The position numbers and the translations under genes were made by a program. Shown piece by piece: positions 1 to 64,000 of a stretch of DNA of 64,000 nt. The stretch is from Ramlibacter montanisoli. GTDB lineage: Bacteria; Pseudomonadota; Gammaproteobacteria; Burkholderiales; Burkholderiaceae_C. Below the pieces are notes generated by a model. The model searched no databases, was not told the origin of the DNA, and saw only the letters and a list, made by a program, of their open reading frames with translations. Where the stretch lies: positions 124,001-188,000 of the forward strand of contig NZ_JABFCS010000001.1 in the NCBI RefSeq assembly GCF_013087525.1, in the 5' to 3' direction. Positions within the stretch are counted from its first letter, which is position 1, and each line of letters opens with the position of its first letter.

Positions 1-137
1 AGCGCAACGAGCTGCGCAGCCGGCGCATGGAGACGCAGGTGCGGGCCGCGCAGTTCCAGACGACGGTTCGGCTCGTGCGCGCGCTCGGCGGCTCCTGGGA
101 CAACCCCGCGGCCCCCGCGGTCGCCACGCGCGAGTGA
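1..137 (+). CDS. C-terminal end of an efflux outer-membrane protein (partial)
   Basis: Only the last 44 codons are present, read in the frame starting at base 3 and ending with TGA at 135-137. The tail contains QTTVRLVRALGGSW, the hallmark C-terminus of NodT/OprM-type outer-membrane factors of RND pumps, where a TTV-LI-ALGGGW helix closes the domain. The gene starts before the window. Nothing downstream on this strand belongs to a pump, so it is probably the last gene of its operon. The family call rests on one short motif. Confidence 0.6.
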   Translation, partial: RNELRSRRMETQVRAAQFQTTVRLVRALGGSWDNPAAPAVATRE

Positions 138-207
138 CCGACACCATGGTCTGATATCCCAACCCGCGCTTTGGGCACAGACTGCGCTCCTTTCACAGGA
201 GCACACC

Positions 208-963
208 ATGGAGCCACTTCTCGGCGCGGTCCTCGAGGCCCACGGCGGTCTTTCGAACTGGAAGCACGTCACCAGGATCGTCGCGCGCATGAGCCTCGGC
301 GGGCCCTTCTGGGGCGCGCGCGGCTGGCCCGGCGTGCATGAGGACACGACCGTCGTGGTCGACCCGCATCGCCAGCACCTCACGTTGGCACCCTTCGGGA
401 CGCCGGAGGGGTTCGCGGAGTTCCGGGTGGGCCCGGAGCGCATCGCCATCCGCTCCGGTGACGGCAGGCTCGTCGAGGAGCGGCTGGCGCCGCGCGCTTC
501 CTTCCCGAAGGTGTTCGACCCTTTCCGCACCCCGTGGGATGCGGTGCAGGTCGCATACTTCACGAGCGCGGCCGTGTGGAACTACCTGGCGACGCCCTTC
601 GTCTTCACGCACCCCGGCGTCGAGACCGTCGAGATCGAGCCCTGGGTGGAAGGCGGCCAGACCTGGCGCCGGCTGGCGGTGACCTTCCCCGCATCGATCG
701 CCAACCACAACCCACGGCAGGTCTTCTACTACGACGAGGCGTTCATGCAAAGGCGCATGGACTATTCGCCGGAGGTGACGGGCAGCCCGCCGGTGGCCCA
801 CTACACGCACGATCCGAGGACCTTCGACGGCTTCGTGTTCCCGACGCGGCGGCGCGTGCACCTGCACGACGCCGCCGGCATCGCGGACCTGCAGTTCGCG
901 CCGATCACCCTCGACGTCGCCTCGGTGCGCGTCGAGCGGTCGAAGGAAGCCGTACCTGCCTAG
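208..963 (+). CDS. conserved hypothetical protein, about 251 aa
   Basis: I do not recognise a named family. The ATG is preceded by CAGGAGCACACC, a good Shine-Dalgarno sequence. The protein has no signal peptide or membrane segment and is rich in Trp, Tyr and beta-strand-like stretches. It opens with LLGAVLEAHGGLSNW and later has FYYDEAFMQRRMDYSPEV and RTFDGFVFPTRRRV. This pattern of alternating strands ending in FVFPTRR resembles outer-membrane lipoprotein carrier-like (LolA/LppX-fold) proteins, but that is only an impression. The stop TAG (961-963) interlocks with the aceE stop on the other strand in a CTAG tetranucleotide. Confidence 0.75.
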   Translation: MEPLLGAVLEAHGGLSNWKHVTRIVARMSLGGPFWGARGWPGVHEDTTVVVDPHRQHLTLAPFGTPEGFAEFRVGPERIAIRSGDGRLVEERLAPRASFPKVFDPFRTPWDAVQVAYFTSAAVWNYLATPFVFTHPGVETVEIEPWVEGGQTWRRLAVTFPASIANHNPRQVFYYDEAFMQRRMDYSPEVTGSPPVAHYTHDPRTFDGFVFPTRRRVHLHDAAGIADLQFAPITLDVASVRVERSKEAVPA

Positions 964-3636
964 GCGAGCACGGGATTCGGCTTGGCCGGGTCGATCCCGT
1001 ACTTGCGGATCGCCTCCGCCACCCGGCTGGCCGGAATGACTCCGTCGTCGGCCAGTGCCTTCAGCGCGGCGATCGCCACCCAGTGGCGGTCCACCTCGAA
1101 GAAGTGGCGCAGTGCGGCACGGGTGTCGGAGCGGCCGAAGCCGTCCGTGCCCAGCACGACGTACCGGCGGGGCACGAAGCCGCGGATCTGCTCGGCCAGC
1201 GCGCGCACGTGGTCCGTGGCCACGATCACCGGGCCCCTGGTCTGCTGGAGCAGGCGCGTGACGTGCGGCAGGCGGCGCGGCGCTTCCGGATTCAGCAGGT
1301 GCTCGCGCTCGGCGGCCTGGCCGTCACGCGCCAGCTGGGTGAGTCCGGGCACGCCCCACAGGTCGGCCGCCACGCCCCAGTCCCTGTGCAGCAGTTCCGC
1401 CGCGGCGATCACCTCGTTGAAGATGGTGCCCGCGCCCAGCAAGCTGCACCCGCGGGGCAGCGCCGCCATCGTCGGCCCCCTTGCGGAACGCGTACATGCC
1501 CCGGAGGATGTCCGCCGCCACCGTCGGGCCCTCGGGCATGGCCGGCTGCGGGTAGCTCTCGTTCATCAGCGTGAGGTAATAGAACACGTCCTCCTGCTCG
1601 GCGACCATGCGGCGCAGGCCGTCCTGCACGATCACCGCCAGCTCGTACGGGAAGGTCGCGTCGTAGCTGATGCAATTGGGCACCCACGAAGCCCACAGCA
1701 GCGACTGCCCGTCCTCGTGCTGCAGGCCCTCGCCGTTGATGGTGGTGCGGCCGGCCAGGGCACCGAGCAGGAAGCCGCGGGCCCGCATGTCGGCGGCGGC
1801 CCAGGCGAGGTCGCCCACCCGCTGGAAGCCGAACATGGAATAGAAGATGTAGAACGGGATCGTGATCTCGCCGTGCGTGGAGTACGAGGTGGCGGCCGCG
1901 ATCCAGTCCGCCATGGCGCCGGCCTCGCTGATGCCTTCCTGCAGCACCTGGCCGGTTTCGGACTCCTTGTAGAAGGAGAGGGTGCCGGCGTCCTGCGGCA
2001 CGTACCTCTGTCCTTCCTGGTTCCAGATGCCGACCTGCCGGAACAGCCCCTCCATGCCGAAGGTGCGCGCCTCGTCCGGGACGATGGGCACGACGCGCCG
2101 GCCCAGCGCCGGGTCCTTGAGCAGGGTGTTGAGGATGCGCACGAAGGCCATCGTGGTGGACATGCCGCGGCCCTCGGGCGTCGCCTGCAGCAGCGCCTCG
2201 AAGGCGGGGAGCGCCGGCACCGGCAGCGCTTGCGCCTTGCGGCGGCGCGCCGGCAGGTAGCCGCCCAGCGCCTCGCGGCGCGCGCGCATGTAGCCGAGCT
2301 CGCGGGATCCCTCCGCAAAGCGGATGAAGGGCACTTCCTCGATGCGCTCGTCGGGGATGGGAAGCGCGTACTTGTCCCGCAGTGCCCGCAGCGCGTCGAC
2401 GCTCACGGTCTTCTGCTGGTGGTTGGTGTTGGCGGCCTGGGACTGCGCACCCATGCCGTAGCCCTTGATCGTCTTGGCCAGGATCAGGGTGGGGCGGTCG
2501 CCGCCACGCGCGGCTTCGGCGAAGGCCGCGAACACCTTCAGGGGATCGTGGCCACCACGGTCCAGGTTCCACAGTTCGTCGTCGGTATGGTCCGCGACGA
2601 GCGCCTTCAGCTCCGGCGTGTTGAAGAAATGTTCGCGCAGGTAGGCGCCGGACTTCGAGCGGTAGGTCTGGTAGTCGCCGTCGACCACCTCCATCATCCG
2701 CTGCCGCAGCGCCCCCGTGGTGTCGCGCGCGAACAGCGCATCCCACCGGCTGCCCCACAGCAGCTTGATCACCCGCCAGCCCGCGCCCAGGAACAAGGAC
2801 TCGAGTTCCTGCACGATCTTGCCGTTGCCGCGCACCGGGCCGTCCAGGCGCTGCAGGTTCGCGTTGATGACGAAGACGAGGTTGCCCAGCCGCTCCCGCG
2901 CGGCCATGGCGAGCGCCCCGACCGACTCGGGTTCGTCCATCTCGCCGTCGCCCAGGAACACCCAGACCTTGCGGTCGTCGGTCGTCGCGATGCCGCGGGC
3001 CTGCAGGTATTTCATGAAGCGCGTCTGGTAGATCGACAGCAGCGCCGCCGAACCCATGGACACGGTCGCGAACTGCCAGAAGTCCGGCATCAGCCAGGGG
3101 TGGGGATAGGAGGACAGCCCTTCGCCGCCCACCTCGAGGCGGTAGTTGTCCAGGTGCTTTTCGCTCAGGCGACCCAGCAGGAATGCGCGGGCGTAGATGC
3201 CCGGCGAGGCGTGGCCCTGCGTGTACAGCAGGTCGCCGCCATGCTGCGCGGTGGGCGCGCGCCAGAAGTGGTTGTAGCCCACGTCATAGAGGGTCGCCGC
3301 GGAGGCGAAGGAGGCGATATGCCCGCCGACGTTGCTGGTCTTCGCGGCGCGCACCACCATCGCCAGCGCGTTCCAGCGCGTGTAGGCGCGGATGCGCCGC
3401 TCGAGCTCGGGGTCTCCCGGCATCCGGGCCTGGCGGTGGACGGGAATGGTGTTGACGTAGGGCGTGCCGGCCGCATGCGGCAGCGACTGCCCGCGCAGGC
3501 GCGCGTACGCGATCTGCCGCTCGATCAGGTAATGGGCGCGGTCGGGGCCGGCGGTCTCGATCACCGAGTGGATCGCGTCCAGCCACTCGGCCGTCTCCTG
3601 CGGATCCTCGTCGACGGCGTCACGGGCTGCATGCAT
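960..3636 (-). CDS. aceE: pyruvate dehydrogenase E1 component, homodimeric type (frame broken near 1441)
   Basis: Thiamine-diphosphate enzyme that decarboxylates pyruvate and acetylates the lipoyl groups of E2. The thiamine-binding motif GDGEMDEPE is followed by NLQRLDGPVRGNGK, typical of the gamma/betaproteobacterial homodimeric AceE. The C-terminus RYVVLGTDGFGRSDTR is also diagnostic. The start at 3636 is chosen because AAGGAG lies 7-8 nt upstream. The last 160 residues are in another frame from about 1441, where VQL-LGAGTI is split by one extra base (cagcttgctggg). The family is about 890 aa and the repaired gene matches that. No E2 or E3 partner is adjacent. The stop overlaps the convergent hypothetical gene by four bases. 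Confidence 0.93.
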
Positions 3637-3683
3637 GGATGGCTCCTTCATTCCCGCAGGATGCGTGCGGCACCGGCCCTTGT

Positions 3684-3698
3684 CCAAGCCACCTTGGT
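3684..3698 (+). promoter_or_regulatory. degenerate copy of the recurrent ATTGNACSWWGGT half-site
   Basis: CCAAGCCACCTTGGT lies in the divergent gap between aceE and the secreted cupin gene. It keeps CACCTTGGT but not ATTG. I list it because better copies recur in the same position in other divergent gaps of this window. Alone it would not be convincing. Confidence 0.35.
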
Positions 3699-3809
3699 CG
3701 CGTCACGCGGCACCGGCTTCGGCAGGAGCGGGGAGTGAACCTTCGGCGGATGCGCCGTGCGGCGCGTGCGCCGACGATGTGCCAGCCACCACTCACGCAA
3801 GGAGCCACC

Positions 3810-4238
3810 GTGAAACGCCTGAACCGTCTCGCACTGCTGCTCGTGCCCGTGCTCACCGCCGTCGTCGCGCCGCCGGCGAAGGCGGCGCCGGGCCCGGTCC
3901 TGAAGACCCTGCTGTCCCGGGAGCTTCCCGAGCATCCCGGCAAGGAACTGCTGTCGATCACGGTCGAATACCCGCCCGGCGGGTCCGATCCCGTCCATCG
4001 CCACGATGCGCACGCCTTCGTGTACGTGCTGGAGGGCTCCGTCGTCATGGGCCTGCGCGGCGGCCGGGAAGTGACCCTGGCCAAGGGCCAGACCTTCTAT
4101 GAAGCTCCCGGCGACGTGCACACCGTGTCGCGCAATGCGAGCAGCACGAAGCCGGCGAAGTTCCTCGTCGTCTTCCTCAAGGACAAGGGCACGGATTCCG
4201 TGCTCCCGGCGCGCGGAAAGCGGGAACCGGTGCAATGA
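3810..4238 (+). CDS. secreted single-domain cupin protein
   Basis: About 142 aa. I start at GTG 3810 because CAAGGAG sits 7 nt upstream and a clean Sec signal peptide follows (KRLNRLALLLVPVLTAVVAP, cleavage near AKA-APG). The mature part is one cupin barrel. PGGSDPVHRHDAHAFVYVLE carries the metal-binding His residues, and FYEAPGDVHTVSRNAS is the second cupin motif. Periplasmic cupins of this sort are usually metal-bound and of unknown substrate. The stop overlaps the next start as ATGA, so translation of the following gene is probably coupled. A related cupin lies at 51610-52011. Confidence 0.85.
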   Translation: MKRLNRLALLLVPVLTAVVAPPAKAAPGPVLKTLLSRELPEHPGKELLSITVEYPPGGSDPVHRHDAHAFVYVLEGSVVMGLRGGREVTLAKGQTFYEAPGDVHTVSRNASSTKPAKFLVVFLKDKGTDSVLPARGKREPVQ

Positions 4239-4507
4239 AGGCACTCGACCTGCACGGATCGCAAGTCACGGCGGACATCGTCGGCAAGGTGCAGTTCCGG
4301 CAGGGCGACGGCGTGCTGCTCACCGTCCGCCGCGGCCGCGTGGCCATCGAAGTCTGCACCTGCGATGCCGTCCTCAGCTGGACGGACGATCGCGGCCGCA
4401 GCAACGCGGCGATCCCGTGTTCCGAGTTCCACCGCTACGTCGAGGAAGGCGCGATCCGCCTGGCGGTCTCGCCGGTGGACGAATCAATTCATGACCAGGA
4501 GCGAACG
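4235..4507 (+). CDS. small protein of unknown function, open into the next gene
   Basis: Starts at an ATG overlapping the cupin stop (ATGA). The roughly 90-residue segment begins MKALDLHGSQVTADIVGKVQ and contains TCDAVLSWTDDRGRSNAA and FHRYVEEGAIR, which looks like a compact globular protein. It has no stop codon and runs in frame into the AhpD-like gene at 4508. Because that gene has its own Shine-Dalgarno sequence and ATG, I treat this as a separate gene whose stop may have been lost by a base error. A genuine fusion is the alternative. I know no function. Confidence 0.5.
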
Positions 4508-4948
4508 ATGAGCCAGCGGCTCGACTACTACAAGGCATCGCGCGATGCGACCCAGGCGATGCTCGCCCTCGAGAAGGCGGTGGCCCAGTTCGGGCTCGAG
4601 GCGAGCCTGCTGGAACTGGTGCGGCTGCGCGCCTCCCAGATCAACGGGTGCGCCTACTGCGTCGACCACCACATCGCCGAGGCGAAGAAGGCGGGCGAGT
4701 CGGACCGGCGGCTCCACGGGGTCGTGGTCTGGCGCGAGACGCCGTTCTTCACGCCCCGCGAGCGCGCGGCACTGGCCTGGACGGAATCGCTCACGTCGCT
4801 GCCCGACACGCATGCGGCCGACGAGGACTACGCGATGCTGCGCGAACAGTTCAGCGACAAGGAGATCGTGGACCTGACGGTCGCGATCATCGCGGTGAAC
4901 GGGTGGAACCGGCTGGGCGTCGGATTTCGGCGCAGTCCCGGGCTCTAG
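4508..4948 (+). CDS. carboxymuconolactone decarboxylase (AhpD-like) family protein
   Basis: About 146 aa. The motif NGCAYCVDHHIAEAKK is the CxxC-x3-H active site of AhpD-like alkylhydroperoxidases, which use the cysteine pair to reduce peroxides. ATG 4508 is preceded by AGGAG at 4497-4501. The C-terminal helix EIVDLTVAIIAVNGWNRLGV is typical of the family. It follows a secreted cupin and a small unknown protein, probably as one transcript. The TAG stop interlocks with that of the convergent kinase gene (CTAG at 4945-4948). Confidence 0.88.
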   Translation: MSQRLDYYKASRDATQAMLALEKAVAQFGLEASLLELVRLRASQINGCAYCVDHHIAEAKKAGESDRRLHGVVVWRETPFFTPRERAALAWTESLTSLPDTHAADEDYAMLREQFSDKEIVDLTVAIIAVNGWNRLGVGFRRSPGL

Positions 4949-6897
4949 GCGAGTTCGCCCGCCGCGCTCTCGACCTGGACGCCTTGCGCCGCACAAGGCG
5001 CGAGCAGCGGGATGGCAAAGGTGAACGTGGCGCCCGGGCCTGCGTTCGCCGCGGCCCAGAGCCGGCCGTGGTGGCGCTCGACGATGGAGCGGCTGACCGA
5101 GAGGCCGATGCCCATGCCCTCGGGCTTGGTCGTGTAGAAGGCGTCGAACAGCGATTCCGCGTCGGCGACGGCGAAGCCGGTGCCCGTGTCCTGCACGCTC
5201 ACGCGCGCCAGGCCGTCTTCGCGCCCGCTCTTCACCACCAGCAGCCGGGGCCGGCCTTCCACGGTGCCCATGGCCTCGACCGCGTTCAGCACCAGGTTGA
5301 GGATGACCTGCTGCAGCTGGACCCGGTCACCCGCCACGGTCAGCGCCTCGCCGGCGAGGTCGGCCTGCCACTGCACGCGGCTCCTCTGCAGCTCGTTCGC
5401 GCACAGGGCCAGCACCTCGCGCGTGGCCGCGTTGAGGTCCAGCGCTTCCGTCGTGAAGGGCTTCTTCGCGAACAGGGACCGCAGGCGTGACACCACCTCC
5501 GCCGCGCGGTTGCCGTCGCGGATGTTGCGCCGCGCCGTCTCGCGGGCCCCGCCGACGTTGGGCGGATCGGCTTCCAGCATGCGCAGGCAGGTGCTGGAAT
5601 TCATGATGATCGCGGCCAGCGGCTGCTGGACCTCGTGCGCGATGGAGGCGGTCAGGGCCCCCAGGCTCGAGATCCTGGCCACGCGCGCGAACTCGGAGCG
5701 GACCTCCGCCAGCGCCTGTTCCGACGCGCGCTGCGCCGTCACGTCCTGGACGGCGCCGATGTACTCCAGCACGCCGTCCTTGGTGCGGATCCCGTGCGCC
5801 ACGACGTGGAGGTGCTTCTCCGCCCCGCCCGGCAGCTGCAGGCGATGCTCGCCATCGACCTGCAGGCCCCTGCCCTCCGGCTGCGCGGCCGGGTCGCCGA
5901 GTGCGCGAAAGGTCTCGCTGTCGAAGCACTGCGACAGCAGCTCGACGCCCACCGGCTGCGCCTCGCCGACCTCGAGGATGCGATGGAGTTGCCGCGAGCA
6001 GGTGATCTCACCGGTCGGCACCCGCCACCAGAAACTTCCGGTGCGGCTCAGCGCTTGCGCCTCCTCCAGGAAGGCCTGGCTTCTCTCCAGCGCGGCGGCC
6101 TGGGCGTGGGCGCGCTGGGCCAGGTGGACGGTGAAGGCCAGCACGGGCCCGAGCAGGGTCCCGATGCCGAGCACCAGCAGGGGCAGCGGCGCGGACGGTG
6201 CATAACCGCCGACCAGCAGCGCCCGCAGCAGGGCCGCGGTCAGGCCCGCCATGCCGGCGGCGATGCCGAGCGGCAGCCAGGCAGGCGTCGGCTGTCCGGG
6301 CGGGGCGGAGCGCCAGGCCAGTGCCACCAGGCCGGCGCCCGCGATGGCGATGCCCACGCCGGTGTGGAGTGCGGCGAGCGAGGGCTTCACGTGCAGGGCG
6401 GCCACCAGTCCGAAGGCCGTGACCACCGCGCCGGCCAGGCTGAGGGCCAGGCCCGTGCGCAGCGGCAGGACGGTGGCGATGGCCAGCAGGGACGCCGAGG
6501 TCACGGCCAGCGACACCGCCGTGATGGGCGCCATGCGGCCGGGACTGCGCAGCTGCACGTTGATGTACGAGGGGCCCAGGATCTCGTGGATGCCGGAATC
6601 CAGCCGGAACGCGAAGTCGGCGTAGGAGACGCAGCTGACCGCCAGCACGGGCACGGCGCACAGCGCCGCGATCCAGCGCGGCCCCCGCAGCGAAAGCACC
6701 AGCAAGGCCACCCCGACCAGGAGGAAGGACGCGGCGACGTTGCGCGTCATCGGCGGCAGTTCGGGCCGGAGCTGGATCAAGGTGGGCAGGTTCGCGATCC
6801 AGCCGGCCAGCACGATCGCGCCCAGCAGGATCAGCAGGACCGCGCATCCCGCGGCCAGGCTGGTCGGCCAGGACCTGCCATGCGCGATGCGAGTCAT
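4945..6897 (-). CDS. membrane-bound PAS sensor histidine kinase
   Basis: About 650 aa. The first 220 residues hold several hydrophobic helices (for example CAVLLILLGAIVLAGWIANL) and form an integral membrane sensory region of MASE type. A PAS domain follows (near residues 250-380), then HisKA with IAHEVQQPLAAI carrying the phospho-accepting His. HATPase_c follows with QVILNLVLNAVEAM (N box) and [12 protein letters not shown] (G2 box). The core closely resembles four other kinases in this window. No response regulator is adjacent; the nearest FixJ-type regulator is at 11844. The start at 6897 has a modest GGAG about 10 nt upstream. A strong copy of the recurrent motif lies 57 nt before the start codon. 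Confidence 0.9.
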   Translation of the reverse strand: MTRIAHGRSWPTSLAAGCAVLLILLGAIVLAGWIANLPTLIQLRPELPPMTRNVAASFLLVGVALLVLSLRGPRWIAALCAVPVLAVSCVSYADFAFRLDSGIHEILGPSYINVQLRSPGRMAPITAVSLAVTSASLLAIATVLPLRTGLALSLAGAVVTAFGLVAALHVKPSLAALHTGVGIAIAGAGLVALAWRSAPPGQPTPAWLPLGIAAGMAGLTAALLRALLVGGYAPSAPLPLLVLGIGTLLGPVLAFTVHLAQRAHAQAAALERSQAFLEEAQALSRTGSFWWRVPTGEITCSRQLHRILEVGEAQPVGVELLSQCFDSETFRALGDPAAQPEGRGLQVDGEHRLQLPGGAEKHLHVVAHGIRTKDGVLEYIGAVQDVTAQRASEQALAEVRSEFARVARISSLGALTASIAHEVQQPLAAIIMNSSTCLRMLEADPPNVGGARETARRNIRDGNRAAEVVSRLRSLFAKKPFTTEALDLNAATREVLALCANELQRSRVQWQADLAGEALTVAGDRVQLQQVILNLVLNAVEAMGTVEGRPRLLVVKSGREDGLARVSVQDTGTGFAVADAESLFDAFYTTKPEGMGIGLSVSRSIVERHHGRLWAAANAGPGATFTFAIPLLAPCAAQGVQVESAAGELA

Positions 6898-6953
6898 GCC
6901 GGACGCTCCACGGGCGCAAGCATGCGCCTGCCGGCGGCAAACGTCCACTTCGC

Positions 6954-6988
6954 CGATACGAAGGTATCGCTCGACACCATCGTCCAAT
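6954..6988. promoter_or_regulatory. recurrent regulatory motif, strong copy
   Basis: Lies between the divergent kinase (4945-6897) and secreted-protein (7081) genes. It contains CGATACGAAGGTATCG, a near-perfect palindrome, followed by ACACCATCGTCCAAT, a perfect half-site on the other strand (ATTGGACGATGGT). It therefore has the two-armed layout seen best at 9835-9873. Confidence 0.65.
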
Positions 6989-7080
6989 GTCGGGCAGGAA
7001 AAGCTCCTGACAGATTCGGCGGTGCGCTCCGGCGACATCGGCCGGGCGCCCCAGACCCCTTCCTCACCAGGAGCTACCGC

Positions 7081-7578
7081 ATGACCAGACTGCCATCGAT
7101 CCGCAGGCTCGCGGCCGCCGCCGCCGGCGCCTTGCTTGCCACGAGCCTCTCTGCCCAGAGCGCCAGGGACGTCACCGGACCTTCCGTGTACGTGCCCATC
7201 GCGAACGAACCCGCCCCGCGCCTGATCGTGGATCCGCCGCTGGCCGAGGGGCTGCCGCTGGGGGTGTTCTGGGCGCAGTACCGGGTGGAAAACCTGCGCA
7301 TCGTCCCGGTGTTCGGACCCGGCGCCGCGCAGACCTCGCCCCGCGTGGGCCATCTGCACATCACGGTCGACGACCTGCCGTGGTGGTGGGCGGATCCGAG
7401 CGGGACCAACACGATCGACATCGCCGGCTTCACGCCGGGCGAGCACAAGGTGAAGATCGAGCTGGTGGATCCCAACCACAACGTCTACCCCGGGCAGGTG
7501 GTGACGCTGACGTTCACCATCCCCGAGTACGACCGGGCCAAGGTGCATCCTCACGCGCCGCCGCTGCCGCGCAAGTGA
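7081..7578 (+). CDS. secreted protein resembling DUF6130
   Basis: About 165 aa with an N-terminal Sec signal peptide (RRLAAAAAGALLATSLSAQS). The mature part is a small beta-sandwich. RVGHLHITVDDLPWWWADPS and FTPGEHKVKIELVDPNHNVY are the recognisable segments, typical of periplasmic DUF6130/DUF4399-like proteins of unknown function. The C-terminal HPHAPPLPRK tail is His/Pro-rich. It is transcribed away from a sensor kinase and shares its intergenic regulatory motif, so it may be a target of that circuit. The DUF assignment is from memory of the pattern. Confidence 0.72.
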   Translation: MTRLPSIRRLAAAAAGALLATSLSAQSARDVTGPSVYVPIANEPAPRLIVDPPLAEGLPLGVFWAQYRVENLRIVPVFGPGAAQTSPRVGHLHITVDDLPWWWADPSGTNTIDIAGFTPGEHKVKIELVDPNHNVYPGQVVTLTFTIPEYDRAKVHPHAPPLPRK

Positions 7579-7586
7579 GGGAAGCC

Positions 7587-7603
7587 CGGGCCCGCGGGGC
7601 CCG
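7587..7603. terminator. short G+C hairpin between convergent genes
   Basis: CGGGCCC-GCG-GGGCCCG forms a perfect 7-bp stem with a 3-nt loop in the 29-nt space between two convergent genes (stops at 7578 and 7608). It lacks a T-run, so terminator function is inferred from position. Confidence 0.45.
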
Positions 7604-7607
7604 CCCC

Positions 7608-8988
7608 TCAAAGAGGCTTCAGGCGCTGCAGCAGCGTGGGGATCAGCTCGCTGATGGTCGGATGGATGGGGACGGTGGCGGCGATCGTGCGCACGTCCAC
7701 GCCGGCGGCCTGCACGTTCAGCAGGGAGTGGATCACCTCGTCGGCATCGATGCCGACCAGCGTGGCGCCCAGCAGCCGCATCGACCGGGCGTCGACCAGC
7801 ACCTTCATGAAGCCGCGGGTCTCCGAGCGCTCCCTGGCCCGGCCGACGTTCTTCATCGGCAGGAAGCCCACGAGCAGCTCGACGACGCGCGCGCGCCTGC
7901 TTCTCGGAGTCGCCGATGCGCGCCAGCGGCGGATCGACGTACAGGGCGTAGGGCGCGACCCGCCCGTCCACGCTGCGCTCCTGGCCGTCGAGGATGTTGG
8001 CGGCGACCACCTCGTAGTCGTTCCAGGCCGTGTGCGTGAAGGCCCCGCGCCCGTTCACGTCACCCAGCGCCCAGATGCCGGGGACGCCGGTGCGCAGCTG
8101 CCCGTCCACCCGGATGTAGCCTCGTTCGTCCAGGTCCACGCCGGCCTGGTCCAGCCCCAGGTCCCCGGTATTCGGCCGGCGCCCGGTGCCGAGCAGCACG
8201 TGCGTGGCTTCCACACGCCGGCGCGTGCCGCCCTGTTCGAAGGTAAGGGCAGCGCCGCCACCGGGCCCGTGTTCCACGCCCAGGCAGCAGGCTCCCAGCT
8301 CGAAGCGGATGCCTTCGTCGGCCAGCGCCGACTGCACCTCGGCCGCGGCCTCCGCGTCTTCCCGGGCCAGCAGCGCGTCGGCCTGCTCGATCACGGTGAC
8401 CTCGCTGCCGAAGCGCCGGAACACCTGCGCGAACTCCAGGCCGATGTAGCTGCCGCCGACGATCGCCAGGTGCGCGGGCCGCTCCTCCAGCGCGAGCAGG
8501 GTGTCGCTCGTGAGGTAGGGCACGCCCGAGTCCCGGGCCCAGTCGGGCACGACAGGGCGGCAGCCGACGTTGAGGAAGATCCTGGGCGCCTGCAGCAGCC
8601 GGCCACCGGCCTCCAGCGTGTCCGGCGCGGTGAAGCGCGCGTGCGCGCGCACCAGCGTGAGCCCCGCGGTTCCTTCCAGCCAGGCCGCGAGGCCGCGGCG
8701 GGACTGCGCGACGACCGCCTCCATGCGCGCGCGCACTTTCGCGAAATCGGTCGCCACGGTGCCGCTGATGCCGACGCCGAAGTCCGCCGCGCGGTGCACC
8801 AGGTGCGCGACGCGCGCGCTGGCGACCAGCGTCTTGGTCGGCGTGCAACCGGTGTTCACGCAGGTGCCGCCGAGCTCCGCGCGCTCGACGAGTGCCGTCC
8901 TGTGGCCCGCCTCGGCCAGCCTCGCGGCCAGCGCCGGTCCGGCCTGGCCTGCTCCGACGACGATGGCGTCCCAATGTTCGACGTTCAT
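7608..8988 (-). CDS. FAD/NAD(P) disulfide oxidoreductase, mercuric reductase-like (frame broken near 7900)
   Basis: About 460 aa when repaired. The N-terminal FAD fingerprint is AIVVGAGQAGPALAARL, followed by the redox-active pair GGTCVNTGCTPTK. The NAD(P)-binding motif is AIVGGSYIGLEFAQVF, and VPGIWALGDVNGRGAF is the second FAD motif. The C-terminal dimerisation domain (HPTISELIPTLLQ) lies in another frame from about 7900, where a GCGCGCGC run appears to have lost or gained a base. MerA-specific vicinal C-terminal cysteines and an N-terminal HMA domain are absent. It therefore fits the MerA-like/Lpd-like oxidoreductases whose substrate is unknown rather than a true mercuric reductase. Confidence 0.85.
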
Positions 8989-9026
8989 GGTGATTCTCCG
9001 GGTTGGGTTCGACTGTAGTTGCGCGC

Positions 9027-9524
9027 TCAGCTGCGCGCCAGGTAGCGGTCGGCGCGCGCCGCGTCGTGCAGGGCTCGCGCGTCGACCCCGATGCAGTCAA
9101 CGGGCGCCGCGTCGCCCAGCCATGCGTTCGGGCGTGCGAACCACAGGCAGATCTCCCAGTCGTTCAGCACGGCCTCCAGTTCGCGGATCGCCGCCGTGAC
9201 CTCCGGCCGCAGCGTCATGCCCGCCAGGTCGAACTGGAACAGCGGCAGCATCGTGCCCGCCTTCCATTCGAAGCTCACGACCTCGTGCGCGACGATCCAG
9301 CGCGCCAGCCGCGAGATCGGCTGGTCCGTGCGAGCCGCGAGCAGGCCGGTGACGTGGTCCGTGCCCGCGAGCCCGCCACTGGCGCGCAAGGCCTGTTCCA
9401 TCTCGCGGTACTCGCGCTCCCTCGCCGTCTGCAGCAGCACCGGCACGCCGTGGCGCGCCGGCTTCGGCCGCAGGAAGGATGGGACGGACCGGTGGCCGGC
9501 GGAACGGACGGGAAGGTCGCTCAT
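9027..9524 (-). CDS. conserved hypothetical protein, possible helical toxin-binding-like fold
   Basis: About 165 aa, soluble, no signal peptide. Visible segments are GLLAARTDQPISRLARWIVA, FEWKAGTMLPLFQFD and EICLWFARPNAWLGDAAPVD. The last resembles the C-terminal domain of Xre/MbcA/ParS antitoxins (Trp, then a Pro/Asn turn, then W-L-G). No RES-domain toxin or other partner gene is next to it, so a toxin-antitoxin role is not supported. It runs in the same direction as the oxidoreductase downstream and the small protein upstream and may share their transcript. Confidence 0.65.
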   Translation of the reverse strand: MSDLPVRSAGHRSVPSFLRPKPARHGVPVLLQTAREREYREMEQALRASGGLAGTDHVTGLLAARTDQPISRLARWIVAHEVVSFEWKAGTMLPLFQFDLAGMTLRPEVTAAIRELEAVLNDWEICLWFARPNAWLGDAAPVDCIGVDARALHDAARADRYLARS

Positions 9525-9557
9525 GGCAGCTCCTGGGGAATGGGGGCCGTGCGCGGC

Positions 9558-9782
9558 TCAATGGCCGCGCGGCTGGATGCGCTTGACCGGCGCGAGGAAT
9601 TCGCGGCCGACCGAGGCGCTCACGCGCTGGTAGTTCGAACGCGCCTGGTCGCTCAGCAGGGCGACCTGCACGTTGCCGTCGGCGTCGCAGGGGAAGGCGT
9701 AGCTGCGGCCGAAGCAGTAGAGGCCCTCGAAGCGCAGCTCGTAGCAGCCGGTGCGCGCGGACTCTTGCGATGGATGGCTCAT
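9558..9782 (-). CDS. small conserved hypothetical protein (74 aa)
   Basis: Start at 9782 chosen because GGAGACCGCC precedes it. The sequence CYELRFEGLYCFGRSYAFPC followed by DGNVQVALLSDQARSNYQR and VGREF matches a small Burkholderiales protein pattern I have seen repeatedly without a function. It is soluble, with no transmembrane helix. It is the first gene of a probable three-gene unit (9782 to 7608) whose promoter region carries the best copy of the recurrent regulatory motif. Confidence 0.7.
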   Translation of the reverse strand: MSHPSQESARTGCYELRFEGLYCFGRSYAFPCDADGNVQVALLSDQARSNYQRVSASVGREFLAPVKRIQPRGH

Positions 9783-9834
9783 GGCGGTCTCCGGGAGGTG
9801 GAGCACCCATCAGAGCAGGAGCGGCTGCGGCGGT

Positions 9835-9873
9835 CCATTGAACGATGGTCTCGCCGCTACCTTGGTGCAATGG
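9835..9873. promoter_or_regulatory. archetype of the recurrent motif: 39-bp dyad operator
   Basis: The whole 39 bp is an imperfect palindrome bounded by CCATTG and CAATGG. The left arm is ATTGAACGATGGT, and the right arm read on the other strand is ATTGCACCAAGGT. The arms are separated by about 9 bp (CTCGCCGCT). It lies 53 bp before the divergent gene at 9782 and 65 bp before the small ORF at 9938. It is the clearest definition of a motif found at many other promoters here. Confidence 0.75.
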
Positions 9874-9937
9874 ATCGCGCCTGCCGCATCTGGTGTCATG
9901 GCGCGTGACCGGGGACTCCCACCCCGCTGGAGCAGCC

Positions 9938-10201
9938 ATGACAGCGAGAGTCGGTGCAACGTGTGCTTCGCGCAGTGGCGCGACGCAGCGCCATGCGCAA
10001 CCTGCCCCATGCCGCGAGGCGTGGCCGACCACGCTGCGCTTCAGCCGGCGGCTGGGCGAGACCGTGCGCGATGCCGAATACGCCGCCTGGATGGAGGGGC
10101 CGGGCGGCCGGCGCACGCCGCACCTGCAGGAACGCGACGGCCTGGCCGGGGCACTGGAGCGGATCCTCGACTTCCTGCGGCGCACCCTCGCGCGCCCCTA
10201 G
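9938..10201 (+). CDS. small hypothetical protein (87 aa)
   Basis: ATG 9938 is preceded by GGAGCAGCC. The central WPTTLRFSRRLGETVRDAEY resembles a short motif (FPRTLxEAFP-DAEY) found in small Comamonadaceae proteins of unknown function. The C-terminus ALERILDFLRRTLARP is an amphipathic helix. It is transcribed divergently from the 9782 gene and shares the dyad operator region. The N-terminal 25 residues have weak coding character, so the true start could be later. Confidence 0.45.
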   Translation: MTARVGATCASRSGATQRHAQPAPCREAWPTTLRFSRRLGETVRDAEYAAWMEGPGGRRTPHLQERDGLAGALERILDFLRRTLARP

Positions 10202-10270
10202 CCCGCGAAGCCCGCGCACGGACGGCAGAGCGCGGATCCCTCGGGACCCGCTTCCTCGCTGGGGGCTGTA

Positions 10271-10798
10271 TCAGAAGGGCACGGAGAAACTGCTCCGGCG
10301 CGCTTCGAAGCGCGGGCGGCGGTCGTCGCGGGCTTCCATGCTGTAGCGCGACGGCGAAACCTGGTTGCGCCTGAGCGCCAGCTCGCCGCCCGTGAGGATG
10401 TCGCCCGAGCGGATCGCGGCCGCCAGTTCCGCCTTCGCCTGCTCGCGCGACTTGCCGGCCACCATCGGCACGGCCGGATACAGCTCCGGGAAGATCTCGT
10501 TGCGACGGGCGGATGACTCGCCGGAGGCGATGTCGCCCGTGCGCAGCGCCTCCGCGAGTTCGGCCTTGACCTGGTCGCGCGTCTTGCCTGGCACCTGCAC
10601 CGCCGCCGGGTAGCGGTGCGGGTGGACCTGGTTCAGGGGCAGCCCGAGTTCGCCGGGGGCGAGGATGTCCCCCGAGCGGATCGCCTCGGCGAGCTCGGCA
10701 CGGACCTGCGCCGGGGTGGACGCGCCCTGTGCCAGCGCGGGATTGGCGCCGGCGAGCAGGGCCAGCAGGGTGACGGGAACGATGGTCAGCAGTTTCAT
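10271..10798 (-). CDS. secreted DUF4148 protein with three repeats
   Basis: About 175 aa. Start at 10798 follows AAGAGG and gives a clean Sec signal peptide (LLTIVPVTLLALLAGANPAL, cleavage after ALA). The mature protein carries three copies of a 40-residue unit: a V/QVRAELAEAIRSGD helix, then GELGLPLNQV, then a YPA turn. That is the DUF4148 signature, a family largely confined to Burkholderiales with no known function. Two further DUF4148-type genes lie at 50788 and 51228. It is followed on the genome by an unrelated small ORF on the other strand. Confidence 0.82.
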   Translation of the reverse strand: MKLLTIVPVTLLALLAGANPALAQGASTPAQVRAELAEAIRSGDILAPGELGLPLNQVHPHRYPAAVQVPGKTRDQVKAELAEALRTGDIASGESSARRNEIFPELYPAVPMVAGKSREQAKAELAAAIRSGDILTGGELALRRNQVSPSRYSMEARDDRRPRFEARRSSFSVPF

Positions 10799-10885
10799 GG
10801 TCGGAATTCCTCTTGCAGTGGGTGGGTGGACGAACGCATGCATGCTCTGGAGGACGTGGCCGCCCATTGCAGATGCCCGGGTGAA

Positions 10886-10915
10886 GGCGCCCGCGGAGTC
10901 CTGGCCGCGGGCGCC
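10886..10915 (-). terminator. hairpin terminator behind the STAND-type ATPase gene
   Basis: GGCGCCCGCGG and CCGCGGGCGCC form a perfect 11-bp stem with an 8-nt loop, starting 5 nt beyond the ATPase stop codon on the minus strand. Only two T follow, so it is a structural terminator candidate rather than a classical one. Confidence 0.6.
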
Positions 10916-10920
10916 GCTTG

Positions 10921-11736
10921 CTAGTGGCGCCTGTCGCGGCGCGGAGGATCGGTGCGCAGCAGCCGGTGCAGCAGCTCCGGCCCCACGAGGTCCGCCAGCG
11001 TTGCGATGGCCACGTGCGGCAGCCAGGCGGCGGCCAGCTTGATGGCCAGCGGAATGCCGCCGACGCGCCGGCAGATCGCGATCGCGCCGCGCGTGTTCTC
11101 TCCGCTGAGGGCGAAGGTCGGCACGTGCCGCGCCGCCTCCTGCACGAACATTCGCACCGCGGGAAATTCCATCGCTGTCCGCGCGTCCAGCATGGCCGCA
11201 TCGGGCGGGAAGGCGAGGGGTGGGACAGCGAACGATGGCCCGTCCGGCGCATCGAGCATCCGCCCGGTGATCAGCACGTGCACGTCAGGGCGCACGCGCC
11301 GCAGCGTGCGCGCCACGCCGGCGATGCAGGCGGCATGGCGGTCGCAGTTGTCGATCAGCAGCAGCAGGCCGGCGAACTCCCCGGCGTGGTCCTCGGCCGC
11401 GGCGTGCGCCGGCCGTTGCGCCCGGATCGCAGCGGCGATCAGGGCACGCAGGTGCTCGCAGTCGAGGGCGCGCGCTGCATCGATCGCGCGGTAGCCGCCG
11501 CGGAAGGCGGGCGCGAGCTTCTGCGCGATGCGCAGCGCCAGCGCGCTCTTGCCCACGCCGGCCGTCCCGGTCACGTGCACCAGGCCGCTGTGCCGGACCT
11601 GGCCGGCCACTTCCGCGATCTCCTGTCCGCGGCCGACGAGCGCGGAGGAATGCCGGATGGTCGCGCCCGCAAAGGACGTCAGCGTGGCCGAGCCCTGGGG
11701 CTCGAGCGTCCAGGATGTTGCGGTGGTTGCGTGCAT
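10921..11736 (-). CDS. stand-alone STAND/NB-ARC-type ATPase
   Basis: About 271 aa. Walker A is VTGTAGVGKSALAL, Walker B is LLLLIDNCD, a sensor-like HVLITGR follows, and the GxP motif GIPLAIKLAAAWLPH closes the domain. This is the arrangement of STAND/NB-ARC ATPases. Such modules normally carry a winged-helix or LuxR effector domain and a repeat region for ligand sensing. Neither is present here, so the protein is either a truncated regulator or works with a partner. It lies downstream of a FixJ-type regulator on the same strand, separated by a 107-nt gap that holds a copy of the recurrent motif. Confidence 0.75.
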   Translation of the reverse strand: MHATTATSWTLEPQGSATLTSFAGATIRHSSALVGRGQEIAEVAGQVRHSGLVHVTGTAGVGKSALALRIAQKLAPAFRGGYRAIDAARALDCEHLRALIAAAIRAQRPAHAAAEDHAGEFAGLLLLIDNCDRHAACIAGVARTLRRVRPDVHVLITGRMLDAPDGPSFAVPPLAFPPDAAMLDARTAMEFPAVRMFVQEAARHVPTFALSGENTRGAIAICRRVGGIPLAIKLAAAWLPHVAIATLADLVGPELLHRLLRTDPPRRDRRH

Positions 11737-11787
11737 GGTGACCTCCTTGCGCAGGACCCATGAAACCGCAACACGCGCGCGCCCTCA

Positions 11788-11818
11788 ATTGACTGAAGGT
11801 GTCGCCGATACCAAGGAA
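11788..11818. promoter_or_regulatory. recurrent regulatory motif copy before the STAND ATPase gene
   Basis: ATTGACTGAAGGT, then GTCGC, then CGATACCAAGG, keeping the 18-bp offset between the two arms seen at other copies. It lies about 50 bp before the ATPase start (11736) and downstream of the FixJ-type gene ending at 11844. Confidence 0.6.
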
Positions 11819-11843
11819 CAGGGGAGGGCGGCCTGCGCGCGGC

Positions 11844-12476
11844 TCAGGCTTCGCCGGCGCCGGCGGAGCGCAGCTTCGCCGACATCTTCACCAGCTCGGC
11901 GAGCGAGCGGGCTTCCATCTTCTTCATGACGCGGCCGCGGTGCGCCTTCACCGTGATCTCGCTGATCCCGAGTTCGCCGCCCACCTGCTTGTTCAGGAGC
12001 CCGGAGACGACCAACGTCATCACCTGCCGCTCGCGCTGGCTGAGCGACGCGTGGCGTTCCCGCAGCGACCGCAGCGAGGTCTCCTCCTCCACTTCGACGT
12101 GGCTGCGTTCGACCGCCCGGCGGATCGCATCGAGCAGCACTTCCTCGTCGAAAGGCTTGGTCAGGAATTCCGCGGCCCCGGCCTTCATGGCGCGCACGGT
12201 CATCGGAATGTCGCCATAGCCGGTGAGGAAGATGATGGGCATGCCCGCGCCGTCGAGGGCGAGGCGCTCCTGCAGGTCCAGCCCGTTGAGGTCCGGCAGG
12301 TTGACGTCCAGCAGCAGGCAGCTGGCCGTGAGCGAGCGCGGGCGCGCGAGGAACTCCTGGGCACTGGAGAAGATCTCCGTCGCCCATCCCTCGGACTGGA
12401 TCAGCAGCTCCAGGGATTCGCGGACGGACACGTCGTCGTCCACGACGAAGATCGTGGGAAGGGTGCTGGACGTCAT
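11844..12476 (-). CDS. FixJ/NodW-type response regulator
   Basis: About 210 aa. The receiver begins [20 protein letters not shown] (acidic pocket). It carries the phospho-acceptor Asp in LLLDVNLPDLNG, the Thr in [12 protein letters not shown] and the Lys in FLTKPF. A LuxR-type helix-turn-helix follows (LSQRERQVMTLVVSGLLNKQ, then [20 protein letters not shown]). The start at 12476 is preceded by GTGAGG. It closely resembles the regulator at 18282-18941. No kinase is directly adjacent. A motif copy at 12569-12592 lies about 95 bp upstream, which suggests autoregulation. Confidence 0.93.
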   Translation of the reverse strand: MTSSTLPTIFVVDDDVSVRESLELLIQSEGWATEIFSSAQEFLARPRSLTASCLLLDVNLPDLNGLDLQERLALDGAGMPIIFLTGYGDIPMTVRAMKAGAAEFLTKPFDEEVLLDAIRRAVERSHVEVEEETSLRSLRERHASLSQRERQVMTLVVSGLLNKQVGGELGISEITVKAHRGRVMKKMEARSLAELVKMSAKLRSAGAGEA

Positions 12477-12568
12477 GCGGACCTCACTTGCGGATCGCAG
12501 CGCTGCTCGGCCCGGACGCCTGCAGTCGCTCTCTGCACGCCCGGACAGCATGCGCGCGACCGGCCCCT

Positions 12569-12592
12569 CGGTAAATCATACTTTGGTTGCGG
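12569..12592. promoter_or_regulatory. recurrent motif, one-armed copy upstream of FixJ-type gene
   Basis: CGGTAAATCATACTTTGGTT resembles the GGTAAAC-GATACCTTGGT arrangement of the copy at 32509-32541. It lies between the FixJ-type gene (minus) and the ExbB-like operon (plus). The second arm is not recognisable. Confidence 0.45.
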
Positions 12593-12733
12593 TTGCCGCC
12601 GGACTGCGCAACCGTGTTCCCGAAGGGCATGCGCGCGTCTCCACCCTCCAGCGCACCTGCTGCTAGTGCCGCGGGGCCATGACGGACCGGCGGGCGCGAA
12701 CGACCATGGGGCCAACCTGCGAAAGGACGACTC

Positions 12734-13204
12734 ATGGTCTCGTATCTCCGATGGTGGCTCCTGTTCCTGTGCAGCGGCGTGGGCCTCGTGCTGGCCGCGA
12801 TCAGCGGACACCTGGGCGCGATGTGGAACATCGATGCGCACAAGATCAGCTCGATCACGGTCGCCACCTACTTCCTGGTGACCGTGTTCATCGGCCGGCT
12901 GACCTGGCGCATCGCGCGCGGCGACCGCACCTGGCACGTGCGCTACCAGGAAGGCTACGACTATGCGGTGACCCTGATGACCATGCTGGGCCTGATCGGC
13001 ACGGTGGTCGGCTTCATGGAACTGCTCGCAACCTCGTTCGGTTCGCTCGCTTCCGCCGACGTCACGCAGGCACGCGAGGCGATCGGCACGCTGACAGCGG
13101 GTTCGTCGACCGCGCTGGTGAACACGCTGGTGGGCCTGCTCGGGGCGGTGGGCCTCAAGCTGCAGGTGATCAACCTCAACCTGGCGGCGCGTCGTGAGCG
13201 CTGA
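12734..13204 (+). CDS. MotA/TolQ/ExbB-like membrane channel protein
   Basis: About 156 aa with four hydrophobic helices near residues 6-26, 42-58, 78-98 and 118-140. MLGLIGTVVGFMELL followed by TAGSSTALVNTLVGLLGAVG matches the conserved channel helices of the MotA/TolQ/ExbB proton-channel family. The large cytoplasmic loop of true MotA is missing. It is the first gene of a tightly overlapping operon, and the next start (GTG 13194) lies inside its last codons. I infer that it forms a proton-driven or structural channel with the next protein. Confidence 0.78.
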   Translation: MVSYLRWWLLFLCSGVGLVLAAISGHLGAMWNIDAHKISSITVATYFLVTVFIGRLTWRIARGDRTWHVRYQEGYDYAVTLMTMLGLIGTVVGFMELLATSFGSLASADVTQAREAIGTLTAGSSTALVNTLVGLLGAVGLKLQVINLNLAARRER

Positions 13205-13853
13205 GGGCAGCGACAAGGCCACGGCGATGGCCGCGATCGACCTGCTGCTGAACCTGCTGATGCTGTTCATCGTGGTCTCGGCGATCGCCATCGCGCAGAT
13301 GAACAAGCCGGCGCAGGAGAAGTCGGTCGAACTCAAGGCCGAGATGGTGATCGAGCTGACCTGGGCCGACCTCAACTTCGACGACCTCGACCTGTGGGTG
13401 CTGCTGCCCGACGGGCGCAAGGTGGGCTTCAACAGCCGGGATTCCGGCGTGGCCAGCCTCGACCGGGACGACCGGGGAGGCTTCGGCGACACCTACGCCG
13501 GCGAGCATGGCGAGACCAGGGTGATCGCGATCAACAAGGAAACGACCGTCATCCGCGCCAACGTGCCCGGCCGCTATGCGGTGAACGTGCACTACTTCCA
13601 CCGCTACTCGGAGTCGGAGATCGGCGTGGCCCAGGCGAGCCCCGCGCCCGACCCCGTGGCGGTGAAGCTCACGAAGCTCAACCCGCGGCTGGTGGAGCTG
13701 GTGGAACAAACCGTCGCGCTGGGCAAGGTGGGCTCGCAGCGCACCGCCTTCTGTTTCGAACTCGATGCCGCCGGAGCGGTCTCGAACGTGGACACCACGT
13801 GCGACCTTCCCTTCGTCCCCACGGCCGCGGACCCCGTCCGCCAAGGAACCTGA
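13194..13853 (+). CDS. ExbD/MotB-like single-span protein with periplasmic beta domain
   Basis: About 219 aa. One N-terminal membrane helix (AIDLLLNLLMLFIVVSAIAI) has the ExbD/MotB-like acidic residue at its start. The periplasmic part reads ELTWADLNFDDLDLWVLLPD, then GFNSRDSGVASLDRDDRGGF, an Asp-rich beta-sandwich like DUF2135/YfaP domains. There is no OmpA peptidoglycan-binding domain. The GTG start overlaps the previous gene by 11 nt, so synthesis is coupled. I infer that it is the force-transducing partner of the upstream channel protein. The partner on the other side of the envelope is unknown. Confidence 0.7.
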   Translation: MSAEGSDKATAMAAIDLLLNLLMLFIVVSAIAIAQMNKPAQEKSVELKAEMVIELTWADLNFDDLDLWVLLPDGRKVGFNSRDSGVASLDRDDRGGFGDTYAGEHGETRVIAINKETTVIRANVPGRYAVNVHYFHRYSESEIGVAQASPAPDPVAVKLTKLNPRLVELVEQTVALGKVGSQRTAFCFELDAAGAVSNVDTTCDLPFVPTAADPVRQGT

Positions 13854-13855
13854 CC

Positions 13856-14429
13856 ATGCTGAAGGAACAACTGGGCCTGCTGTACCCGCTGGTCGCGATC
13901 CTGCTCGCGACGGCGGTGCTGGTGCTCTATGTCTACTACGCCAGCCCGCGGCATTACCATCAAGCTCCTGCTCGGCCCCGCGCTGCTGGCGGCGAGCGTG
14001 TTCGCGGTGCCGGGCGTCGGCGCCCGGCTGGGCTACGCGTGGCCCTCGCCGCTGCCCGCCTCGTTCCAGTACATCGCCCACAAGACGGTGGTCGTCGAGG
14101 GCGAGAAGCGGTGGATCGACGTCTTCCTCGTGTCGCGCAAGCCGCTGCACGGCGATGCGCGCGTGCATCGCATCCGCTGGACCGCGCCGGTGGAGAAGGT
14201 GCTCGACCAGGCGCAGCGGATGAAGGAGGATCCCGGCGGGGGCGAGATCGTGGTCAACGGCTCGCGCGAGGCCACGCCGGGTGGCGACGGCCATCCGGGC
14301 TATTCGGCGATGCGGGTGCTGCCGCAGGATCGCGTCCACAAGGGGCCGCCGGCGCAGCCGCGGCCGCCCGCCGTCGAGCCCCGGCAGGAACGCCGCCGCA
14401 GCCCCGCGGCGCCGGACTACCTGACGTGA
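13856..14429 (+). CDS. membrane protein of the ExbB/ExbD-like operon (frame broken near 13951)
   Basis: ATG 13856 follows the previous stop by 2 nt. The first 30 residues form a membrane helix (LGLLYPLVAILLATAVLVLY). After the break a second helix appears (GITIKLLLGPALLAASVFAV), followed by a soluble domain with FQYIAHKTVVVEGEKRWIDV and a Pro/Arg-rich tail. Removing one C in the CCCGC run near 13951 joins the two parts into one protein of about 190 aa. I recognise no family. Position makes it the third subunit of the membrane complex. Its stop overlaps the next start (GTGA). Confidence 0.65.
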
Positions 14430-14818
14430 GCGCCCGCGCAACGGGGGCCGGCGTGATCGGCAGCGACGACCTGCTGCAGGTCCTGTCCACGTACTTCCAG
14501 GCAGTCTACCACGGCGACGTGGTGGCGCTCGAAGGGATCTTCCACCCGAAGGCGATGCTGTTCGGCGAGGTGAAGGGGCAGCCGTACCAGAAGACGCTTG
14601 CCGCGTACCTGGAGGGTGTCGCTGCCCGCAATTCCCCCGCGCAGCTGGGCGAGCCCTTCCTGATGCGCACCCTGTTCATCGACGTGGCAGGACCGATCGC
14701 GCTGGCCAAGCTGAACTGTCCCATGCTGGGTTTCAACTACGTCGTGTTCCTGACGCTGGTGCGCATCGACGGCGGCTGGCGCATCGTGGGCAAGACGCTG
14801 ACCCACGTCGAGAGGTAG
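14426..14818 (+). CDS. NTF2-like (putative lumazine-binding) family protein
   Basis: About 130 aa, GTG start overlapping the previous stop. DDLLQVLSTYFQAVYHGDVV, LEGIFHPKAMLFGEVKGQPY and FLTLVRIDGGWRIVGKTLTH are the typical helix, cone and strand elements of the SnoaL/NTF2-like fold, closest to the lumazine-binding subgroup (Lumazine_bd_2). No catalytic role can be assigned. It is the fourth gene of the ExbB-like operon by overlap, though it could be an unrelated passenger. A slightly later GTG at 14453 is an alternative start. Confidence 0.8.
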   Translation: MSARATGAGVIGSDDLLQVLSTYFQAVYHGDVVALEGIFHPKAMLFGEVKGQPYQKTLAAYLEGVAARNSPAQLGEPFLMRTLFIDVAGPIALAKLNCPMLGFNYVVFLTLVRIDGGWRIVGKTLTHVER

Positions 14819-14823
14819 GCACG

Positions 14824-14851
14824 CCGCCGCCGCGGGAGACCGTGGCGGCGG
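14824..14851. terminator. hairpin between convergent operons
   Basis: CCGCCGCCGCGG, loop GAGA, CCGTGGCGGCGG. The 12-bp stem has one G-T pair. It lies just after the NTF2-like stop and before the end of the convergent ridA-like gene, so it can serve both. No T-run is visible. Confidence 0.55.
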
Positions 14852-14869
14852 GCGAATGGGTTCGCTTGC

Positions 14870-15357
14870 TCAGTCGTCCACTTCGAAGATCAGCTCAGCT
14901 CCACCGGCGAGCCGAGCGGCAGGCTGGCCACGCCCAGCACCAGGCGGCTGGGCAGGCGTTGCGTCCCGAGCACCTGCTGCAGCAGTTCCGATGCGCCGTC
15001 GGCGACCTTCGGGTGGTCGCGCAGTTCGCCCGAGCTGGCGATCGCCACGCCGATGCGCACCGCGCGCGCGATGCGGTCCAGGCTGCCCAGGTGCTCGCGC
15101 GCGAGCGCCAGTCCGTTGAGGACGGCGAGCCGCGCCGCCATGCGCCCGGTGTCGATGTCCAGCTCGACGCCCACGCGCCCGGAGTAGCGGGCACGCCCGT
15201 TCTCGGTGGCGAGCATGCCGCTGAGGAAGAGGAGCCTGCCGGCCTGCACCGCCGCGACGTAGGCCCCGAAGGGCTTCGGCGCCGGCGGCAGCACCAGTCC
15301 GATCTCGCGCACGCGCGCTTCGATGCCGGAGGCGGGGAGGGTTCGCGCTTCGGCCAT
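14870..15357 (-). CDS. RidA/YjgF family protein (frame broken near 14895)
   Basis: About 161 aa when repaired. RidA proteins deaminate reactive enamine/imine intermediates. Features are PPAPKPFGAYVAAVQAGRLL, LFLSGMLATENG and SLDRIARAVRIGVAIASSGE, typical of the YjgF-like group with a long N-terminus. As read, the protein stops after PVELS. In the next frame the expected ELIFEVDD tail follows to a TGA at 14870-14872, so one G was lost from CTGGAGCTG. It lies directly downstream of iorB on the same strand. Confidence 0.85.
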
Positions 15358-15360
15358 GGC

Positions 15361-17543
15361 CTATGCCTTCTTCTTCAGCGCGAGCGCCTGCCGGTCGATC
15401 GGCAGCCGTCGCAGGGGCACGCCGGTGGCGGCGTAGATCGCGTTGCGCAGCGCGGCGGCGCGGCCGCGGTGCCGGTCTCGCCGATGCCGCCCGGCGCTTC
15501 GCCGCTCCTGAGCACGTGCACGTCGATCCGCGGGACCTCGTTCATCCGCAGCACGCGGTAGTCGTGGAAGTTCGACTGCTCGATGCGCCCGTTCTTCAGC
15601 GAGATGTCGCCGTGCAGGGCCGCGCTCAGTCCGAACACGATGCCGCCTTCGAGCTGCGCGACCACCGTGTCCGGATGGACGGCGATGCCGGTGTCGACGA
15701 CGCAGGTCACCTTGCGCACGCGCACCTCGCCCTGCGGGTCCACCTCCGCTTCGACCACCGTGGCGATGAAGCTGTGGAACACCGCCTGCGCGCAGACGCC
15801 GCGCCCGGCGCGCGGCCCGATGGGCTGGCCCCAGCCGGAGCGGGCGGCGGCCAGCTCCAGCACGGCCTTCATCCTGGGCGACTTGCCGAGCATCGCCAAG
15901 CGGAACGCGATCGGGTCCTTGCCGGCCCTTGCCGCGAGTTCGTCCATGAAGGACTCGATCGCGAACACGTTGTTGTTGCAGCCGACGCCGCGCCAGAACC
16001 CGGTGCGCACCGCCTTCGGTTCGACCCGGAGGTACTCGATGCGCAGGTTGGGAATGGCGTAGGGCATGTCGACCGCGCCGTCCACCGCGTCGACGTCGAT
16101 GCCCTTCTGGAACGCAGCCGGCAGGAAGCGCGCCACCACCGAGGAGCCGCAGACCTTGTAGTCGAAACTCTCCACGCCGTCCTTGCCGAGGGTGGCGGAA
16201 ACGATGTCGCGGTACATGGGCCGGTAGTAGTCCTGCCGCATGTCCTCCTCGCGGCTCCAGACCACCTTCACGGGAATGCCTTCCAGGCGCTGCGCGATGC
16301 GCGCCGCGCTGGCCGCCATGTCGGCTTCCAGCCGCCGGCCGAAGCCTCCGCCGAGCAGGTGGTTGTGCACGGTGACCTTTTCTGGCGGCAGCGCCAGGAC
16401 CTTCGCCACGGCCTGCTGAACCCGGGCCATCACCTGCGTGCCCAGCCAGACCTCGCACCCGTCGCGCCGGACCTGCACCGTGCAGTTCAGCGGCTCCATC
16501 GTGGCGTGGGCAAGCAGCGGCAGCTCGTAGGCGGCTGCCACGCGGACGGCTCCGGCGACATGCTTGCGCGCATCCCCCACGGATTTCGCCACCACGCCCG
16601 GCCGGGTGCTGGCCGTCCGCAGCTGTTCCCACAAGCCCTGGCTGGAGGCACGCCCGTGCGGCCCGTCGTCCCAGGCGACCTTCAGCGCCGCCAGCCCTTG
16701 CTTGGCGGCCCACATGTGGTCGCCGACGACCGCGACCAGGTCGTCGAGCACGACCACCTTGTGCACGCCGGGAATCGCGCGGGCGGCGCGGTCGTCCACC
16801 TTGCGCACCTTGCCGCCGACGACGGGGCTCGCCGCGAGCGTCGCGAACTTCATCCCGGGCAGCAGGGTGTCGATGCCGAAGGCGGCCGTCCCGTTCACCT
16901 TGCCGGGGGTGTCGAGCCGCTTGAGCGAACGCCCGATGAGGGTGAACCGGGCCGGGTCCTTCAGGGGTGCGTCCTTCACCGGGGGCAGGGCGGCGGCGGC
17001 CTCGGCCAGTTCGCCGTAGGCGAGCTCGCGCCCGGTGCGCGCATGCACCACGTGCCCCTTGCTCGCCGAGCATTCGGAGGCCGGGACCTGCCAGCGCGCG
17101 GCCCCCGCCTGCACCAGCGTCGCGCGCGCGGAGGCGGCGGCGCTGCGGAGCGGTTTCCAGAAGGCACGGATCGAGTTGGAGTTGCCGGTGGTCTGGATGC
17201 CCAGCAGGGGGTTCACGTACAGCTTTTCGTCGGCGGGTGCGTGCCGCAGCACCACCCGGGAGAAATCCGCGTCGAGCTCCTCCGCCAGGATCATGGCGAT
17301 CGAGGTGTAGGTCCCCTGTCCCATCTCCACCTGCGGCATCACGAGCGTGGTGGTCCCGCTGCGGTCGATGCGGATGAAGGCATTGGGCACGAACCGGCCC
17401 TGCAGGTCCTCCGCCCCCTGGCCGGCCTGCGCGCGCGCAGCCCCGGGGACATGGAAGGCCAGCACGAAGCCGCCGGCGAGGGTGCCCTGCAAGAGGGCGC
17501 GCCGGCTCACCCCGGCAGGCGCAAGGTCGGCATGCGTCCTCAT
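15361..17543 (-). CDS. iorB: isoquinoline 1-oxidoreductase-type molybdopterin subunit (frame broken near 15460)
   Basis: About 727 aa. The large subunit of an aldehyde-dehydrogenase-like molybdenum hydroxylase. It starts with a twin-arginine signal ([20 protein letters not shown]), typical of IorB-like proteins that are exported folded with their cofactor. Visible motifs are [40 protein letters not shown] and [20 protein letters not shown], all expected for the cofactor-binding domains. The last 33 residues ([20 protein letters not shown]) are in another frame after a base loss in a GCCGC run near 15460. ATGA overlap with iorA upstream. Substrate unknown; N-heterocycles or aldehydes are typical. 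Confidence 0.88.
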
Positions 17544-18016
17544 GGCCGGCCTTTCGGCGCGCCGGCGGCGAGCTTGATCGCTTCGCGGATGCGCACGTAG
17601 GTCCCGCACCGGCAGATGTTCCCCGACATGGCGGCGTCGATGTCGGCGTCGCTCGGGTCCGGCTTGTCCCGCAGCAGCGCCATGGCCGACATGATCTGCC
17701 CGGACTGGCAGTAGCCGCATTGCACGACCTCGAGGTCGAGCCAGGCACGCTGCACCCGCGCACCCGCGTCGCTGCGGGACGCGGCCTCGATGGTGGTCAC
17801 GGCCTTTCCCTCCACCGCCGATACCGGCAGCACGCACGAGCGGGTGGGCTGGCCATCGACGTGCACGGTGCAGGCGCCGCATTGCGCCACGCCGCAGCCG
17901 AACTTGGTGCCGGTCATGCCGAGCACGTCCCGCAGCACCCACAGCAAGGGCATGTCGGCGGGCACTTCGACCGGCTTCGCTTCACCATTGATCCGCAAAT
18001 TCCTCGTTCCAGACAC
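17540..18016 (-). CDS. iorA: [2Fe-2S] subunit of molybdenum hydroxylase
   Basis: About 158 aa, the usual length. The plant-type cluster motif [16 protein letters not shown] plus a later Cys, and the second cluster CGYCQSG...CRCG, define the XdhC/IorA-like electron-transfer subunit. I choose GTG 18016 because AAAGGAG sits 6 nt upstream, which is a better site than the ATG at 18031. Its stop overlaps iorB (ATGA), so the two are coupled and form one enzyme. The product passes electrons from the molybdenum centre to an unknown acceptor. A copy of the recurrent motif lies about 160 bp upstream, in the gap shared with the FixJ-type gene. Confidence 0.88.
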
Positions 18017-18177
18017 GGGCGCTCCTTTCATGGGTTCCGCGGACCGGGAAGAGGGCCGGCCCGCGGCCACTATCGGATGCGGCCGGCGCGGGGGCATCGA
18101 CGGAAAGTTCGGGCAGCGCCCCTCCTGGGACGGAGCCGGGCACCGGCCGAAAGGCGGGCCAGCCACTGCGAGACTCA

Positions 18178-18215
18178 TCAATACCAAGGTGTCTGTTTAC
18201 GTGGCGGATCAATGG
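18178..18215. promoter_or_regulatory. recurrent regulatory motif between iorA and a FixJ-type gene
   Basis: AATACCAAGGTGTCTG, then TTTACGTGG, then ATCAATGGG. The outer CAATGG and the ACC-AA-GGT core are kept. It lies 67 bp before the FixJ-type start (18282) and in the divergent gap to iorA. The GTTTAC segment is shared with the copy at 32509-32541. Confidence 0.6.
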
Positions 18216-18281
18216 GAGCATGCTGCCGCGTGGCCACGGCCGCGGGAGATCGGTGCCGCGCCGGCAGCCCGAGGAGTCGGA

Positions 18282-18941
18282 ATGAGGCATGAAGCTGCAG
18301 ACCAGGCCCGGACCGCCCCGGCCCAGGCCCTTCCCACGGTGTTCGTCGTGGACGACGACGTGTCCGTGCGGGAGGCGCTGGAGATGCTGATCCGCTCCGC
18401 CGGCTGGGAGGCGGAAACCTTCGCGTCCGCCGAGCATTTCCTGGCACGCCCGCGCCTGCTCGCCCCGAGTTGCCTGGTCCTCGACATGGCGATGCCCGGG
18501 GTCGGCGGACTGGAGCTGCAGCAGCGGCTGGCGGCGGAACGCACGGACTTGCCGATCATCTTCCTCACCGGCTATGGCGACGTGCCGCAGACGGTGCGGG
18601 CGATGAAGGCGGGCGCCAGGGAGTTCCTGACCAAGCCCTTCAGCCCCGACGTGATGCTGGCGGCGATCGCCAGCGCGCTGGAGCGCAGCCGCGCGGCCAT
18701 GCACGCGGAGGCGCACACCGGCGCGCTGCGCGCGCGCTACGAGTCACTGAGCCGGCGCGAGCGCGAGGTCATGGGGCTGGTGGTCACGGGCCTGCTGAAC
18801 AAGCAGGTGGCGGGGGAGCTCGGGATCAGCGAGATCACGGTGAAGGTGCATCGCGGCAGCGTGATGCGCAAGATGCAGGCGGGCTCGCTCGCTGAGCTGG
18901 TCACCATGGCCGCCGAACTGGGCATCCGGGGCTCGCCGTGA
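18282..18941 (+). CDS. FixJ/NodW-type response regulator
   Basis: About 219 aa. ATG 18282 follows GAGGAG. The receiver has [20 protein letters not shown], the phospho-acceptor in [22 protein letters not shown] and FLTKPFSP. The LuxR-type helix-turn-helix reads [20 protein letters not shown], then [19 protein letters not shown]. The recognition helix is nearly the same as in the 11844-12476 regulator (ITVKAHRG versus ITVKVHRG), so both probably read the same DNA site. The stop overlaps the start of the giant kinase (GTGA), making kinase and regulator a coupled pair. Confidence 0.94.
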
Positions 18942-21900
18942 GCGAACTCTCGCTGGACGACGCCGGCCACGATGACGATGCGTCCGGCGAGATGCTCTGG
19001 CAGGACGGCGAACGCGCGTTCTGCCGGATCTCGCGCCGCCTGGACACGGGCACCCGGCAGCTGTGCGTCGCGGTCGTCCCGGGCGGCGATCTCCCGCCCG
19101 CCGCGATGGTGCGGCGCCTGCGGCACGAGTTCGAGTTGCGCGAACACCTGGATGGTGCCTGGGCCCTGCGGCCGCTGGAACTGATTCCCGAGGGCGGCCG
19201 GGCCATCCTGGTGCTGGAGGATCATGGCGGCGAGCCGCTCGAGCGCCTGCTCGGCGCGCCGATGGAACTGGGGCGCTTCCTCAGGGTCGCGATCGCGATC
19301 ACCGAGGCCCTGGGCCAGCTGCACGGGCGCGGCCTGGTCCACAAGGACATGAAGCCGGGCAACGTGTTCGTGGACGCGGCCGATCGCGTTCGGCTCACGG
19401 GCTTCGGCATCGCCTCGCGCCTGCCGCGCGAACGCCAGGCACCGGAGCCGCCGGAGGTCATCGCCGGCACGCTGGCCTACATGGCACCGGAGCAGACCGG
19501 ACGCATGAACCGCTCCATCGACACGCGCAGCGACCTCTACTCCCTCGGCGTCACCTTCTACCAGATGCTCACCGGCACGCTGCCCTTCAGCGCGTCGGAT
19601 CCCATGGGCTGGGTCCATTGCCACATCGCCAAGCGCCCGGTTCCGCCCGCGGAGCGCGCGTGGATGCCCGCGGCGGTCTCGCACATCGTGCTGAAGCTGC
19701 TGGCCAAGACGGCGGAGGACCGCTACCAGACGACCGCCGGCGTCGCGGCCGACCTGAAGCGCTGCCGCGCGCTGCTGGAGGCGACCGGCGCCGTGCCGGC
19801 CTTTCCTCTCGGCACGCACGACGTGCCCGACGCGCTGCGCATCCCGGAGAAGCTCTACGGGCGCGAGGCGGAAGTGGCGGCCCTGCTCGCGGCGTTCGAA
19901 CGCGTCATCGCGCACGGCACGCCGGAACTGGTGCTCGTGCGCGGCTACTCCGGCGTGGGCAAGTCCTCGGTGGTGAGCGAGCTGCACAAGGCGATCGTGC
20001 AGCGCCGGGGCCTGTTCGCCTCCGGCAAGTTCGAGCAGTACCGGCGCGACGTGCCCTACGCCACGGTGGCGCAGGCCTTCCGCTCGCTGATGCGCCAGCT
20101 GCTCGCCCGCAGCGAACCGGAACTCGCGCGCTGGCGGCAGTCGCTGACCGAGGCGCTGGCCGGCCAGGGCGAGCTGATGGTGCGCATCATCCCGGAACTC
20201 GAGCTCCTGGTCGGCGCGCAGCCCACCGTGCCCGAGCTGCCGCCGCAGGACGCGCAGGCCCGCTTCCAGCGGGTGTTCCGCCGGCTGGTCGGCGTGTTCG
20301 CGCGTCCCGAGCATCCGCTGGTGCTGTTCCTGGACGACCTGCAATGGCTGGACGCGGCGACGCTGACGCTGCTGGCCGACCTGGCCACCCACTCGGAGGT
20401 GCACGACCTCCTGCTCGTGGGCGCCTACCGCGACAACGAGGTGGATGCCTCCCACCCGCTGATGCGCAGCCTGGAGGCGATCCGTGCTGCCGGCGCGTCG
20501 GTCGGCGAGATCGTGCTGGCGCCGCTGGCGCTGCACGACGTGGGCGCACTGATCGCCGATTCGCTCCATTGCGACGTGGACGGCGCCCGTCACCTGACCC
20601 GCCTGGTGCATGAAAAGACGGGAGGCAATCCCTTCTTCGCCATCCAGTTCCTCGGCGCGCTCGGCGAGGAGAAGCTGCTGGCCTACGACGCCGGGGCTGC
20701 GGCCTGGGTGGCGGACCTCGCGCGCATCCACGCCAAGGGCTATACCGACAACGTGGTCGACCTGATGGTGGGCAAGCTGGCCCGGCTGCCGGGCGCGACC
20801 TGCGAAGGGCTCAAGCAGCTCGCCTGCCTGGGAAGCGTCGCGCGCTTCGGCACCCTCGAGCGCATCTTCGGGCAATCGGCGGACGCGGTCCATGCCTCGC
20901 TGTGGGACGCGGTGCGCGACGGGCTGCTGCTGCGAACCGGGGAGGGCTATGCGTTCGTGCACGACCGGGTGCAGGAGGCGGCGTACTCGCTGGTCGACCC
21001 GCACCACCGGCCGGCCGTCCACCTGAGCCTGGCGCGCGCCCTGCTGCGGGACATGCATCCGGACGAAGTCATCGACGTCGTCGACCAGTTCAACCGGGGC
21101 GCAGCGTTGCTGGTCGACCCGCAGGAGCGCGAGCGCATCGCGCAGCTCGACCTGCTGGCGGGACGCAGGGCGAAGTCGTCGGCCGCCTATGCGTCGGCCG
21201 CCACCTACTTCGCCGCCGGCATGCGCCTGCTTCCGGACGACGCGTGGAGCAGGCGCTACGAGCTTGCGTTCGGCCTGTGGCTGGAACGCGCCGAGTGCGA
21301 GCACCTGGGCGGAAACCTCGATGCGGCCGAGCCGATCATCTGCGGGCTCTTGTCGCACTGCGCCTCCAAGGCGGACAGGGCAGCGGCCTATCGCCTGAAG
21401 ATCGACCTGCACGTGATGAAGGGCGAGAACGCCAAGGCGATCGACAGCGCGGTGGCATGCCTGGGGCTGCTGGGCATCGAGATCTGCGCGCACCCCACGC
21501 GGGCCCAGGTGGAGACCGAGCTCGCGAAGGTATGGCGCAACCTCGGGGACCGCCCGATCGAAAGCCTGGCCGGACTCCCGCCGATGACGGACCCGGAAAA
21601 GCAGGCGGCCATGCTGGTGCTGTCGGTGATCTACGCGCCCGCCTATTTCACCGACCGCAACCTGCTGCACCTGCACATGTGCCACATGGTCAACCTGACG
21701 CTGGAGCACGGCACGAGCGAGGCTTCGGCGGCAGGCTATGCCTGCTTCGGCGTCACCGTCGGCCCCAACTTCGGCCGCTATGCCGACGGCTACCGCTTCT
21801 GCAGGCTCGCCTGCGACATGGTGGAGCGGCCGGAGCTCGCGGGCTACCGGCCCAAGGTCTACGTCTCCACGGAGATGGCCTTCCTGTGGACCCAGCCGGT

Positions 21901-24468
21901 CGGCACCGCGCTGCACTACGTGCAGGCGGCCCAGCGGGCCGCCATCGAGGCCGGCGACCCGGCCATCGGCTGCTACGCCGCCACCCACATCGTGACGGAC
22001 CTGCTGCTGCGCGGGGACCACCTCGACGACGTGCTGCGCGAGAGCGAGCGCGGCGTGGAATTCGCGCGCAAGGCGAACTTCCGCGACATCGTCGACGTGA
22101 TCCGCGGCCAGCAGCAGTTCGTGCAGGACATGCGCGGGCGCACGGCCCACTTTTCCACCTTCAGCGGCGCGGGGTTCGACGAGACCGCCTTCGAGGCGGC
22201 CCTCACGCCGGACCGCATGGCCACCATGATGTGCTTCTACTGGCTCCTGAAGCTGCAGGCGCGCTTCCTGTCCGGCGACCTCGACGCGGCGCTGGACGCG
22301 GCGGCCAGGGCGAAGGCGCTCCTGTGGTCGGCTGACGGGCACATCCAGCTGGTGGACTACCACTTCCACACCGCGCTCACGATCGCCGCGGGCTGCCGGG
22401 CGCCCTCCGGGGCGCGGCCGGAAGCGTCCGAAACGCTGGCCGCGCACCTGGCGCAGCTCGCTCAATGGGTGGACAACGGTGCCGCCAGCTTCAGGGACCG
22501 CCATGCGCTGCTGCAGGCCGAGGCCGCCCGCGTGGCGGGCCGCGACCTGGACGCGCAGCGCCTGTACGAGCAGGCGATCCGGCTCGCGCGGCAGGACCGC
22601 TTCATCCACAACGAGGCGCTCGCCAGCGAACTCGCCGGTCGCTTCTATGCGGACCGGGGATTCGAGGAGATCGCTGCGCTCTACCTGAAGAAGGCCCGCG
22701 GCTGCTACCTGCGGTGGGGAGCCGCCGGCAAGGTGCGGCAACTCGACGAAGCGCACCCCGGGCTGCGGGACGAGGAAGCGGCAGCCGCCGCGACGGGCAC
22801 GATCGGCGCGCCCGTGGAGCACCTCGACCTGGCCACCGTGCTCAAGGTCTCGCAGGCGGTCTCGGGCGAGATCGTGCTGGAGAAGATGCTCGAGACGCTG
22901 ATGCTCACCGCCATCGAACATGCCGGCGCCGAGCGCGGGGTGCTGACGCTGGCGGTGGCCGGCGAGCAGCGGGTCGCGGCGGAGGCCACGACCACCGGCG
23001 ACCGCGTCGCCGTGCAATTGCGCGACCAGGCGCTCGCCGAGGCGGCCGTGCCGCAATCCGTGTTCCTCTACGTCCTGCGCACGCAGGAAGCCGTGGTGCT
23101 CGATGACGCGGTGGCGCACGGTCCGTTTTCCGGCGACCCCTACATCGTGGAACGCCGCACGCGCTCCGTCCTGTGCCTGCCTCTGCTCAAGCAGGGCAAG
23201 GTGACCGGGGTGCTGTACCTCGAGAACAACCTGGCGGCGCGCGCCTTCGCGCCCAGCCGCCTGGCCACGCTGAAGCTGCTGGCGTCCGAAGCGGCCATGT
23301 CGCTGGAGAATTCGCGCCTGTACCGTGACCTCGCCGTGCGCGAAGCGCGGATCCGGCGCCTGGTGGAGGCCAACATCATCGGCATCTTCATCTGGGACAC
23401 CAGGGGCCGCGTGCTCGATGCCAACGATGCGTTCCTGCGCATGGTCGGCTACGACCGGGAGGACCTGGTCTCCCGGCGCCTGCGCTGGACCGAGCTCACG
23501 CCGCCGGAATGGCGCGAGCAGGATGAACAGCACGCGCCGGCGCTGAAGGTCGCCGGCAGCCTGCAGCCCTACGAGAAGGAGTACTTCCGGAAGGACGGCA
23601 GCCGCGTGCCGGTGCTGATCGGCGCGGCGATGTACGAGGAGGCCAGCGACGAGGGCGTGGCCTTCGTGCTCGATCTCAGCGAGCGCAAGCGCGCCGAGCA
23701 CGAGGCGCGCCGCAGCGAACGCCGCCTGCACGAGATGCAGATGCGCCTGGTGGACGCCAACCGCATCGCCACCGCCGGGCACCTGTCCGCCGCGATCGCG
23801 CATGAGCTCAACCAGCCGCTGGCCGGCATGGTGACCAACGCCAGCACCTGCCTGCGGCGGCTGGCGGCCGATCCACCCAACGTCGAAGGCGCGAGCGAAA
23901 CGGCACGGCGCATGATCCGCGACGCCAACCGCGCGTCCGACGTCATCCAGCGCCTGCGCGCGCTGTTCGGCAACAAGGAAACGGCGGCCGAATGGCTGGA
24001 CCTGAACGAAGCCGCGCAGGAGGTGATCGCGCTGTCGTCGGCGGCGCTGCAGAAGGATCGGGTGTCCGTGCACTGCGAGCTGGCCGAGGACCTGCCGCCG
24101 GTGCGCGGCGACCGCGTGCAGCTGCAGCAGGTGATCATGAACCTGTTGCGCAATGCGGGGACGCGATGCGGGACGTGGACGAACGATCCCGGCGCGTGGC
24201 GATCCGCACCCGCCGCGACGACGGCGACTGCGTGCGCCTGACGGTTCAGGACGCCGGCGTCGGGCTGGACGCCGGCAGCGCGGAGCGGCTGTTCGAGGCG
24301 TTCTACACGACCAAGAGCGCGGGCATGGGGATCGGCCTGTCGGTCAGCCGCTCCATCATCGAGCGCCACCACGGGCGGCTCTGGGCGGAACCGAACGAGG
24401 GTCCGGGCGCGAGTTTTTCCTTTTCCATCCCGCGTGAACCGGCGGCCCGCGCCGCGCCGGACGGCTGA
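18938..24468 (+). CDS. giant Ser/Thr kinase - STAND ATPase - GAF - PAS - histidine kinase (frame broken near 24157)
   Basis: About 1,843 aa when repaired. Domains in order: protein kinase (residues 20-285; catalytic loop [17 protein letters not shown] motif in [13 protein letters not shown]; the Mg-binding DFG is GFG); ATPase (Walker [15 protein letters not shown] near 345, Walker [13 protein letters not shown] near 470); helical TPR-like region (600-1300); GAF (about 1310-1450); PAS (about 1470-1590); HisKA with [12 protein letters not shown]; HATPase_c with [12 protein letters not shown]. The N and G boxes are split by one missing base near 24157 (NAG to DAM). The GTG start overlaps the FixJ-type stop. 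This matches the trifunctional Ser/Thr kinase/ATPase/histidine kinase class. The ligand is unknown. Confidence 0.9.
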
Positions 24469-24483
24469 CCCGCGGCGGGGCCC

Positions 24484-26178
24484 TCACACCAGCGAAGTCT
24501 CGGCCCGCGCCGACTGGCCGGCGGCCATGCCGACCGGAACCGCGAAGCGGAAGGTGGCCCCAGGCCCCTCGTTCGCCGCCGCCCACATCCGTCCCCGGTG
24601 GTGTTCGATGATGGAGCGGCTGACCGACAGGCCGATGCCCATGCCGTCTTCCTTGGTCGTGTAGAAGGACTCGAACAGGCGTTCCGGCGCCTGCGTGCCG
24701 AAACCCTCGCCGGCATCGCACACCGACAGGTGCACGTTGCCGTCGCCGGGCACCTGCGTCTTCACCAGCAGCCGGCGCGGGCGGTCGTCGACCCGCTTCA
24801 TCGCGTCGCAGGCGTTGCGGACCAAATTCAGCATCACCTGCTGCAGCTGCACGCGGTCGCCGCGCACCGGCGGCAGGAGTTCGGCGAACTCGGTGCGGAC
24901 CTCCACCCGGTGGCGTTGCAGCTCGGCGCCGGACAGGGCCAGCACTTCCCTGGCGGCGTCGTTGAGGTCCACCAGCTCGGTGGCCGTTTCCCGCTTGCCG
25001 AACAGCGCCCGCAAGCGCCGGATCACTTCGGCGGCACGCGTGCCGTCGCGCAGCAGGCGCTCCGCGGCGCGGGTGGCGATCCTGACGTCGGGCGGGTCGC
25101 AGGTCAGCTTGCGCAGGCAGGTGCTTGCATTGGTGAGGATGCCCGAGAGCGGCTGGTTGACTTCGTGCGCGATGGACGCCGCCAGCACGCCGAGGGTCGT
25201 GATCCGCGCGACGTGGGCCAGCTCCGAGCTCGCCTTGGCGAGCGCGTCTTCTGCCAGCCGGCGCCCGGTGATGTCCTGGATCGCACCGGTGTAGTCCGGC
25301 TCGCCGTCCTCGCCGAGGCGGCTGCGCGCGATCACGTGGAGGTAGCGGACCGACGCATCCGGCAGCTGCAGGCGGCAGTCGAATTCCACGTCCCGGCTGC
25401 TGCTGCGCACGTACTGCAGGTGCTGCCGGAAGGAGGCGCGGTCCTCCGGGTGCACGTGCTGCTCCACCAGCGCCATCGTCACGAGCGTGCCCTGCGGGAT
25501 CCGGAAGATGCGGTACGTCTCGTCCGACCAGGCGATCTCGTCCTTGTCCGGCAGCCAGCTGAAGCTGCCGGTGGCGCTCAGGCGCTGCGTTTCCGCCAGC
25601 AGCTCCTTGCTGCGCTGCAATTCCCTGGTGCGCTGCGCGACCCGCCGGTCGAGCTCCTCGGCCACGCCCTTCTGCATGCTGAGCGTGCGCGCTTCCTGCA
25701 AGCCCATGGCGGCCTGGTTCGCGGTCACGCTCAGGAGCAGCCGTTCGCCCGGTGTGGGGAATCCGGCGCGTTGCGAAGCCGCGACGAGGACGCCGTCGCC
25801 CTGCCAGCCCAGGCGGAACGTGACGACCGTCACTTCGTCACCGGCGAAATGCATGCGTGCCTGCGCGGGCCACGCGGCGGGCGCCGGTCCGAGGCATTCG
25901 GCGAGCAGCAGGCCCAGCCCTTCGACCGGCCTTTCCGCGGGCCCGGTCCGGCCCGCCCGCATGATCTCTGCGGGTGTGCCGCCGGCCACCGCTTCCAGCC
26001 GCACGTACACGAAGTCCGGCTGCAGGATGCGCAGGATTGCGTCGGCCAGCGCGCGGCCGACGTGGGACGGATCGCCTCCGCGCCAGATGGCCGGCAGCGT
26101 CACGACCGCGAGCAGGTCGTTCAGGAACGCCTTGGGGTCGCTGCCGTCGCGCGCCTGGCGCTCCATGTCCGGGTTCAT
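24484..26178 (-). CDS. cytoplasmic GAF-like/PAS sensor histidine kinase
   Basis: About 564 aa with no membrane segment. An N-terminal GAF-like region (residues 15-190) is followed by a coiled coil (AEELDRRVAQRTRELQRSKE) and a PAS domain (SATGSFSWLPDKDEIAWSDE onward). HisKA has IAHEVNQPLSGILTNASTCL, and HATPase_c has QVMLNLVRNACDAM and [12 protein letters not shown]. The core resembles the other kinases here. The start at 26178 is one of two nearby ATGs (26166 is possible). It is downstream of the MEDS-domain gene and almost certainly co-transcribed, so the two may act together. It converges on the giant kinase gene with a 15-nt gap. Confidence 0.9.
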   Translation of the reverse strand: MNPDMERQARDGSDPKAFLNDLLAVVTLPAIWRGGDPSHVGRALADAILRILQPDFVYVRLEAVAGGTPAEIMRAGRTGPAERPVEGLGLLLAECLGPAPAAWPAQARMHFAGDEVTVVTFRLGWQGDGVLVAASQRAGFPTPGERLLLSVTANQAAMGLQEARTLSMQKGVAEELDRRVAQRTRELQRSKELLAETQRLSATGSFSWLPDKDEIAWSDETYRIFRIPQGTLVTMALVEQHVHPEDRASFRQHLQYVRSSSRDVEFDCRLQLPDASVRYLHVIARSRLGEDGEPDYTGAIQDITGRRLAEDALAKASSELAHVARITTLGVLAASIAHEVNQPLSGILTNASTCLRKLTCDPPDVRIATRAAERLLRDGTRAAEVIRRLRALFGKRETATELVDLNDAAREVLALSGAELQRHRVEVRTEFAELLPPVRGDRVQLQQVMLNLVRNACDAMKRVDDRPRRLLVKTQVPGDGNVHLSVCDAGEGFGTQAPERLFESFYTTKEDGMGIGLSVSRSIIEHHRGRMWAAANEGPGATFRFAVPVGMAAGQSARAETSLV

Positions 26179-26198
26179 GCCAACTGGGAGCGGGGGCG

Positions 26199-26819
26199 TC
26201 AGTGCGCGTGCAGCTCCTGCAGGAAGCGCTCCGGCTGCACGAAGAACGGGTTCTCCTGGAGGATGCCGCCGATGATGACCATCGGATGGGTCCGCAAGGC
26301 CTCGATCACGACGTCGCCCGAGAAGCGGTTCAGGTCGTAGCAGCAGATGACCGCGTCGGCGTCCTCCGGCCACATGGTGTTGACCTTCGCCTCGAACGCG
26401 AGCAGCTGCCCGACGTTCGCGCGCGGGTCCAGCGCCCATTCGGCGTGCGCGACGAAGCGCGTGAGGGGGTAGCCCTGCGCGCGCCCGCCCGCCAGCACCG
26501 CTTCCAGCTGCGCCAGCATGCGGTCGGCGTCGAAATCGCCCTGGGCGAAGAAGGTGTCTGCCCAGTCATGCACGGCGAGCTGGCCGTCCCGGCCGGCGCT
26601 TCCCGCATCGATGCCGAAGGACGCCATGCGGCGCAGGTGCTCGTCGCGCAGGGCCGGGTCGATGATGTGGACCGCCTTGTGGCCGGCGGCCAGGCCATCG
26701 CGGATGTAGGGCAGCGTGGCTTCGTACTGTTCGTCCGCGCCGTGGAAGAACGCGCAGACGTGCCTGGCGTGGCAGAGGTGGGATCCTGCAAGGGGAATCG
26801 GGGCCGCGGCCGGGGTCAT
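26199..26819 (-). CDS. MEDS (DcmR-type sensory) domain protein
   Basis: About 206 aa. HVCAFFHGADEQYEATLPYI, then GLAAGHKAVHIIDPALRDEH, and a later DAVICCYDLNRFSG match the MEDS domain, which is thought to bind small molecules and is often fused or adjacent to regulators and kinases. There is no DNA-binding domain. The next gene, 20 nt downstream, is a PAS kinase, so this looks like a sensory subunit for that kinase. A well-formed half-site of the recurrent motif is 54 bp upstream of the start. Confidence 0.85.
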   Translation of the reverse strand: MTPAAAPIPLAGSHLCHARHVCAFFHGADEQYEATLPYIRDGLAAGHKAVHIIDPALRDEHLRRMASFGIDAGSAGRDGQLAVHDWADTFFAQGDFDADRMLAQLEAVLAGGRAQGYPLTRFVAHAEWALDPRANVGQLLAFEAKVNTMWPEDADAVICCYDLNRFSGDVVIEALRTHPMVIIGGILQENPFFVQPERFLQELHAH

Positions 26820-26872
26820 GGCGTACTCCGTCGAAAGAGGGAGCGCAGCTTAGGCCCCCGCCCGTACGCCGT

Positions 26873-26887
26873 CCATTGCACCTTCGT
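26873..26887. promoter_or_regulatory. recurrent motif half-site before the MEDS-kinase operon
   Basis: CCATTGCACCTTCGT, with the outer CCATTG fully conserved. It sits in the 92-nt gap between the ABC ATPase gene end (26912) and the MEDS gene start (26819). Only one arm is clear. Confidence 0.55.
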
Positions 26888-26911
26888 ATGAGCCGCGGAC
26901 CGGATGGTGTG

Positions 26912-27696
26912 TCAGGCCAGGACCTCGGGCGGCAGCTCCCCGGGCGCCCGGGCGCCGGTCATCACGGCCACCGTGTCGCTCATGCTGATCCTGCGCGGGT
27001 CCACCACCGCGGCCCGCCTGCCGAGGCGGGCGATGTGGATGCGGTCGGCGATCTCGAACACGTGCGGCATGTCGTGGCTGACGAGGATCACGGAGAGGCC
27101 GCGGTCGCGCACACGCCGGATCAGGTCCAGCACCATGTTCCCTTCCTTCACGCCGAGGGCGGCCGTGGGTTCGTCCATCAGCACCACGTGGCGCGCGAAG
27201 GCGGCGGCGCGGGCGACGGCCACGCACTGCCGCTGGCCGCCGGAGAGGGTTTCCACCCGCTGGTTCATGGAGCGGATGCCCACCTTCAGCTCGCTCATGC
27301 GGGCCATGCTCTCCTCCACCATGCGGCGCTTGTCGATCAGGCCCAGCCGGCCCAGCACGCCGGGGCGGCGCAGCTCGCGCCCGAGGAACAGGTTCTCGGC
27401 GATGGTCATGGCCGGGGCGACGGCCAGGTCCTGGTACACGGTCTCGATACCCGCGCGGCGCGCGTCCATCGGGCTGCGGAACTGGGCGGGGTTCCCGCCC
27501 AGCCAGATCTCGCCGGCATCCGGCCGCAGCGCGCCCGACAGCGCCTTGACCAGCGAGGACTTGCCCGCGCCGTTGTCGCCGATCACGGCCAGGATCTCGC
27601 CCGCGCGCAGCTCAGGTCCGCGTCGCGCAGGGCGATCACGTGGCCGTAGCGCTTGATCAGGCCGCGGGCCTGCAACACCAGGGGCGCGGGATTCAC
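26912..27696 (-). CDS. sugar ABC transporter ATP-binding protein (frame broken near 27605)
   Basis: About 261 aa. Walker A is VIGDNGAGKSSLVKAL, the signature is VETLSGGQRQCVAVARA, Walker B is HVVLMDEPTAAL, and the switch His is in ILVSHDMPHV. It has a single ATPase domain, as in FrcA-type transporters, rather than the two of RbsA/XylG. The N-terminal 31 residues (LVLQARGLIKRYGHVIALRD) are in another frame, because CTGGAGCTG seems to have lost one G near 27605. GTG 27696 overlaps the permease stop (GTGA). Confidence 0.88.
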
Positions 27697-28647
27697 GGCG
27701 CCCCCTTGCGCGAGAGCTGGTCGGCCGCCACGGCCAGGATCACCAGCACGCCCGTGACCAGGACCTGGTAGATCGAAGACACGCCCATCAGGATGAGGCC
27801 GTTGCGGAACACGCCGATGATGAGCGCCCCGATCAGCGTGCCCAGCACCACGCCCCGGCCGCCGAACAGGCTGGTTCCACCCAGCACGACGGCCGTGATG
27901 GCGTCGAGGTTCTCGGTGTGGCCCGCGTTCGGGTCGCCGGCGCCGACGCGCGCACCGACAGCAGCGATGCGATGCCATAGAACACGCCCGCCAGCACGTA
28001 CACCCCCAGCAGCACGCGCTGCGAGGCGATGCCGGCCAGGCGCGCGGCCTCCGGATGGTTGCCGACCGCATAGACGTGCCGGCCGGCGGCGGTCTCGCGC
28101 AGCGCGAACCAGGTCGCCAGGTACAGCGCCAGCATCAGCACCGCGCCATGGACGATGCCGGTGCTGCCGATGGCGAAGGTGTTGCCCAGCCAGGTCATGC
28201 CCGCCGGCACCTCGGTCACCGTCTGCGACTTCGAATAGAGCTGCGTGACCGCGAACGCGATGTTCAGCGTGCCGAGCGTCACGATGAAGGGGGCAGCCTG
28301 GCCTTGGTGACCAGCAGTCCGTTGAGGAGGCCGAACAGCGCCGTCACGGCAATGCCGCAGGCGATGGCCAGCGGCACCGGCAGGCCGGAGTCGGCCGCGA
28401 GCTTGGTCATCACGATGCCGCCCAGGGCCATGACCATGCCGCACGAAAGGTCGATGCCCGCCGTGAGGATGACGAGTGTCTGGCCGATCGCGATCACGCC
28501 CACCACCATCACCTGCTGCAGGATCAGCGACAGGTTCTGCGCCGACAGGAAGCGGTCGCTTTGCGAAGCGAAGAACGCACACGCGAGCACGAGCGCGAGC
28601 AAGGGACCGAGGGGAGCCAGGTGCGGCGGCAGCGCGGAATTCTCCAT
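27693..28647 (-). CDS. sugar ABC transporter permease (frames broken near 27945 and 28293)
   Basis: About 318 aa when repaired, with the usual 8-10 membrane helices of the RbsC/FrcC family. Segments are [60 protein letters not shown] and [20 protein letters not shown]. The AGIDLS and GGTSLFGG motifs are diagnostic for this permease class. A C-run is one base short near 28293 (RLPPFIV), and a second shift lies in GCGCGCG near 27945 ([10 protein letters not shown]). The start at 28647 has AGGAGACGAC upstream. It is divergent from the binding-protein gene. Confidence 0.88.
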
Positions 28648-28780
28648 GTCGTCTCCTGCGGGCGTCGACGTGGCCATCCGGTGCCAACGGCGCGCGTGAC
28701 TGGTAAGGCCGAGCACGGGGCCCTTTGCCCGCGTAGACCGCATGGGTGCTCGCGTCCTACACTGTCCCGGCCAATGCCAT

Positions 28781-28794
28781 GGGAGTCAACTCCC
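28781..28794. promoter_or_regulatory. 14-bp palindrome upstream of the binding-protein gene
   Basis: GGGAGT-CA-ACTCCC is a perfect inverted repeat 38 bp before ATG 28832, in the divergent gap between permease and binding protein. It may be an operator for the transporter. No regulator gene for it is recognisable nearby. Confidence 0.4.
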
Positions 28795-28831
28795 GGTTCG
28801 TCCGCATTCGTCCTGCCCGAGGGGAATCCCG

Positions 28832-29826
28832 ATGCCTTTGCGCCACTCTCTGCTCGCGACTGCATTGTTCGCCGCCTGCGCGGCCCATGCGGCCGACGCC
28901 CCGGTCATCGGCCTGATCACGAAAACCGAAACGAACCCCTACTTCGTCGCCATCCGCGAGGGCGCGGCCGCCGAGGCGAAGGCGCGCGGAGCCAAGCTGC
29001 TCACGGCCGCCGGGAAGGACGTGCGCGACCATGCAAGCCAGGTGGCCGCGGTGGAGAACATGATCGCCGCCGGCGCGCGCGCGATCCTGATCACCGCGAG
29101 CGACTCCAGGGCCATCGTGCCCGTGCTGCGCAAGGCACGCGACCAGGGCGTGCTGGTCATCGCCCTGGACACTCCGACGGATCCGCCGGAGGCGGTCGAC
29201 GCCTGGTTCGCGACGGACAACTACGAGGCGGGCGTCCTCATCGGCCAGTATGCGAAGGCGGCGCTGGGCGGTCGCAAGCCGGTGGTGGCCATGCTGGACC
29301 TGGTGCCGGGGCTGTCGGTCGGCACCCAGCGGCACAACGGCTTCCTGCGCGGCTTCGGCGTCAACGCGCCCGACGCCAGGAGCTCCGAGCTCGGCACGGA
29401 TGCTTCCGTGGTCTGCATGGTGGACAGCTTCGGCGACCAGGCCAAGGGGCAGGCGGCCATGGAGAACTGCCTGCAGAAGAACGGGGACATCAACCTCGTC
29501 TACACGGTCAACGAGCCCGCCGCCGCAGGTGCATTCAACGCGCTCAAGCGCGCCGGGAAGGAGAAGGGGTGGTGATCGTCTCCATCGACGGTGGCTGCGA
29601 AGGCATCCGCAACGTGGGAAGCGGCATGATCGCTGCGACCTCGCAGCAATATCCGCTGAAGATGGGCGCGCTGGGCGTGCAGGCGGGCGTGGAGTTCGCG
29701 CGGACCGGCAGGAAGCCCAGTGGCTACACGAACACCGGTGTCACGCTGGTGGCCGGCAAGCCGGTGAGCGGAGTGCCCAGCATGGAGATCAAGACCGGCA
29801 GGGAGTCGTGCTGGGGCAGGAGGTGA
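28832..29826 (+). CDS. periplasmic sugar-binding protein of an ABC transporter (frame broken near 29572)
   Basis: About 331 aa. Signal peptide [18 protein letters not shown], then a class B periplasmic binding protein (Peripla_BP_4): [40 protein letters not shown] and [20 protein letters not shown]. This resembles fructose/ribose-type binding proteins such as FrcB. The last 83 residues ([20 protein letters not shown]) continue in another frame after a G run one base short near 29572. It is transcribed away from its permease and ATPase and ends 2 nt before a sensor kinase gene. It may therefore also deliver ligand information to that kinase. Confidence 0.88.
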
Positions 29827-29828
29827 AG

Positions 29829-31758
29829 ATGTCGCCCGGCGCGCCGGCCCTCGTGCTGCGCGCCGACGCGGAACAGCTGGCGCGCCTGGCCGGTTCCATC
29901 TCGGACTACCTGTGGAGCGCCGAGGCCGGACCCGGGCAGGCGTTGGCGTACCGCTACTTCTCGCCCGTGGTGGAGCGCATCACGGGGCGGCCGCGCGAGT
30001 ACTACCTGGCCGAAGGCCTGCAGGTGTGGCTGGCCACCATCGAGCCGCAGGACCGCGCCGCCGCGGCCGCCGGCATGGAGCGCATCCTGGGCGGCGAGCC
30101 GGATCGGCTGGACCTCGAATACCGCATTCATCGCCCGGACGGCACGGTGCGCTGGGTTCGCGACAGCATGCATGCCACGCGCCTGGCCGACGGGCGCATG
30201 CTGCTGGACGGCGTGGTGAGCGACATCACGGAGCGCCAGCAGGCCGCCGCCGCCCTGCGCGAAAGCGAGGAGCTCTTTCGCAGCCTCACCGAACTGTCGT
30301 CGGACTGGTATTGGCGGCAGGACGAGAACCTGCGCTTCACCTATCTTTCCAGCCAGGCGATCTCCCTGACCGGCCACACCGGCGAGTCGTCGGTCGGCAA
30401 GTTGCGCTGGGAGCTGGCCGACATGTGGCCGCTGTCGGGATCCTGGGACGAACACAAGGCCGTGCTCGCGGCGCGCCAGCCCTTTCGCAATCTGGAGTGC
30501 TGTCGCATTGGAGTGGACGGGGTTGCGCGCTACCTCAGCATGACGGGCGCCCCCTCTTCGACGAGCATGGACGATTCAAGGGCTACCACGGCATCGGCCG
30601 CAACATCACGGAGCAGAAGCGCATCGAGGCGGAACTGCGCGCATGGAGCGAGATGCTGGACCTCGCGCAGAGCGCCGCGCGCGCCGCCGCCTTCGAATGG
30701 CGCTTCGGGTCGGCGGACCGGCAGACCCGCTGGTCCGCGGACCTCGAACCGATGCTGGGGTCCCCCGGCACCTACGACGGCAGCGTCGACAGCTGGCTGA
30801 AGCTGGTCCATCCTGCGGACCGCGCCGTCGCCGAGACGGTGATCGCGCGTGCCCAGGGGCCCGGCGACGTCTCGTTCGAGTACCGCGTGCTCCACAAGGA
30901 CGGTTCCACCCGCTGGCTGCACCTGAAGGGCCGTGTCGGCGTGGAAGACGGCACGCAGGCCCGCCTGGTCGGCTTCATGCTGGACGTGACCGAACGCCAC
31001 AAGGCGGAAGAGGAGCTGCAGCGCCTGGAACAGCAGTTGAACCAGGTCCGCTCCGAACTGGCCCGCGTCGCGCGCGTGGCCACCTTGAGCACGCTGGCCG
31101 CCTCGATCACGCACGAGGTCAGCCAGCCGCTGTCCGGCGTCATCGCCAATGCCAGCACCTGCCTGCGCGTGCTGGATGCCGAGCCGCCGAACGTCGATGC
31201 GGCGCGCGAAACCACGCGGCGCATCCTTCGCGACGGCAACCGCGCCGCGGACGTGATCACGCGCCTGCGCGCCATGTTCAGCAAGCGGGACTTCACGCTG
31301 GAGCCCATGGACCTGAACGAAGCGGCGCGCGAGGTGGTCGCCCTGTCGCTGGGCGAGTTCCAGAGGAACCGCATCGTCGTGGTGTCCGAGCTGGCGCCGG
31401 ACCTGCCGGCCGTGACCGGCGATCGCATCCAGCTCCAGCAGGTCGTCCTGAACCTGCTGCGCAATGCGTCCGAAGCCATGGCCGACGTGCCGGAGCGGCC
31501 GAGGCAACTCGTGATCCGGACCGCGGTCGAGGGTGGCGACCGGGTGCGCCTGAGCGTGCGCGATACCGGCGAGGGCTGCCGCCTGGCAGGATGGACAAGC
31601 TGTTCGACGCCTTCTTCACGACCAAGACCGCCGGCATGGGCATCGGGCTGTCGGTCAGCCGCTCGATCATCGAGCGGCACCATGGCCGCATCTGGGCCGA
31701 GCCGAACGACGGCCCCGGCGCCACCTTCTGCTTCTCGGTTCCCGTCGCTCCGACCTAA
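29829..31758 (+). CDS. multi-PAS sensor histidine kinase (frames broken near 30553 and 31580)
   Basis: About 643 aa when repaired, no membrane helix. There are three PAS/PAC units: residues 15-145 (ending DGVVSDITERQ), 150-275 and 285-400 (ending VGFMLDVTERHKAEEEL). A coiled coil follows, then HisKA with ITHEVSQPLSGVIANASTCL and HATPase_c with QVVLNLLRNASEAM and [14 protein letters not shown] run is one base short near 30553 and another base is lost near 31580, just before MDKLFDAFFTTK. ATG 29829 lies 2 nt after the sugar-binding protein stop, with AGGAGGTG overlapping that stop. The pair is therefore translationally linked, an arrangement that hints at sugar-status sensing. Confidence 0.87.
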
Positions 31759-31817
31759 GGCGGGGTGGCGTCCTGCGCCCGAGTGGGATGCGACGGCCCC
31801 GGCCCGGGGCGACAGTG

Positions 31818-31858
31818 GGGGTGAAGGGCCGGTGCCGGCGGCACCGGCCCTTCACCCC
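31818..31858. terminator. perfect 19-bp hairpin between kinase and WrbA-like gene
   Basis: A 19-bp stem without mismatch (left arm ends GGCCGGTGCC, loop GGC, right arm begins GGCACCGGCC) stands 59 nt after the kinase stop and 25 nt before the WrbA-like start. It is followed by CACCACCACC rather than a T-run. It could end the kinase transcript or act in the leader of the next gene. Confidence 0.6.
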
Positions 31859-31882
31859 ACCACCACCTTCCCAGGAGCACAC

Positions 31883-32461
31883 ATGTCGAACCGGATCGTC
31901 GTCGTCTACTTCAGCGGCTATGGCCACACGCACAAGATCGCCGAAGCCGTGGCGGCGGGCGCAGGCGCGAGACTGCTGCGGGTGAACGAGCTGGGCAGCC
32001 TGCCGGACGGGGGCTGGGACGCGCTGGCCGCCGCCGACGCCATCGTCTTCGGCTCGCCCACCTACATCGGCAACGTCGCGTGGCAGTTCAAGAAGTTCAT
32101 CGACGAGTCCTCGAAGGTCTGGGCGACCCAGGGCTGGAAGGACAAGCTGGCGGCCGGCTTCACCAATTCCGCCGGCATGAACGGCGACAAGGGCTCGACC
32201 ATCAACGCGCTGTTCACGATGTCGCAGCAGCATGGCATGCTGTGGGTGGGTACGGGCATGCTGCCGAGCAACTCCAAGGCCGCGAAGCGCGACGACATCA
32301 ACTACGTGGCCGCGTTCGCCGGGCTGGCCGCGACCACGCCCTCCGATGCGACGGCCGAGGAAGTCGCCCGCGGCGACCTCGACACCGCGCGGCTCTTCGG
32401 CCAGCGCGTCGCCGCCACGCTCGATCGCATCCGCCTGGACGAGGCCGCCCTGGCCGACTGA
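31883..32461 (+). CDS. WrbA-type flavodoxin / NAD(P)H:quinone oxidoreductase family
   Basis: About 192 aa. IVVVYFSGYGHTHKIAEAVA is the FMN phosphate-binding loop, and AIVFGSPTYIGNVAWQFKKF and SAGMNGDKGSTINALFTMSQ are the other FMN contacts. The family reduces quinones by two electrons and protects against redox cycling. ATG 31883 is preceded by CCAGGAGCACAC. It lies just after a strong hairpin and before a gap containing a strong copy of the recurrent motif. Whether it is WrbA itself or a related flavodoxin cannot be decided by eye. Confidence 0.88.
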   Translation: MSNRIVVVYFSGYGHTHKIAEAVAAGAGARLLRVNELGSLPDGGWDALAAADAIVFGSPTYIGNVAWQFKKFIDESSKVWATQGWKDKLAAGFTNSAGMNGDKGSTINALFTMSQQHGMLWVGTGMLPSNSKAAKRDDINYVAAFAGLAATTPSDATAEEVARGDLDTARLFGQRVAATLDRIRLDEAALAD

Positions 32462-32508
32462 TCCCGGCCCGCCGGCGGCGGGCCTCGACCGCCGGAGCCC
32501 GCCGCGGC

Positions 32509-32541
32509 CGATACCAAGGTATCGTTTACCCCGTCGCCAAT
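32509..32541. promoter_or_regulatory. recurrent regulatory motif, palindromic copy before lone receiver gene
   Basis: CGATACCAAGGTATCG has 7-bp perfect arms around AA, followed by TTTACCCCGTCGCCAAT as the weaker second arm. It ends 38 bp before ATG 32580. Confidence 0.65.
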
Positions 32542-32579
32542 CTGGTGCACCCTACCGGAACGAATGACCAGGGGGCGTG

Positions 32580-32981
32580 ATGCAAAGTGAGCGCGGCGGT
32601 GCCGCCGCAGGCCGACAGCGCCCGCTGGTGTGCGTCGTGGACGACGACGAGTCCGTGCGCGAGGCCTTGCCGGACCTGCTCGGCGAGTTTGGCTACGCGT
32701 CCCTCGCTTTCGCATCCGCCGAGGAATTCCTGGCTTCCGACCGGATCCGCGACGCCGATTGCCTGATCCTCGATGTCGCCATGCCCGGCATGACCGGGCC
32801 CGAACTGCACCTGGAACTGAAGCGGCGCGGCCATGCCACGCCCGCGATCTTCATCACCGCCCACACCGATCCTGCCCTGTTTCCGCGGCTGATCGAGCAA
32901 GGGGCGGTGGAATGCCTGTTCAAGCCCTTCAGCGACGTCGCGCTGCGCGACGCGGTGGTCACTGCGCTGGCGACGAATTAG
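32580..32981 (+). CDS. stand-alone response-regulator receiver protein
   Basis: About 133 aa, receiver domain only. VCVVDDDESVREALPDLLGE, the phospho-acceptor Asp in LILDVAMPGMTG, IFITAHTD and LFKPFSD are all present. It belongs to the same FixJ-like receiver lineage as the two full regulators here but stops before any DNA-binding domain, with a hairpin directly behind. It probably serves as a phosphate sink or relay (FixT/CheY-like) for the neighbouring kinases. ATG 32580 is preferred over GTG 32577 because the G-rich site AGGGGGCG lies at the right distance. Confidence 0.88.
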   Translation: MQSERGGAAAGRQRPLVCVVDDDESVREALPDLLGEFGYASLAFASAEEFLASDRIRDADCLILDVAMPGMTGPELHLELKRRGHATPAIFITAHTDPALFPRLIEQGAVECLFKPFSDVALRDAVVTALATN

Positions 32982-32983
32982 GG

Positions 32984-33008
32984 CGCCCTGGCGTGAGCAG
33001 CCAGGGCG
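32984..33008. terminator. bidirectional hairpin between receiver and VOC genes
   Basis: CGCCCTGGC, loop GTGAGCA, GCCAGGGCG: a perfect 9-bp stem starting 2 nt after the receiver stop and ending 24 nt before the convergent gene's stop. TT follows on the plus strand. Confidence 0.65.
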
Positions 33009-33031
33009 TTGCCGGCGAGTCCGGCGCGCCG

Positions 33032-33679
33032 TCACTCGGGCAGGGGCCGGCCGGCCTGCTCGGCCACCATGAATTCGGCATACCAGTCGGGCCACTCGTC
33101 ATCGTGCGCGCCAACCTTTTCCTCGTGCGCGTGGTGCGCCGCTGCCGCCCGCCGCAGGGTGGCGGCGAGGTCGCTGGCTGATCCGAAGCGGGTCTCGTCG
33201 CCGTCGAGACGGCCGGGCAGGCGCGCGGTGATCTCCTGCATCAGCCAGCTGTTTCCGTCGGGGTCCTTGAAAGTGGCATAGGTGGCGTAGGGCCGCCGCT
33301 GCGGATCGCGGCCGGCCGCGGGCGGATCGCCCGGCGTCAGGTGGAACACTTCGCTGACCTCGGCGCCGCAGGCGATGAGATGCTCGCGTGCCGCGTCGAT
33401 GTCGGACACCGCCAGGAACAGGCCGTGCGCCGATCCGGGGGCGGCGGAGGTGATGCCCTTGCCGAAATGCAGCGAGCACGCGGAGCCGGGCGGCGTGAAC
33501 TGGATGGCGCGGAAGGCATCGCCGCGGTCGAAGTCGGCGTCGAGCCGCCAGCCCAGGCCGGCGTAGAAGCGCTTGGCACGCTCGACGTCGGACACCGGGA
33601 TGGTGATGACTTCCAGCTTCATGTCGACTTTCCGACGGGTCTCGGCGAGCGCCTTGCTGCGCTCCAGGGTGCTGCTCAT
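33032..33679 (-). CDS. VOC (glyoxalase/bleomycin resistance) family protein
   Basis: About 215 aa. LEVITIPVSDVERAKRFYAG opens the first beta-alpha-beta-beta-beta module and ATFKDPDGNSWLMQEITARL closes the second. The C-terminal 55 residues are a helical extension (DWYAEFMVAEQAGR) common in a subgroup annotated as VOC proteins. Substrate unknown. ATG 33679 is preceded by AAGGAGCAAGAC. An internal ATG (MKLEVIT, 33622) is possible. It diverges from the first epoxide hydrolase, and the shared gap holds two copies of the recurrent motif. Confidence 0.85.
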   Translation of the reverse strand: MSSTLERSKALAETRRKVDMKLEVITIPVSDVERAKRFYAGLGWRLDADFDRGDAFRAIQFTPPGSACSLHFGKGITSAAPGSAHGLFLAVSDIDAAREHLIACGAEVSEVFHLTPGDPPAAGRDPQRRPYATYATFKDPDGNSWLMQEITARLPGRLDGDETRFGSASDLAATLRRAAAAHHAHEEKVGAHDDEWPDWYAEFMVAEQAGRPLPE

Positions 33680-33756
33680 GTCTTGCTCCTTGGTTCAGGG
33701 TGCCGCGGCGACGGGCCTGCACCCGCCCGCATGAAATCAGGCCGGCGCCGCGGCGG

Positions 33757-33771
33757 CAATTGAACCAAGGT
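33757..33771. promoter_or_regulatory. recurrent motif half-site (VOC side)
   Basis: CAATTGAACCAAGGT matches the half-site ATTGNACSWWGGT at every position. It lies 78 bp before the VOC gene start and 43 bp from the next copy. Confidence 0.6.
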
Positions 33772-33813
33772 AGGGCGAACGGCAGTGCGCCACCCCCGAC
33801 GCATGCGGGGGTC

Positions 33814-33845
33814 CCACCAAGGTCTGCCCGACACCATCGTGCAAT
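33814..33845. promoter_or_regulatory. recurrent regulatory motif (epoxide hydrolase side)
   Basis: CCACCAAGGTCTGCCCG, then ACACCATCGTGCAAT; the second arm is a perfect half-site on the minus strand (ATTGCACGATGGT). It lies about 100 bp before the epoxide hydrolase start at 33947. Confidence 0.65.
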
Positions 33846-33946
33846 CGACCCACGCCGGGGCCGCGTGGTGTCATCGCCGCCGCTGCCCCAGGGATTGCGC
33901 ATCGCGCGGCCCCCATCCTCCCGCACCCCACCAGGACCCGCCCCAC

Positions 33947-35263
33947 ATGACTTTCCTGAACCCGAACGACGAAACGCTTTCGCCGGCATTGCGCAGGCGA
34001 GTCTTCCTTGCGGCGTCGGCAGCGGCGCTTTCCGCCAGCCCGCTGCTCACCGCCGCCGCTGCGCCTGTCGCCCGCGATTCCGCCGCCCACCCCGCCATCC
34101 GGCCGTACAAGGTGATCGTTCCCCGCTCCAGCCTGGTCGACCTGCGCCGGCGAATCGCGGCCACCAAGTGGCCCGAGCAGGAGACGGTGGCGGACCACAC
34201 GCAGGGCGTGCCGCTCGCCACCATGCGCAAGCTCGCGCACTACTGGGAGAAGGACCACGACTGGCGCAAGTGCCAGGCGAAGCTCAACGCGCTGCCGCAG
34301 TTCATCACCGAGATCGACGGGCTGGACATCCACTTCATCCACGTGCGCTCCAAGCATGCCAACGCGCTGCCCGTGATCGTCACGCACGGCTGGCCCGGCT
34401 CGATCATCGAGCAGCTGAAGATCATCGAGCCGCTGACGAATCCCACCGCCCACGGCGGCCGCGCCGAGGACGCCTTCCACGTGGTGATCCCCTCGCTGCC
34501 CGGGTACGGCTTCTCGGGCAAGCCGGCGAGCACCGGCTGGGGGCCCGAGCGCATCGCCGACGCGTGGATCACGCTCATGAACCGCCTGGGCTACCCGCGC
34601 TACGTGGCCCAGGGCGGCGACTGGGGCCAGCTGGTGACGGAGCTGATGGCGGTGAAGGCGCCGCCCGCGCTGGCCGGCATCCACACCAACATGCCGGGAG
34701 CCGTGCCGCCCGAGGTCGCGCAGGCGCTGCACCAGCGGCAGCCCGCGCCCGCGACCCTGACCGCCGACGAGAAGCGCGCCTGGGACCAGCTCGATTTCTT
34801 CTTCCGCAAGGGCCTCGCGTACGCGCAGGAGATGAGCAATCGCCCGCAGACGCTGTACGGCATCGCGGATTCGCCGGTCGGCCTCGCGTCCTGGATCCTC
34901 GACCACGATGCGGCCAGCCTCGCGCTGATCGCGCGCGTCTTCGACGGCCAGCCCGAGGGCCTCACGCGCGACGACATCCTCGACAACATCACGCTCTACT
35001 GGCTCACGGGCACGGGCGTGTCCTCCGCGCGCCTGTACTGGGAGAACAGGTTCACCTTCTTCGCGCCGCAGGGCATCCGCATTCCCGTGGCCGTGAGCGC
35101 CTTTCCCGAGGAGCTCTATACGGCGCCCCGCAGCTGGGCGGAGCGCGCGTACCCGAATCTCATCCACTACAACCGCCTGGACAGGGGCGGCCACTTCGCG
35201 GCGTGGGAACAGCCGCAGCTGTTCGCGCAGGAGCTGCGCGCCGCCTTCCGCTCGCTGCACTGA
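33947..35263 (+). CDS. Tat-exported epoxide hydrolase (copy 1)
   Basis: About 438 aa, uninterrupted. A twin-arginine signal (RRRVFLAASAAALSASPLL) is followed by the EHN domain (RPYKVIVPRSSLVDLRRRIA) and an alpha/beta hydrolase fold. The oxyanion motif is THGWPGSIIEQL, the nucleophile Asp is in AQGGDWGQLV, and the catalytic His is in [12 protein letters not shown]. The lid tyrosines are in the NITLYWLTGTG region. Such enzymes open epoxides to diols; natural substrates of the bacterial Tat-exported group are unknown. It is the first of two tandem paralogues with a third at 52067. The gene is likely controlled from the motif-bearing gap upstream. Confidence 0.92.
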   Translation: MTFLNPNDETLSPALRRRVFLAASAAALSASPLLTAAAAPVARDSAAHPAIRPYKVIVPRSSLVDLRRRIAATKWPEQETVADHTQGVPLATMRKLAHYWEKDHDWRKCQAKLNALPQFITEIDGLDIHFIHVRSKHANALPVIVTHGWPGSIIEQLKIIEPLTNPTAHGGRAEDAFHVVIPSLPGYGFSGKPASTGWGPERIADAWITLMNRLGYPRYVAQGGDWGQLVTELMAVKAPPALAGIHTNMPGAVPPEVAQALHQRQPAPATLTADEKRAWDQLDFFFRKGLAYAQEMSNRPQTLYGIADSPVGLASWILDHDAASLALIARVFDGQPEGLTRDDILDNITLYWLTGTGVSSARLYWENRFTFFAPQGIRIPVAVSAFPEELYTAPRSWAERAYPNLIHYNRLDRGGHFAAWEQPQLFAQELRAAFRSLH

Positions 35264-35300
35264 AGCCTTCTCTCCCTCTGCCCGACAAGGACCCTTCCCC

Positions 35301-36655
35301 ATGACCCACCCGACGCACTCCCGGCGCGGCTTCCTCGCCGGTTCGGCGGCCGCGCTGTCAGCCAGCCCGTTCGCGCTCGCGGCCGCCGCCACGGCGCGCC
35401 CCGGCACCGAGCTCCTGGCCGCCGCGCCTGCCGCGCACCGGCCGACCGGCAGCACCGCGATCCGTCCCTTCCGCTACCGTGCGCCCCAGGCGCGCCTCGA
35501 CGACCTGCGCCGCCGGATCGTGGCCACGCAGTGGCCGGAGAAGGAAACCGTCGGCGACACCTCGCAGGGCGTCCCGCTGGCGACGATGCGTGCGCTCGCG
35601 CGCCACTGGGCCACCGGCTACGACTGGCGCAAGTGCGAGGCGAAGCTCGACGCGCTGCCGCAGTTCATCACCGAGATCGACGGGCTGGACATCCATTTCA
35701 TCCACGTGCGCTCGAAGCACGAGGACGCGCTGCCCCTGGTCGTCACGCATGGCTGGCCGGGCTCGATCATCGAGCAGCTGAAGATCATCGAGCCGCTGGC
35801 CAATCCGACGGCGTACGGCGCATCGGCGGCGGACGCCTTCCACGTGGTGATTCCGTCGATGCCCGGCTACGGCTTCTCGGGCAAGCCCGCCGGCACCGGC
35901 TGGGGCCCCGAGCGCATGGGGCGGGCCTGGGCGAGCTGATGAAGCGGCTCGGATACGGCCAGTACGTCGCCCAGGGCGGCGACTGGGGCGCGTTCGTGGT
36001 CGACCAGATGGGCCTCCAGGCACCGGCCGGCCTGCTGGGCATCCACACCAACATGCCGGCGACCGTTCCCGCCGACGTGGACCGCGCGCTGCTCGCGGGC
36101 GAGCCGCCTCCGGCCGGCCTCTCGGCCGAGGAACGGCGCGCCTACCTGCAACTGGTCAGGACCTTCAAGCAGGTGGACTACGCCAGGCTGATGGGATCGC
36201 GGCCGCAGACCCTGTACGGCATCGCGGATTCGCCCGTGGGCCTCGCCGCCTGGCTGCTCGATCACAACGACGCGGACGACCAGCCGGCCGCGACGGTCGC
36301 TGCCGCCCTGCACCGCACGGCCAGCACCAAGGGCGAACTCACGCGCGACGAGATCCTCGACAACATCACCTTGTACTGGCTGGCGAACACCGGCGTTTCC
36401 GCCTCGCGCCTGTACTGGGAATACAAGGGCGGCTTCTTCAACGCCAAGGGCGTCGACATCCCGGTGGCGGTGAGCGTCTTCCCGAGGGAGCAGTACGAGG
36501 CGCCGCGCAGCTGGACGGAGCGCGCCTATCCCAGGCTGATCCACTACAACAAGCTGGACAAGGGCGGCCACTTCGCCGCCTGGGAGGAGCCGTTCCTCTT
36601 CGCGTCCGAGCTGCGCGCCGGCTTCCGCCCGCTGCGCAGGAACGCATCGAACTAA
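35301..36655 (+). CDS. Tat-exported epoxide hydrolase (copy 2; frame broken near 35933)
   Basis: About 452 aa when repaired. The Tat signal is HSRRGFLAGSAAALSASPFA. The EHN domain, THGWPGSIIEQL, the nucleophile in AQGGDWGAFV and the His in [12 protein letters not shown] are all present. One base is missing near 35933 between GRAW and ELMKRLGY. It is highly similar to copy 1 (long identical stretches such as LPQFITEIDGLDIHFIHVRS), so this is a tandem duplication that has diverged mainly in the lid. The 37-nt spacing suggests a single transcript. Confidence 0.9.
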
Positions 36656-36676
36656 GCCATCGAACCGAAGGTCACC

Positions 36677-37132
36677 ATGCGAATCCTCCTTGCCTCCATC
36701 CTCCTGGCCGCCGGCCTCGGCAGCGCATCCGCGGAAACCGCGTCGCGCGAGGCCGAACTGCGTTCGGCGATCGCCAGCTTCCGCACGGCCCTGAACAGCG
36801 GCGACAGCGGTTCCTTCTTCGCCCTGCTCGCGCCGGACCTCGAAGTGCTGGCTCCCGGCGCCGACCCGTTGCGCGGCGGCGCCGCGCACGCCTCGTTCCT
36901 GCCGCTGTTCACGCAGGTGCGGCCGCACATCGGGCCCTTCACCGGCGAAGAGATCACGGTGAGCGGCGACATCGCGATCCAGCGGCACAGCTTCGAGCTC
37001 TCGACGACGCCGAAGGCGGGCGGGCCGGTCACCACGGTGGCCGGTTCCGGCCTGCACGTCTGGAAACGGACGGCCGACGGCCGCTGGCAGATCGTCAAGG
37101 ACATCTGGACCAACCCGCCGGCGCGGCCATGA
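36677..37132 (+). CDS. secreted SnoaL/DUF4440-like (NTF2-fold) protein
   Basis: About 151 aa. Signal peptide RILLASILLAAGLGSASA. The mature part reads LRSAIASFRTALNSGDSGSF, LEVLAPGADPLRGGAA and LHVWKRTADGRWQIVKDIWT, the classic cone-shaped NTF2-like fold with the W-K-I-V-K-D-W ending. Catalytic residues are not evident. It sits in an operon-like series between epoxide hydrolase and redoxin genes, and its stop overlaps the next start (ATGA). Confidence 0.83.
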   Translation: MRILLASILLAAGLGSASAETASREAELRSAIASFRTALNSGDSGSFFALLAPDLEVLAPGADPLRGGAAHASFLPLFTQVRPHIGPFTGEEITVSGDIAIQRHSFELSTTPKAGGPVTTVAGSGLHVWKRTADGRWQIVKDIWTNPPARP

Positions 37133-38211
37133 AGCCGGTCCGCTTCGCGCTGGGCCTGCTGGCCCTCGGATGCGCCGTGTGGCTCGGCGCGTACCTTTCG
37201 GGCGAGCGGAGCCGGATCGTGGACATGACGCCGCTGCCGGCCGTCCAGGCGCGGGGCACCACGCCCTCGCTGGACGGCGCCGTCGAATGGCTCAACACGA
37301 AGCCGCTGGGCGATGCGGACCTGCGCGGCAAGGTCGTCCTCGTGGACTTCTGGACCTACTCCTGCATCAACTGGCTGCGCACGCTGCCGCACGTGCGGGC
37401 CTGGGCCGACAAGTACCGGGAGCAGGGGCTGGTGGTGGTGGGCGTGCATTCGCCGGAGTTCGGCTTCGAGCAGGACTTGGCGAACGTCCGCGCGGCGACG
37501 GCGCGGCTGCAGGTGGATTACCCGGTCGCGGTCGACAGCAGGCACACGATCTGGCGCGCGTTCGGCAACAGCGCCTGGCCGGCCATCCACATCCTGGATG
37601 CCCGGGGCAGGCTGCGGCACACGCACCTGGGGGAGGGCGGCTTCGAGAAAACGGAAAGGGTGCTGCAGGAGCTGCTGGCGGAGGCGGGCGCCGGCACCGT
37701 CGATCGCACGCTGGTCCAGGTGCAGGGCAGCGGCAGCCAGGCGCAGGCCGACTGGGCGAGCCTGCGTTCGCCGGAGACCTACGTCGGCCATGCGCGCACC
37801 CACAACTTCGCGTCGCCCGGCGGGATCGCGCGCGACCGCGTGCGCGACTACTCGGCGCCGGCGGCGCTGCGGCTCAACGCATGGGCGCTGTCCGGTCCGT
37901 GGCGGGTCGGCGGCGAGGCCGCTTCGCTGCACGCCGCCAACGGCCGCATCGTCTACCGCTTCCAGGCGCGCGACGTGCACCTGGTGATGGGCCCGACGTC
38001 GCGCGGGCAGGCGGTGCCGTTCCGCGTGCTCGTCGACGGCAAGCCGCCCGGCGAATCGCACGGCGCCGACGTCGACGCGCACGGCATGGGCACCGTCGTC
38101 GAGCACAGGCTCTACCAGCTGGTACGGCAGCCGGGGCGCATCGAACCGCGCGAGTTCGAGATCGAGTTCCTGGCGCCCGGCGTCGAGGCCTTCTCCTTCA
38201 CGTTCGGCTGA
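37129..38211 (+). CDS. membrane-anchored redoxin, paralogue of the DipZ C-terminal half
   Basis: About 360 aa with one N-terminal membrane anchor (ALGLLALGCAVWLGAYL). The thioredoxin-like domain covers residues 45-195, and a C-terminal beta domain (residues 225-360) matches the same region of DipZ at 45259. The active site here is WTYSCINWLRTLPHVRAW, so the resolving Cys of the CxxC pair is Trp. The DipZ paralogue reads SCINC. With one Cys, dithiol-disulfide exchange is unlikely; a peroxidatic or glutathionylation-type role is possible. ATGA overlap with the NTF2-like gene upstream. Confidence 0.82.
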   Translation: MKPVRFALGLLALGCAVWLGAYLSGERSRIVDMTPLPAVQARGTTPSLDGAVEWLNTKPLGDADLRGKVVLVDFWTYSCINWLRTLPHVRAWADKYREQGLVVVGVHSPEFGFEQDLANVRAATARLQVDYPVAVDSRHTIWRAFGNSAWPAIHILDARGRLRHTHLGEGGFEKTERVLQELLAEAGAGTVDRTLVQVQGSGSQAQADWASLRSPETYVGHARTHNFASPGGIARDRVRDYSAPAALRLNAWALSGPWRVGGEAASLHAANGRIVYRFQARDVHLVMGPTSRGQAVPFRVLVDGKPPGESHGADVDAHGMGTVVEHRLYQLVRQPGRIEPREFEIEFLAPGVEAFSFTFG

Positions 38212-38239
38212 GCGCCGGCGTTCACCCAAGGACATGGAC

Positions 38240-39257
38240 ATGAAAGACAGCAACCCTGGCCGCCGCGCCTTCCTCGCGGGCACCGCGGTCGCCGCCGTCG
38301 CGGGGCCGCTGGCGCTGGCCGGCACCGGCGCCGCCCGGGCGCAGGCACGCCCTTCCTCGCGTGCGGCGCCGGAGATCCGGCAGATCCGCGCGGGCGAACT
38401 GGACATCGGCTACTTCGAGGCCGGCCCGCGCGAGGGCATCCCGGTGCTGCTGATGCACGGCTATCCCTACGACCTCCACAGCTACGTCGACACGGCCGAC
38501 ATCCTCGCCGCGCGCGGGTGCCGGGTGATCGTGCCGCACCTGCGCGGGCACGGCAGCACGCGCTTCCTGCATGCCTCCACCTTCCGCAACGCGCAGCAGT
38601 CGGCGGTGGCGCTCGACCAGATCGCGCTGCTCGACGCGCTGGGCATCGAGCGCGCCGTGATGGCCGGCTACGACTGGGGCGCGCGCACCGGCTGCGTGCT
38701 GGCGGCGCTGTGGCCGCAGCGCTGCCTGGGGCTGGTGTCCGCCGGGGCTACATCATCACCAGCGTGGCAGCCCAGCAGGCGCCGGCGCCGGCGCGCATCG
38801 AGCACGCCTGGTGGTACCAGTACTACTTCGCCACCGAACGGGGCCGCGCCGGCCTGGTCCTCAACCGCCGCGACATCGCGCGCATTTCGTGGAAGGCGAA
38901 CTCGCCGGCCTGGAAGTTCGACGACGCCACCTTCGAGCGCACGGCCGCTTCCTTCGACAACCCGGACTGGGTCGACATCGTGGTGCACAACTACCGCTGG
39001 CGCCTCGGCCTGGCCGACGGTGACGTGCGGCATGCCGAGCTCGAGCGCCGGCTGTTCGCGCAGCCCACGATCGAGGTGCCCGCGATCACCATCGATGGCG
39101 ACAGCAACGGCGTCACGCCGGTGGGCGACGGCAGCGCGTACGCCGGCAAGTTCCGGGGCCGTGGCAGCACCGCGTGGTGCAAGCCGGGCACAACGTGCCG
39201 CAGGAGGCGCCGCAGGCCTTCGCGGATGCGGTCTGGGCGCTGGCCTCGCGTGGCTGA
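38240..39257 (+). CDS. Tat-exported alpha/beta hydrolase (frames broken near 38748 and 39168)
   Basis: About 339 aa when repaired. I prefer ATG 38240 because AAGGA lies 7 nt upstream; the ATG at 38234 is too close to it. Tat signal GRRAFLAGTAVAAVAGPLAL. HGYPYDLHSY is the oxyanion loop, AGYDWGARTG holds the nucleophile Asp, and HRVVQAGHNVPQEAP near the end carries the catalytic His. An Asp nucleophile points to the epoxide hydrolase/haloalkane dehalogenase side of the fold. Two base losses split it into three frames. A remnant of a very similar C-terminus lies at 55160-55203. Confidence 0.83.
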
Positions 39258-39302
39258 GGGCAGCGGCCCCGGCCACCACCCACACGCACCGGGCGAACCA
39301 GC

Positions 39303-39452
39303 ATGCGCAAGCCAGGATCCTTGATCGTCTTGCTCGTCCTGCTCGTCCTCGCCGGGTGCGCCGCGAGCCCTCCGAGCTACCCCGGCTCCTCGCACTGCGC
39401 CACCCGGCCCGGCAGCTACCAGTGCCAGATCGAGCAGTACATGCGGGTCTAG
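39303..39452 (+). CDS. small lipoprotein (49 aa)
   Basis: ATG 39303. A lipoprotein signal (SLIVLLVLLVLAGCAASPPS) has a clear LAGC lipobox. The mature part is only about 30 residues and has two further cysteines (SHCATRPGSYQCQIEQY). It probably sits in the outer membrane or periplasm; function unknown. The Shine-Dalgarno sequence is weak. The stop interlocks with the LuxR-type gene stop in a CTAG tetranucleotide (39449-39452). Confidence 0.65.
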   Translation: MRKPGSLIVLLVLLVLAGCAASPPSYPGSSHCATRPGSYQCQIEQYMRV

Positions 39453-40147
39453 GACGCGACGAACTGCAGGGAGCGCTCGGGCCCTGCGGCATGGGAGGAA
39501 CGCGGCGCGGGAGCACTGGCGACGCCTTCCTCGACCAGCCCGCGGGCGGCCGCGATCCGCGCCGCATGCGTGCGCGAAGTGGCGCCCAGCTTGGCCATGA
39601 TCGCGCTCATGTGCGACTTGACCGTGCCCAGCTCGATGCGCAGCTGTCGCGCGATGGCCTTGTTCGGCTGGCCGTGGGCGACCAGGTTCAGCACCTCGAT
39701 CTCGCGCGAGGTGAGCGTCGCGCGCGTCAGGCTGTCCGCCATCCGGCGGGCCACCGACATGTTCATGTAGCGCATGCCGTTGGCCACGGCAGCCACGCCG
39801 TCGATCAGCTCGTTGAGGGGCTGCCGACGAGCAGGTAGCCGTGCACGCCGGCCTCGATCGCACGGCGGATGTCCGCTTCCCGGTCGTTGGCCGTCAGCGC
39901 GAGGATCCGGGCCTCGCCCAGGAAGCCGCGGGCTTCGGCGCCCGCCGCCTCGGCCCAGGCGCAGGGCGTCGGCATAGTCCGCGATCACGACGTCGACCGG
40001 CGGGCCGTCGCCCCCGAGGTTGTCCACCCCGTGCACGAAGACTTCGAACAGGGGACGCTGGCGCAGCGCGGCGACGAGGCCGGCGGACAGGAGCGGGTCC
40101 GCGTGCATGACCAGGACGTTGGATCGGGGCGGGGGAAGGTGGTTCAT
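39449..40147 (-). CDS. NarL/LuxR-type response regulator (two compensating frame breaks)
   Basis: About 232 aa. The N-terminal receiver-like part reads NVLVMHADPLLSAGLVAALR and VDVVIADYADALRLG. The C-terminal helix-turn-helix reads LTSREIEVLNLVAHGQPNKA, then LRIELGTVKSHMSAIMAKLG. Residues between about 39965 and 39825 are out of frame. The neighbouring frame gives the expected receiver segment (ILALTANDREADIRRAIEAG), so two indels cancel each other. NarL-type regulators of this kind are usually paired with a kinase; the divergent kinase at 40457 is the obvious partner. A copy of the recurrent motif lies about 100 bp upstream. Confidence 0.85.
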   Translation of the reverse strand: MNHLPPPRSNVLVMHADPLLSAGLVAALRQRPLFEVFVHGVDNLGGDGPPVDVVIADYADALRLGRGGGRRSPRLPGRGPDPRADGQRPGSGHPPCDRGRRARLPARRQPLNELIDGVAAVANGMRYMNMSVARRMADSLTRATLTSREIEVLNLVAHGQPNKAIARQLRIELGTVKSHMSAIMAKLGATSRTHAARIAAARGLVEEGVASAPAPRSSHAAGPERSLQFVAS

Positions 40148-40245
40148 TCGGTTCTCCAGCTGGTGTGGCCTGTGCGGTGGATGCGCCGCGGTCCTGCCAG
40201 GGCCGCGGTCGACACCGTGAGTTCACGACAAGCGGGCCGTTCGAA

Positions 40246-40277
40246 CCATTAGACGTTGGTAGCGGCTATACCAAAGG
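40246..40277. promoter_or_regulatory. recurrent regulatory motif in the LuxR/kinase divergent gap
   Basis: CCATTAGACGTTGGT, then AGCGGC, then TATACCAAAGG. It is in the 309-nt gap between the LuxR-type gene (start 40147) and the kinase (start 40457). I see no other structure in that gap apart from G+C-rich filler. Confidence 0.55.
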
Positions 40278-40456
40278 AGGGCGCGCAGGGGACCCCGCGC
40301 CACCGGGTCGCGGCCCCGCTGAACGGACTGCACACGAGCGTCCGGTCGACTGAACCTGGGCTGACGGCGAACCCCCGCCGCTTGCGAAAAGCGGATGGCG
40401 GACGCGCAAAGTGGATGGTCCGGCCGTGGGTATCGCCGACCATGGCGCGCTGACCC

Positions 40457-41233
40457 ATGAACCACTCGCCCGAAAACCAGCCGCGCCCCGACGCCGCGGA
40501 CGCGTCCGATCAGCTAGCCCGCATGGAGTCCGCATTGCGCGCTTGGGAGACGTTCGGCCACTTCCTGCCGCACGAGCTGGGCTCGCCCCTGCTCCTGATG
40601 GAAGCCTATTCCACCCTTCTTCTCGAGGACGAAGCGGAATCGCTGTCGCCGAGCGGTCGCAAGTACGTCGAGCGGATCAGGGCCGCCGCGGCGCACTTGC
40701 GGGGCCTGGGCACGGCCCTGCTGGTGATGGCACCCTTGTCCAGGTACTCAATGCGCTGGGAGCGCGTGGACCTCAGTTCCCTGGCATGGCAGGTGATCGA
40801 CAGCCTGCGCGAACGCGATCGCAAGCGGCAGGTCGAGACCAGCGTCGAGCCGGGGATGTCCGTCACGGGGGATCCGGACCTGCTGCGCGTGCTGCTCGGA
40901 AACCTGCTCGCGAATGCCTGGAAGTACTCGGCGCCCCGGACCGTGGCACGCATCGCCATCCAGACGGTGGAGACCGAGCTTGGTCGGGCCGTGCGGGTTT
41001 CGGACGACGGCGTCGGCTTCGACATGCAGCATGCGGAGCGCCTGTTCACGCCGTTCGGACGGCTGCACGGCGCGGCGGAGTTCGACGGCAACGGGCTGGG
41101 GCTGGCGATGGCCCACGCGATCGTGGAGCGCCATTCGGGCAGGATCTGGGCGGACTCCGTCGAAGGGCAGGTCGCCAGGTTCTACTTCCTGCTCGGGTCC
41201 GGCCCGCACGCCGCTGCGGGCGCGCGTCCCTGA
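40457..41233 (+). CDS. short sensor histidine kinase without sensory domain
   Basis: About 258 aa, soluble. HisKA contains FLPHELGSPLLLMEAYSTLL with the phospho-acceptor His. HATPase_c has LLGNLLANAWKYS (N box), VSDDGVGFDM (G1) and GNGLGLAMAHAIVERHSGRI (G2). It is of the bacteriophytochrome/HWE-independent HisKA type and is not closely related to the five kinases that share the HEV-QPL core. With no input domain of its own it probably receives signal through a partner. It diverges from the LuxR-type regulator gene. Confidence 0.85.
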   Translation: MNHSPENQPRPDAADASDQLARMESALRAWETFGHFLPHELGSPLLLMEAYSTLLLEDEAESLSPSGRKYVERIRAAAAHLRGLGTALLVMAPLSRYSMRWERVDLSSLAWQVIDSLRERDRKRQVETSVEPGMSVTGDPDLLRVLLGNLLANAWKYSAPRTVARIAIQTVETELGRAVRVSDDGVGFDMQHAERLFTPFGRLHGAAEFDGNGLGLAMAHAIVERHSGRIWADSVEGQVARFYFLLGSGPHAAAGARP

Positions 41234-41235
41234 CA

Positions 41236-41254
41236 GCGCGCCGCGCCACGGCGC
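41236..41254. terminator. hairpin between convergent kinase and AraC genes
   Basis: CGCGCCG, loop CGCCA, CGGCGCG: a 7-bp perfect stem in the 27-nt gap between the two stops. Too short and lacking T-runs for high confidence. Confidence 0.4.
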
Positions 41255-41260
41255 GGCCGG

Positions 41261-42242
41261 TCAGCGACCTTTGCTGCGCGCACGCTGCAGGGTCTGGCCC
41301 GGGTTCTCGCCGAACATTGCCCGGTAATGCGCTGCGAAGCGCGAGAGGGGGGGAAGCCGTGGTGCAGCGCGACGGTGCTGACGGTGGAACTGCTGCTCCC
41401 GAGCAGCAGTTCCGCGCGCGCGGAATCCAGCCGCACCCGCCGGTAATACTGTGTCGGCGTCGTCTGCCGCCACTCGCGGAATGCGGCCTCGAGGCTGCGG
41501 ATGCTGCAGCCGACGGCCTGCGCGATCATGGGGATGGTCAGGCCGGCCCCGGGGAGCCGTTCGCATCATGTGCTCCGCCTCGCGCAGCGCGCGGGGTGGC
41601 CAGCCGGTGCGGCCCGCGCATGGCTTGCGAGTGGTTGTGAGGATGCAGTTCGAGCAGCAGCGACTGCATGAACTCGTCGAGCCGCGTGGCGGAGGCCGCC
41701 GGCAGGGGCACGCCGCGCCGCTCGAAAGCGAGGACCAGATCCACGGCATCGGTCCACGCACGCTCGAGCGCGGGCGAGAAAGTCCGCAGGTCGAAGCGCA
41801 GCGCGGCATCGAGCGGCCGGTTCAGGTAGCCCGAGCAAAGCCTTTCGATGCGGTCGACGTCCAGCCGCACCGAGCGTTGCGCGAAGCTGCGGTCGAAGTC
41901 GAGCAGGGTGGGAGTCCAGGGCGACAAGGGCACGGTCTGTCCGCGCGCGAAGGACAAGGACGCGGCGCCCTGCCGCGCGGTCGCGCTCCCGGCCGTGCAC
42001 GTCTTCACCAGCAGCAGGTTCTCGAAGTCGCCGGCGTCGATGCGCACGCGCGCTGAATAGCGCAGGCTCACCACCGGCTGGATGCCGCCGGAGACTTCGA
42101 GGCTGGAGGAAATTGCCTCATCGCCGCCCCGGACGGTCAGCTCGTGGTCGCAGTAGACGCGGCTCACGGCCGCGACGGCCTCTTCCAGGTCCGAGGTGAC
42201 CATGCGGAATTCGCGTCGGCCGCCGGCATGCAGGACCGTCAT
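41261..42242 (-). CDS. AraC-family transcriptional regulator (at least three frame breaks)
   Basis: About 325 aa when repaired. The N-terminal ligand/oligomerisation domain (residues 1-200, for example ARVRIDAGDFENLLLVKTCT) resembles AraC_binding_2. The C-terminal double helix-turn-helix reads IAQAVGCSIRSLEAAFREWR, TPTQYYRRVRLDSARAELL, then SRFAAHYRAMFGENPGQTLQ. Breaks lie near 41588, 41553 and in the C7 run near 41350. The target is unknown. Its start overlaps the ChaC-like stop upstream by 4 nt (ATGA), so both are in one unit. Confidence 0.82.
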
Positions 42243-43000
42243 TCGCAGCCAGGGTGGGCACAGACCGCCCGGCGCAGCTGCTCCATCCGGTGGTCCTCGA
42301 TTCCCAGTTCGCGCAGCTTTGCCAGCGTTGCGTCGAAATAGGCTCGGCAGGTGCCGAGGTTGCCTTCGCCGCTGTTGATCAGGCGGGCCGCCTCCGACGC
42401 CGGCAGGCCCTTCACATAGCGGACGTGGCCGCGGTTGGCGACGAAGGTGACGGCAGGGACGGGCGCGCCGTCCACCCAGGCCGTCACCCAGCGCGCATCG
42501 TACGTGCCCCAGGTCATTTCACGCCGCCAGAGGATGGCCAGCTCCTCGCGCGCGCAGTGCGCCGCGATGCGCAGCAGTACTCCCTTGCAGGAGCCACCGC
42601 GGTCCAGGGCGAGCATCAGGCCGGGACGCGCGGGCCCGCCGCGCCCGAACAGGTTGCGAAGGCAGAAGCTCCGATGCCAGCCGTGGACGGTCGCGGTCGC
42701 CTGCCCCACGTGCTCGAGCGCGGGGTTCCACATGAGCGATCCATACGCGAACACATGGATGTCGGCGTCCACCGGGTGCTGCAGCAGGGTCTGTTCCAGA
42801 GTTTCTTCGAGCGCCGCGGCGGAACGCAGCGTGACGCCGGCGGGGACGCTGCTGCGCACGGTGGCGAGGAAACGCTCGTCGCGCAGCCGCGCGCGCAGTT
42901 CCCTCGCGGTCGCGTCCAGTACGGTGGCCAAGATTCGTCGCTCCAATCGGGTGTGACGGATCCAATATAGGCATGCACCTGCTGGAGCGAAACGAGCCAC
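42239..43000 (-). CDS. ChaC-like gamma-glutamylcyclotransferase
   Basis: Up to 253 aa. IHVFAYGSLMWNPALEHVGQ is the substrate-loop YGSL motif. RSFCLRNLFGRGGPARPGLM and CKGVLLRIAAHCAREELAIL follow, and a Glu in WRREMTWGTYDARWV fits the catalytic region. ChaC proteins split glutathione to 5-oxoproline and Cys-Gly. The start is uncertain: GTG 43000 gives an unusual N-terminus with no good ribosome site, while TTG 42931 has GGAG nine bases upstream and begins near the family's usual start. Confidence 0.85.
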   Translation of the reverse strand: MARFAPAGACLYWIRHTRLERRILATVLDATARELRARLRDERFLATVRSSVPAGVTLRSAAALEETLEQTLLQHPVDADIHVFAYGSLMWNPALEHVGQATATVHGWHRSFCLRNLFGRGGPARPGLMLALDRGGSCKGVLLRIAAHCAREELAILWRREMTWGTYDARWVTAWVDGAPVPAVTFVANRGHVRYVKGLPASEAARLINSGEGNLGTCRAYFDATLAKLRELGIEDHRMEQLRRAVCAHPGCE

Positions 43001-43225
43001 GAGGCAACAGACCGTTGCCGCGGACGCAACAACCGTTCTGCCTCGCTCGTGTGGTGGCCCTGCTAGAGGCCGCGGAGCACGATGGTGGAGTAGGCCGCCA
43101 GCGCGGCGGCCGTCCCTGCCGTCCAGGCCGCAAGGCTCACGAGCAATCTCGGGCGGATGGGTCCGGCGGGCTGGCGGTCAGCCGGGCCGTGGGGTACGGG
43201 GGCGACGGAGCGCGCATCTTTCTCT
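43001..43225 (-). other. intergenic region with a possible small membrane ORF
   Basis: No gene can be called with confidence. On the minus strand, near 43195-43075, the translation RPRLLVSLAAWTAGTAAALA then AYSTIVLRGL-stop looks like one membrane helix with a positive N-terminus. That frame has no good start, so a frame break could hide a small membrane protein beginning at ATG near 43214. Confidence 0.25.
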
Positions 43226-43333
43226 TCAGCGGATCACGCATACACGGCGGCAACCGGCGAGGCACTCGTTCATGGCTTCGCGCCAGTCGCGGCGGATGTG
43301 AAGGTAGAAGAGGTCCTGTGCAAGCGTGTTCAT
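43226..43333 (-). CDS. very small basic protein (35 aa)
   Basis: Starts at 43333 with a near-ideal ribosome site (CCAGGAGCCCCTC-ATG). The sequence is MNTLAQDLFYLHIRRDWREA followed by MNECLAGCRRVCVIR. It has three cysteines and many basic residues and no signal peptide. A well-formed copy of the recurrent regulatory motif lies 61 bp upstream. That position and the ribosome site are the only evidence that it is expressed. Confidence 0.45.
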   Translation of the reverse strand: MNTLAQDLFYLHIRRDWREAMNECLAGCRRVCVIR

Positions 43334-43393
43334 GAGGGGCTCCTGGCGGCAGGTGGTGGATGCCCTCATGAAAGCAGACGCGGGCCGGGGATT

Positions 43394-43430
43394 CCATTGC
43401 ACGTTGGTCTCGCCGATACCTTCGTTTCGG
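43394..43430. promoter_or_regulatory. recurrent regulatory motif between small ORF and SDR gene
   Basis: CCATTGCACGTTGGTCTCG, then CCGATACCTTCGTTTCGG. The left arm is a perfect half-site (ATTGCACGTTGGT) and the right arm keeps ACCTTCGT. It lies 119 bp before the SDR start (43549). Confidence 0.65.
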
Positions 43431-43548
43431 TGCCGGCGCCGCCCTGCCCATCCGTCCAATGGCCGGTCCCGCCCTGTGTCTCAGGCGGCATGCCGAGGCG
43501 GCGGTTGCTGGCGATAGTGCTGGGCTGTCCAACCGAAAGGCCCACCCC

Positions 43549-44286
43549 ATGCACAATCCGTCCCCCACCGCAGTCGTCACCGGCGCCTCCAGCGGCATCG
43601 GTCTCGCCATCGCCAGGGCACTCCTGGCACACGGATGGAACGTCGTGGCGAATGCGCGGACCGAGTCGCGGCTGGCGGCCGCTGCGGCGAGCCTGGGCGG
43701 TGGCGAACGCCTGGTCGAAGTGGCCGGCGACGTTGCTGCGCCCGCCACCGCGAAGGCGGTGTTCGAGCGCGCGATCGAACGCTTCGGCACCGTCGACATG
43801 CTGGTGAACAATGCGGGAGTCTTCCTCCCCAAGCCCTTCATCGAGTTCACCGAAGAGGACTTCGCGCAGCAGGTCGCGACCAACCTGAAGGGCGCCTTCT
43901 CCATGTCGCAGGAGGCCGTCCGCCACATGAAGCAGCGCGGGCGCGGGCATATCGTGAACATCACGGCCTCGGTGGCCATCAAGCCGCACAGCGAGGTGCC
44001 GGCCCTGATGGCGGCGCTGCTCAAGGGAGGCTGGAACGCGGCGACCCCGGCGCTGGCGCTGGAGCTGGCCCCCTATGGCGTGCGCGTGAACGCAGTGGCT
44101 CCGGGCATCGTCGACAGCCCGATGCACCCGGGCGAGACGCACGAATGGCTCAAGCGCCTGCAGCCGATGCGCCGGCTCGGGCGGGTGGAGGAGATTGCCG
44201 ATGCTGTGCTGTACCTGGCGGGAGCCGAGTTCACCACCGGCGTCGTGCTCCCCGTGGACGGCGGCGCGGCGGCCGGCAACTGCTGA
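43549..44286 (+). CDS. short-chain dehydrogenase/reductase, atypical active site
   Basis: About 245 aa. The Rossmann motif is VVTGASSGIGLAIARAL and NNAGVFLPKPF follows. The active-site Ser is in NITASVAIKP. Where YxxxK is expected the protein reads PALMAALLKGGWNAATPALA, so the Lys is present and the catalytic Tyr is not. The C-terminal GVVLPVDGGAAAG is typical. A subgroup of annotated SDRs shares this ALMAALLKGG pattern, so it may be a real subfamily rather than a dead enzyme. It converges with the LysR-type gene 13 nt downstream. Confidence 0.85.
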   Translation: MHNPSPTAVVTGASSGIGLAIARALLAHGWNVVANARTESRLAAAAASLGGGERLVEVAGDVAAPATAKAVFERAIERFGTVDMLVNNAGVFLPKPFIEFTEEDFAQQVATNLKGAFSMSQEAVRHMKQRGRGHIVNITASVAIKPHSEVPALMAALLKGGWNAATPALALELAPYGVRVNAVAPGIVDSPMHPGETHEWLKRLQPMRRLGRVEEIADAVLYLAGAEFTTGVVLPVDGGAAAGNC

Positions 44287-44299
44287 CGGATCCGCGCAA

Positions 44300-45214
44300 T
44301 CAGTCCAGCTTCAGGTGGTGGTTGCGCTCGAACAGGGCCACCGTCCAGTCGATGAACACGCGTACCTTGGCGCCGAGGAATCGGTTGGGCCGGTACAGGA
44401 CGTGGACGGGCACCGCCGGCGTGGTCCAGTCCTGCAGTACGGCGACGAGCTGGCCGGCGCGCATGGCGGGTTCGACCATGTACGCGGGGGCCTGCAGGAT
44501 GCCCAGGCCGGCGAGCCCTGCTGCCAGGTAGGCGTTCGTATCGTCCACGCTCAGGCGCGGGTGCGGCGCGATCTCGATGTCCTCCGCGCGGCGCTGGAAG
44601 CGGAAGGGGATCGCCTTGCCGGTGCGGGTCGACACCAGTCCGAGCAAGCGGTGCTTCCCGTCCAGGTCGCCGGGCGCGGCCGGCGTGCCGAATGCGGACA
44701 GGTAGCCGGGCGATGCGCAGGTGACGAAGCGGAATTCGCCGACGCGCCGGGCCACCACGAACTGCTCCTCCACTGCCCCGACGCGCACGGCGCAGTCGAC
44801 GTTGTCGGCGACCAGGTCCACGTAGCGATTGGTGATGCCCAGGTCCAGCTCGATCTCCGGATAGGAGCGATAGAACTCGGGCAGCGCCGGGATCAGCACG
44901 CTGGTCGCGATCGCCGTCGCCACGTCCACGCGCAGGCGGCCGGAGGGCCGCGCGATCGATTGCTTGGCCGTGGATTCGATGTCGGAGAGGTCCGCCAGCA
45001 GGCGGACCACCCGCTCGTAGTAGGTGGCGCCCTCCGCGGTCACGGTGACCGAGCGCGTGGTGCGGTCCAGGAGGCGCACCCGCAGCTCGCGCTCGAGCCC
45101 CTGGATCAGCCGGGTCACCGTGGGCTTGGGCAGGTCCATGGTTTCCGACGCCTTGGTGAAGCTGCCGGCTTCGACTACGCGCACGAAGGCGCTCATGGCA
45201 AAGAAGCGGTCCAT
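44300..45214 (-). CDS. LysR-family transcriptional regulator
   Basis: About 304 aa. The winged helix is FAMSAFVRVVEAGSFTKASE, then TMDLPKPTVTRLIQGLEREL, then RLLDRTTRSVTVTAEGATYY. The effector domain begins GRLRVDVATAIATSVLIPAL. It belongs to the AaeR/PtxR-like group. LysR regulators usually control a divergent neighbour; here the upstream gene (dipZ) runs in the same direction and the downstream SDR converges, so the target is not obvious. Confidence 0.9.
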   Translation of the reverse strand: MDRFFAMSAFVRVVEAGSFTKASETMDLPKPTVTRLIQGLERELRVRLLDRTTRSVTVTAEGATYYERVVRLLADLSDIESTAKQSIARPSGRLRVDVATAIATSVLIPALPEFYRSYPEIELDLGITNRYVDLVADNVDCAVRVGAVEEQFVVARRVGEFRFVTCASPGYLSAFGTPAAPGDLDGKHRLLGLVSTRTGKAIPFRFQRRAEDIEIAPHPRLSVDDTNAYLAAGLAGLGILQAPAYMVEPAMRAGQLVAVLQDWTTPAVPVHVLYRPNRFLGAKVRVFIDWTVALFERNHHLKLD

Positions 45215-45258
45215 GCCGGCCTTTCGTCAGCCCCGAAGGCGCCCGATGATAAGGCCCC

Positions 45259-46948
45259 TCACCCGAAGGTGAAAGCGTACGCCTCGGCGCCTTCGTCGAG
45301 GAACTCGATCTCGAACAGGCGCGCGGCACCGGGGCTGCGCTGGCGCACGAGCTGGTACAGCTTCTGCCGGTCGATGACGCCTTCGCCCTTCGCATCTGCA
45401 TCGGTGCCGTGGTCCGCGCCCGCGGGCTGGCCGTCGATCAGGACCCGGAAGCGCACCGGCTTGCCGTCGGGGCCGGGGCCCAGCACCATGTGCAGGTCGC
45501 GCGCGTGGAAACGGTGCGCGATGCGCCCCTGCGGGCGGGCCAGCACGATGCGCTCGGCCTCGACGCGCCAGTGACCCCCGAGGGTCCATTGCCCCGTGCG
45601 CAGCCGTGGCTCCGGGGTGTAGAGGCTGTCGACGTCCTTCTGGATGCGCGTGCCGGAGAAGCCGCTGGCACGCTCGTAGCCGACGTAGGTTTCGCCGGAG
45701 CGCAGCGACGCGAGGTCGGGAGCGGCCTGGGTGCCCCTGGCTTCGGGCCGCACCGGTCCCCCTGCGGGGCGACCTGCCCCGCCTCGGCCAGCAGCGCGCG
45801 GATCGCCTGTTCCGAGCGCTCGTAGGCGTGCTCGCCGGCGACGTGGTGGCGCAGGCGGCCCTCGGCGTCGAAGAAGTGGAAGGCAGGCCACGACTGGTTG
45901 CGCAGTCCGCGCCAGACCTGGAAGCCGTTGTCCGTCGCCACCGGGTAGGTGATGCCCAGGTCGGCCATGGCCCGGCGCACGTTCGCGGCGGACTTCTCGA
46001 ACGCGAACTCCGGCGTGTGGACCCCGATCACCACCAGACCCGCGTCGCGGTACTTCTCCGACCAGGCGCGCAGGTAAGGCAGGCTGCGCAGGCAATTGAT
46101 GCAGGAGTAGGTCCAGAAGTTGACCAGGACCACCTTGCCGCGCAGCGATTCGGCGTCGAGCGCGGGGGAATTCATCCACCCGGTGGCCCCGGCGAGTGCC
46201 GACAGCGGTCCGGTGGACACCACGGGCCGCTCGCGGGCGGCGGCGGGCTGCGCTTCTCGAGGAGTTTCTGCTCCGTGGCCGTGGTCGCCGGAGAAGGAAG
46301 GCGCGCCAGCAGCGTCGCATCCAGCCCGAGCGCGGGAACGGCCACCCCGGCCAGGACGGCCGCTCCGGCGATGCGGCGCAGGCGGTCGGCCGCGGGCAGG
46401 AAGGGACGCAACGCGCCGCCGGCGCGTCGGCCGAACCACCACGCCCCGGCCAGTGCGGTGGCCGCGCCGCCCGCATACGCCAGCAGCAGCAGCGAAGTGC
46501 CCACGCCCGGGCCATGGAGGGCGGCGCCCGCGAGCAGCACGCCGAGGATGGGCCCCGCGCAGGGGAGCCACAGCAGCCCCGTGCCGATGCCGAGCGCCAC
46601 GGGCGCGAAGCGGGAGCGTGCATCGCCGGACACCACGCGCTCACCCAGGCGCACGAGCGGGCGGGTGAGCCGCTCGGCCACTTGCGGCAGCAGGAGCGCG
46701 AGCCCGAAGAGGGCCAGCAACGCGATCGCCAGCCAGCGGACGGAGGAATGCAGGGTCACCGCCCACGCGCCGCCCACGGCCGCGAGCGTCGTGACGGCCG
46801 CGAAGGCCACGGCCATGCTGGCCAGCATGGGTGCCGTGTGCGAGCGGAACGAGCGGCCGCCATTCGCCAGCAGGAAGGGCAGGACCGGCAGGATGCAAGG
46901 GCTCAGCACTGTGAGCACGCCGCCGAGGAATGCGAGGACGATCAGCAT
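45259..46948 (-). CDS. dipZ: DipZ-type fusion: CcdA membrane domain + thioredoxin-like + C-terminal beta domain (frames broken near 45755 and 46255)
   Basis: About 562 aa when repaired. The N-terminal 230 residues hold six or more membrane helices of the CcdA/DsbD type with the redox Cys in LTVLSPCILPVLPFLLANG and GLLWLPCAGPILGVLLAGA. A periplasmic thioredoxin-like domain follows with an intact WTYSCINCLRSLPYLRAW. A C-terminal domain ends FEIEFLDEGAEAYAFTFG. It carries electrons from cytoplasmic thioredoxin to the periplasm. Frame breaks lie near 46255 (between EKR and EAQPAAARE) and near 45755. A one-Cys paralogue of the C-terminal two-thirds is at 37129. Confidence 0.87.
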
Positions 46949-47008
46949 GGTGTTCCAGGTTGGTGGTGCGCCACGCGCGCGCGGCGCGTGCCGCACCGGG
47001 CGCTTCGG

Positions 47009-47427
47009 TCAGACGAGACGGACCGCCACTTCGATGTTGCCGCGCGTGGCCTTGGAGTAAGGGCAGGTCTGGTGCGCGGCGTCGACCAGTTCCTGCGCGA
47101 GCCCGCGCTCGACGCCGGGCATGGACACGTTCAGGCGCGCCTGCAGGTAATAGCCGCCGGTGCCGTGCCCAAGGTCCATCTCCGTGTCCACCGCGAGATC
47201 GCCGGGGAGCTTGACGTTCCTCGCCTTCGCGGCGCCGCCGATCGCGCCGATGAAGCAGGCGGACCAGCCGGCGGCGAACAGTTGTTCCGGGTTGGTGCCC
47301 TTGCCGGTGCTGCCCGGCGTGGAGAGCTGGACGTCGAGGCGTCCGTCGGAGCTGCGCGAGGCGCCGTCGCGGCCCCCGAGGTGGTGTGGGTGTGGGCCGT
47401 GTAGAGGATCTTGTCGTTGCTGGACAT
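47009..47427 (-). CDS. ohr: organic hydroperoxide resistance protein (frame broken near 47375)
   Basis: About 139 aa when repaired. It starts MSSNDKILYTAHTHTTSG (AAGGAACAC upstream). After the break it continues LDVQLSTPGSTGKGTNPEQL, then FAAGWSACFIGAI with the peroxidatic Cys, and NQT-like HQTCPYSKATRGNIEV with the resolving Cys. These are the Ohr rather than OsmC signatures. Ohr reduces lipid hydroperoxides using lipoylated proteins, which fits a genome region with lipoyl-dependent dehydrogenases. No OhrR gene is adjacent. Confidence 0.87.
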
Positions 47428-47533
47428 GGTGTTCCTTGTGGGTGGGTGGATGGAGGGGAGACGAGATGGTGGGGGTGGGCGGACGCAGCAGCTCCCTTCA
47501 TTGGTCGCAGTCGTGCATCCGCCTTTCGCCGGC

Positions 47534-47662
47534 TCAGGGCCCGCGCCGCCGGCGTGGACCGTGTTCCGCGGACGCGGTGATGCAGTGGCAATGCGTGGGA
47601 GTACGCCATTCGTATGCCACGCCGCCCCCGAAAAAGAGCAGCGCGATCCAGAGCTTTCGCAT
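47534..47662 (-). CDS. possible small exported or membrane protein (42 aa)
   Basis: Starts at 47662 with GAAGG seven bases upstream. RKLWIALLFFGGGVAYEWRT looks like a short membrane helix or signal anchor, followed by PTHCHCITASAEHGPRRRR. It sits in the 449-nt gap between ohr and the MFS gene. The coding evidence is only the ribosome site and the helix. I see nothing else in 47428-47533. Confidence 0.35.
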   Translation of the reverse strand: MRKLWIALLFFGGGVAYEWRTPTHCHCITASAEHGPRRRRGP

Positions 47663-47775
47663 GTCAACCTTCGCTGGTGGTGAACGCCGCGCAGCTTGGG
47701 TCGAAAGCGCGGAGTTTCACCCCGCGCAGGAACCAATGGACCTTTTCACTTTTGCCAACAATGCCGCCCCTGGCG

Positions 47776-47794
47776 TGTTGCCGCGCTGGCAACA
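47776..47794. promoter_or_regulatory. inverted repeat upstream of the MFS transporter gene
   Basis: TGTTGCC-GCGCT-GGCAACA is a perfect 7-bp inverted repeat about 83 bp before ATG 47877, in a locally A/T-richer stretch (TTTTCACTTTTGCCAACAAT). It fits a TetR- or LacI-type operator. No such regulator is in the window. Confidence 0.45.
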
Positions 47795-47876
47795 GATCTT
47801 TGTCGCGCCGGCCCTTTTTCATGCCGTGGACACCGCCTAGATTGCCCGGACCGCAACCGGAAAACGAGAGACCGCC

Positions 47877-49079
47877 ATGAACGACCCAGCCATCACCTAC
47901 CCCACGCCTCGCCGGCTCGATGCCACGCAGGCGCTCTGGCTCAAGGGCGCGATCCTCATGACCTTCCTCGCCGCCTCCACCGTGCCTTCGCCCTTGTACG
48001 CGCTGTATCGCGCGATGTGGGGCTTCTCCCCCGTGATGCTGACGGTCGTGTTCGCGAGCTACGCCATCGCCATGCTGCTGGCCCTGCTGGTGTTCGGCGC
48101 GCTGTCCGACTACCGCGGGCGGCGCGAGGTGGTGCTGGCCTCGCTCGTGCTGGAGATCGGCGCCCTCATCCTGTTCTGGCGCGCGGACTCGGTGGGCTGG
48201 CTGCTCGCCGCGCGGGTGCTCCAGGGGTTCGCCACCGGCATCGCCACCAGTGCGCTCGGAGCGGGACTGGTGGACCTGCACCGCGAGCGCGGCGCGCTGA
48301 TGAACAGCGTGGCCCCGATGGTGGGGCTCGGCGTCGGCGGGCTGGGCTCCAGCGTGCTCGTGCAGTTCGCGCCGGCGCCGACCCGGCTCGTCTTCGACGT
48401 GCTGCTGCTGGTGTTTGCCGTGTTCCTGGTGGCGGCCGCCTTCCTGCCGGAAACGGCGCAGCGCCGCCCCGGTGCCTGGAAGTCGCTGCTGCCGTCGGTC
48501 GACGTTCCCGCGAAGGCTCGCGCCACGATGCTGCGCGTGCTGCCCGTGAACACCGCCCAGTGGGCCATGGCCGGGTTCTACCTTTCGCTGGGCCCGACGC
48601 TGGCGCGCACCGTCACGGGCGACGATGCGCCGGTGGTCGGGGGCTTCATGATCGCCGCCCTGTCCCTCACGAGCGCCGCGGCGATCGCGCTGGCGCGCCG
48701 CATCGCCCCGCGCCAGGCGAGTTCCGCAGGCGCCGCGGGGCTGGCCGTGGGCGTCGTCGTCACGCTGGCCGGCCTGCACTGGCGCTCGCCCGGCCTGGCG
48801 CTGGCGGGCACGGTCGTTTCCGGCGCCGGCTTCGGTTCGGCCTTCAGCGGGTCCCTGCGCAGCCTGGTCCCGCTCGCGCTGCCGGCCGAGCGTGCCGCGC
48901 TCATGGCCGCCTTCTTCGTCGCGAGCTACCTGGCCTTCAGCCTGCCGGCGATCGCGGCCGGACTCCTCACGAGCCGCCTGGGCCTGGAGCCCACGGCCAT
49001 CGTCTACGGACTCGGCGCCGCCCTGCTGGCGCTGACGGTGTTCCTTCCCGCCAGGGTGCCTCGGCCGGCCGGCAAGTAG
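47877..49079 (+). CDS. MFS transporter
   Basis: About 400 aa with twelve predicted membrane helices. The conserved loop motif between helices 2 and 3 is GALSDYRGRREVVLASLVLE. The start of the cytoplasmic half reads SLLPSVDVPAKARATMLRVL. PSPLYALYRAMWGFSPVMLT near the N-terminus resembles a drug/aromatic exporter group. The substrate cannot be told. ATG 47877 follows AACGAGAGACCGCC. The SDR gene begins 51 nt downstream and is probably co-transcribed. Confidence 0.85.
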   Translation: MNDPAITYPTPRRLDATQALWLKGAILMTFLAASTVPSPLYALYRAMWGFSPVMLTVVFASYAIAMLLALLVFGALSDYRGRREVVLASLVLEIGALILFWRADSVGWLLAARVLQGFATGIATSALGAGLVDLHRERGALMNSVAPMVGLGVGGLGSSVLVQFAPAPTRLVFDVLLLVFAVFLVAAAFLPETAQRRPGAWKSLLPSVDVPAKARATMLRVLPVNTAQWAMAGFYLSLGPTLARTVTGDDAPVVGGFMIAALSLTSAAAIALARRIAPRQASSAGAAGLAVGVVVTLAGLHWRSPGLALAGTVVSGAGFGSAFSGSLRSLVPLALPAERAALMAAFFVASYLAFSLPAIAAGLLTSRLGLEPTAIVYGLGAALLALTVFLPARVPRPAGK

Positions 49080-49130
49080 CGGGCCCGCACCTTCACAGCA
49101 CGCAATGCATTTCCCTCACCGAGACACGAC

Positions 49131-49946
49131 ATGACCTCTTCCCCCATCCTTCCCGGCACCGCCATGATCACCGGTGCGTCCGGCGGCATCGGCGCCATCT
49201 ATGCCGACCGGCTCGCCAGGCGCGGCCACGACCTGGTGCTGGTCGCGCGCAGCGCGGATCGCCTGCGCGCCGTGGCCTCGCGCATCGCGCGGGAGACCGG
49301 CCGCAAGGTGGAAGTGCTGGTTGCGGACCTCACCGCCAAGAGCGAACTCCTCGAGACGGAGCGGCGGCTGGCCGGCGATCCCGCCATCCGGCTGCTGGTG
49401 AACAACGCCGGCTTCAACATCGGCACGCCCTTCAGTGAATCGGACCCGGACCGGCTGGAGATGATGGTGCAGCTCAATGCCGTGGTGCTCACGCGCCTGT
49501 CGCGCATCGCCGCGCCCGCGTTCGTGGCGCGCGGAGGCGGCACCCTCATCAACATCGGCTCCATCGTTGCCGTCGCGCCGAAGATCCTCAATGGCGCCTA
49601 CAGCGCGAGCAAGGCTTACGTGCTGAACCTGTCGCAGGCCCTGCACCACGAGCTCGGCGCCAGGGGACTGCGCGTGCAGGCCGTGCTGCCCGGCGCGACG
49701 CGGACCGACTTCTGGGACGCATCGGGCATCCCCGTGGACGCGCTGCCCCGGGAGCTGGTGATGTCGGCGGACGACCTGGTGGATGCCGCGCTGGCGGGGC
49801 TGGACCTCGGCGAGACCGTCACGATTCCCTCGCTGCCGGATGCCGCGGACTGGGAGCGCTTCGACGGCGCGCGCGAGGCCCTGGCGCCCCACCTGTCGCT
49901 CAGCCAGCCGGCCGAGCGCTACAGGGTCGTGTCGAAGAGCGCGTGA
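49131..49946 (+). CDS. short-chain dehydrogenase (DltE/SDR family)
   Basis: About 271 aa. AMITGASGGIGAIYADRLAR is the cofactor loop, LLVNNAGFNIGTPF follows, and the catalytic Ser (INIGSIVAVAPK) and YxxxK (GAYSASKAYVLNL) are intact. Residues after LRVQAVLPGATRTDFWDASG are typical of the SDR_c group annotated as oxidoreductases of unknown substrate. An 11-nt gap separates it from the GNAT-like gene. Probably part of an MFS-SDR-GNAT unit. Confidence 0.88.
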   Translation: MTSSPILPGTAMITGASGGIGAIYADRLARRGHDLVLVARSADRLRAVASRIARETGRKVEVLVADLTAKSELLETERRLAGDPAIRLLVNNAGFNIGTPFSESDPDRLEMMVQLNAVVLTRLSRIAAPAFVARGGGTLINIGSIVAVAPKILNGAYSASKAYVLNLSQALHHELGARGLRVQAVLPGATRTDFWDASGIPVDALPRELVMSADDLVDAALAGLDLGETVTIPSLPDAADWERFDGAREALAPHLSLSQPAERYRVVSKSA

Positions 49947-49956
49947 GGGCCTGCAC

Positions 49957-50445
49957 GTGGAGACGGCCGCGCCGGTGACATTCCGCTCGATCCGTGCGAG
50001 CGACCTCGAGCTGCTGCGCGAGTTCGTGCGCAAGCTCTCGCGCGACACGGCGTACAGGAGGCTGCTGTCCGGGCGGACGCCGAGCGAGGAGGAGCTGGTG
50101 CGCTGGACCGCGATCGATCCCGCGCGCGAAGCGGCGGTGGTGGCCACCACCGGTCGCGGGCCGGACGAGCGCCTGGCGGGCGTCGCCCGCTACGTCATGG
50201 AATCGCCGGACGACACCGATTTCGCCATCGTGCTGGCGGACGCCTGGCAGCGGCGCGGCCTGGGCCGCGCCCTGCTGGAGCGCCTGGTTGCCATGGCGCG
50301 AGTGCATGGCGTGCGGCGCCTGAGCGGCCTCACGCTGTCCACGAACATTCCCATGCTGTCGCTCGCGCGCGCACTCGGCTTCCGTGCGCGGCGCCAGGCC
50401 GATGCCTTCACCACGATGCTCACCCTCGACCTTCCAGGAGAAGCG
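49957..50445 (+). CDS. GNAT-family N-acetyltransferase, open into the next gene
   Basis: About 163 aa. VTFRSIRASDLELLREFVRK opens the fold. The acetyl-CoA loop is AWQRRGLGRALLERLVAMAR and the C-terminal strand is IPMLSLARALGFRARRQADA. GTG 49957 is the best start. There is no stop codon before the next gene: the frame runs through LDLPGEAMPAAYHPVSCEF. Either this is a natural fusion to a Rho-binding domain or the stop was lost by a base error. The GNAT belongs to the type found beside Pat/lysine-acetyltransferase modules; its substrate is unknown. Confidence 0.78.
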
Positions 50446-50694
50446 ATGCCTGCCGCCTACCACCCCGTCAGCTGCGAATTCCACGATGTCCTCGAGGCCC
50501 TCGCGACCACGCGGCGGCGGACGCAGATCCGCTTCAACGGAAGCGATGGCCTCCCACAGCAGCGCGACGCGGTGATCCAGGACGTCTTCAGCCGCGAGGG
50601 CGCCGAGTACATCGTGATCAGCTCCGGCGAGACCTTGCGCCTCGACCAGCTGGTGGCGGTCGATGGCGCGCAAGCGGCGCAGGCCGCGCGCTAG
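50446..50694 (+). CDS. Rho-binding antiterminator (Rof/YaeO-like) domain
   Basis: About 82 aa. YHPVSCEFHDVLEALATTRR followed by GAEYIVISSGETLRLDQLVA is the small beta-barrel of Rof/YaeO, which binds Rho and blocks its RNA-binding site. ATG 50446 has a strong ribosome site (AGGAGAAGCG), which argues for an independent product, although it is in frame with the GNAT upstream. Its TAG stop touches a half-site of the recurrent motif. Confidence 0.75.
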   Translation: MPAAYHPVSCEFHDVLEALATTRRRTQIRFNGSDGLPQQRDAVIQDVFSREGAEYIVISSGETLRLDQLVAVDGAQAAQAAR

Positions 50695-50711
50695 ACACCA
50701 TCGTCCAATTG
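50695..50711. promoter_or_regulatory. recurrent motif half-site before the DUF4148 pair
   Basis: ACACCATCGTCCAATTG starts one base after the Rof-like stop. On the minus strand it reads ATTGGACGATGGT, identical to the arm at 6954-6988. It lies 77 bp before ATG 50788. The second arm is not visible. Confidence 0.55.
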
Positions 50712-50787
50712 CGGGCGCGGCGATGCGATGCGATCTTCGGTCCGTGGCGCAACCGCTCCACCCATCCACCACCGAAAAGGAACTCGC

Positions 50788-51168
50788 ATGAACCGCACCA
50801 CCGCCATCGTCGCCGCCGCACTGGTCACCCTGTCCGGCGCCGCCTCCGCCAACACCGGGCTCGCCGGCGACATCACGATCGAGACCCGGCCCTTCACGTC
50901 CAGCCGCGCCCCCGACGAAGTCCGCGAGGAACTCCGCGCCTTCAAGAAGTCGGGAGTGAACCCCTGGTCCCGCAGCTACAACCCGCTCCTGCACTTCATG
51001 AGCCTCCAGACGCGCGCGCAGGTCACCGCCGAATACACCGCCAATCGCGAAGCCGTCGCGGAATTCAACGGCGAGGACAGCGGCTCCATGTACCTGGCCG
51101 AGACCGCCGCCGCGGCGCGCCGGGCCGCCCGCATGGCTGGCGCGCAGCGCGACCCCAGCCAGCAGTGA
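50788..51168 (+). CDS. secreted DUF4148-like protein
   Basis: About 126 aa. Signal peptide NRTTAIVAAALVTLSGAASA; AAAAGGAACTCGC supplies the ribosome site. The mature part has RAPDEVREELRAFKKSGVNP, then LQTRAQVTAEYTANREAVAE, and ends in an Ala/Arg-rich helix, a degenerate two-unit DUF4148 arrangement. Function unknown. It forms a pair with the next gene. Confidence 0.72.
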   Translation: MNRTTAIVAAALVTLSGAASANTGLAGDITIETRPFTSSRAPDEVREELRAFKKSGVNPWSRSYNPLLHFMSLQTRAQVTAEYTANREAVAEFNGEDSGSMYLAETAAAARRAARMAGAQRDPSQQ

Positions 51169-51227
51169 GCACGCCTTTCCACCCCAAGCCGGGCCTTCCT
51201 GCCCCCGGTTCACCCACAGGACCCACC

Positions 51228-51581
51228 ATGAAACGCTTTCTCGCACTCTCCGCCATCGCCCTCGGCCTTGCCGCCGGACAGGCCGGCGCCCAGTCCATCC
51301 AGTTCCACGTTCCCTCGAACATCGAGCCGGTGCAGTCCGGGCTGACGCGCGCCGAAGTCATCGCCGACTACCACGTCTGGCGCCTGGCCGGCCTGCAGGA
51401 CCTCACGCGCGGCGACATCGGCGTCGACACCAGCAGCTACCAGTACCGCAAGGCCCACGCCACCTACCTCCACCTGCGCCAGTCGCCCCAGTTCGCGCAG
51501 CTGGTGAACGAGCTGCAGCAGCGGCCGAATGCGCGCGTCGTGGCCGGCCCCGCGCATCCGCCGACGCACGCGGCCCAGTGA
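51228..51581 (+). CDS. secreted DUF4148 protein
   Basis: About 117 aa. Signal peptide KRFLALSAIALGLAAGQAGA. SGLTRAEVIADYHVWRLAGL followed by DTSSYQYRKAHATYLHLRQS is a DUF4148 unit. The preceding gene is a more distant relative, so the two look like an old duplication. ATG 51228 follows a weak ACAGGACCCACC site. A cupin gene starts 28 nt downstream. Confidence 0.75.
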   Translation: MKRFLALSAIALGLAAGQAGAQSIQFHVPSNIEPVQSGLTRAEVIADYHVWRLAGLQDLTRGDIGVDTSSYQYRKAHATYLHLRQSPQFAQLVNELQQRPNARVVAGPAHPPTHAAQ

Positions 51582-51609
51582 TCGCGCCCGCATGGCAATG
51601 GAGATCCAC

Positions 51610-52011
51610 ATGAGACTCATCAGAGGCATGGCCGGCGCCGTGCTGCTCGCCGGCACCGGCCTGGCCGTCCACCCGGCGCATGCCCAGCAGCCCGGCTTCC
51701 ACCGCCACGATGTCCTGCAGCACGACCTGAGCGTGCCGGGACGCGAGGTGGTCCAGGTGCGGGTCGACTTCGACCCGGGAGCGGTGTCGGTGAAGCACTC
51801 GCACCCCGGGGAAGAGATCGCGTACGTACTGGAGGGAACGCTGGAGTACGAGATCGAAGGCAAGCCTCCGGTCACGCTCCAGGCCGGGCAGGGGTTGTTC
51901 ATTCCCGCCGGAGCGAACCACGTGGCGCGCAACGTCGGCAAGGGCAAGGCATCGGAGCTCGCCACCTACGTGGTGCGCAAGGGCCGCCCGATCTTCGTCG
52001 TCGCCGACTGA
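51610..52011 (+). CDS. secreted single-domain cupin protein
   Basis: About 133 aa. ATG 51610 with GGAG at the right distance. Signal peptide LIRGMAGAVLLAGTGLAVHP. Cupin motif 1 is VKHSHPGEEIAYVLEGTLEY (two His and one Glu for metal), and motif 2 is GLFIPAGANHVARNVGKGKA. It is similar in size and layout to the cupin at 3810 but not a close copy. It lies immediately before a Tat epoxide hydrolase. Confidence 0.85.
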   Translation: MRLIRGMAGAVLLAGTGLAVHPAHAQQPGFHRHDVLQHDLSVPGREVVQVRVDFDPGAVSVKHSHPGEEIAYVLEGTLEYEIEGKPPVTLQAGQGLFIPAGANHVARNVGKGKASELATYVVRKGRPIFVVAD

Positions 52012-52066
52012 GCACCGTTGGAGGGACCGCGTTGGGACCTCTCCCGCAAGAAAAGGATCCACACCC

Positions 52067-54319
<2,253 letters not shown>

Positions 54320-54333
54320 GTGCAGCGCCATCC

Positions 54334-54351
54334 TGCACCTTGGTGCAATGG
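54334..54351. promoter_or_regulatory. recurrent motif half-site before an SDR gene
   Basis: TGCACCTTGGTGCAATGG. On the minus strand it reads ATTGCACCAAGGT, identical to the right arm of the 9835-9873 archetype, and the following GACC.CGCGCC also matches there. It lies 57 bp before ATG 54408. A short direct repeat (TTCAGGCCTG, twice) follows. Confidence 0.6.
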
Positions 54352-54407
54352 ACCCGCGCCGACCCTTCAGGCCTGATGCACCCTTTCAGGCCTGCAAGGA
54401 GACAAGC

Positions 54408-55130
54408 ATGCGAATCGATGGTGCCGTTGCATTCGTGAGCGGAGCGAACCGGGGCCTTGGCCTCGCGCTGGCACGCGAGCTGCTGGCGAGGGGTGCACGC
54501 AAGGTGTACGCCGGCGTGCGGTCTCCGGAGAGTGCGGGCGACCCGGTGCCCGGCCTGGTGCCCGTGCGCCTCGATGTCACTGATCCCGCATCGGTCGCCG
54601 CTGCCGCGGCGCAGTGTGGCGACGTGAACCTCCTGGTGAACAACGCCGGCATTGCGCGGGTGCTGGAAGGCACCCTGGATCCGGCGTGGATCCGCACGGC
54701 GCGCGAGATCCTGGAGACCAACTTCTACGGCATCGTGCTGGCCACGCAGGCGTTCGCCCCGGTCGTCGAGGCGAACGGCGGCGGCGCGATCCTCAACGTG
54801 CTCTCCGAAGTGACCTGGCATTCGCCGCCGCCGGTGTCCGCGTACGCGGCCAGCAAGTCCGCGGCCTGGAGCTTCACCAACGCGTCGCGGACGGACCTGC
54901 GGCCCAGGGGCATCCAGGTGCTGGCGCTGCACGTGGGTTTCATGGACACGGACATGACCCGGGGCTACGAGATGAAGAAGTCGAGTCCGCGCGAGGTTGC
55001 CGCCCGTGCGCTGGATGCGCTGGAACGCGGCAAGGAGGAAGTGATCGCGGACGAGCAGACGCAGTCCATCAAGGCGGCCCTGGGCAGCGAGGGCGCGCAG
55101 TACCTCGCGGCGCAGGCCGCGCAGCCGTGA
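54408..55130 (+). CDS. short-chain dehydrogenase/reductase
   Basis: About 240 aa. VAFVSGANRGLGLALARELL, LVNNAGIARVLEGTLD, Ser in NVLSEVTWHS and YxxxK in VSAYAASKSAAWSFTNASRT. ATG 54408 follows AAGGAGACAAGC. It resembles SDRs that accept small carbonyls; the substrate is unknown. It is preceded by a perfect half-site of the recurrent motif and followed by a fragment of an alpha/beta hydrolase gene. Confidence 0.88.
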   Translation: MRIDGAVAFVSGANRGLGLALARELLARGARKVYAGVRSPESAGDPVPGLVPVRLDVTDPASVAAAAAQCGDVNLLVNNAGIARVLEGTLDPAWIRTAREILETNFYGIVLATQAFAPVVEANGGGAILNVLSEVTWHSPPPVSAYAASKSAAWSFTNASRTDLRPRGIQVLALHVGFMDTDMTRGYEMKKSSPREVAARALDALERGKEEVIADEQTQSIKAALGSEGAQYLAAQAAQP

Positions 55131-55159
55131 GGGACAGCTACGTCGAGGTGATGCCGCCG

Positions 55160-55203
55160 ACTTCGCCGAAGCGGTGTGGCAGCTCGCCTCTCAAGCGTCC
55201 TGA
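55160..55203 (+). pseudogene. C-terminal remnant of an alpha/beta hydrolase gene
   Basis: The frame ending at TGA 55201-55203 reads DAADFAEAVWQLASQAS. The complete hydrolase at 38240 ends AFADAVWALASRG, so this is the last helix of such a gene with the rest deleted. It directly follows an SDR gene and overlaps the last codons of the convergent kinase gene. Confidence 0.45.
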
Positions 55204-56792
55204 TGCTTCGCTTCGGGCAGGGAGAACGAGAAGCTGGCCCCCGAATGACCTGGTGTGGCCCAGATACGTCCCTGGTGGCTTTCGACGATGGTCCGGCTGA
55301 CGGACAGGCCGATGCCCATTCCGTTCTGCTTGGTCGTGTAGAAGGGCTCGAAGACGCGTTCGGCCAGCTCGGTGTCGAGCCCGAGGCCGGAATCCTTCAC
55401 TGTGAGCAGGACGCGTCCACCCTCCTCGCGGGCCGTCCTGATCAGGAGCTCCCTGGGACGATGGTCGACGCGGCGCATGGATTCCAGCGCGTTGAGCAGC
55501 AGGTTCAGGATCACCTGCTGGACCTGGACCCGGTCGGCGCGCACTGCAGGCAGCGAGGAGGGCAGGTCCGTCAGCAGGATCACGCGGTGACGCTGCAATT
55601 CACCCAGCGAGAGGGCAATCACTTCCCGGCTTGACTCGCTCAGGTCGATCAGGTCGGTTCTCGAGGGCTTTCCGCCGAAGAGCGCGCGCAGGCGCGCGAT
55701 CACGTCCGAGGCGCGGTTCGCATCCCGCAGGATCCGCTTGACCGTCTCCTCGGCGTTCTCCACCCTGGGTGGCACGGAGGACAACATGCGCAGGCCCGCG
55801 CCTGCGTTGCTGATGATGCCGCACAGCGGCTGGTTCACCTCGTGCGCGATGGAGGCAGCCAGCGTCCCCAGGCTCGTGACCCGCGCGACGTGTGCGAATT
55901 CCGAACGCACCTTCTCCAGCGCTTCCTCTTCCAGCACCCGCATGATGGCAATGCTGGCCAGGTGCGTGAACTGTGCGATCAGTTCCTGGTGAAGCGGCGT
56001 GGGTGTGGCGGGGCGAGCGTAGTGCAGGCCGAAGGTTCCCACGACCTTGCCGGTGCTCGAACGGATCGGCGTGGACCAGCAGGCGCGCACGCCGAAGGAC
56101 AGCGCCAGCCTGCACCAGCCGTAGGAAGACCAGCGGGTTTCCGTGGCCACGTCGGCGCAAACCACTTGCTCGTTCAGGGTGGCCGCCATGGCACACGGGC
56201 CGTTTTCCACATCGACGGGCCGACCGTCGATGGATCTCGTGAACTCCGGGTCGAGGCTCGGGGACGCGCCTTGCTGGAGATGCGTTCCGCCGGCATCCAC
56301 CAGGATGACGCTGCAGGTGCATTCATCCGTGACCTGCTCGAACACGCGGCACAGCGCGTCCAGCACGACCGGCAGCCGGCAGCCGCTGGCGACCATTTCG
56401 AGGAGCTTGTTCTCTCCCGCCAGCAGCGCCTGCGCGCGCTTGCGATCCTCGATATCCGTGTTCAGCCCGCACCACCCGTCGACGGCTCCGGAAGCGCCCA
56501 TGGACGGAGCCACCCGGAACCGGTGCCATCGGTACGCGCCGTCCGACCGGCGCAAGCGCGCCTCCATCTCGCCTGCGCGTCCGGAGGCATGGATGCTCGC
56601 CCATTGCTGCTGGACGGCGGCGCGATCGTCGGGGTGGATCGCCTTCCAGCATCCCCGGCCGGAGGACTCCCCTGCGCTCATCCCCGTGTATTCACGCCAG
56701 CGCGCGTTCACGAAGTCCACGTCGCCATCCGCGCCCGCGGTCCATACCAGCCCGGGGATCGCGTCGACCACGTGATCGAGGTCGCCTGACAT
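55191..56792 (-). CDS. PAS-GAF sensor histidine kinase
   Basis: About 533 aa, the one member of the five-kinase set without a frame break other than the 4945 gene. PAS (residues 5-120: AIPGLVWTAGADGDVDFVNA, then WREYTGM), GAF (130-290; several Cys, for example DECTCSVILVD and GPCAMAATLNEQVVCAD), HisKA with IAHEVNQPLCGIISNAGAGL, HATPase_c with QVILNLLLNALESM and [12 protein letters not shown]. Soluble. No response regulator is adjacent. Its redox-prone GAF cysteines could take part in sensing, but that is a guess. Confidence 0.92.
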   Translation of the reverse strand: MSGDLDHVVDAIPGLVWTAGADGDVDFVNARWREYTGMSAGESSGRGCWKAIHPDDRAAVQQQWASIHASGRAGEMEARLRRSDGAYRWHRFRVAPSMGASGAVDGWCGLNTDIEDRKRAQALLAGENKLLEMVASGCRLPVVLDALCRVFEQVTDECTCSVILVDAGGTHLQQGASPSLDPEFTRSIDGRPVDVENGPCAMAATLNEQVVCADVATETRWSSYGWCRLALSFGVRACWSTPIRSSTGKVVGTFGLHYARPATPTPLHQELIAQFTHLASIAIMRVLEEEALEKVRSEFAHVARVTSLGTLAASIAHEVNQPLCGIISNAGAGLRMLSSVPPRVENAEETVKRILRDANRASDVIARLRALFGGKPSRTDLIDLSESSREVIALSLGELQRHRVILLTDLPSSLPAVRADRVQVQQVILNLLLNALESMRRVDHRPRELLIRTAREEGGRVLLTVKDSGLGLDTELAERVFEPFYTTKQNGMGIGLSVSRTIVESHQGRIWATPGHSGASFSFSLPEAKHQDA

Positions 56793-56882
56793 ACGGAGCC
56801 CTTCGCGAAGCTGGCACCGCAGCGAGCATGCGCGCCTTCCCGCGGACCGTCCAGCACTTTCAGCCGGCTCCGGCGCTCGCGC

Positions 56883-57332
56883 TCAACGCGACGGTTGAGA
56901 TGGCCGGTCGGCAGGCGGGGCCGGGGATGCTCTCTCCGGCAGGCCCGCTGCGCGGACCGCCGCGAGCTGGCCCGTCATCCACGCGGCGCCGGTCTGCTCC
57001 GGCGTCCCCTTGCACCGGACCTTGTAGGGCTGGCCCGTGGTCGAACTCGCGCTTGCCCCGAGGGTGATGAACTCTTCCGTCGTGAGCGCCGGGCGCGAAC
57101 GCAGGATGTGGCGGTGCTTCATGCGCAGGTGTTCGCTGGCCCTGCCGGCATCGTGCCATTCCCCATGGCGGCGAAACTCGCAGCCGGATTCCGCCAGCCG
57201 TCGCAGCAGCGCCTCGACCTCGCCGGGGTTCGCCCGCGCGCTGGCCGGAAGCACAAGCAGCAGCCAGCAAAGGACCGCCACGGCGCGCCCGGGCCACGCG
57301 TGGTCGCAGTGCCTGGCGGATGCAGCGTTCAT
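56883..57332 (-). CDS. DUF5329 (YfeK-like) secreted protein
   Basis: About 149 aa. Start at 57332 (ATGA overlap with the upstream lipase gene's stop). The signal sequence is GRAVAVLCWLLLVLPASARA. The mature part EVEALLRRLAESGCEFRRHG, then EWHDAGRASEHLRMKHRHIL and FITLGASASSTTGQPYKVRC, matches DUF5329, a small periplasmic protein family with two conserved Cys. It is often found beside phospholipase D/cardiolipin synthase-like genes, as here. Confidence 0.82.
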   Translation of the reverse strand: MNAASARHCDHAWPGRAVAVLCWLLLVLPASARANPGEVEALLRRLAESGCEFRRHGEWHDAGRASEHLRMKHRHILRSRPALTTEEFITLGASASSTTGQPYKVRCKGTPEQTGAAWMTGQLAAVRAAGLPERASPAPPADRPSQPSR

Positions 57333-58888
57333 ATCTCGCCTTCCGGGACCAGGCGGCCGAGCAGCGAACTCCTGACGCGCTGCCACAGGGATGTGCCGGG
57401 CTCGACATCCTGCACGTGCGGCGGCGAGGCGCGCCGGTCCACCCACTCGACGCCGGGTCCATCTTCCTTCAAGCGCAGGTGGTAAGCAGGGGCGGCTTCC
57501 ATCAAGGACAACACCTCGGAAGCCAGCGCGGGGCAATCGAGGATGAGGCCCAGCTCCGTGTTGATCCGCTCTGAACGGCCGGTGAAGTTGAGGGAGCCGA
57601 TGTACAGGTAGCGGTGATCGATCACCGCGAGCTTCGCATGGAGCCCGCTGGCGCTGATGCCGGAACCCTCTCTCTCGGCGGCAGGGGCCGCCGGGGCCAC
57701 GAACTCCCGCAGGTCGACGCCTGCCTCGATCAGGCGCCGCCGGTAGCGGAGGTACACGGCGTGCGCCAGTGGTTCATCGGTGGAGGATGCGGAGTTCGTC
57801 AGGAGCCGGAGGCGGACGCCGCGGTTCCGCAGCCCCTCGATGCGGGCGAGGCCGACACGGCCACGCACGAAGTAGGGAGAGGCCACGTACAGGTCGTGCT
57901 GCGCCATGGCGAGCACGTCGACCACGCGGTGGTGCACCGTTCCGGTCGAGTCGGCGAGGTTCGCGCCGAGAACCTTGTCCGTGGTGTCGAAGAACAGCCG
58001 CGCCTTGCAGACCTGCAGGGACACGCTGCCGCCGGCGATCTGGCGGGCTGCGCTGGAGTCCATTGCGGACGCGCCACCCATGTCCGGGTGCCGGGACACC
58101 GGTGGCATCGGGCCGATCGCATCGGCGAATCGCGCGCGCCGGGCCGCGGCGGGAGAGTCGCCCCAGAACAGCGCGCCGGGGAAGGCGTGTTCGCTGTTCC
58201 AGTAGTGGTCGAAGCTGCCGGACATGTCCCGCACCACAGGACCGATCGCGAGGATGTCGGTGTCGAAGAAGCTCGACTGGCCGGCGGCGAGGTAGCGGTC
58301 CCCGATGTTGCGCCCGCCGGTGATCGCGGCGATGTTGTCGGCCACCAGCAGCTTGTTGTGCATGCGGTGCCGGATGCGCCTGTAGTCGCCCACCGAAGCC
58401 ACGATGCGCCCGGCCAGGGATCCGCGACCGGCAGGAAAGGGGTTGAACAGCCGCACTTCGACGCCGTCGAAACCCGTGAGGCCTTCCAGGAGCGCCTCGA
58501 GGTCCGTGGTGTACAGGTCGTCGAGGAGGAGGCGCACCCGCACCCCGCGCAGGGCGGCATCGCGCACGGCGGCCAGCATGGTGCGGCCGGAACCGTCGGC
58601 GTTCCAGATGAAGTACTGCAGGTCCAGCGTCCGCTGCGCCTGGTCGATCAGGGCCAGGCGCACGTCCAGCGCATCCGCCGGTTCGCTCAGGAGCCGGAAG
58701 CCGTTCTGGCCCGCGGGCACGGAGCGCACAGCGAGGTCGGCCAGTGCCGTGCCCCCGGTCTCGCGCAGTGCGTGCGAGGCAGGCTGCACGTCCCTTGACG
58801 GCAGTGATGCGCAGCCGGCGAGGAGTGCCGCCAGGAGCAGAACGCAACAGCGGTGGCCGAGGGCGTACCTGACGAGGCGCAACTCCAT
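57329..58888 (-). CDS. phospholipase D-type lipoprotein (cardiolipin synthase ClsC-like)
   Basis: About 519 aa. A lipoprotein signal ending in LLAALLAGCASLPS. There are two HxK(x4)D motifs: HNKLLVADNIAAITGGRN near residue 190 and HAKLAVIDHRYLYIGSLN near 420. This is the YmdC/ClsC-like group, which joins or hydrolyses phospholipids using a phospho-His intermediate. The position of the lipobox suggests a membrane-anchored periplasmic enzyme. It is translationally coupled to the DUF5329 gene downstream. Confidence 0.88.
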   Translation of the reverse strand: MELRLVRYALGHRCCVLLLAALLAGCASLPSRDVQPASHALRETGGTALADLAVRSVPAGQNGFRLLSEPADALDVRLALIDQAQRTLDLQYFIWNADGSGRTMLAAVRDAALRGVRVRLLLDDLYTTDLEALLEGLTGFDGVEVRLFNPFPAGRGSLAGRIVASVGDYRRIRHRMHNKLLVADNIAAITGGRNIGDRYLAAGQSSFFDTDILAIGPVVRDMSGSFDHYWNSEHAFPGALFWGDSPAAARRARFADAIGPMPPVSRHPDMGGASAMDSSAARQIAGGSVSLQVCKARLFFDTTDKVLGANLADSTGTVHHRVVDVLAMAQHDLYVASPYFVRGRVGLARIEGLRNRGVRLRLLTNSASSTDEPLAHAVYLRYRRRLIEAGVDLREFVAPAAPAAEREGSGISASGLHAKLAVIDHRYLYIGSLNFTGRSERINTELGLILDCPALASEVLSLMEAAPAYHLRLKEDGPGVEWVDRRASPPHVQDVEPGTSLWQRVRSSLLGRLVPEGEI

Positions 58889-59019
58889 CGTGCGGTCCTT
58901 GTGTCACCGGGCTGATCCAGGGCAGCACGGAAGGTTGGGAAGATGGGGCCAGTCTGGTTCCCGCCGGCGGGCGCTGCATTGCCTCCCCGGCAGATGCCGG
59001 AATCCGCCCTTCGCCCTAG

Positions 59020-60450
<1,431 letters not shown>

Positions 60451-60451
60451 C

Positions 60452-61513
60452 ATGGAAGCCGCCATCCGCGAGAGTTCCGCCGCTGCCGAAACGGGCGCGC
60501 TCAAGTCCATGACCATGATCCAGGCGCTGCGCTCGGCGATGGACGTGATGATGCAGCGCGACGACAACGTGGTCGTGTTCGGCCAGGACGTGGGCTACTT
60601 CGGCGGCGTGTTCCGCGTGACCGAAGGCCTGCAGGCCAAGTACGGCAAGCCGCGCTGCTTCGACACGCCGATCAGCGAGGGCGGCATCGTCGGCATTGCG
60701 GTCGGCATGGCGGCCTACGGGCTGCGGCCGGTCGCCGAGATCCAGTTCGCCGACTACTTCTATCCGGCATCCGACCAGATCGTGTCGGAGGCGGCGCGCC
60801 TGCGTTCGCGCTCGGCCGGCGACTTCACCGCCCCGATGGTGATCCGGATGCCGTGCGGGGGTGGCATCTACGGCGGCCAGACCCATAGCCAGAGCCCGGA
60901 GGCGCTGTTCACGCATGTGTGCGGACTGCGCACCGTGATGCCGAGCAATCCGTACGACGCCAAGGGCCTGCTGATCGCGGCGATCGAAAGCGACGACCCG
61001 GTGATCTTCCTGGAGCCCAAGCGCCTGTACAACGGGCCTTTCGACGGCCACCACGACCGGCCCATGGTGCCGTGGTCCTCGCACGCCACCGGCAAGGTGC
61101 CCGAAGGCTATTACCGGGTGCCGCTCGAGTCGGCTTCGGTGTTCCGCGCCGGCGCCCAGGTGACGGTGCTGACCTACGGCACCATGGTCTGGGTCGCGGA
61201 GGCCGCTGCGCGCGAAAGCGGCGTCGACGCCGAGATCATCGACCTGCGGTCGCTGTGGCCGATGGACCTGGACGCCGTGGTCGCCTCGGTGAAGAAGACC
61301 GGCCGCTGCGTCATCGTGCACGAGGCGACGCGCACCAGCGGCTTCGGCGCCGAGCTGTCGGCGCTGGTGCAGGAGCACTGCTTCTACGAGCTGGAAGCGC
61401 CGATCGAGCGGGTGGCGGGCTGGGACACGCCCTATCCGCACGCCCAGGAATGGGCCTACTTCCCCGGGCCGGACCGCGTGGCCGCGGCCCTCAAGCGCAC
61501 GCTGGAGGCCTGA
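60452..61513 (+). CDS. bkdA2: branched-chain 2-oxoacid dehydrogenase E1 beta subunit
   Basis: About 353 aa, intact. MTMIQALRSAMDVMMQRDDN, VVVFGQDVGYFGGVFRVTEG, CFDTPISEGGIVGIAVGMAA and IRMPCGGGIYGGQTHSQSPE are all diagnostic of the transketolase-like beta chain. It begins 1 nt after the bkdA1 stop. It forms the alpha2-beta2 E1 with BkdA1. The C-terminal WDTPYPHAQEWAYFPGPDRV is typical. Confidence 0.95.
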   Translation: MEAAIRESSAAAETGALKSMTMIQALRSAMDVMMQRDDNVVVFGQDVGYFGGVFRVTEGLQAKYGKPRCFDTPISEGGIVGIAVGMAAYGLRPVAEIQFADYFYPASDQIVSEAARLRSRSAGDFTAPMVIRMPCGGGIYGGQTHSQSPEALFTHVCGLRTVMPSNPYDAKGLLIAAIESDDPVIFLEPKRLYNGPFDGHHDRPMVPWSSHATGKVPEGYYRVPLESASVFRAGAQVTVLTYGTMVWVAEAAARESGVDAEIIDLRSLWPMDLDAVVASVKKTGRCVIVHEATRTSGFGAELSALVQEHCFYELEAPIERVAGWDTPYPHAQEWAYFPGPDRVAAALKRTLEA

Positions 61514-61515
61514 CC

Positions 61516-62837
61516 ATGGGCATGTACGCGATCAAGATGCCGGACATCGGCGAGGGCATCGCCGAAGTCGAACTCGTGGCCTGGCGGGTGCAGCCCGGCG
61601 ACCTGGTGAAGGAAGACCAGGTCGTGGCCGACGTGATGACGGACAAGGCGACGGTGGAGATTCCTTCGCCGGTGGCGGGAAAGGTGGCGGCGCTCGGTGG
61701 GGAGCCCGGCAAGCTGATGGCGGTGGGCTCGGAGTTGATCCGCCTGGAGGTGGAAGGAGCGGGGAACGTGAAGGACGCACCTTCCGCCATGGCTGCTTCT
61801 GGCTCCCTCCCCCTCCGGGGGAGGGCGGGGGAGGGGCGCAGGCGCCGCCGCAAGCTGCACGTGCCACGGAGCGCCCCCACCCCAACCCCTCCCCGGAGGG
61901 GGAGGGAGTAAGACCCGAAGCGCAGCCGCCGCTGCGCACGCCCGCGCCCATGCGCGCGCCCGGCGACAAGCCGATCGCCTCGCCCGCCGTGCGCCGCCGC
62001 GCGTGGGAGCTCGGCATCGAGCTGCAGTTCGTGCACGGCAGCGGCCCCGCCGGCCGCATCGTGCACGAGGACCTGGACGTCTACCTCGCCGCGCGCGGGC
62101 AGCCGGCCGCCGGCGCGGCGCCGCGGCAGCGCGAGCGCCACGGCGAGGAGGCGATCCCCGTCATCGGGCTGCGCCGCAAGATCGCCCAGAAGATGCAGGA
62201 AGCCAAGCGCCGCATCCCGCACTTCAGCTACGTCGAGGAGATCGACGTCACCGAACTCGAGGCGCTGCGCGGGCAGATCAACGCCAGGTACGCCGCGAGC
62301 CGCGGCAAGCTGACGCTGCTGCCCCTGATCGCCCGCGCCGTGGTGCTGGCGCTGGAGGAGTTCCCGCAGATGAACGCGCGCTTCGACGACGATGCCGGGG
62401 TGGTGACGCGCCACCGGCCGGTGCACCTGGGCATCGCCACCCAGACCGACAACGGCCTGATGGTGCCGGTGCTGCGGCACGCCGAGGCGCAGGACCTGTG
62501 GGGCTTCGCGCGCGAAGTCACGCGGCTGGCGGAAGCGGCGCGCAGCGGCAAGGCGGGACGCGAGGAGCTCACCGGCTCCACCATCACCATCACCAGCCTG
62601 GGCGCGCTCGGCGGCCTGGTGACGACGCCGGTGATCAACCACCCGGAGGTCGCGATCATCGGTGTCAACCGCATCGTCGAACGCCCCATGTTCCAGGGCA
62701 CCGCGGTCGTGCCGCGGCAGCTGATGAATCTCTCGTCCTCCTTCGACCACCGCGTGGTGGACGGGATGGATGCCGCCCGCTTCATCCAGGCCGTGCGGGC
62801 GCTGCTCGAGCAGCCGGCCATGCTCTTCGTGGAGTAG
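61516..62837 (+). CDS. bkdB: dihydrolipoamide acyltransferase E2, interrupted in its linker
   Basis: The lipoyl domain (residues 1-80; lipoylated Lys in DVMTDKATVEIPSP) and the E3/E1-binding domain (IASPAVRRRAWELGIELQFV, then GSGPAGRIVHEDLDVYL) with the catalytic domain (HFSYVEEIDVTELEALRGQI; active site SSSFDHRVVDG) are in different frames. Between them, in the flexible linker, sits a 106-nt element with 18-bp terminal inverted repeats, and the first frame ends at TAA 61909-61911. Either the element has broken the gene or a base error hides an in-frame linker insertion. The rest of the gene is well conserved, which favours a functional enzyme. Confidence 0.85.
61803..61908. repeat. palindromic mini-element (REP/MITE-like) inside bkdB
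   Basis: Perfect 18-bp terminal inverted repeats (CTCCCTCCCCCTCCGGGG and its complement) bound a 106-nt G+C-rich element. It has internal G and C runs and no coding capacity of its own. Its sequence style is that of small palindromic repeats scattered in many proteobacterial genomes. The length is 1 modulo 3, while the two bkdB frames differ by 2. As read, clean excision would therefore not restore the frame. I see no clear target-site duplication. Confidence 0.8.
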
Positions 62838-62840
62838 CCG

Positions 62841-64000
62841 ATGACGACCAACACCACCACGCTGCTGGTGATCGGCGGCGGCCCGGGCGGCTATGTCGCG
62901 GCCATCCGCGCGGGCCAGCTGGGCATCCCGACGGTCCTGGTCGAAGGCGACCGGCTGGGCGGCACCTGCCTCAACGTCGGCTGCATTCCCTCGAAGGCCT
63001 GGATCCACGCCGCCGACGAATTCGAGCGCGCCGCGGGCTTCGCGGGCCAGTCCCCGCTGGGCATCCACGCCGCGGCGCCCACCATCGACCTGGCGCGGAC
63101 CCTGCAGTGGAAGGACGGCATCGTGCAGCGCCTGACCTCGGGCGTCGGCGCGCTGCTGAGGAAGGCCGGCGTGCAGGTGGTGAAGGGCTGGGCCCGCATC
63201 GTCGACGGCAAGACCGTGGAGGTCACCGGCCCGAACGGCGATCCGCAACGCATCCGCTGCGAGCACCTGCTGCTGGCGACGGGCTCCCGAGCCCGTACAG
63301 CTGCCGCACCTGCCCTTCGGCGGACCCGTGATCGGTTCCACCGAGGCGCTCGCGCTGGCGGCGGTGCCCAGGCACCTGGTGGTGGTCGGCGCGGGCTACA
63401 TCGGCCTGGAGCTCGGCATGGCCTGGCGCAAGCTCGGTTCCGAAGTCGCGGTGGTCGAGGCGGAAGGCCGCGTGCTGCCCGCCTACGACGAGGAACTCAC
63501 GCGGCCGGTGCTCGCCAGCCTGCGCCGCCTCGGCATCACCTTGCACCTGTCCTGCAGCGCGCAAGGCATCGCCGAGGGCGGCAAGGGCCTGCGGGTGCGC
63601 AGCAGCCAGGCCGACGAGTACGTGCTGCCGGCCGATCGCGTGCTGGTCGCGGCCGGCCGGCGGCCGCGCACGCAGGGCTTCGCGCTGGAATCGCTGGGGC
63701 TGGAAATGCGCGGCCGCGCCGTGAAGATCGACGAGCAGTGCCGGACCTCCATGCGCAACGTCTGGGCCATCGGCGACCTCACCGGCGAGCCGATGCTGGC
63801 GCACCGCGCCATGGCCCAGGGCGAGATGGTGGCCGAGATCGTTGCCGGTCGCCGGCGCCGGTTCGCGCCGGTCGTGATTCCGGCGGTGTGCTTCACCGAT
63901 CCCGAAGTGGTGGTGGCTGGCATGGGCCCCAGCGAGGCCGCTGCGCAGGGACTCGAATGCCAGGTGGCCAGCTTCCCGTTCTCCGCCAACGGCCGGGCCA
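62841..64000 (+). CDS. lpdV: dihydrolipoamide dehydrogenase E3 (partial; frame broken near 63287)
   Basis: The gene runs off the window. [20 protein letters not shown] binds FAD and the redox pair is in [13 protein letters not shown]. After the break, [20 protein letters not shown] binds NAD and [20 protein letters not shown] is the second FAD motif. One extra C in CCC near 63287 ([12 protein letters not shown]) explains the shift. It re-oxidises the lipoyl groups of BkdB. It may also serve other complexes, since the aceE at 960 has no E3 beside it. Confidence 0.92.

Follow-up and report, generated by a model that had tools for sequence, protein, structure and literature searches.

An oriented two-core promoter motif in Ramlibacter montanisoli, apparently the conserved operator of an undescribed regulon linked to a StyR/FixJ-like response regulator

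Genes and intergenic sites of the locus

The window analyzed here is the whole stretch of 64,000 nucleotides at C1:124001-188000 of the 4.75-Mb Ramlibacter montanisoli genome (two contigs). It encodes a pair of paralogous response regulators, a giant sensor kinase, a receiver-only regulator and a LuxR-type protein, interspersed with genes for predicted enzymes and small proteins, and carries in its gaps copies of a motif that falls into two classes (Table 1). The class-1 sites and their proximal halves point at genes coding for a DUF6130 protein, an 82-aa protein (9558-9806), an AAA ATPase, a MEDS protein, a glyoxalase-like protein, an epoxide hydrolase, the LuxR-type protein, a DUF4148 protein and short-chain dehydrogenases (SDRs). 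Left of the window, further sites precede genes for an alpha/beta hydrolase (C1:96422) and a small protein (C1:102012-102278), with weaker matches before an MFS transporter (C1:114791-116101) and an HlyD-type protein (C1:118282).

Several genes of the window appear to be split or to change frame (7608-8988, 26912-28677, 28865-29826, 35301-36655, 52067-53379 and 53382-54319). They include those for a reductase (7608-8988) and a sugar ABC transporter, two genes resembling epoxide hydrolases and one that by eye resembles thioredoxin reductase; either the assembly contains indel errors or the block may be decaying. Outside the window, one open frame joins methionine sulfoxide reductase and old-yellow-enzyme domains (L033:11080-12525, C1:111080-112525).

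Table 1. Sites, regulators and recurrent target genes in the window (window coordinates; R1, profile built from sites of other genomes)
Feature	Position	Strand	Remarks
Class-1 site upstream of DUF6130 gene 7081-7578	6951..6989	+	R1 39.2 bits, E=2.1e-9 whole genome
DUF6130 protein gene with signal-like leader	7081..7578	+	Pfam on 7084-7578; start codon from frame
Two-way class-1 site	9835..9873	.	39-bp dyad; cores 9842-9849 and 9859-9866; CAATGG both sides
Class-1 site upstream of AAA-ATPase gene 10921-11736	11786..11823	-	R1 22 bits over 11795-11823; -10 GGTTTCAT
StyR/FixJ-like response regulator, KAHRG recognition helix, proposed binder	11844..12476	-	Response_reg + GerE; co-occurrence, linkage
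Class-2 element (one core + TTTAC) upstream of response regulator gene 11844-12476	12571..12587	-	1 mismatch to ACCWWRGTATNGTTTAC
Class-2 element with one extra base, upstream of response regulator gene 18282	18181..18200	+	1 mismatch to extra-base variant
Paralogous response regulator, KVHRG	18282..18941	+	63% identity to 11844; overlaps kinase gene start
Sensor kinase	18938..24241	+	Pfam Ser/Thr kinase + AAA_16 + GAF + PAS + HisKA; 4-bp overlap with 18282
Proximal half upstream of MEDS-domain gene 26199-26819	26873..26887	-	Pattern, 1 mismatch; R1 no match
Class-2 element upstream of receiver-only gene 32628-32981	32511..32529	+	0 mismatches
Receiver-only response regulator	32628..32981	+	Pfam Response_reg alone
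Glyoxalase/VOC protein, recurrent target	33032..33679	-	Pfam
Proximal half upstream of glyoxalase-like gene 33032-33679	33757..33772	-	Exact half-site; R1 only 6.6 bits, E=1.4; -10 TGATTTCAT
Class-1 site upstream of epoxide hydrolase gene 33947-35263	33814..33848	+	R1 21.3 bits; kept before orthologues
Epoxide hydrolase, recurrent target	33947..35263	+	Pfam EHN + Abhydrolase_1; twin-arginine-like leader by eye
LuxR-type (GerE) protein, recurrent target	39449..40147	-	Pfam
Class-1 site upstream of LuxR-type gene 39449-40147	40245..40281	-	R1 14.6 bits; 8/8 orthologues, own included
Class-1 site, stronger reading -, weaker reading + towards SDR 43549-44286	43393..43431	-	R1 38.2 bits on -, 16 on +
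Proximal half upstream of DUF4148 gene 50788-51168	50694..50711	+	R1 14.5 bits; exact half-site
Proximal half upstream of SDR 54408-55130	54336..54352	+	R1 14.6 bits; exact half-site

Recurrence of the motif and its confinement to gaps

The motif recurs well beyond chance, as the original prediction had claimed: the pattern ATTGNACSWWGGT matches the window exactly eight times, as against a maximum of 0 (mean 0.00) in 100 dinucleotide shuffles, and ACCWWSGTNCAATNG with at most one mismatch matches 10 times, as against a mean of 0.07 and a largest count of 1 in the shuffles. Across the own genome at the same tolerance there are 47 half-sites versus 17 for the reversed pattern, and 10 of the 11 exact half-sites fall within C1:96318-178349 (the remaining one is at 4299543). 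Between 60 and 228 kb of C1, all 13 class-1 half-sites with at most one mismatch lie between 96.3 and 178.4 kb. A strict pattern, with equal cores and a gap of 17 bases, has no match in the own genome.

A position weight matrix built from the copies and scanned across the genome had been proposed as a check. The version trained only on the window sites collapsed onto five of them and was replaced by a profile from other genomes. To avoid circularity, a stricter pattern was searched across a collection of 84,980 species genomes, and it matched 36 stretches as against approximately 15 expected by chance (our own rough arithmetic with equal base frequencies); these come from Variovorax, Ramlibacter, Rhizobium, Mesorhizobium, Bradyrhizobium, Phenylobacterium, Rhodanobacter, Dyella, Acidobacteria and others. 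Seven of the stretches were set aside as likely chance matches (L062, L075, L079, L086, L090, L092 and L094) and two as duplicates of the congener G001 (L067 and L084). The resulting profile, R1, comprises 48 sites (54 half-sites minus six without a distal core) from the loci judged genuine and from G001, with none from the own genome. When R1 is run against the latter, with 150 of 2514 candidates scored, its 11 best matches (7 places, strands counted apart) all lie in C1:96301-167431, and 16 (11 places) of the 21 matches at E<=10 lie in C1:96301-178352; the other 5 (4 places) are elsewhere, with a best E-value of 0.095.

The claim that every copy is intergenic also holds for the 14 sites tested (10 in the window and 4 to its left): all their midpoints are in gaps, although by our corrected gene map gaps make up a fraction of just 0.165 of the sequence at 96-180 kb and 0.126 of the window; these sites are thus not found equally often inside genes. 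This required correction of a false gene call at 6954, which a naive gene call had placed inside a 1347-aa ORF; codon-frame scoring and the Pfam DUF6130 domain show this ORF to span a histidine kinase on the minus strand, the site itself and one plus strand gene. The list of 14 copies originally drawn up for the window stands in part. Ten of these are oriented sites, either with both parts or with the proximal half alone, whereas those at 12569, 18178 and 32509 represent a second element (see below). The copy at 3684 was rejected: it has the core, but lacks the CAATGG element and is absent among the R1 profile matches. Taken together, these observations confirm that the motif is real.

Anatomy of the class-1 site and its promoter

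The class-1 site is asymmetric and oriented towards its promoter, with its elements ordered as follows from the distal end: a distal core ACCWWGGTATCG, a spacer, a proximal core ACCWWSGT, one base and CAATGGA; the core consensus is ATACCWWGGTAT(CG) together with CAATGG. The proximal core lies 17-18 bp from the distal one, the spacer between the cores being 9 bases in 51 of 96 sites and 10 in another 15, with no clear distal core in the remaining 30. Downstream, at a fixed distance and outside the R1 profile, is an extended -10 of the form TGnTnTnAT, the last T of which is present in 56/71 and 72/96 sites (overlapping sets). The class-1 promoters combine a good extended -10 with no recognizable -35. 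The center of the proximal core is 31.5 bp before the -10-like hexamer, which places it at about -43.5; if TGnTnTnAT is the -10, the proximal core would be near -43.5 and the distal one near -60.5 or -61.5. Relative to the predicted start site, the arrangement has the features of a class II activator layout, i.e., a position near -41.5 that overlaps the -35 region at a fixed distance to the -10, and the predicted layout of the oriented site is that of an activator centered near -43.5 and -60.5.

The copy at 9835-9873, first noticed as a 39-bp dyad bounded by CCATTG and CAATGG, is indeed such a dyad, with CAATGG and an extended -10 in both directions (TGGTGTCAT on the plus and TGCTCTGAT on the minus strand), exact pattern matches, and R1 scores of 28.6 bits on the minus and 21.2 bits on the plus strand. 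For the site at 43393-43431, the nearest called gene in the direction of the strongest reading is approximately 460 bp away on the minus strand, and a small gene or RNA may have been missed there.

Retention of the site at orthologous promoters

Counted with the own genome included and one mismatch allowed, the site precedes 10 of 11 epoxide hydrolase orthologues, 8/8 of those of the LuxR-type protein 39449, 5/7 of the glyoxalase-like gene and 2/4 of SDR 43549, shares that are biased upwards because many of the loci were chosen through the motif. It is mostly missing before the orthologues of other genes, viz., TlpA-type (2/9), RidA (1/6), PDH-E1-like (0/5) and cupin (0/4) genes. The expectation under which the motif would fail, namely copies unconserved at the orthologous promoters of relatives, is thus contradicted. 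No class-1 site occurs before the FixJ-like genes in 18 orthologue rows (one gene counted twice); on rhizobial plasmids, by contrast, a site precedes such a gene in four loci or more (L184, L185, L192 and L193).

The annotated neighbors in the rhizobial plasmid loci include epoxide hydrolase, SDR, VOC protein, RidA, FMN reductase and aldehyde dehydrogenase; in five plasmid loci (L182, L183, L184, L188 and L193) a site is located approximately 200 bp or less upstream of one or more annotated epoxide hydrolases. A neighbor in L182 is annotated as a 'trifunctional serine/threonine-protein kinase/ATP-binding protein/sensor histidine kinase'. The recurrent predicted targets are the epoxide hydrolase, the glyoxalase-like protein, short-chain dehydrogenases and the LuxR-type protein. 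The initial proposal of an operator of a dedicated regulator, defining a regulon of redox, detoxification and signaling genes, is supported by this conservation and by the comparative evidence presented below.

A one-core element upstream of regulator genes

The second element, class 2 (ACCWWRGTATNGTTTAC), has a single core, with GTTTAC replacing CAATGG. In the window it precedes both response regulator genes and the receiver-only gene (Table 1). It is found before 10 of 17 genes for the receiver-only regulator at no more than two mismatches and before 12/17 at no more than three, a level at which some class-1 sites score too. It also precedes a giant kinase gene in G294, a genome of the family. 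By eye, its core apparently keeps the same register to a weak downstream hexamer.

The regulators and the sensor kinase of the block

Both 11844-12476 and 18282-18941 have receiver and GerE domains above the Pfam cut-offs, as expected of the NarL/FixJ class. The pairing of the latter with the kinase at 18938 is suggested by gene overlap and domain composition, with phosphotransfer as a prediction. A second kinase/AAA gene akin to the giant sensor is seen at L033:6487-7961 (C1:106487-107961), with Pkinase and AAA_16 in separate called frames.

The sequence KAHRG in the recognition helix sets the motif-linked regulators apart: it is present in 14 of 15 distinct ones with at least 60% identity (a G294 gene listed twice, also under L175, being counted once) versus 1 of 20 unlinked rows, and again in 4/4 linked regulators of a second set of loci and in 13/13 plasmid loci. 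Two regulators of lower identity differ, viz., one of G001 (C500, 57% identity, KVHRR), located on a 'linked' contig, and a second one of G289 (50%, QIHRG). The KVHRG helix of 18282 is also seen in several unlinked proteins. The binder is most likely the 11844-12476 regulator, possibly together with its paralogue 18282, on the strength of co-occurrence and linkage (see below), although the data do not discriminate between the two regulators of the block.

Co-occurrence of the motif with the regulator subfamily

In a sample of 399 genomes of the family, R1 matches at E<=0.001 are found in all five genomes with a relative of 11844 of at least 60% identity (own, G236, G289, G294 and G295) versus 1 of the other 394, the sole exception, G202, being marginal (9.7e-4). 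In the phylum sample of 398 genomes, the motif is present in 4/5 genomes with such a relative (own, G541, G634 and G548) versus 3/393 others, with G561 a strong exception and G610 and G686 marginal ones. The Fisher probabilities of 7e-11 (family) and 1.7e-7 (phylum) treat the genomes as independent, though they are related and the own genome is in both samples. In G801, the fifth phylum genome, the only site found is weaker (15.7 bits) and lies immediately beyond the gene for the regulator. The strong site of G561 (E=2.5e-8) is at C1:900540-900575 of that genome (L177:8540-8575), which has no regulator relative at E<=1e-55. The motif is missing from all 28 genomes whose listed relatives at E<=1e-55 are no closer than 47-57% in identity, and the loci around the 53-55% FixJ relatives in G019, G033, G013 and G040, as well as that in G068, show only scattered partial matches. 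Absences in these samples are soft because stricter scoring filters were applied and few protein candidates (7) were taken per genome.

Beyond co-occurrence, the regulator is physically linked to the motif, being located among the sites or within approximately 4 kb of them in G294, G295, G236, G289, G541, G548 and G634. A complementary set of plasmid loci was picked by the protein alone (13 of 21 records examined), and 11 of these 13 contain a site (best E per locus <=3.3e-5). The two others, L189 (Paraburkholderia) and L190 (Cupriavidus EM10), have no R1 match within 20 kb, though both regulators have KAHRG; L189 has two one-mismatch pattern matches and L190 none (NZ_CP076061.1 382072-402674, a Cupriavidus plasmid with a regulator of 67% identity). 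Sites from Variovorax and rhizobia form part of the R1 training set, although none of its training sites recurs in the 33 test loci (13 plasmid and 20 others) or in the window. The earlier suggestion of the FixJ-type proteins at 11844 and 18282 as candidate binders thereby gains support, as the motif both accompanies the subfamily of 11844 and lies close to its genes.

Relationship to known systems

The closest solved relative of both regulators is 1yio (E=1.2e-58 for 11844 and 4.6e-59 for 18282), a chain that we take to be StyR, and by this measure they resemble the StyS/StyR and TodS/TodT systems of styrene and toluene catabolism. However, StyR and TodT serve one catabolic operon, whereas the predicted targets here constitute a detoxification set. 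FixJ of rhizobia shares the domain layout, and 5xso is the second-best solved relative, but both regulators score below the cut-off of the NCBIfam FixJ equivalog NF006900 (216.3 and 212.1 bits versus 255). The dormancy regulon of DosR/DevR also combines a palindromic box and a NarL/FixJ-type dimer with stress control of multiple promoters; its box differs from the window motif, and DevR (3c3w) is merely a distant relative (51 bits). In terms of outputs, there is an overlap with the NemR/RclR-type responses to electrophiles and hypochlorite, which involve a different regulator class: genes for old yellow enzyme, MsrA, OsmC, glyoxalase and carboxymuconolactone decarboxylase are present in the region, and those for old yellow enzyme/MsrA, OsmC and carboxymuconolactone decarboxylase are without an assigned site.

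StyR itself, in the excerpted account of PMC2442086, activates from the STY2 site at about -40 from the start and binds cooperatively with a second site, which is linked there to repression; by analogy, StyR at STY2 and its second site is the nearest working model for the two-core site. The StyR box given in the excerpt of PMC5874301, ATAAACN4GTTTAT, is a palindrome of a size similar to that of the window core, but the sequence itself is not matched here, where the box ATACCWWGGTAT is followed by CAATGG and accompanied by a second core. The DNA-contact residues named in the same excerpt, K175, V176 and H179, align with K, A and G in 11844 and with K, V and G in 18282 (numbering inferred by us). 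The change of two of these three residues in 11844 would be in keeping with a different box. PMC12124856, as excerpted, concerns another, different NarL/FixJ system. The original prediction knew of no description of the motif, and we likewise found none of either motif or regulon in the openly licensed literature; apparently, it is the conserved operator of an undescribed regulon.

A proposed mechanism and its alternatives

With the motif, its orientation, the fixed -10-like distance, the block concentration, the orthologous promoters, and the co-occurrence and linkage of the regulator established computationally, we consider it probable that the motif serves a two-component regulon as its oriented operator-promoter, with the StyR/FixJ-like regulator as a class II activator. 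We propose that a phosphorylated dimer of 11844-12476 (possibly also of 18282-18941) would bind the core ACCWWSGT that abuts CAATGG, near -43.5, with a second dimer on the distal core 17-18 bp upstream, near -60.5, and that both would recruit RNA polymerase to promoters without a -35 and with an extended -10, in the manner of class II activation. Sensing would likely fall to the Ser/Thr-kinase/AAA/GAF/PAS/histidine-kinase protein whose gene directly follows 18282, perhaps along with the other PAS kinases of the block. The outputs would be detoxification enzymes, i.e., the epoxide hydrolase, the glyoxalase-like protein and the short-chain dehydrogenases, whereas the LuxR-type protein 39449-40147 may form a second tier, and several regulator genes would be under the one-core variant with GTTTAC replacing CAATGG. 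From the kinds of enzymes, we would guess that the signal is reactive electrophiles or oxidants.

The regulatory sign cannot be read off the sequence, and the same sites and regulator might instead act in repression, with promoter-adjacent binding blocking the polymerase until the signal arrives. StyR does act as a repressor from some sites (PMC2442086, as excerpted), but STY2, at approximately -40, is its activating site in that account, and the lack of a recognizable -35 together with an extended -10 at a fixed distance from the proximal core is an activator-dependent layout; we therefore regard repression as improbable. Less probable still is that another regulator of the block is the binder, with the FixJ-like proteins as passengers. 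The foremost candidate is the LuxR-type protein 39449-40147, the orthologues of which occur within several motif loci with a site in front of 8/8 of them. However, its matches at E<=1e-15 are confined to Variovorax and Ramlibacter loci (5/36) and there are none at E<=1e-10 in five 20-kb loci (no proof of absence, because the stretches are short), whereas FixJ-like proteins are also found in rhizobial and acidobacterial motif loci. Thus, 39449 looks like a target. The orientation of the motif and its fixed distance to the -10 would also suit a promoter part for an alternative sigma factor rather than an operator, but this is very unlikely given its dyad structure, the presence of another core 17-18 bp further upstream, the both-direction layout at 9835 and a -10 that resembles the extended housekeeping form; moreover, there is no sigma factor among the 40 window proteins scanned, the weak Sigma70_r4_2 matches being GerE domains. 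Finally, the crowding of the copies in one block might point to a dispersed mobile repeat that landed in gaps by chance, but this has a negligible likelihood and is contradicted by the comparison of 200-bp flanks, in which the similarity is centered on the site and promoter (23-94 bp; two matches of 20 and 26 bp are exceptions), and by the retention of the site at orthologous promoters across other genera and phyla.

An accessory chromosomal block

Rather than being spread genome-wide, the class-1 sites cluster in a single block of about 82 kb on the chromosome, and the two-core pattern is present in only 1 of 58 sampled congeners. Just before the first site, after a seryl-tRNA-synthetase-like gene, is a tRNA-Ser(CGA) at C1:95455-95544 (L032:15455-15544). 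Gene order in the congener G027 matches up to this tRNA and seems to resume at the genes of C1:203148-207905 (which have a paralogue in the block), and therefore approximately 107 kb, including the whole site block, lack a counterpart there (60 kb compared at >55% identity, with the proteins of C1:60-228 kb as queries; two genes do have matches, both located at that same end). In G013, G039 and G009, with 40-60 kb compared in each, serS is likewise not followed by any stretch of matching genes. The block thus displays the tRNA boundary and the variable content in relatives typical of genomic islands; neither an exact repeat of the tRNA end of at least 14 nt within 60-228 kb, as for att sites, nor a PF00589 match to a tyrosine integrase between 95 and 203 kb was found.

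Biological implications

The combination of the switch, the detoxification genes and a co-travelling regulator family in distant bacteria makes a shared stress response probable, and the motif most likely marks such a response, which is apparently undescribed. More tentatively, and at somewhat less than even likelihood, these genes may constitute a self-contained, horizontally spreading stress module of soil Proteobacteria and Acidobacteria, in which a Ser/Thr-kinase/AAA/histidine-kinase sensor is coupled to a dedicated regulator of the StyR type whose recognition helix hardly varies, and one operator would be tiered by promoter class, with two cores and CAATGG for the detoxification outputs and one core and GTTTAC for the signaling genes. 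Given the concentration of the sites in one block, the module and its operators would move together.

These findings connect a recurrent cluster of detoxification genes with a subfamily of regulators, an operator and a promoter layout. On the examined plasmids, the parts of this cluster bear no annotation beyond 'response regulator', 'epoxide hydrolase' or hypothetical protein. The regulon can now be proposed from sequence wherever the regulator is found, and its signal would be testable with a single reporter. As regulator and operator are apparently matched across phyla, the system also offers a case for how the recognition helices of the FixJ/StyR type specify DNA.
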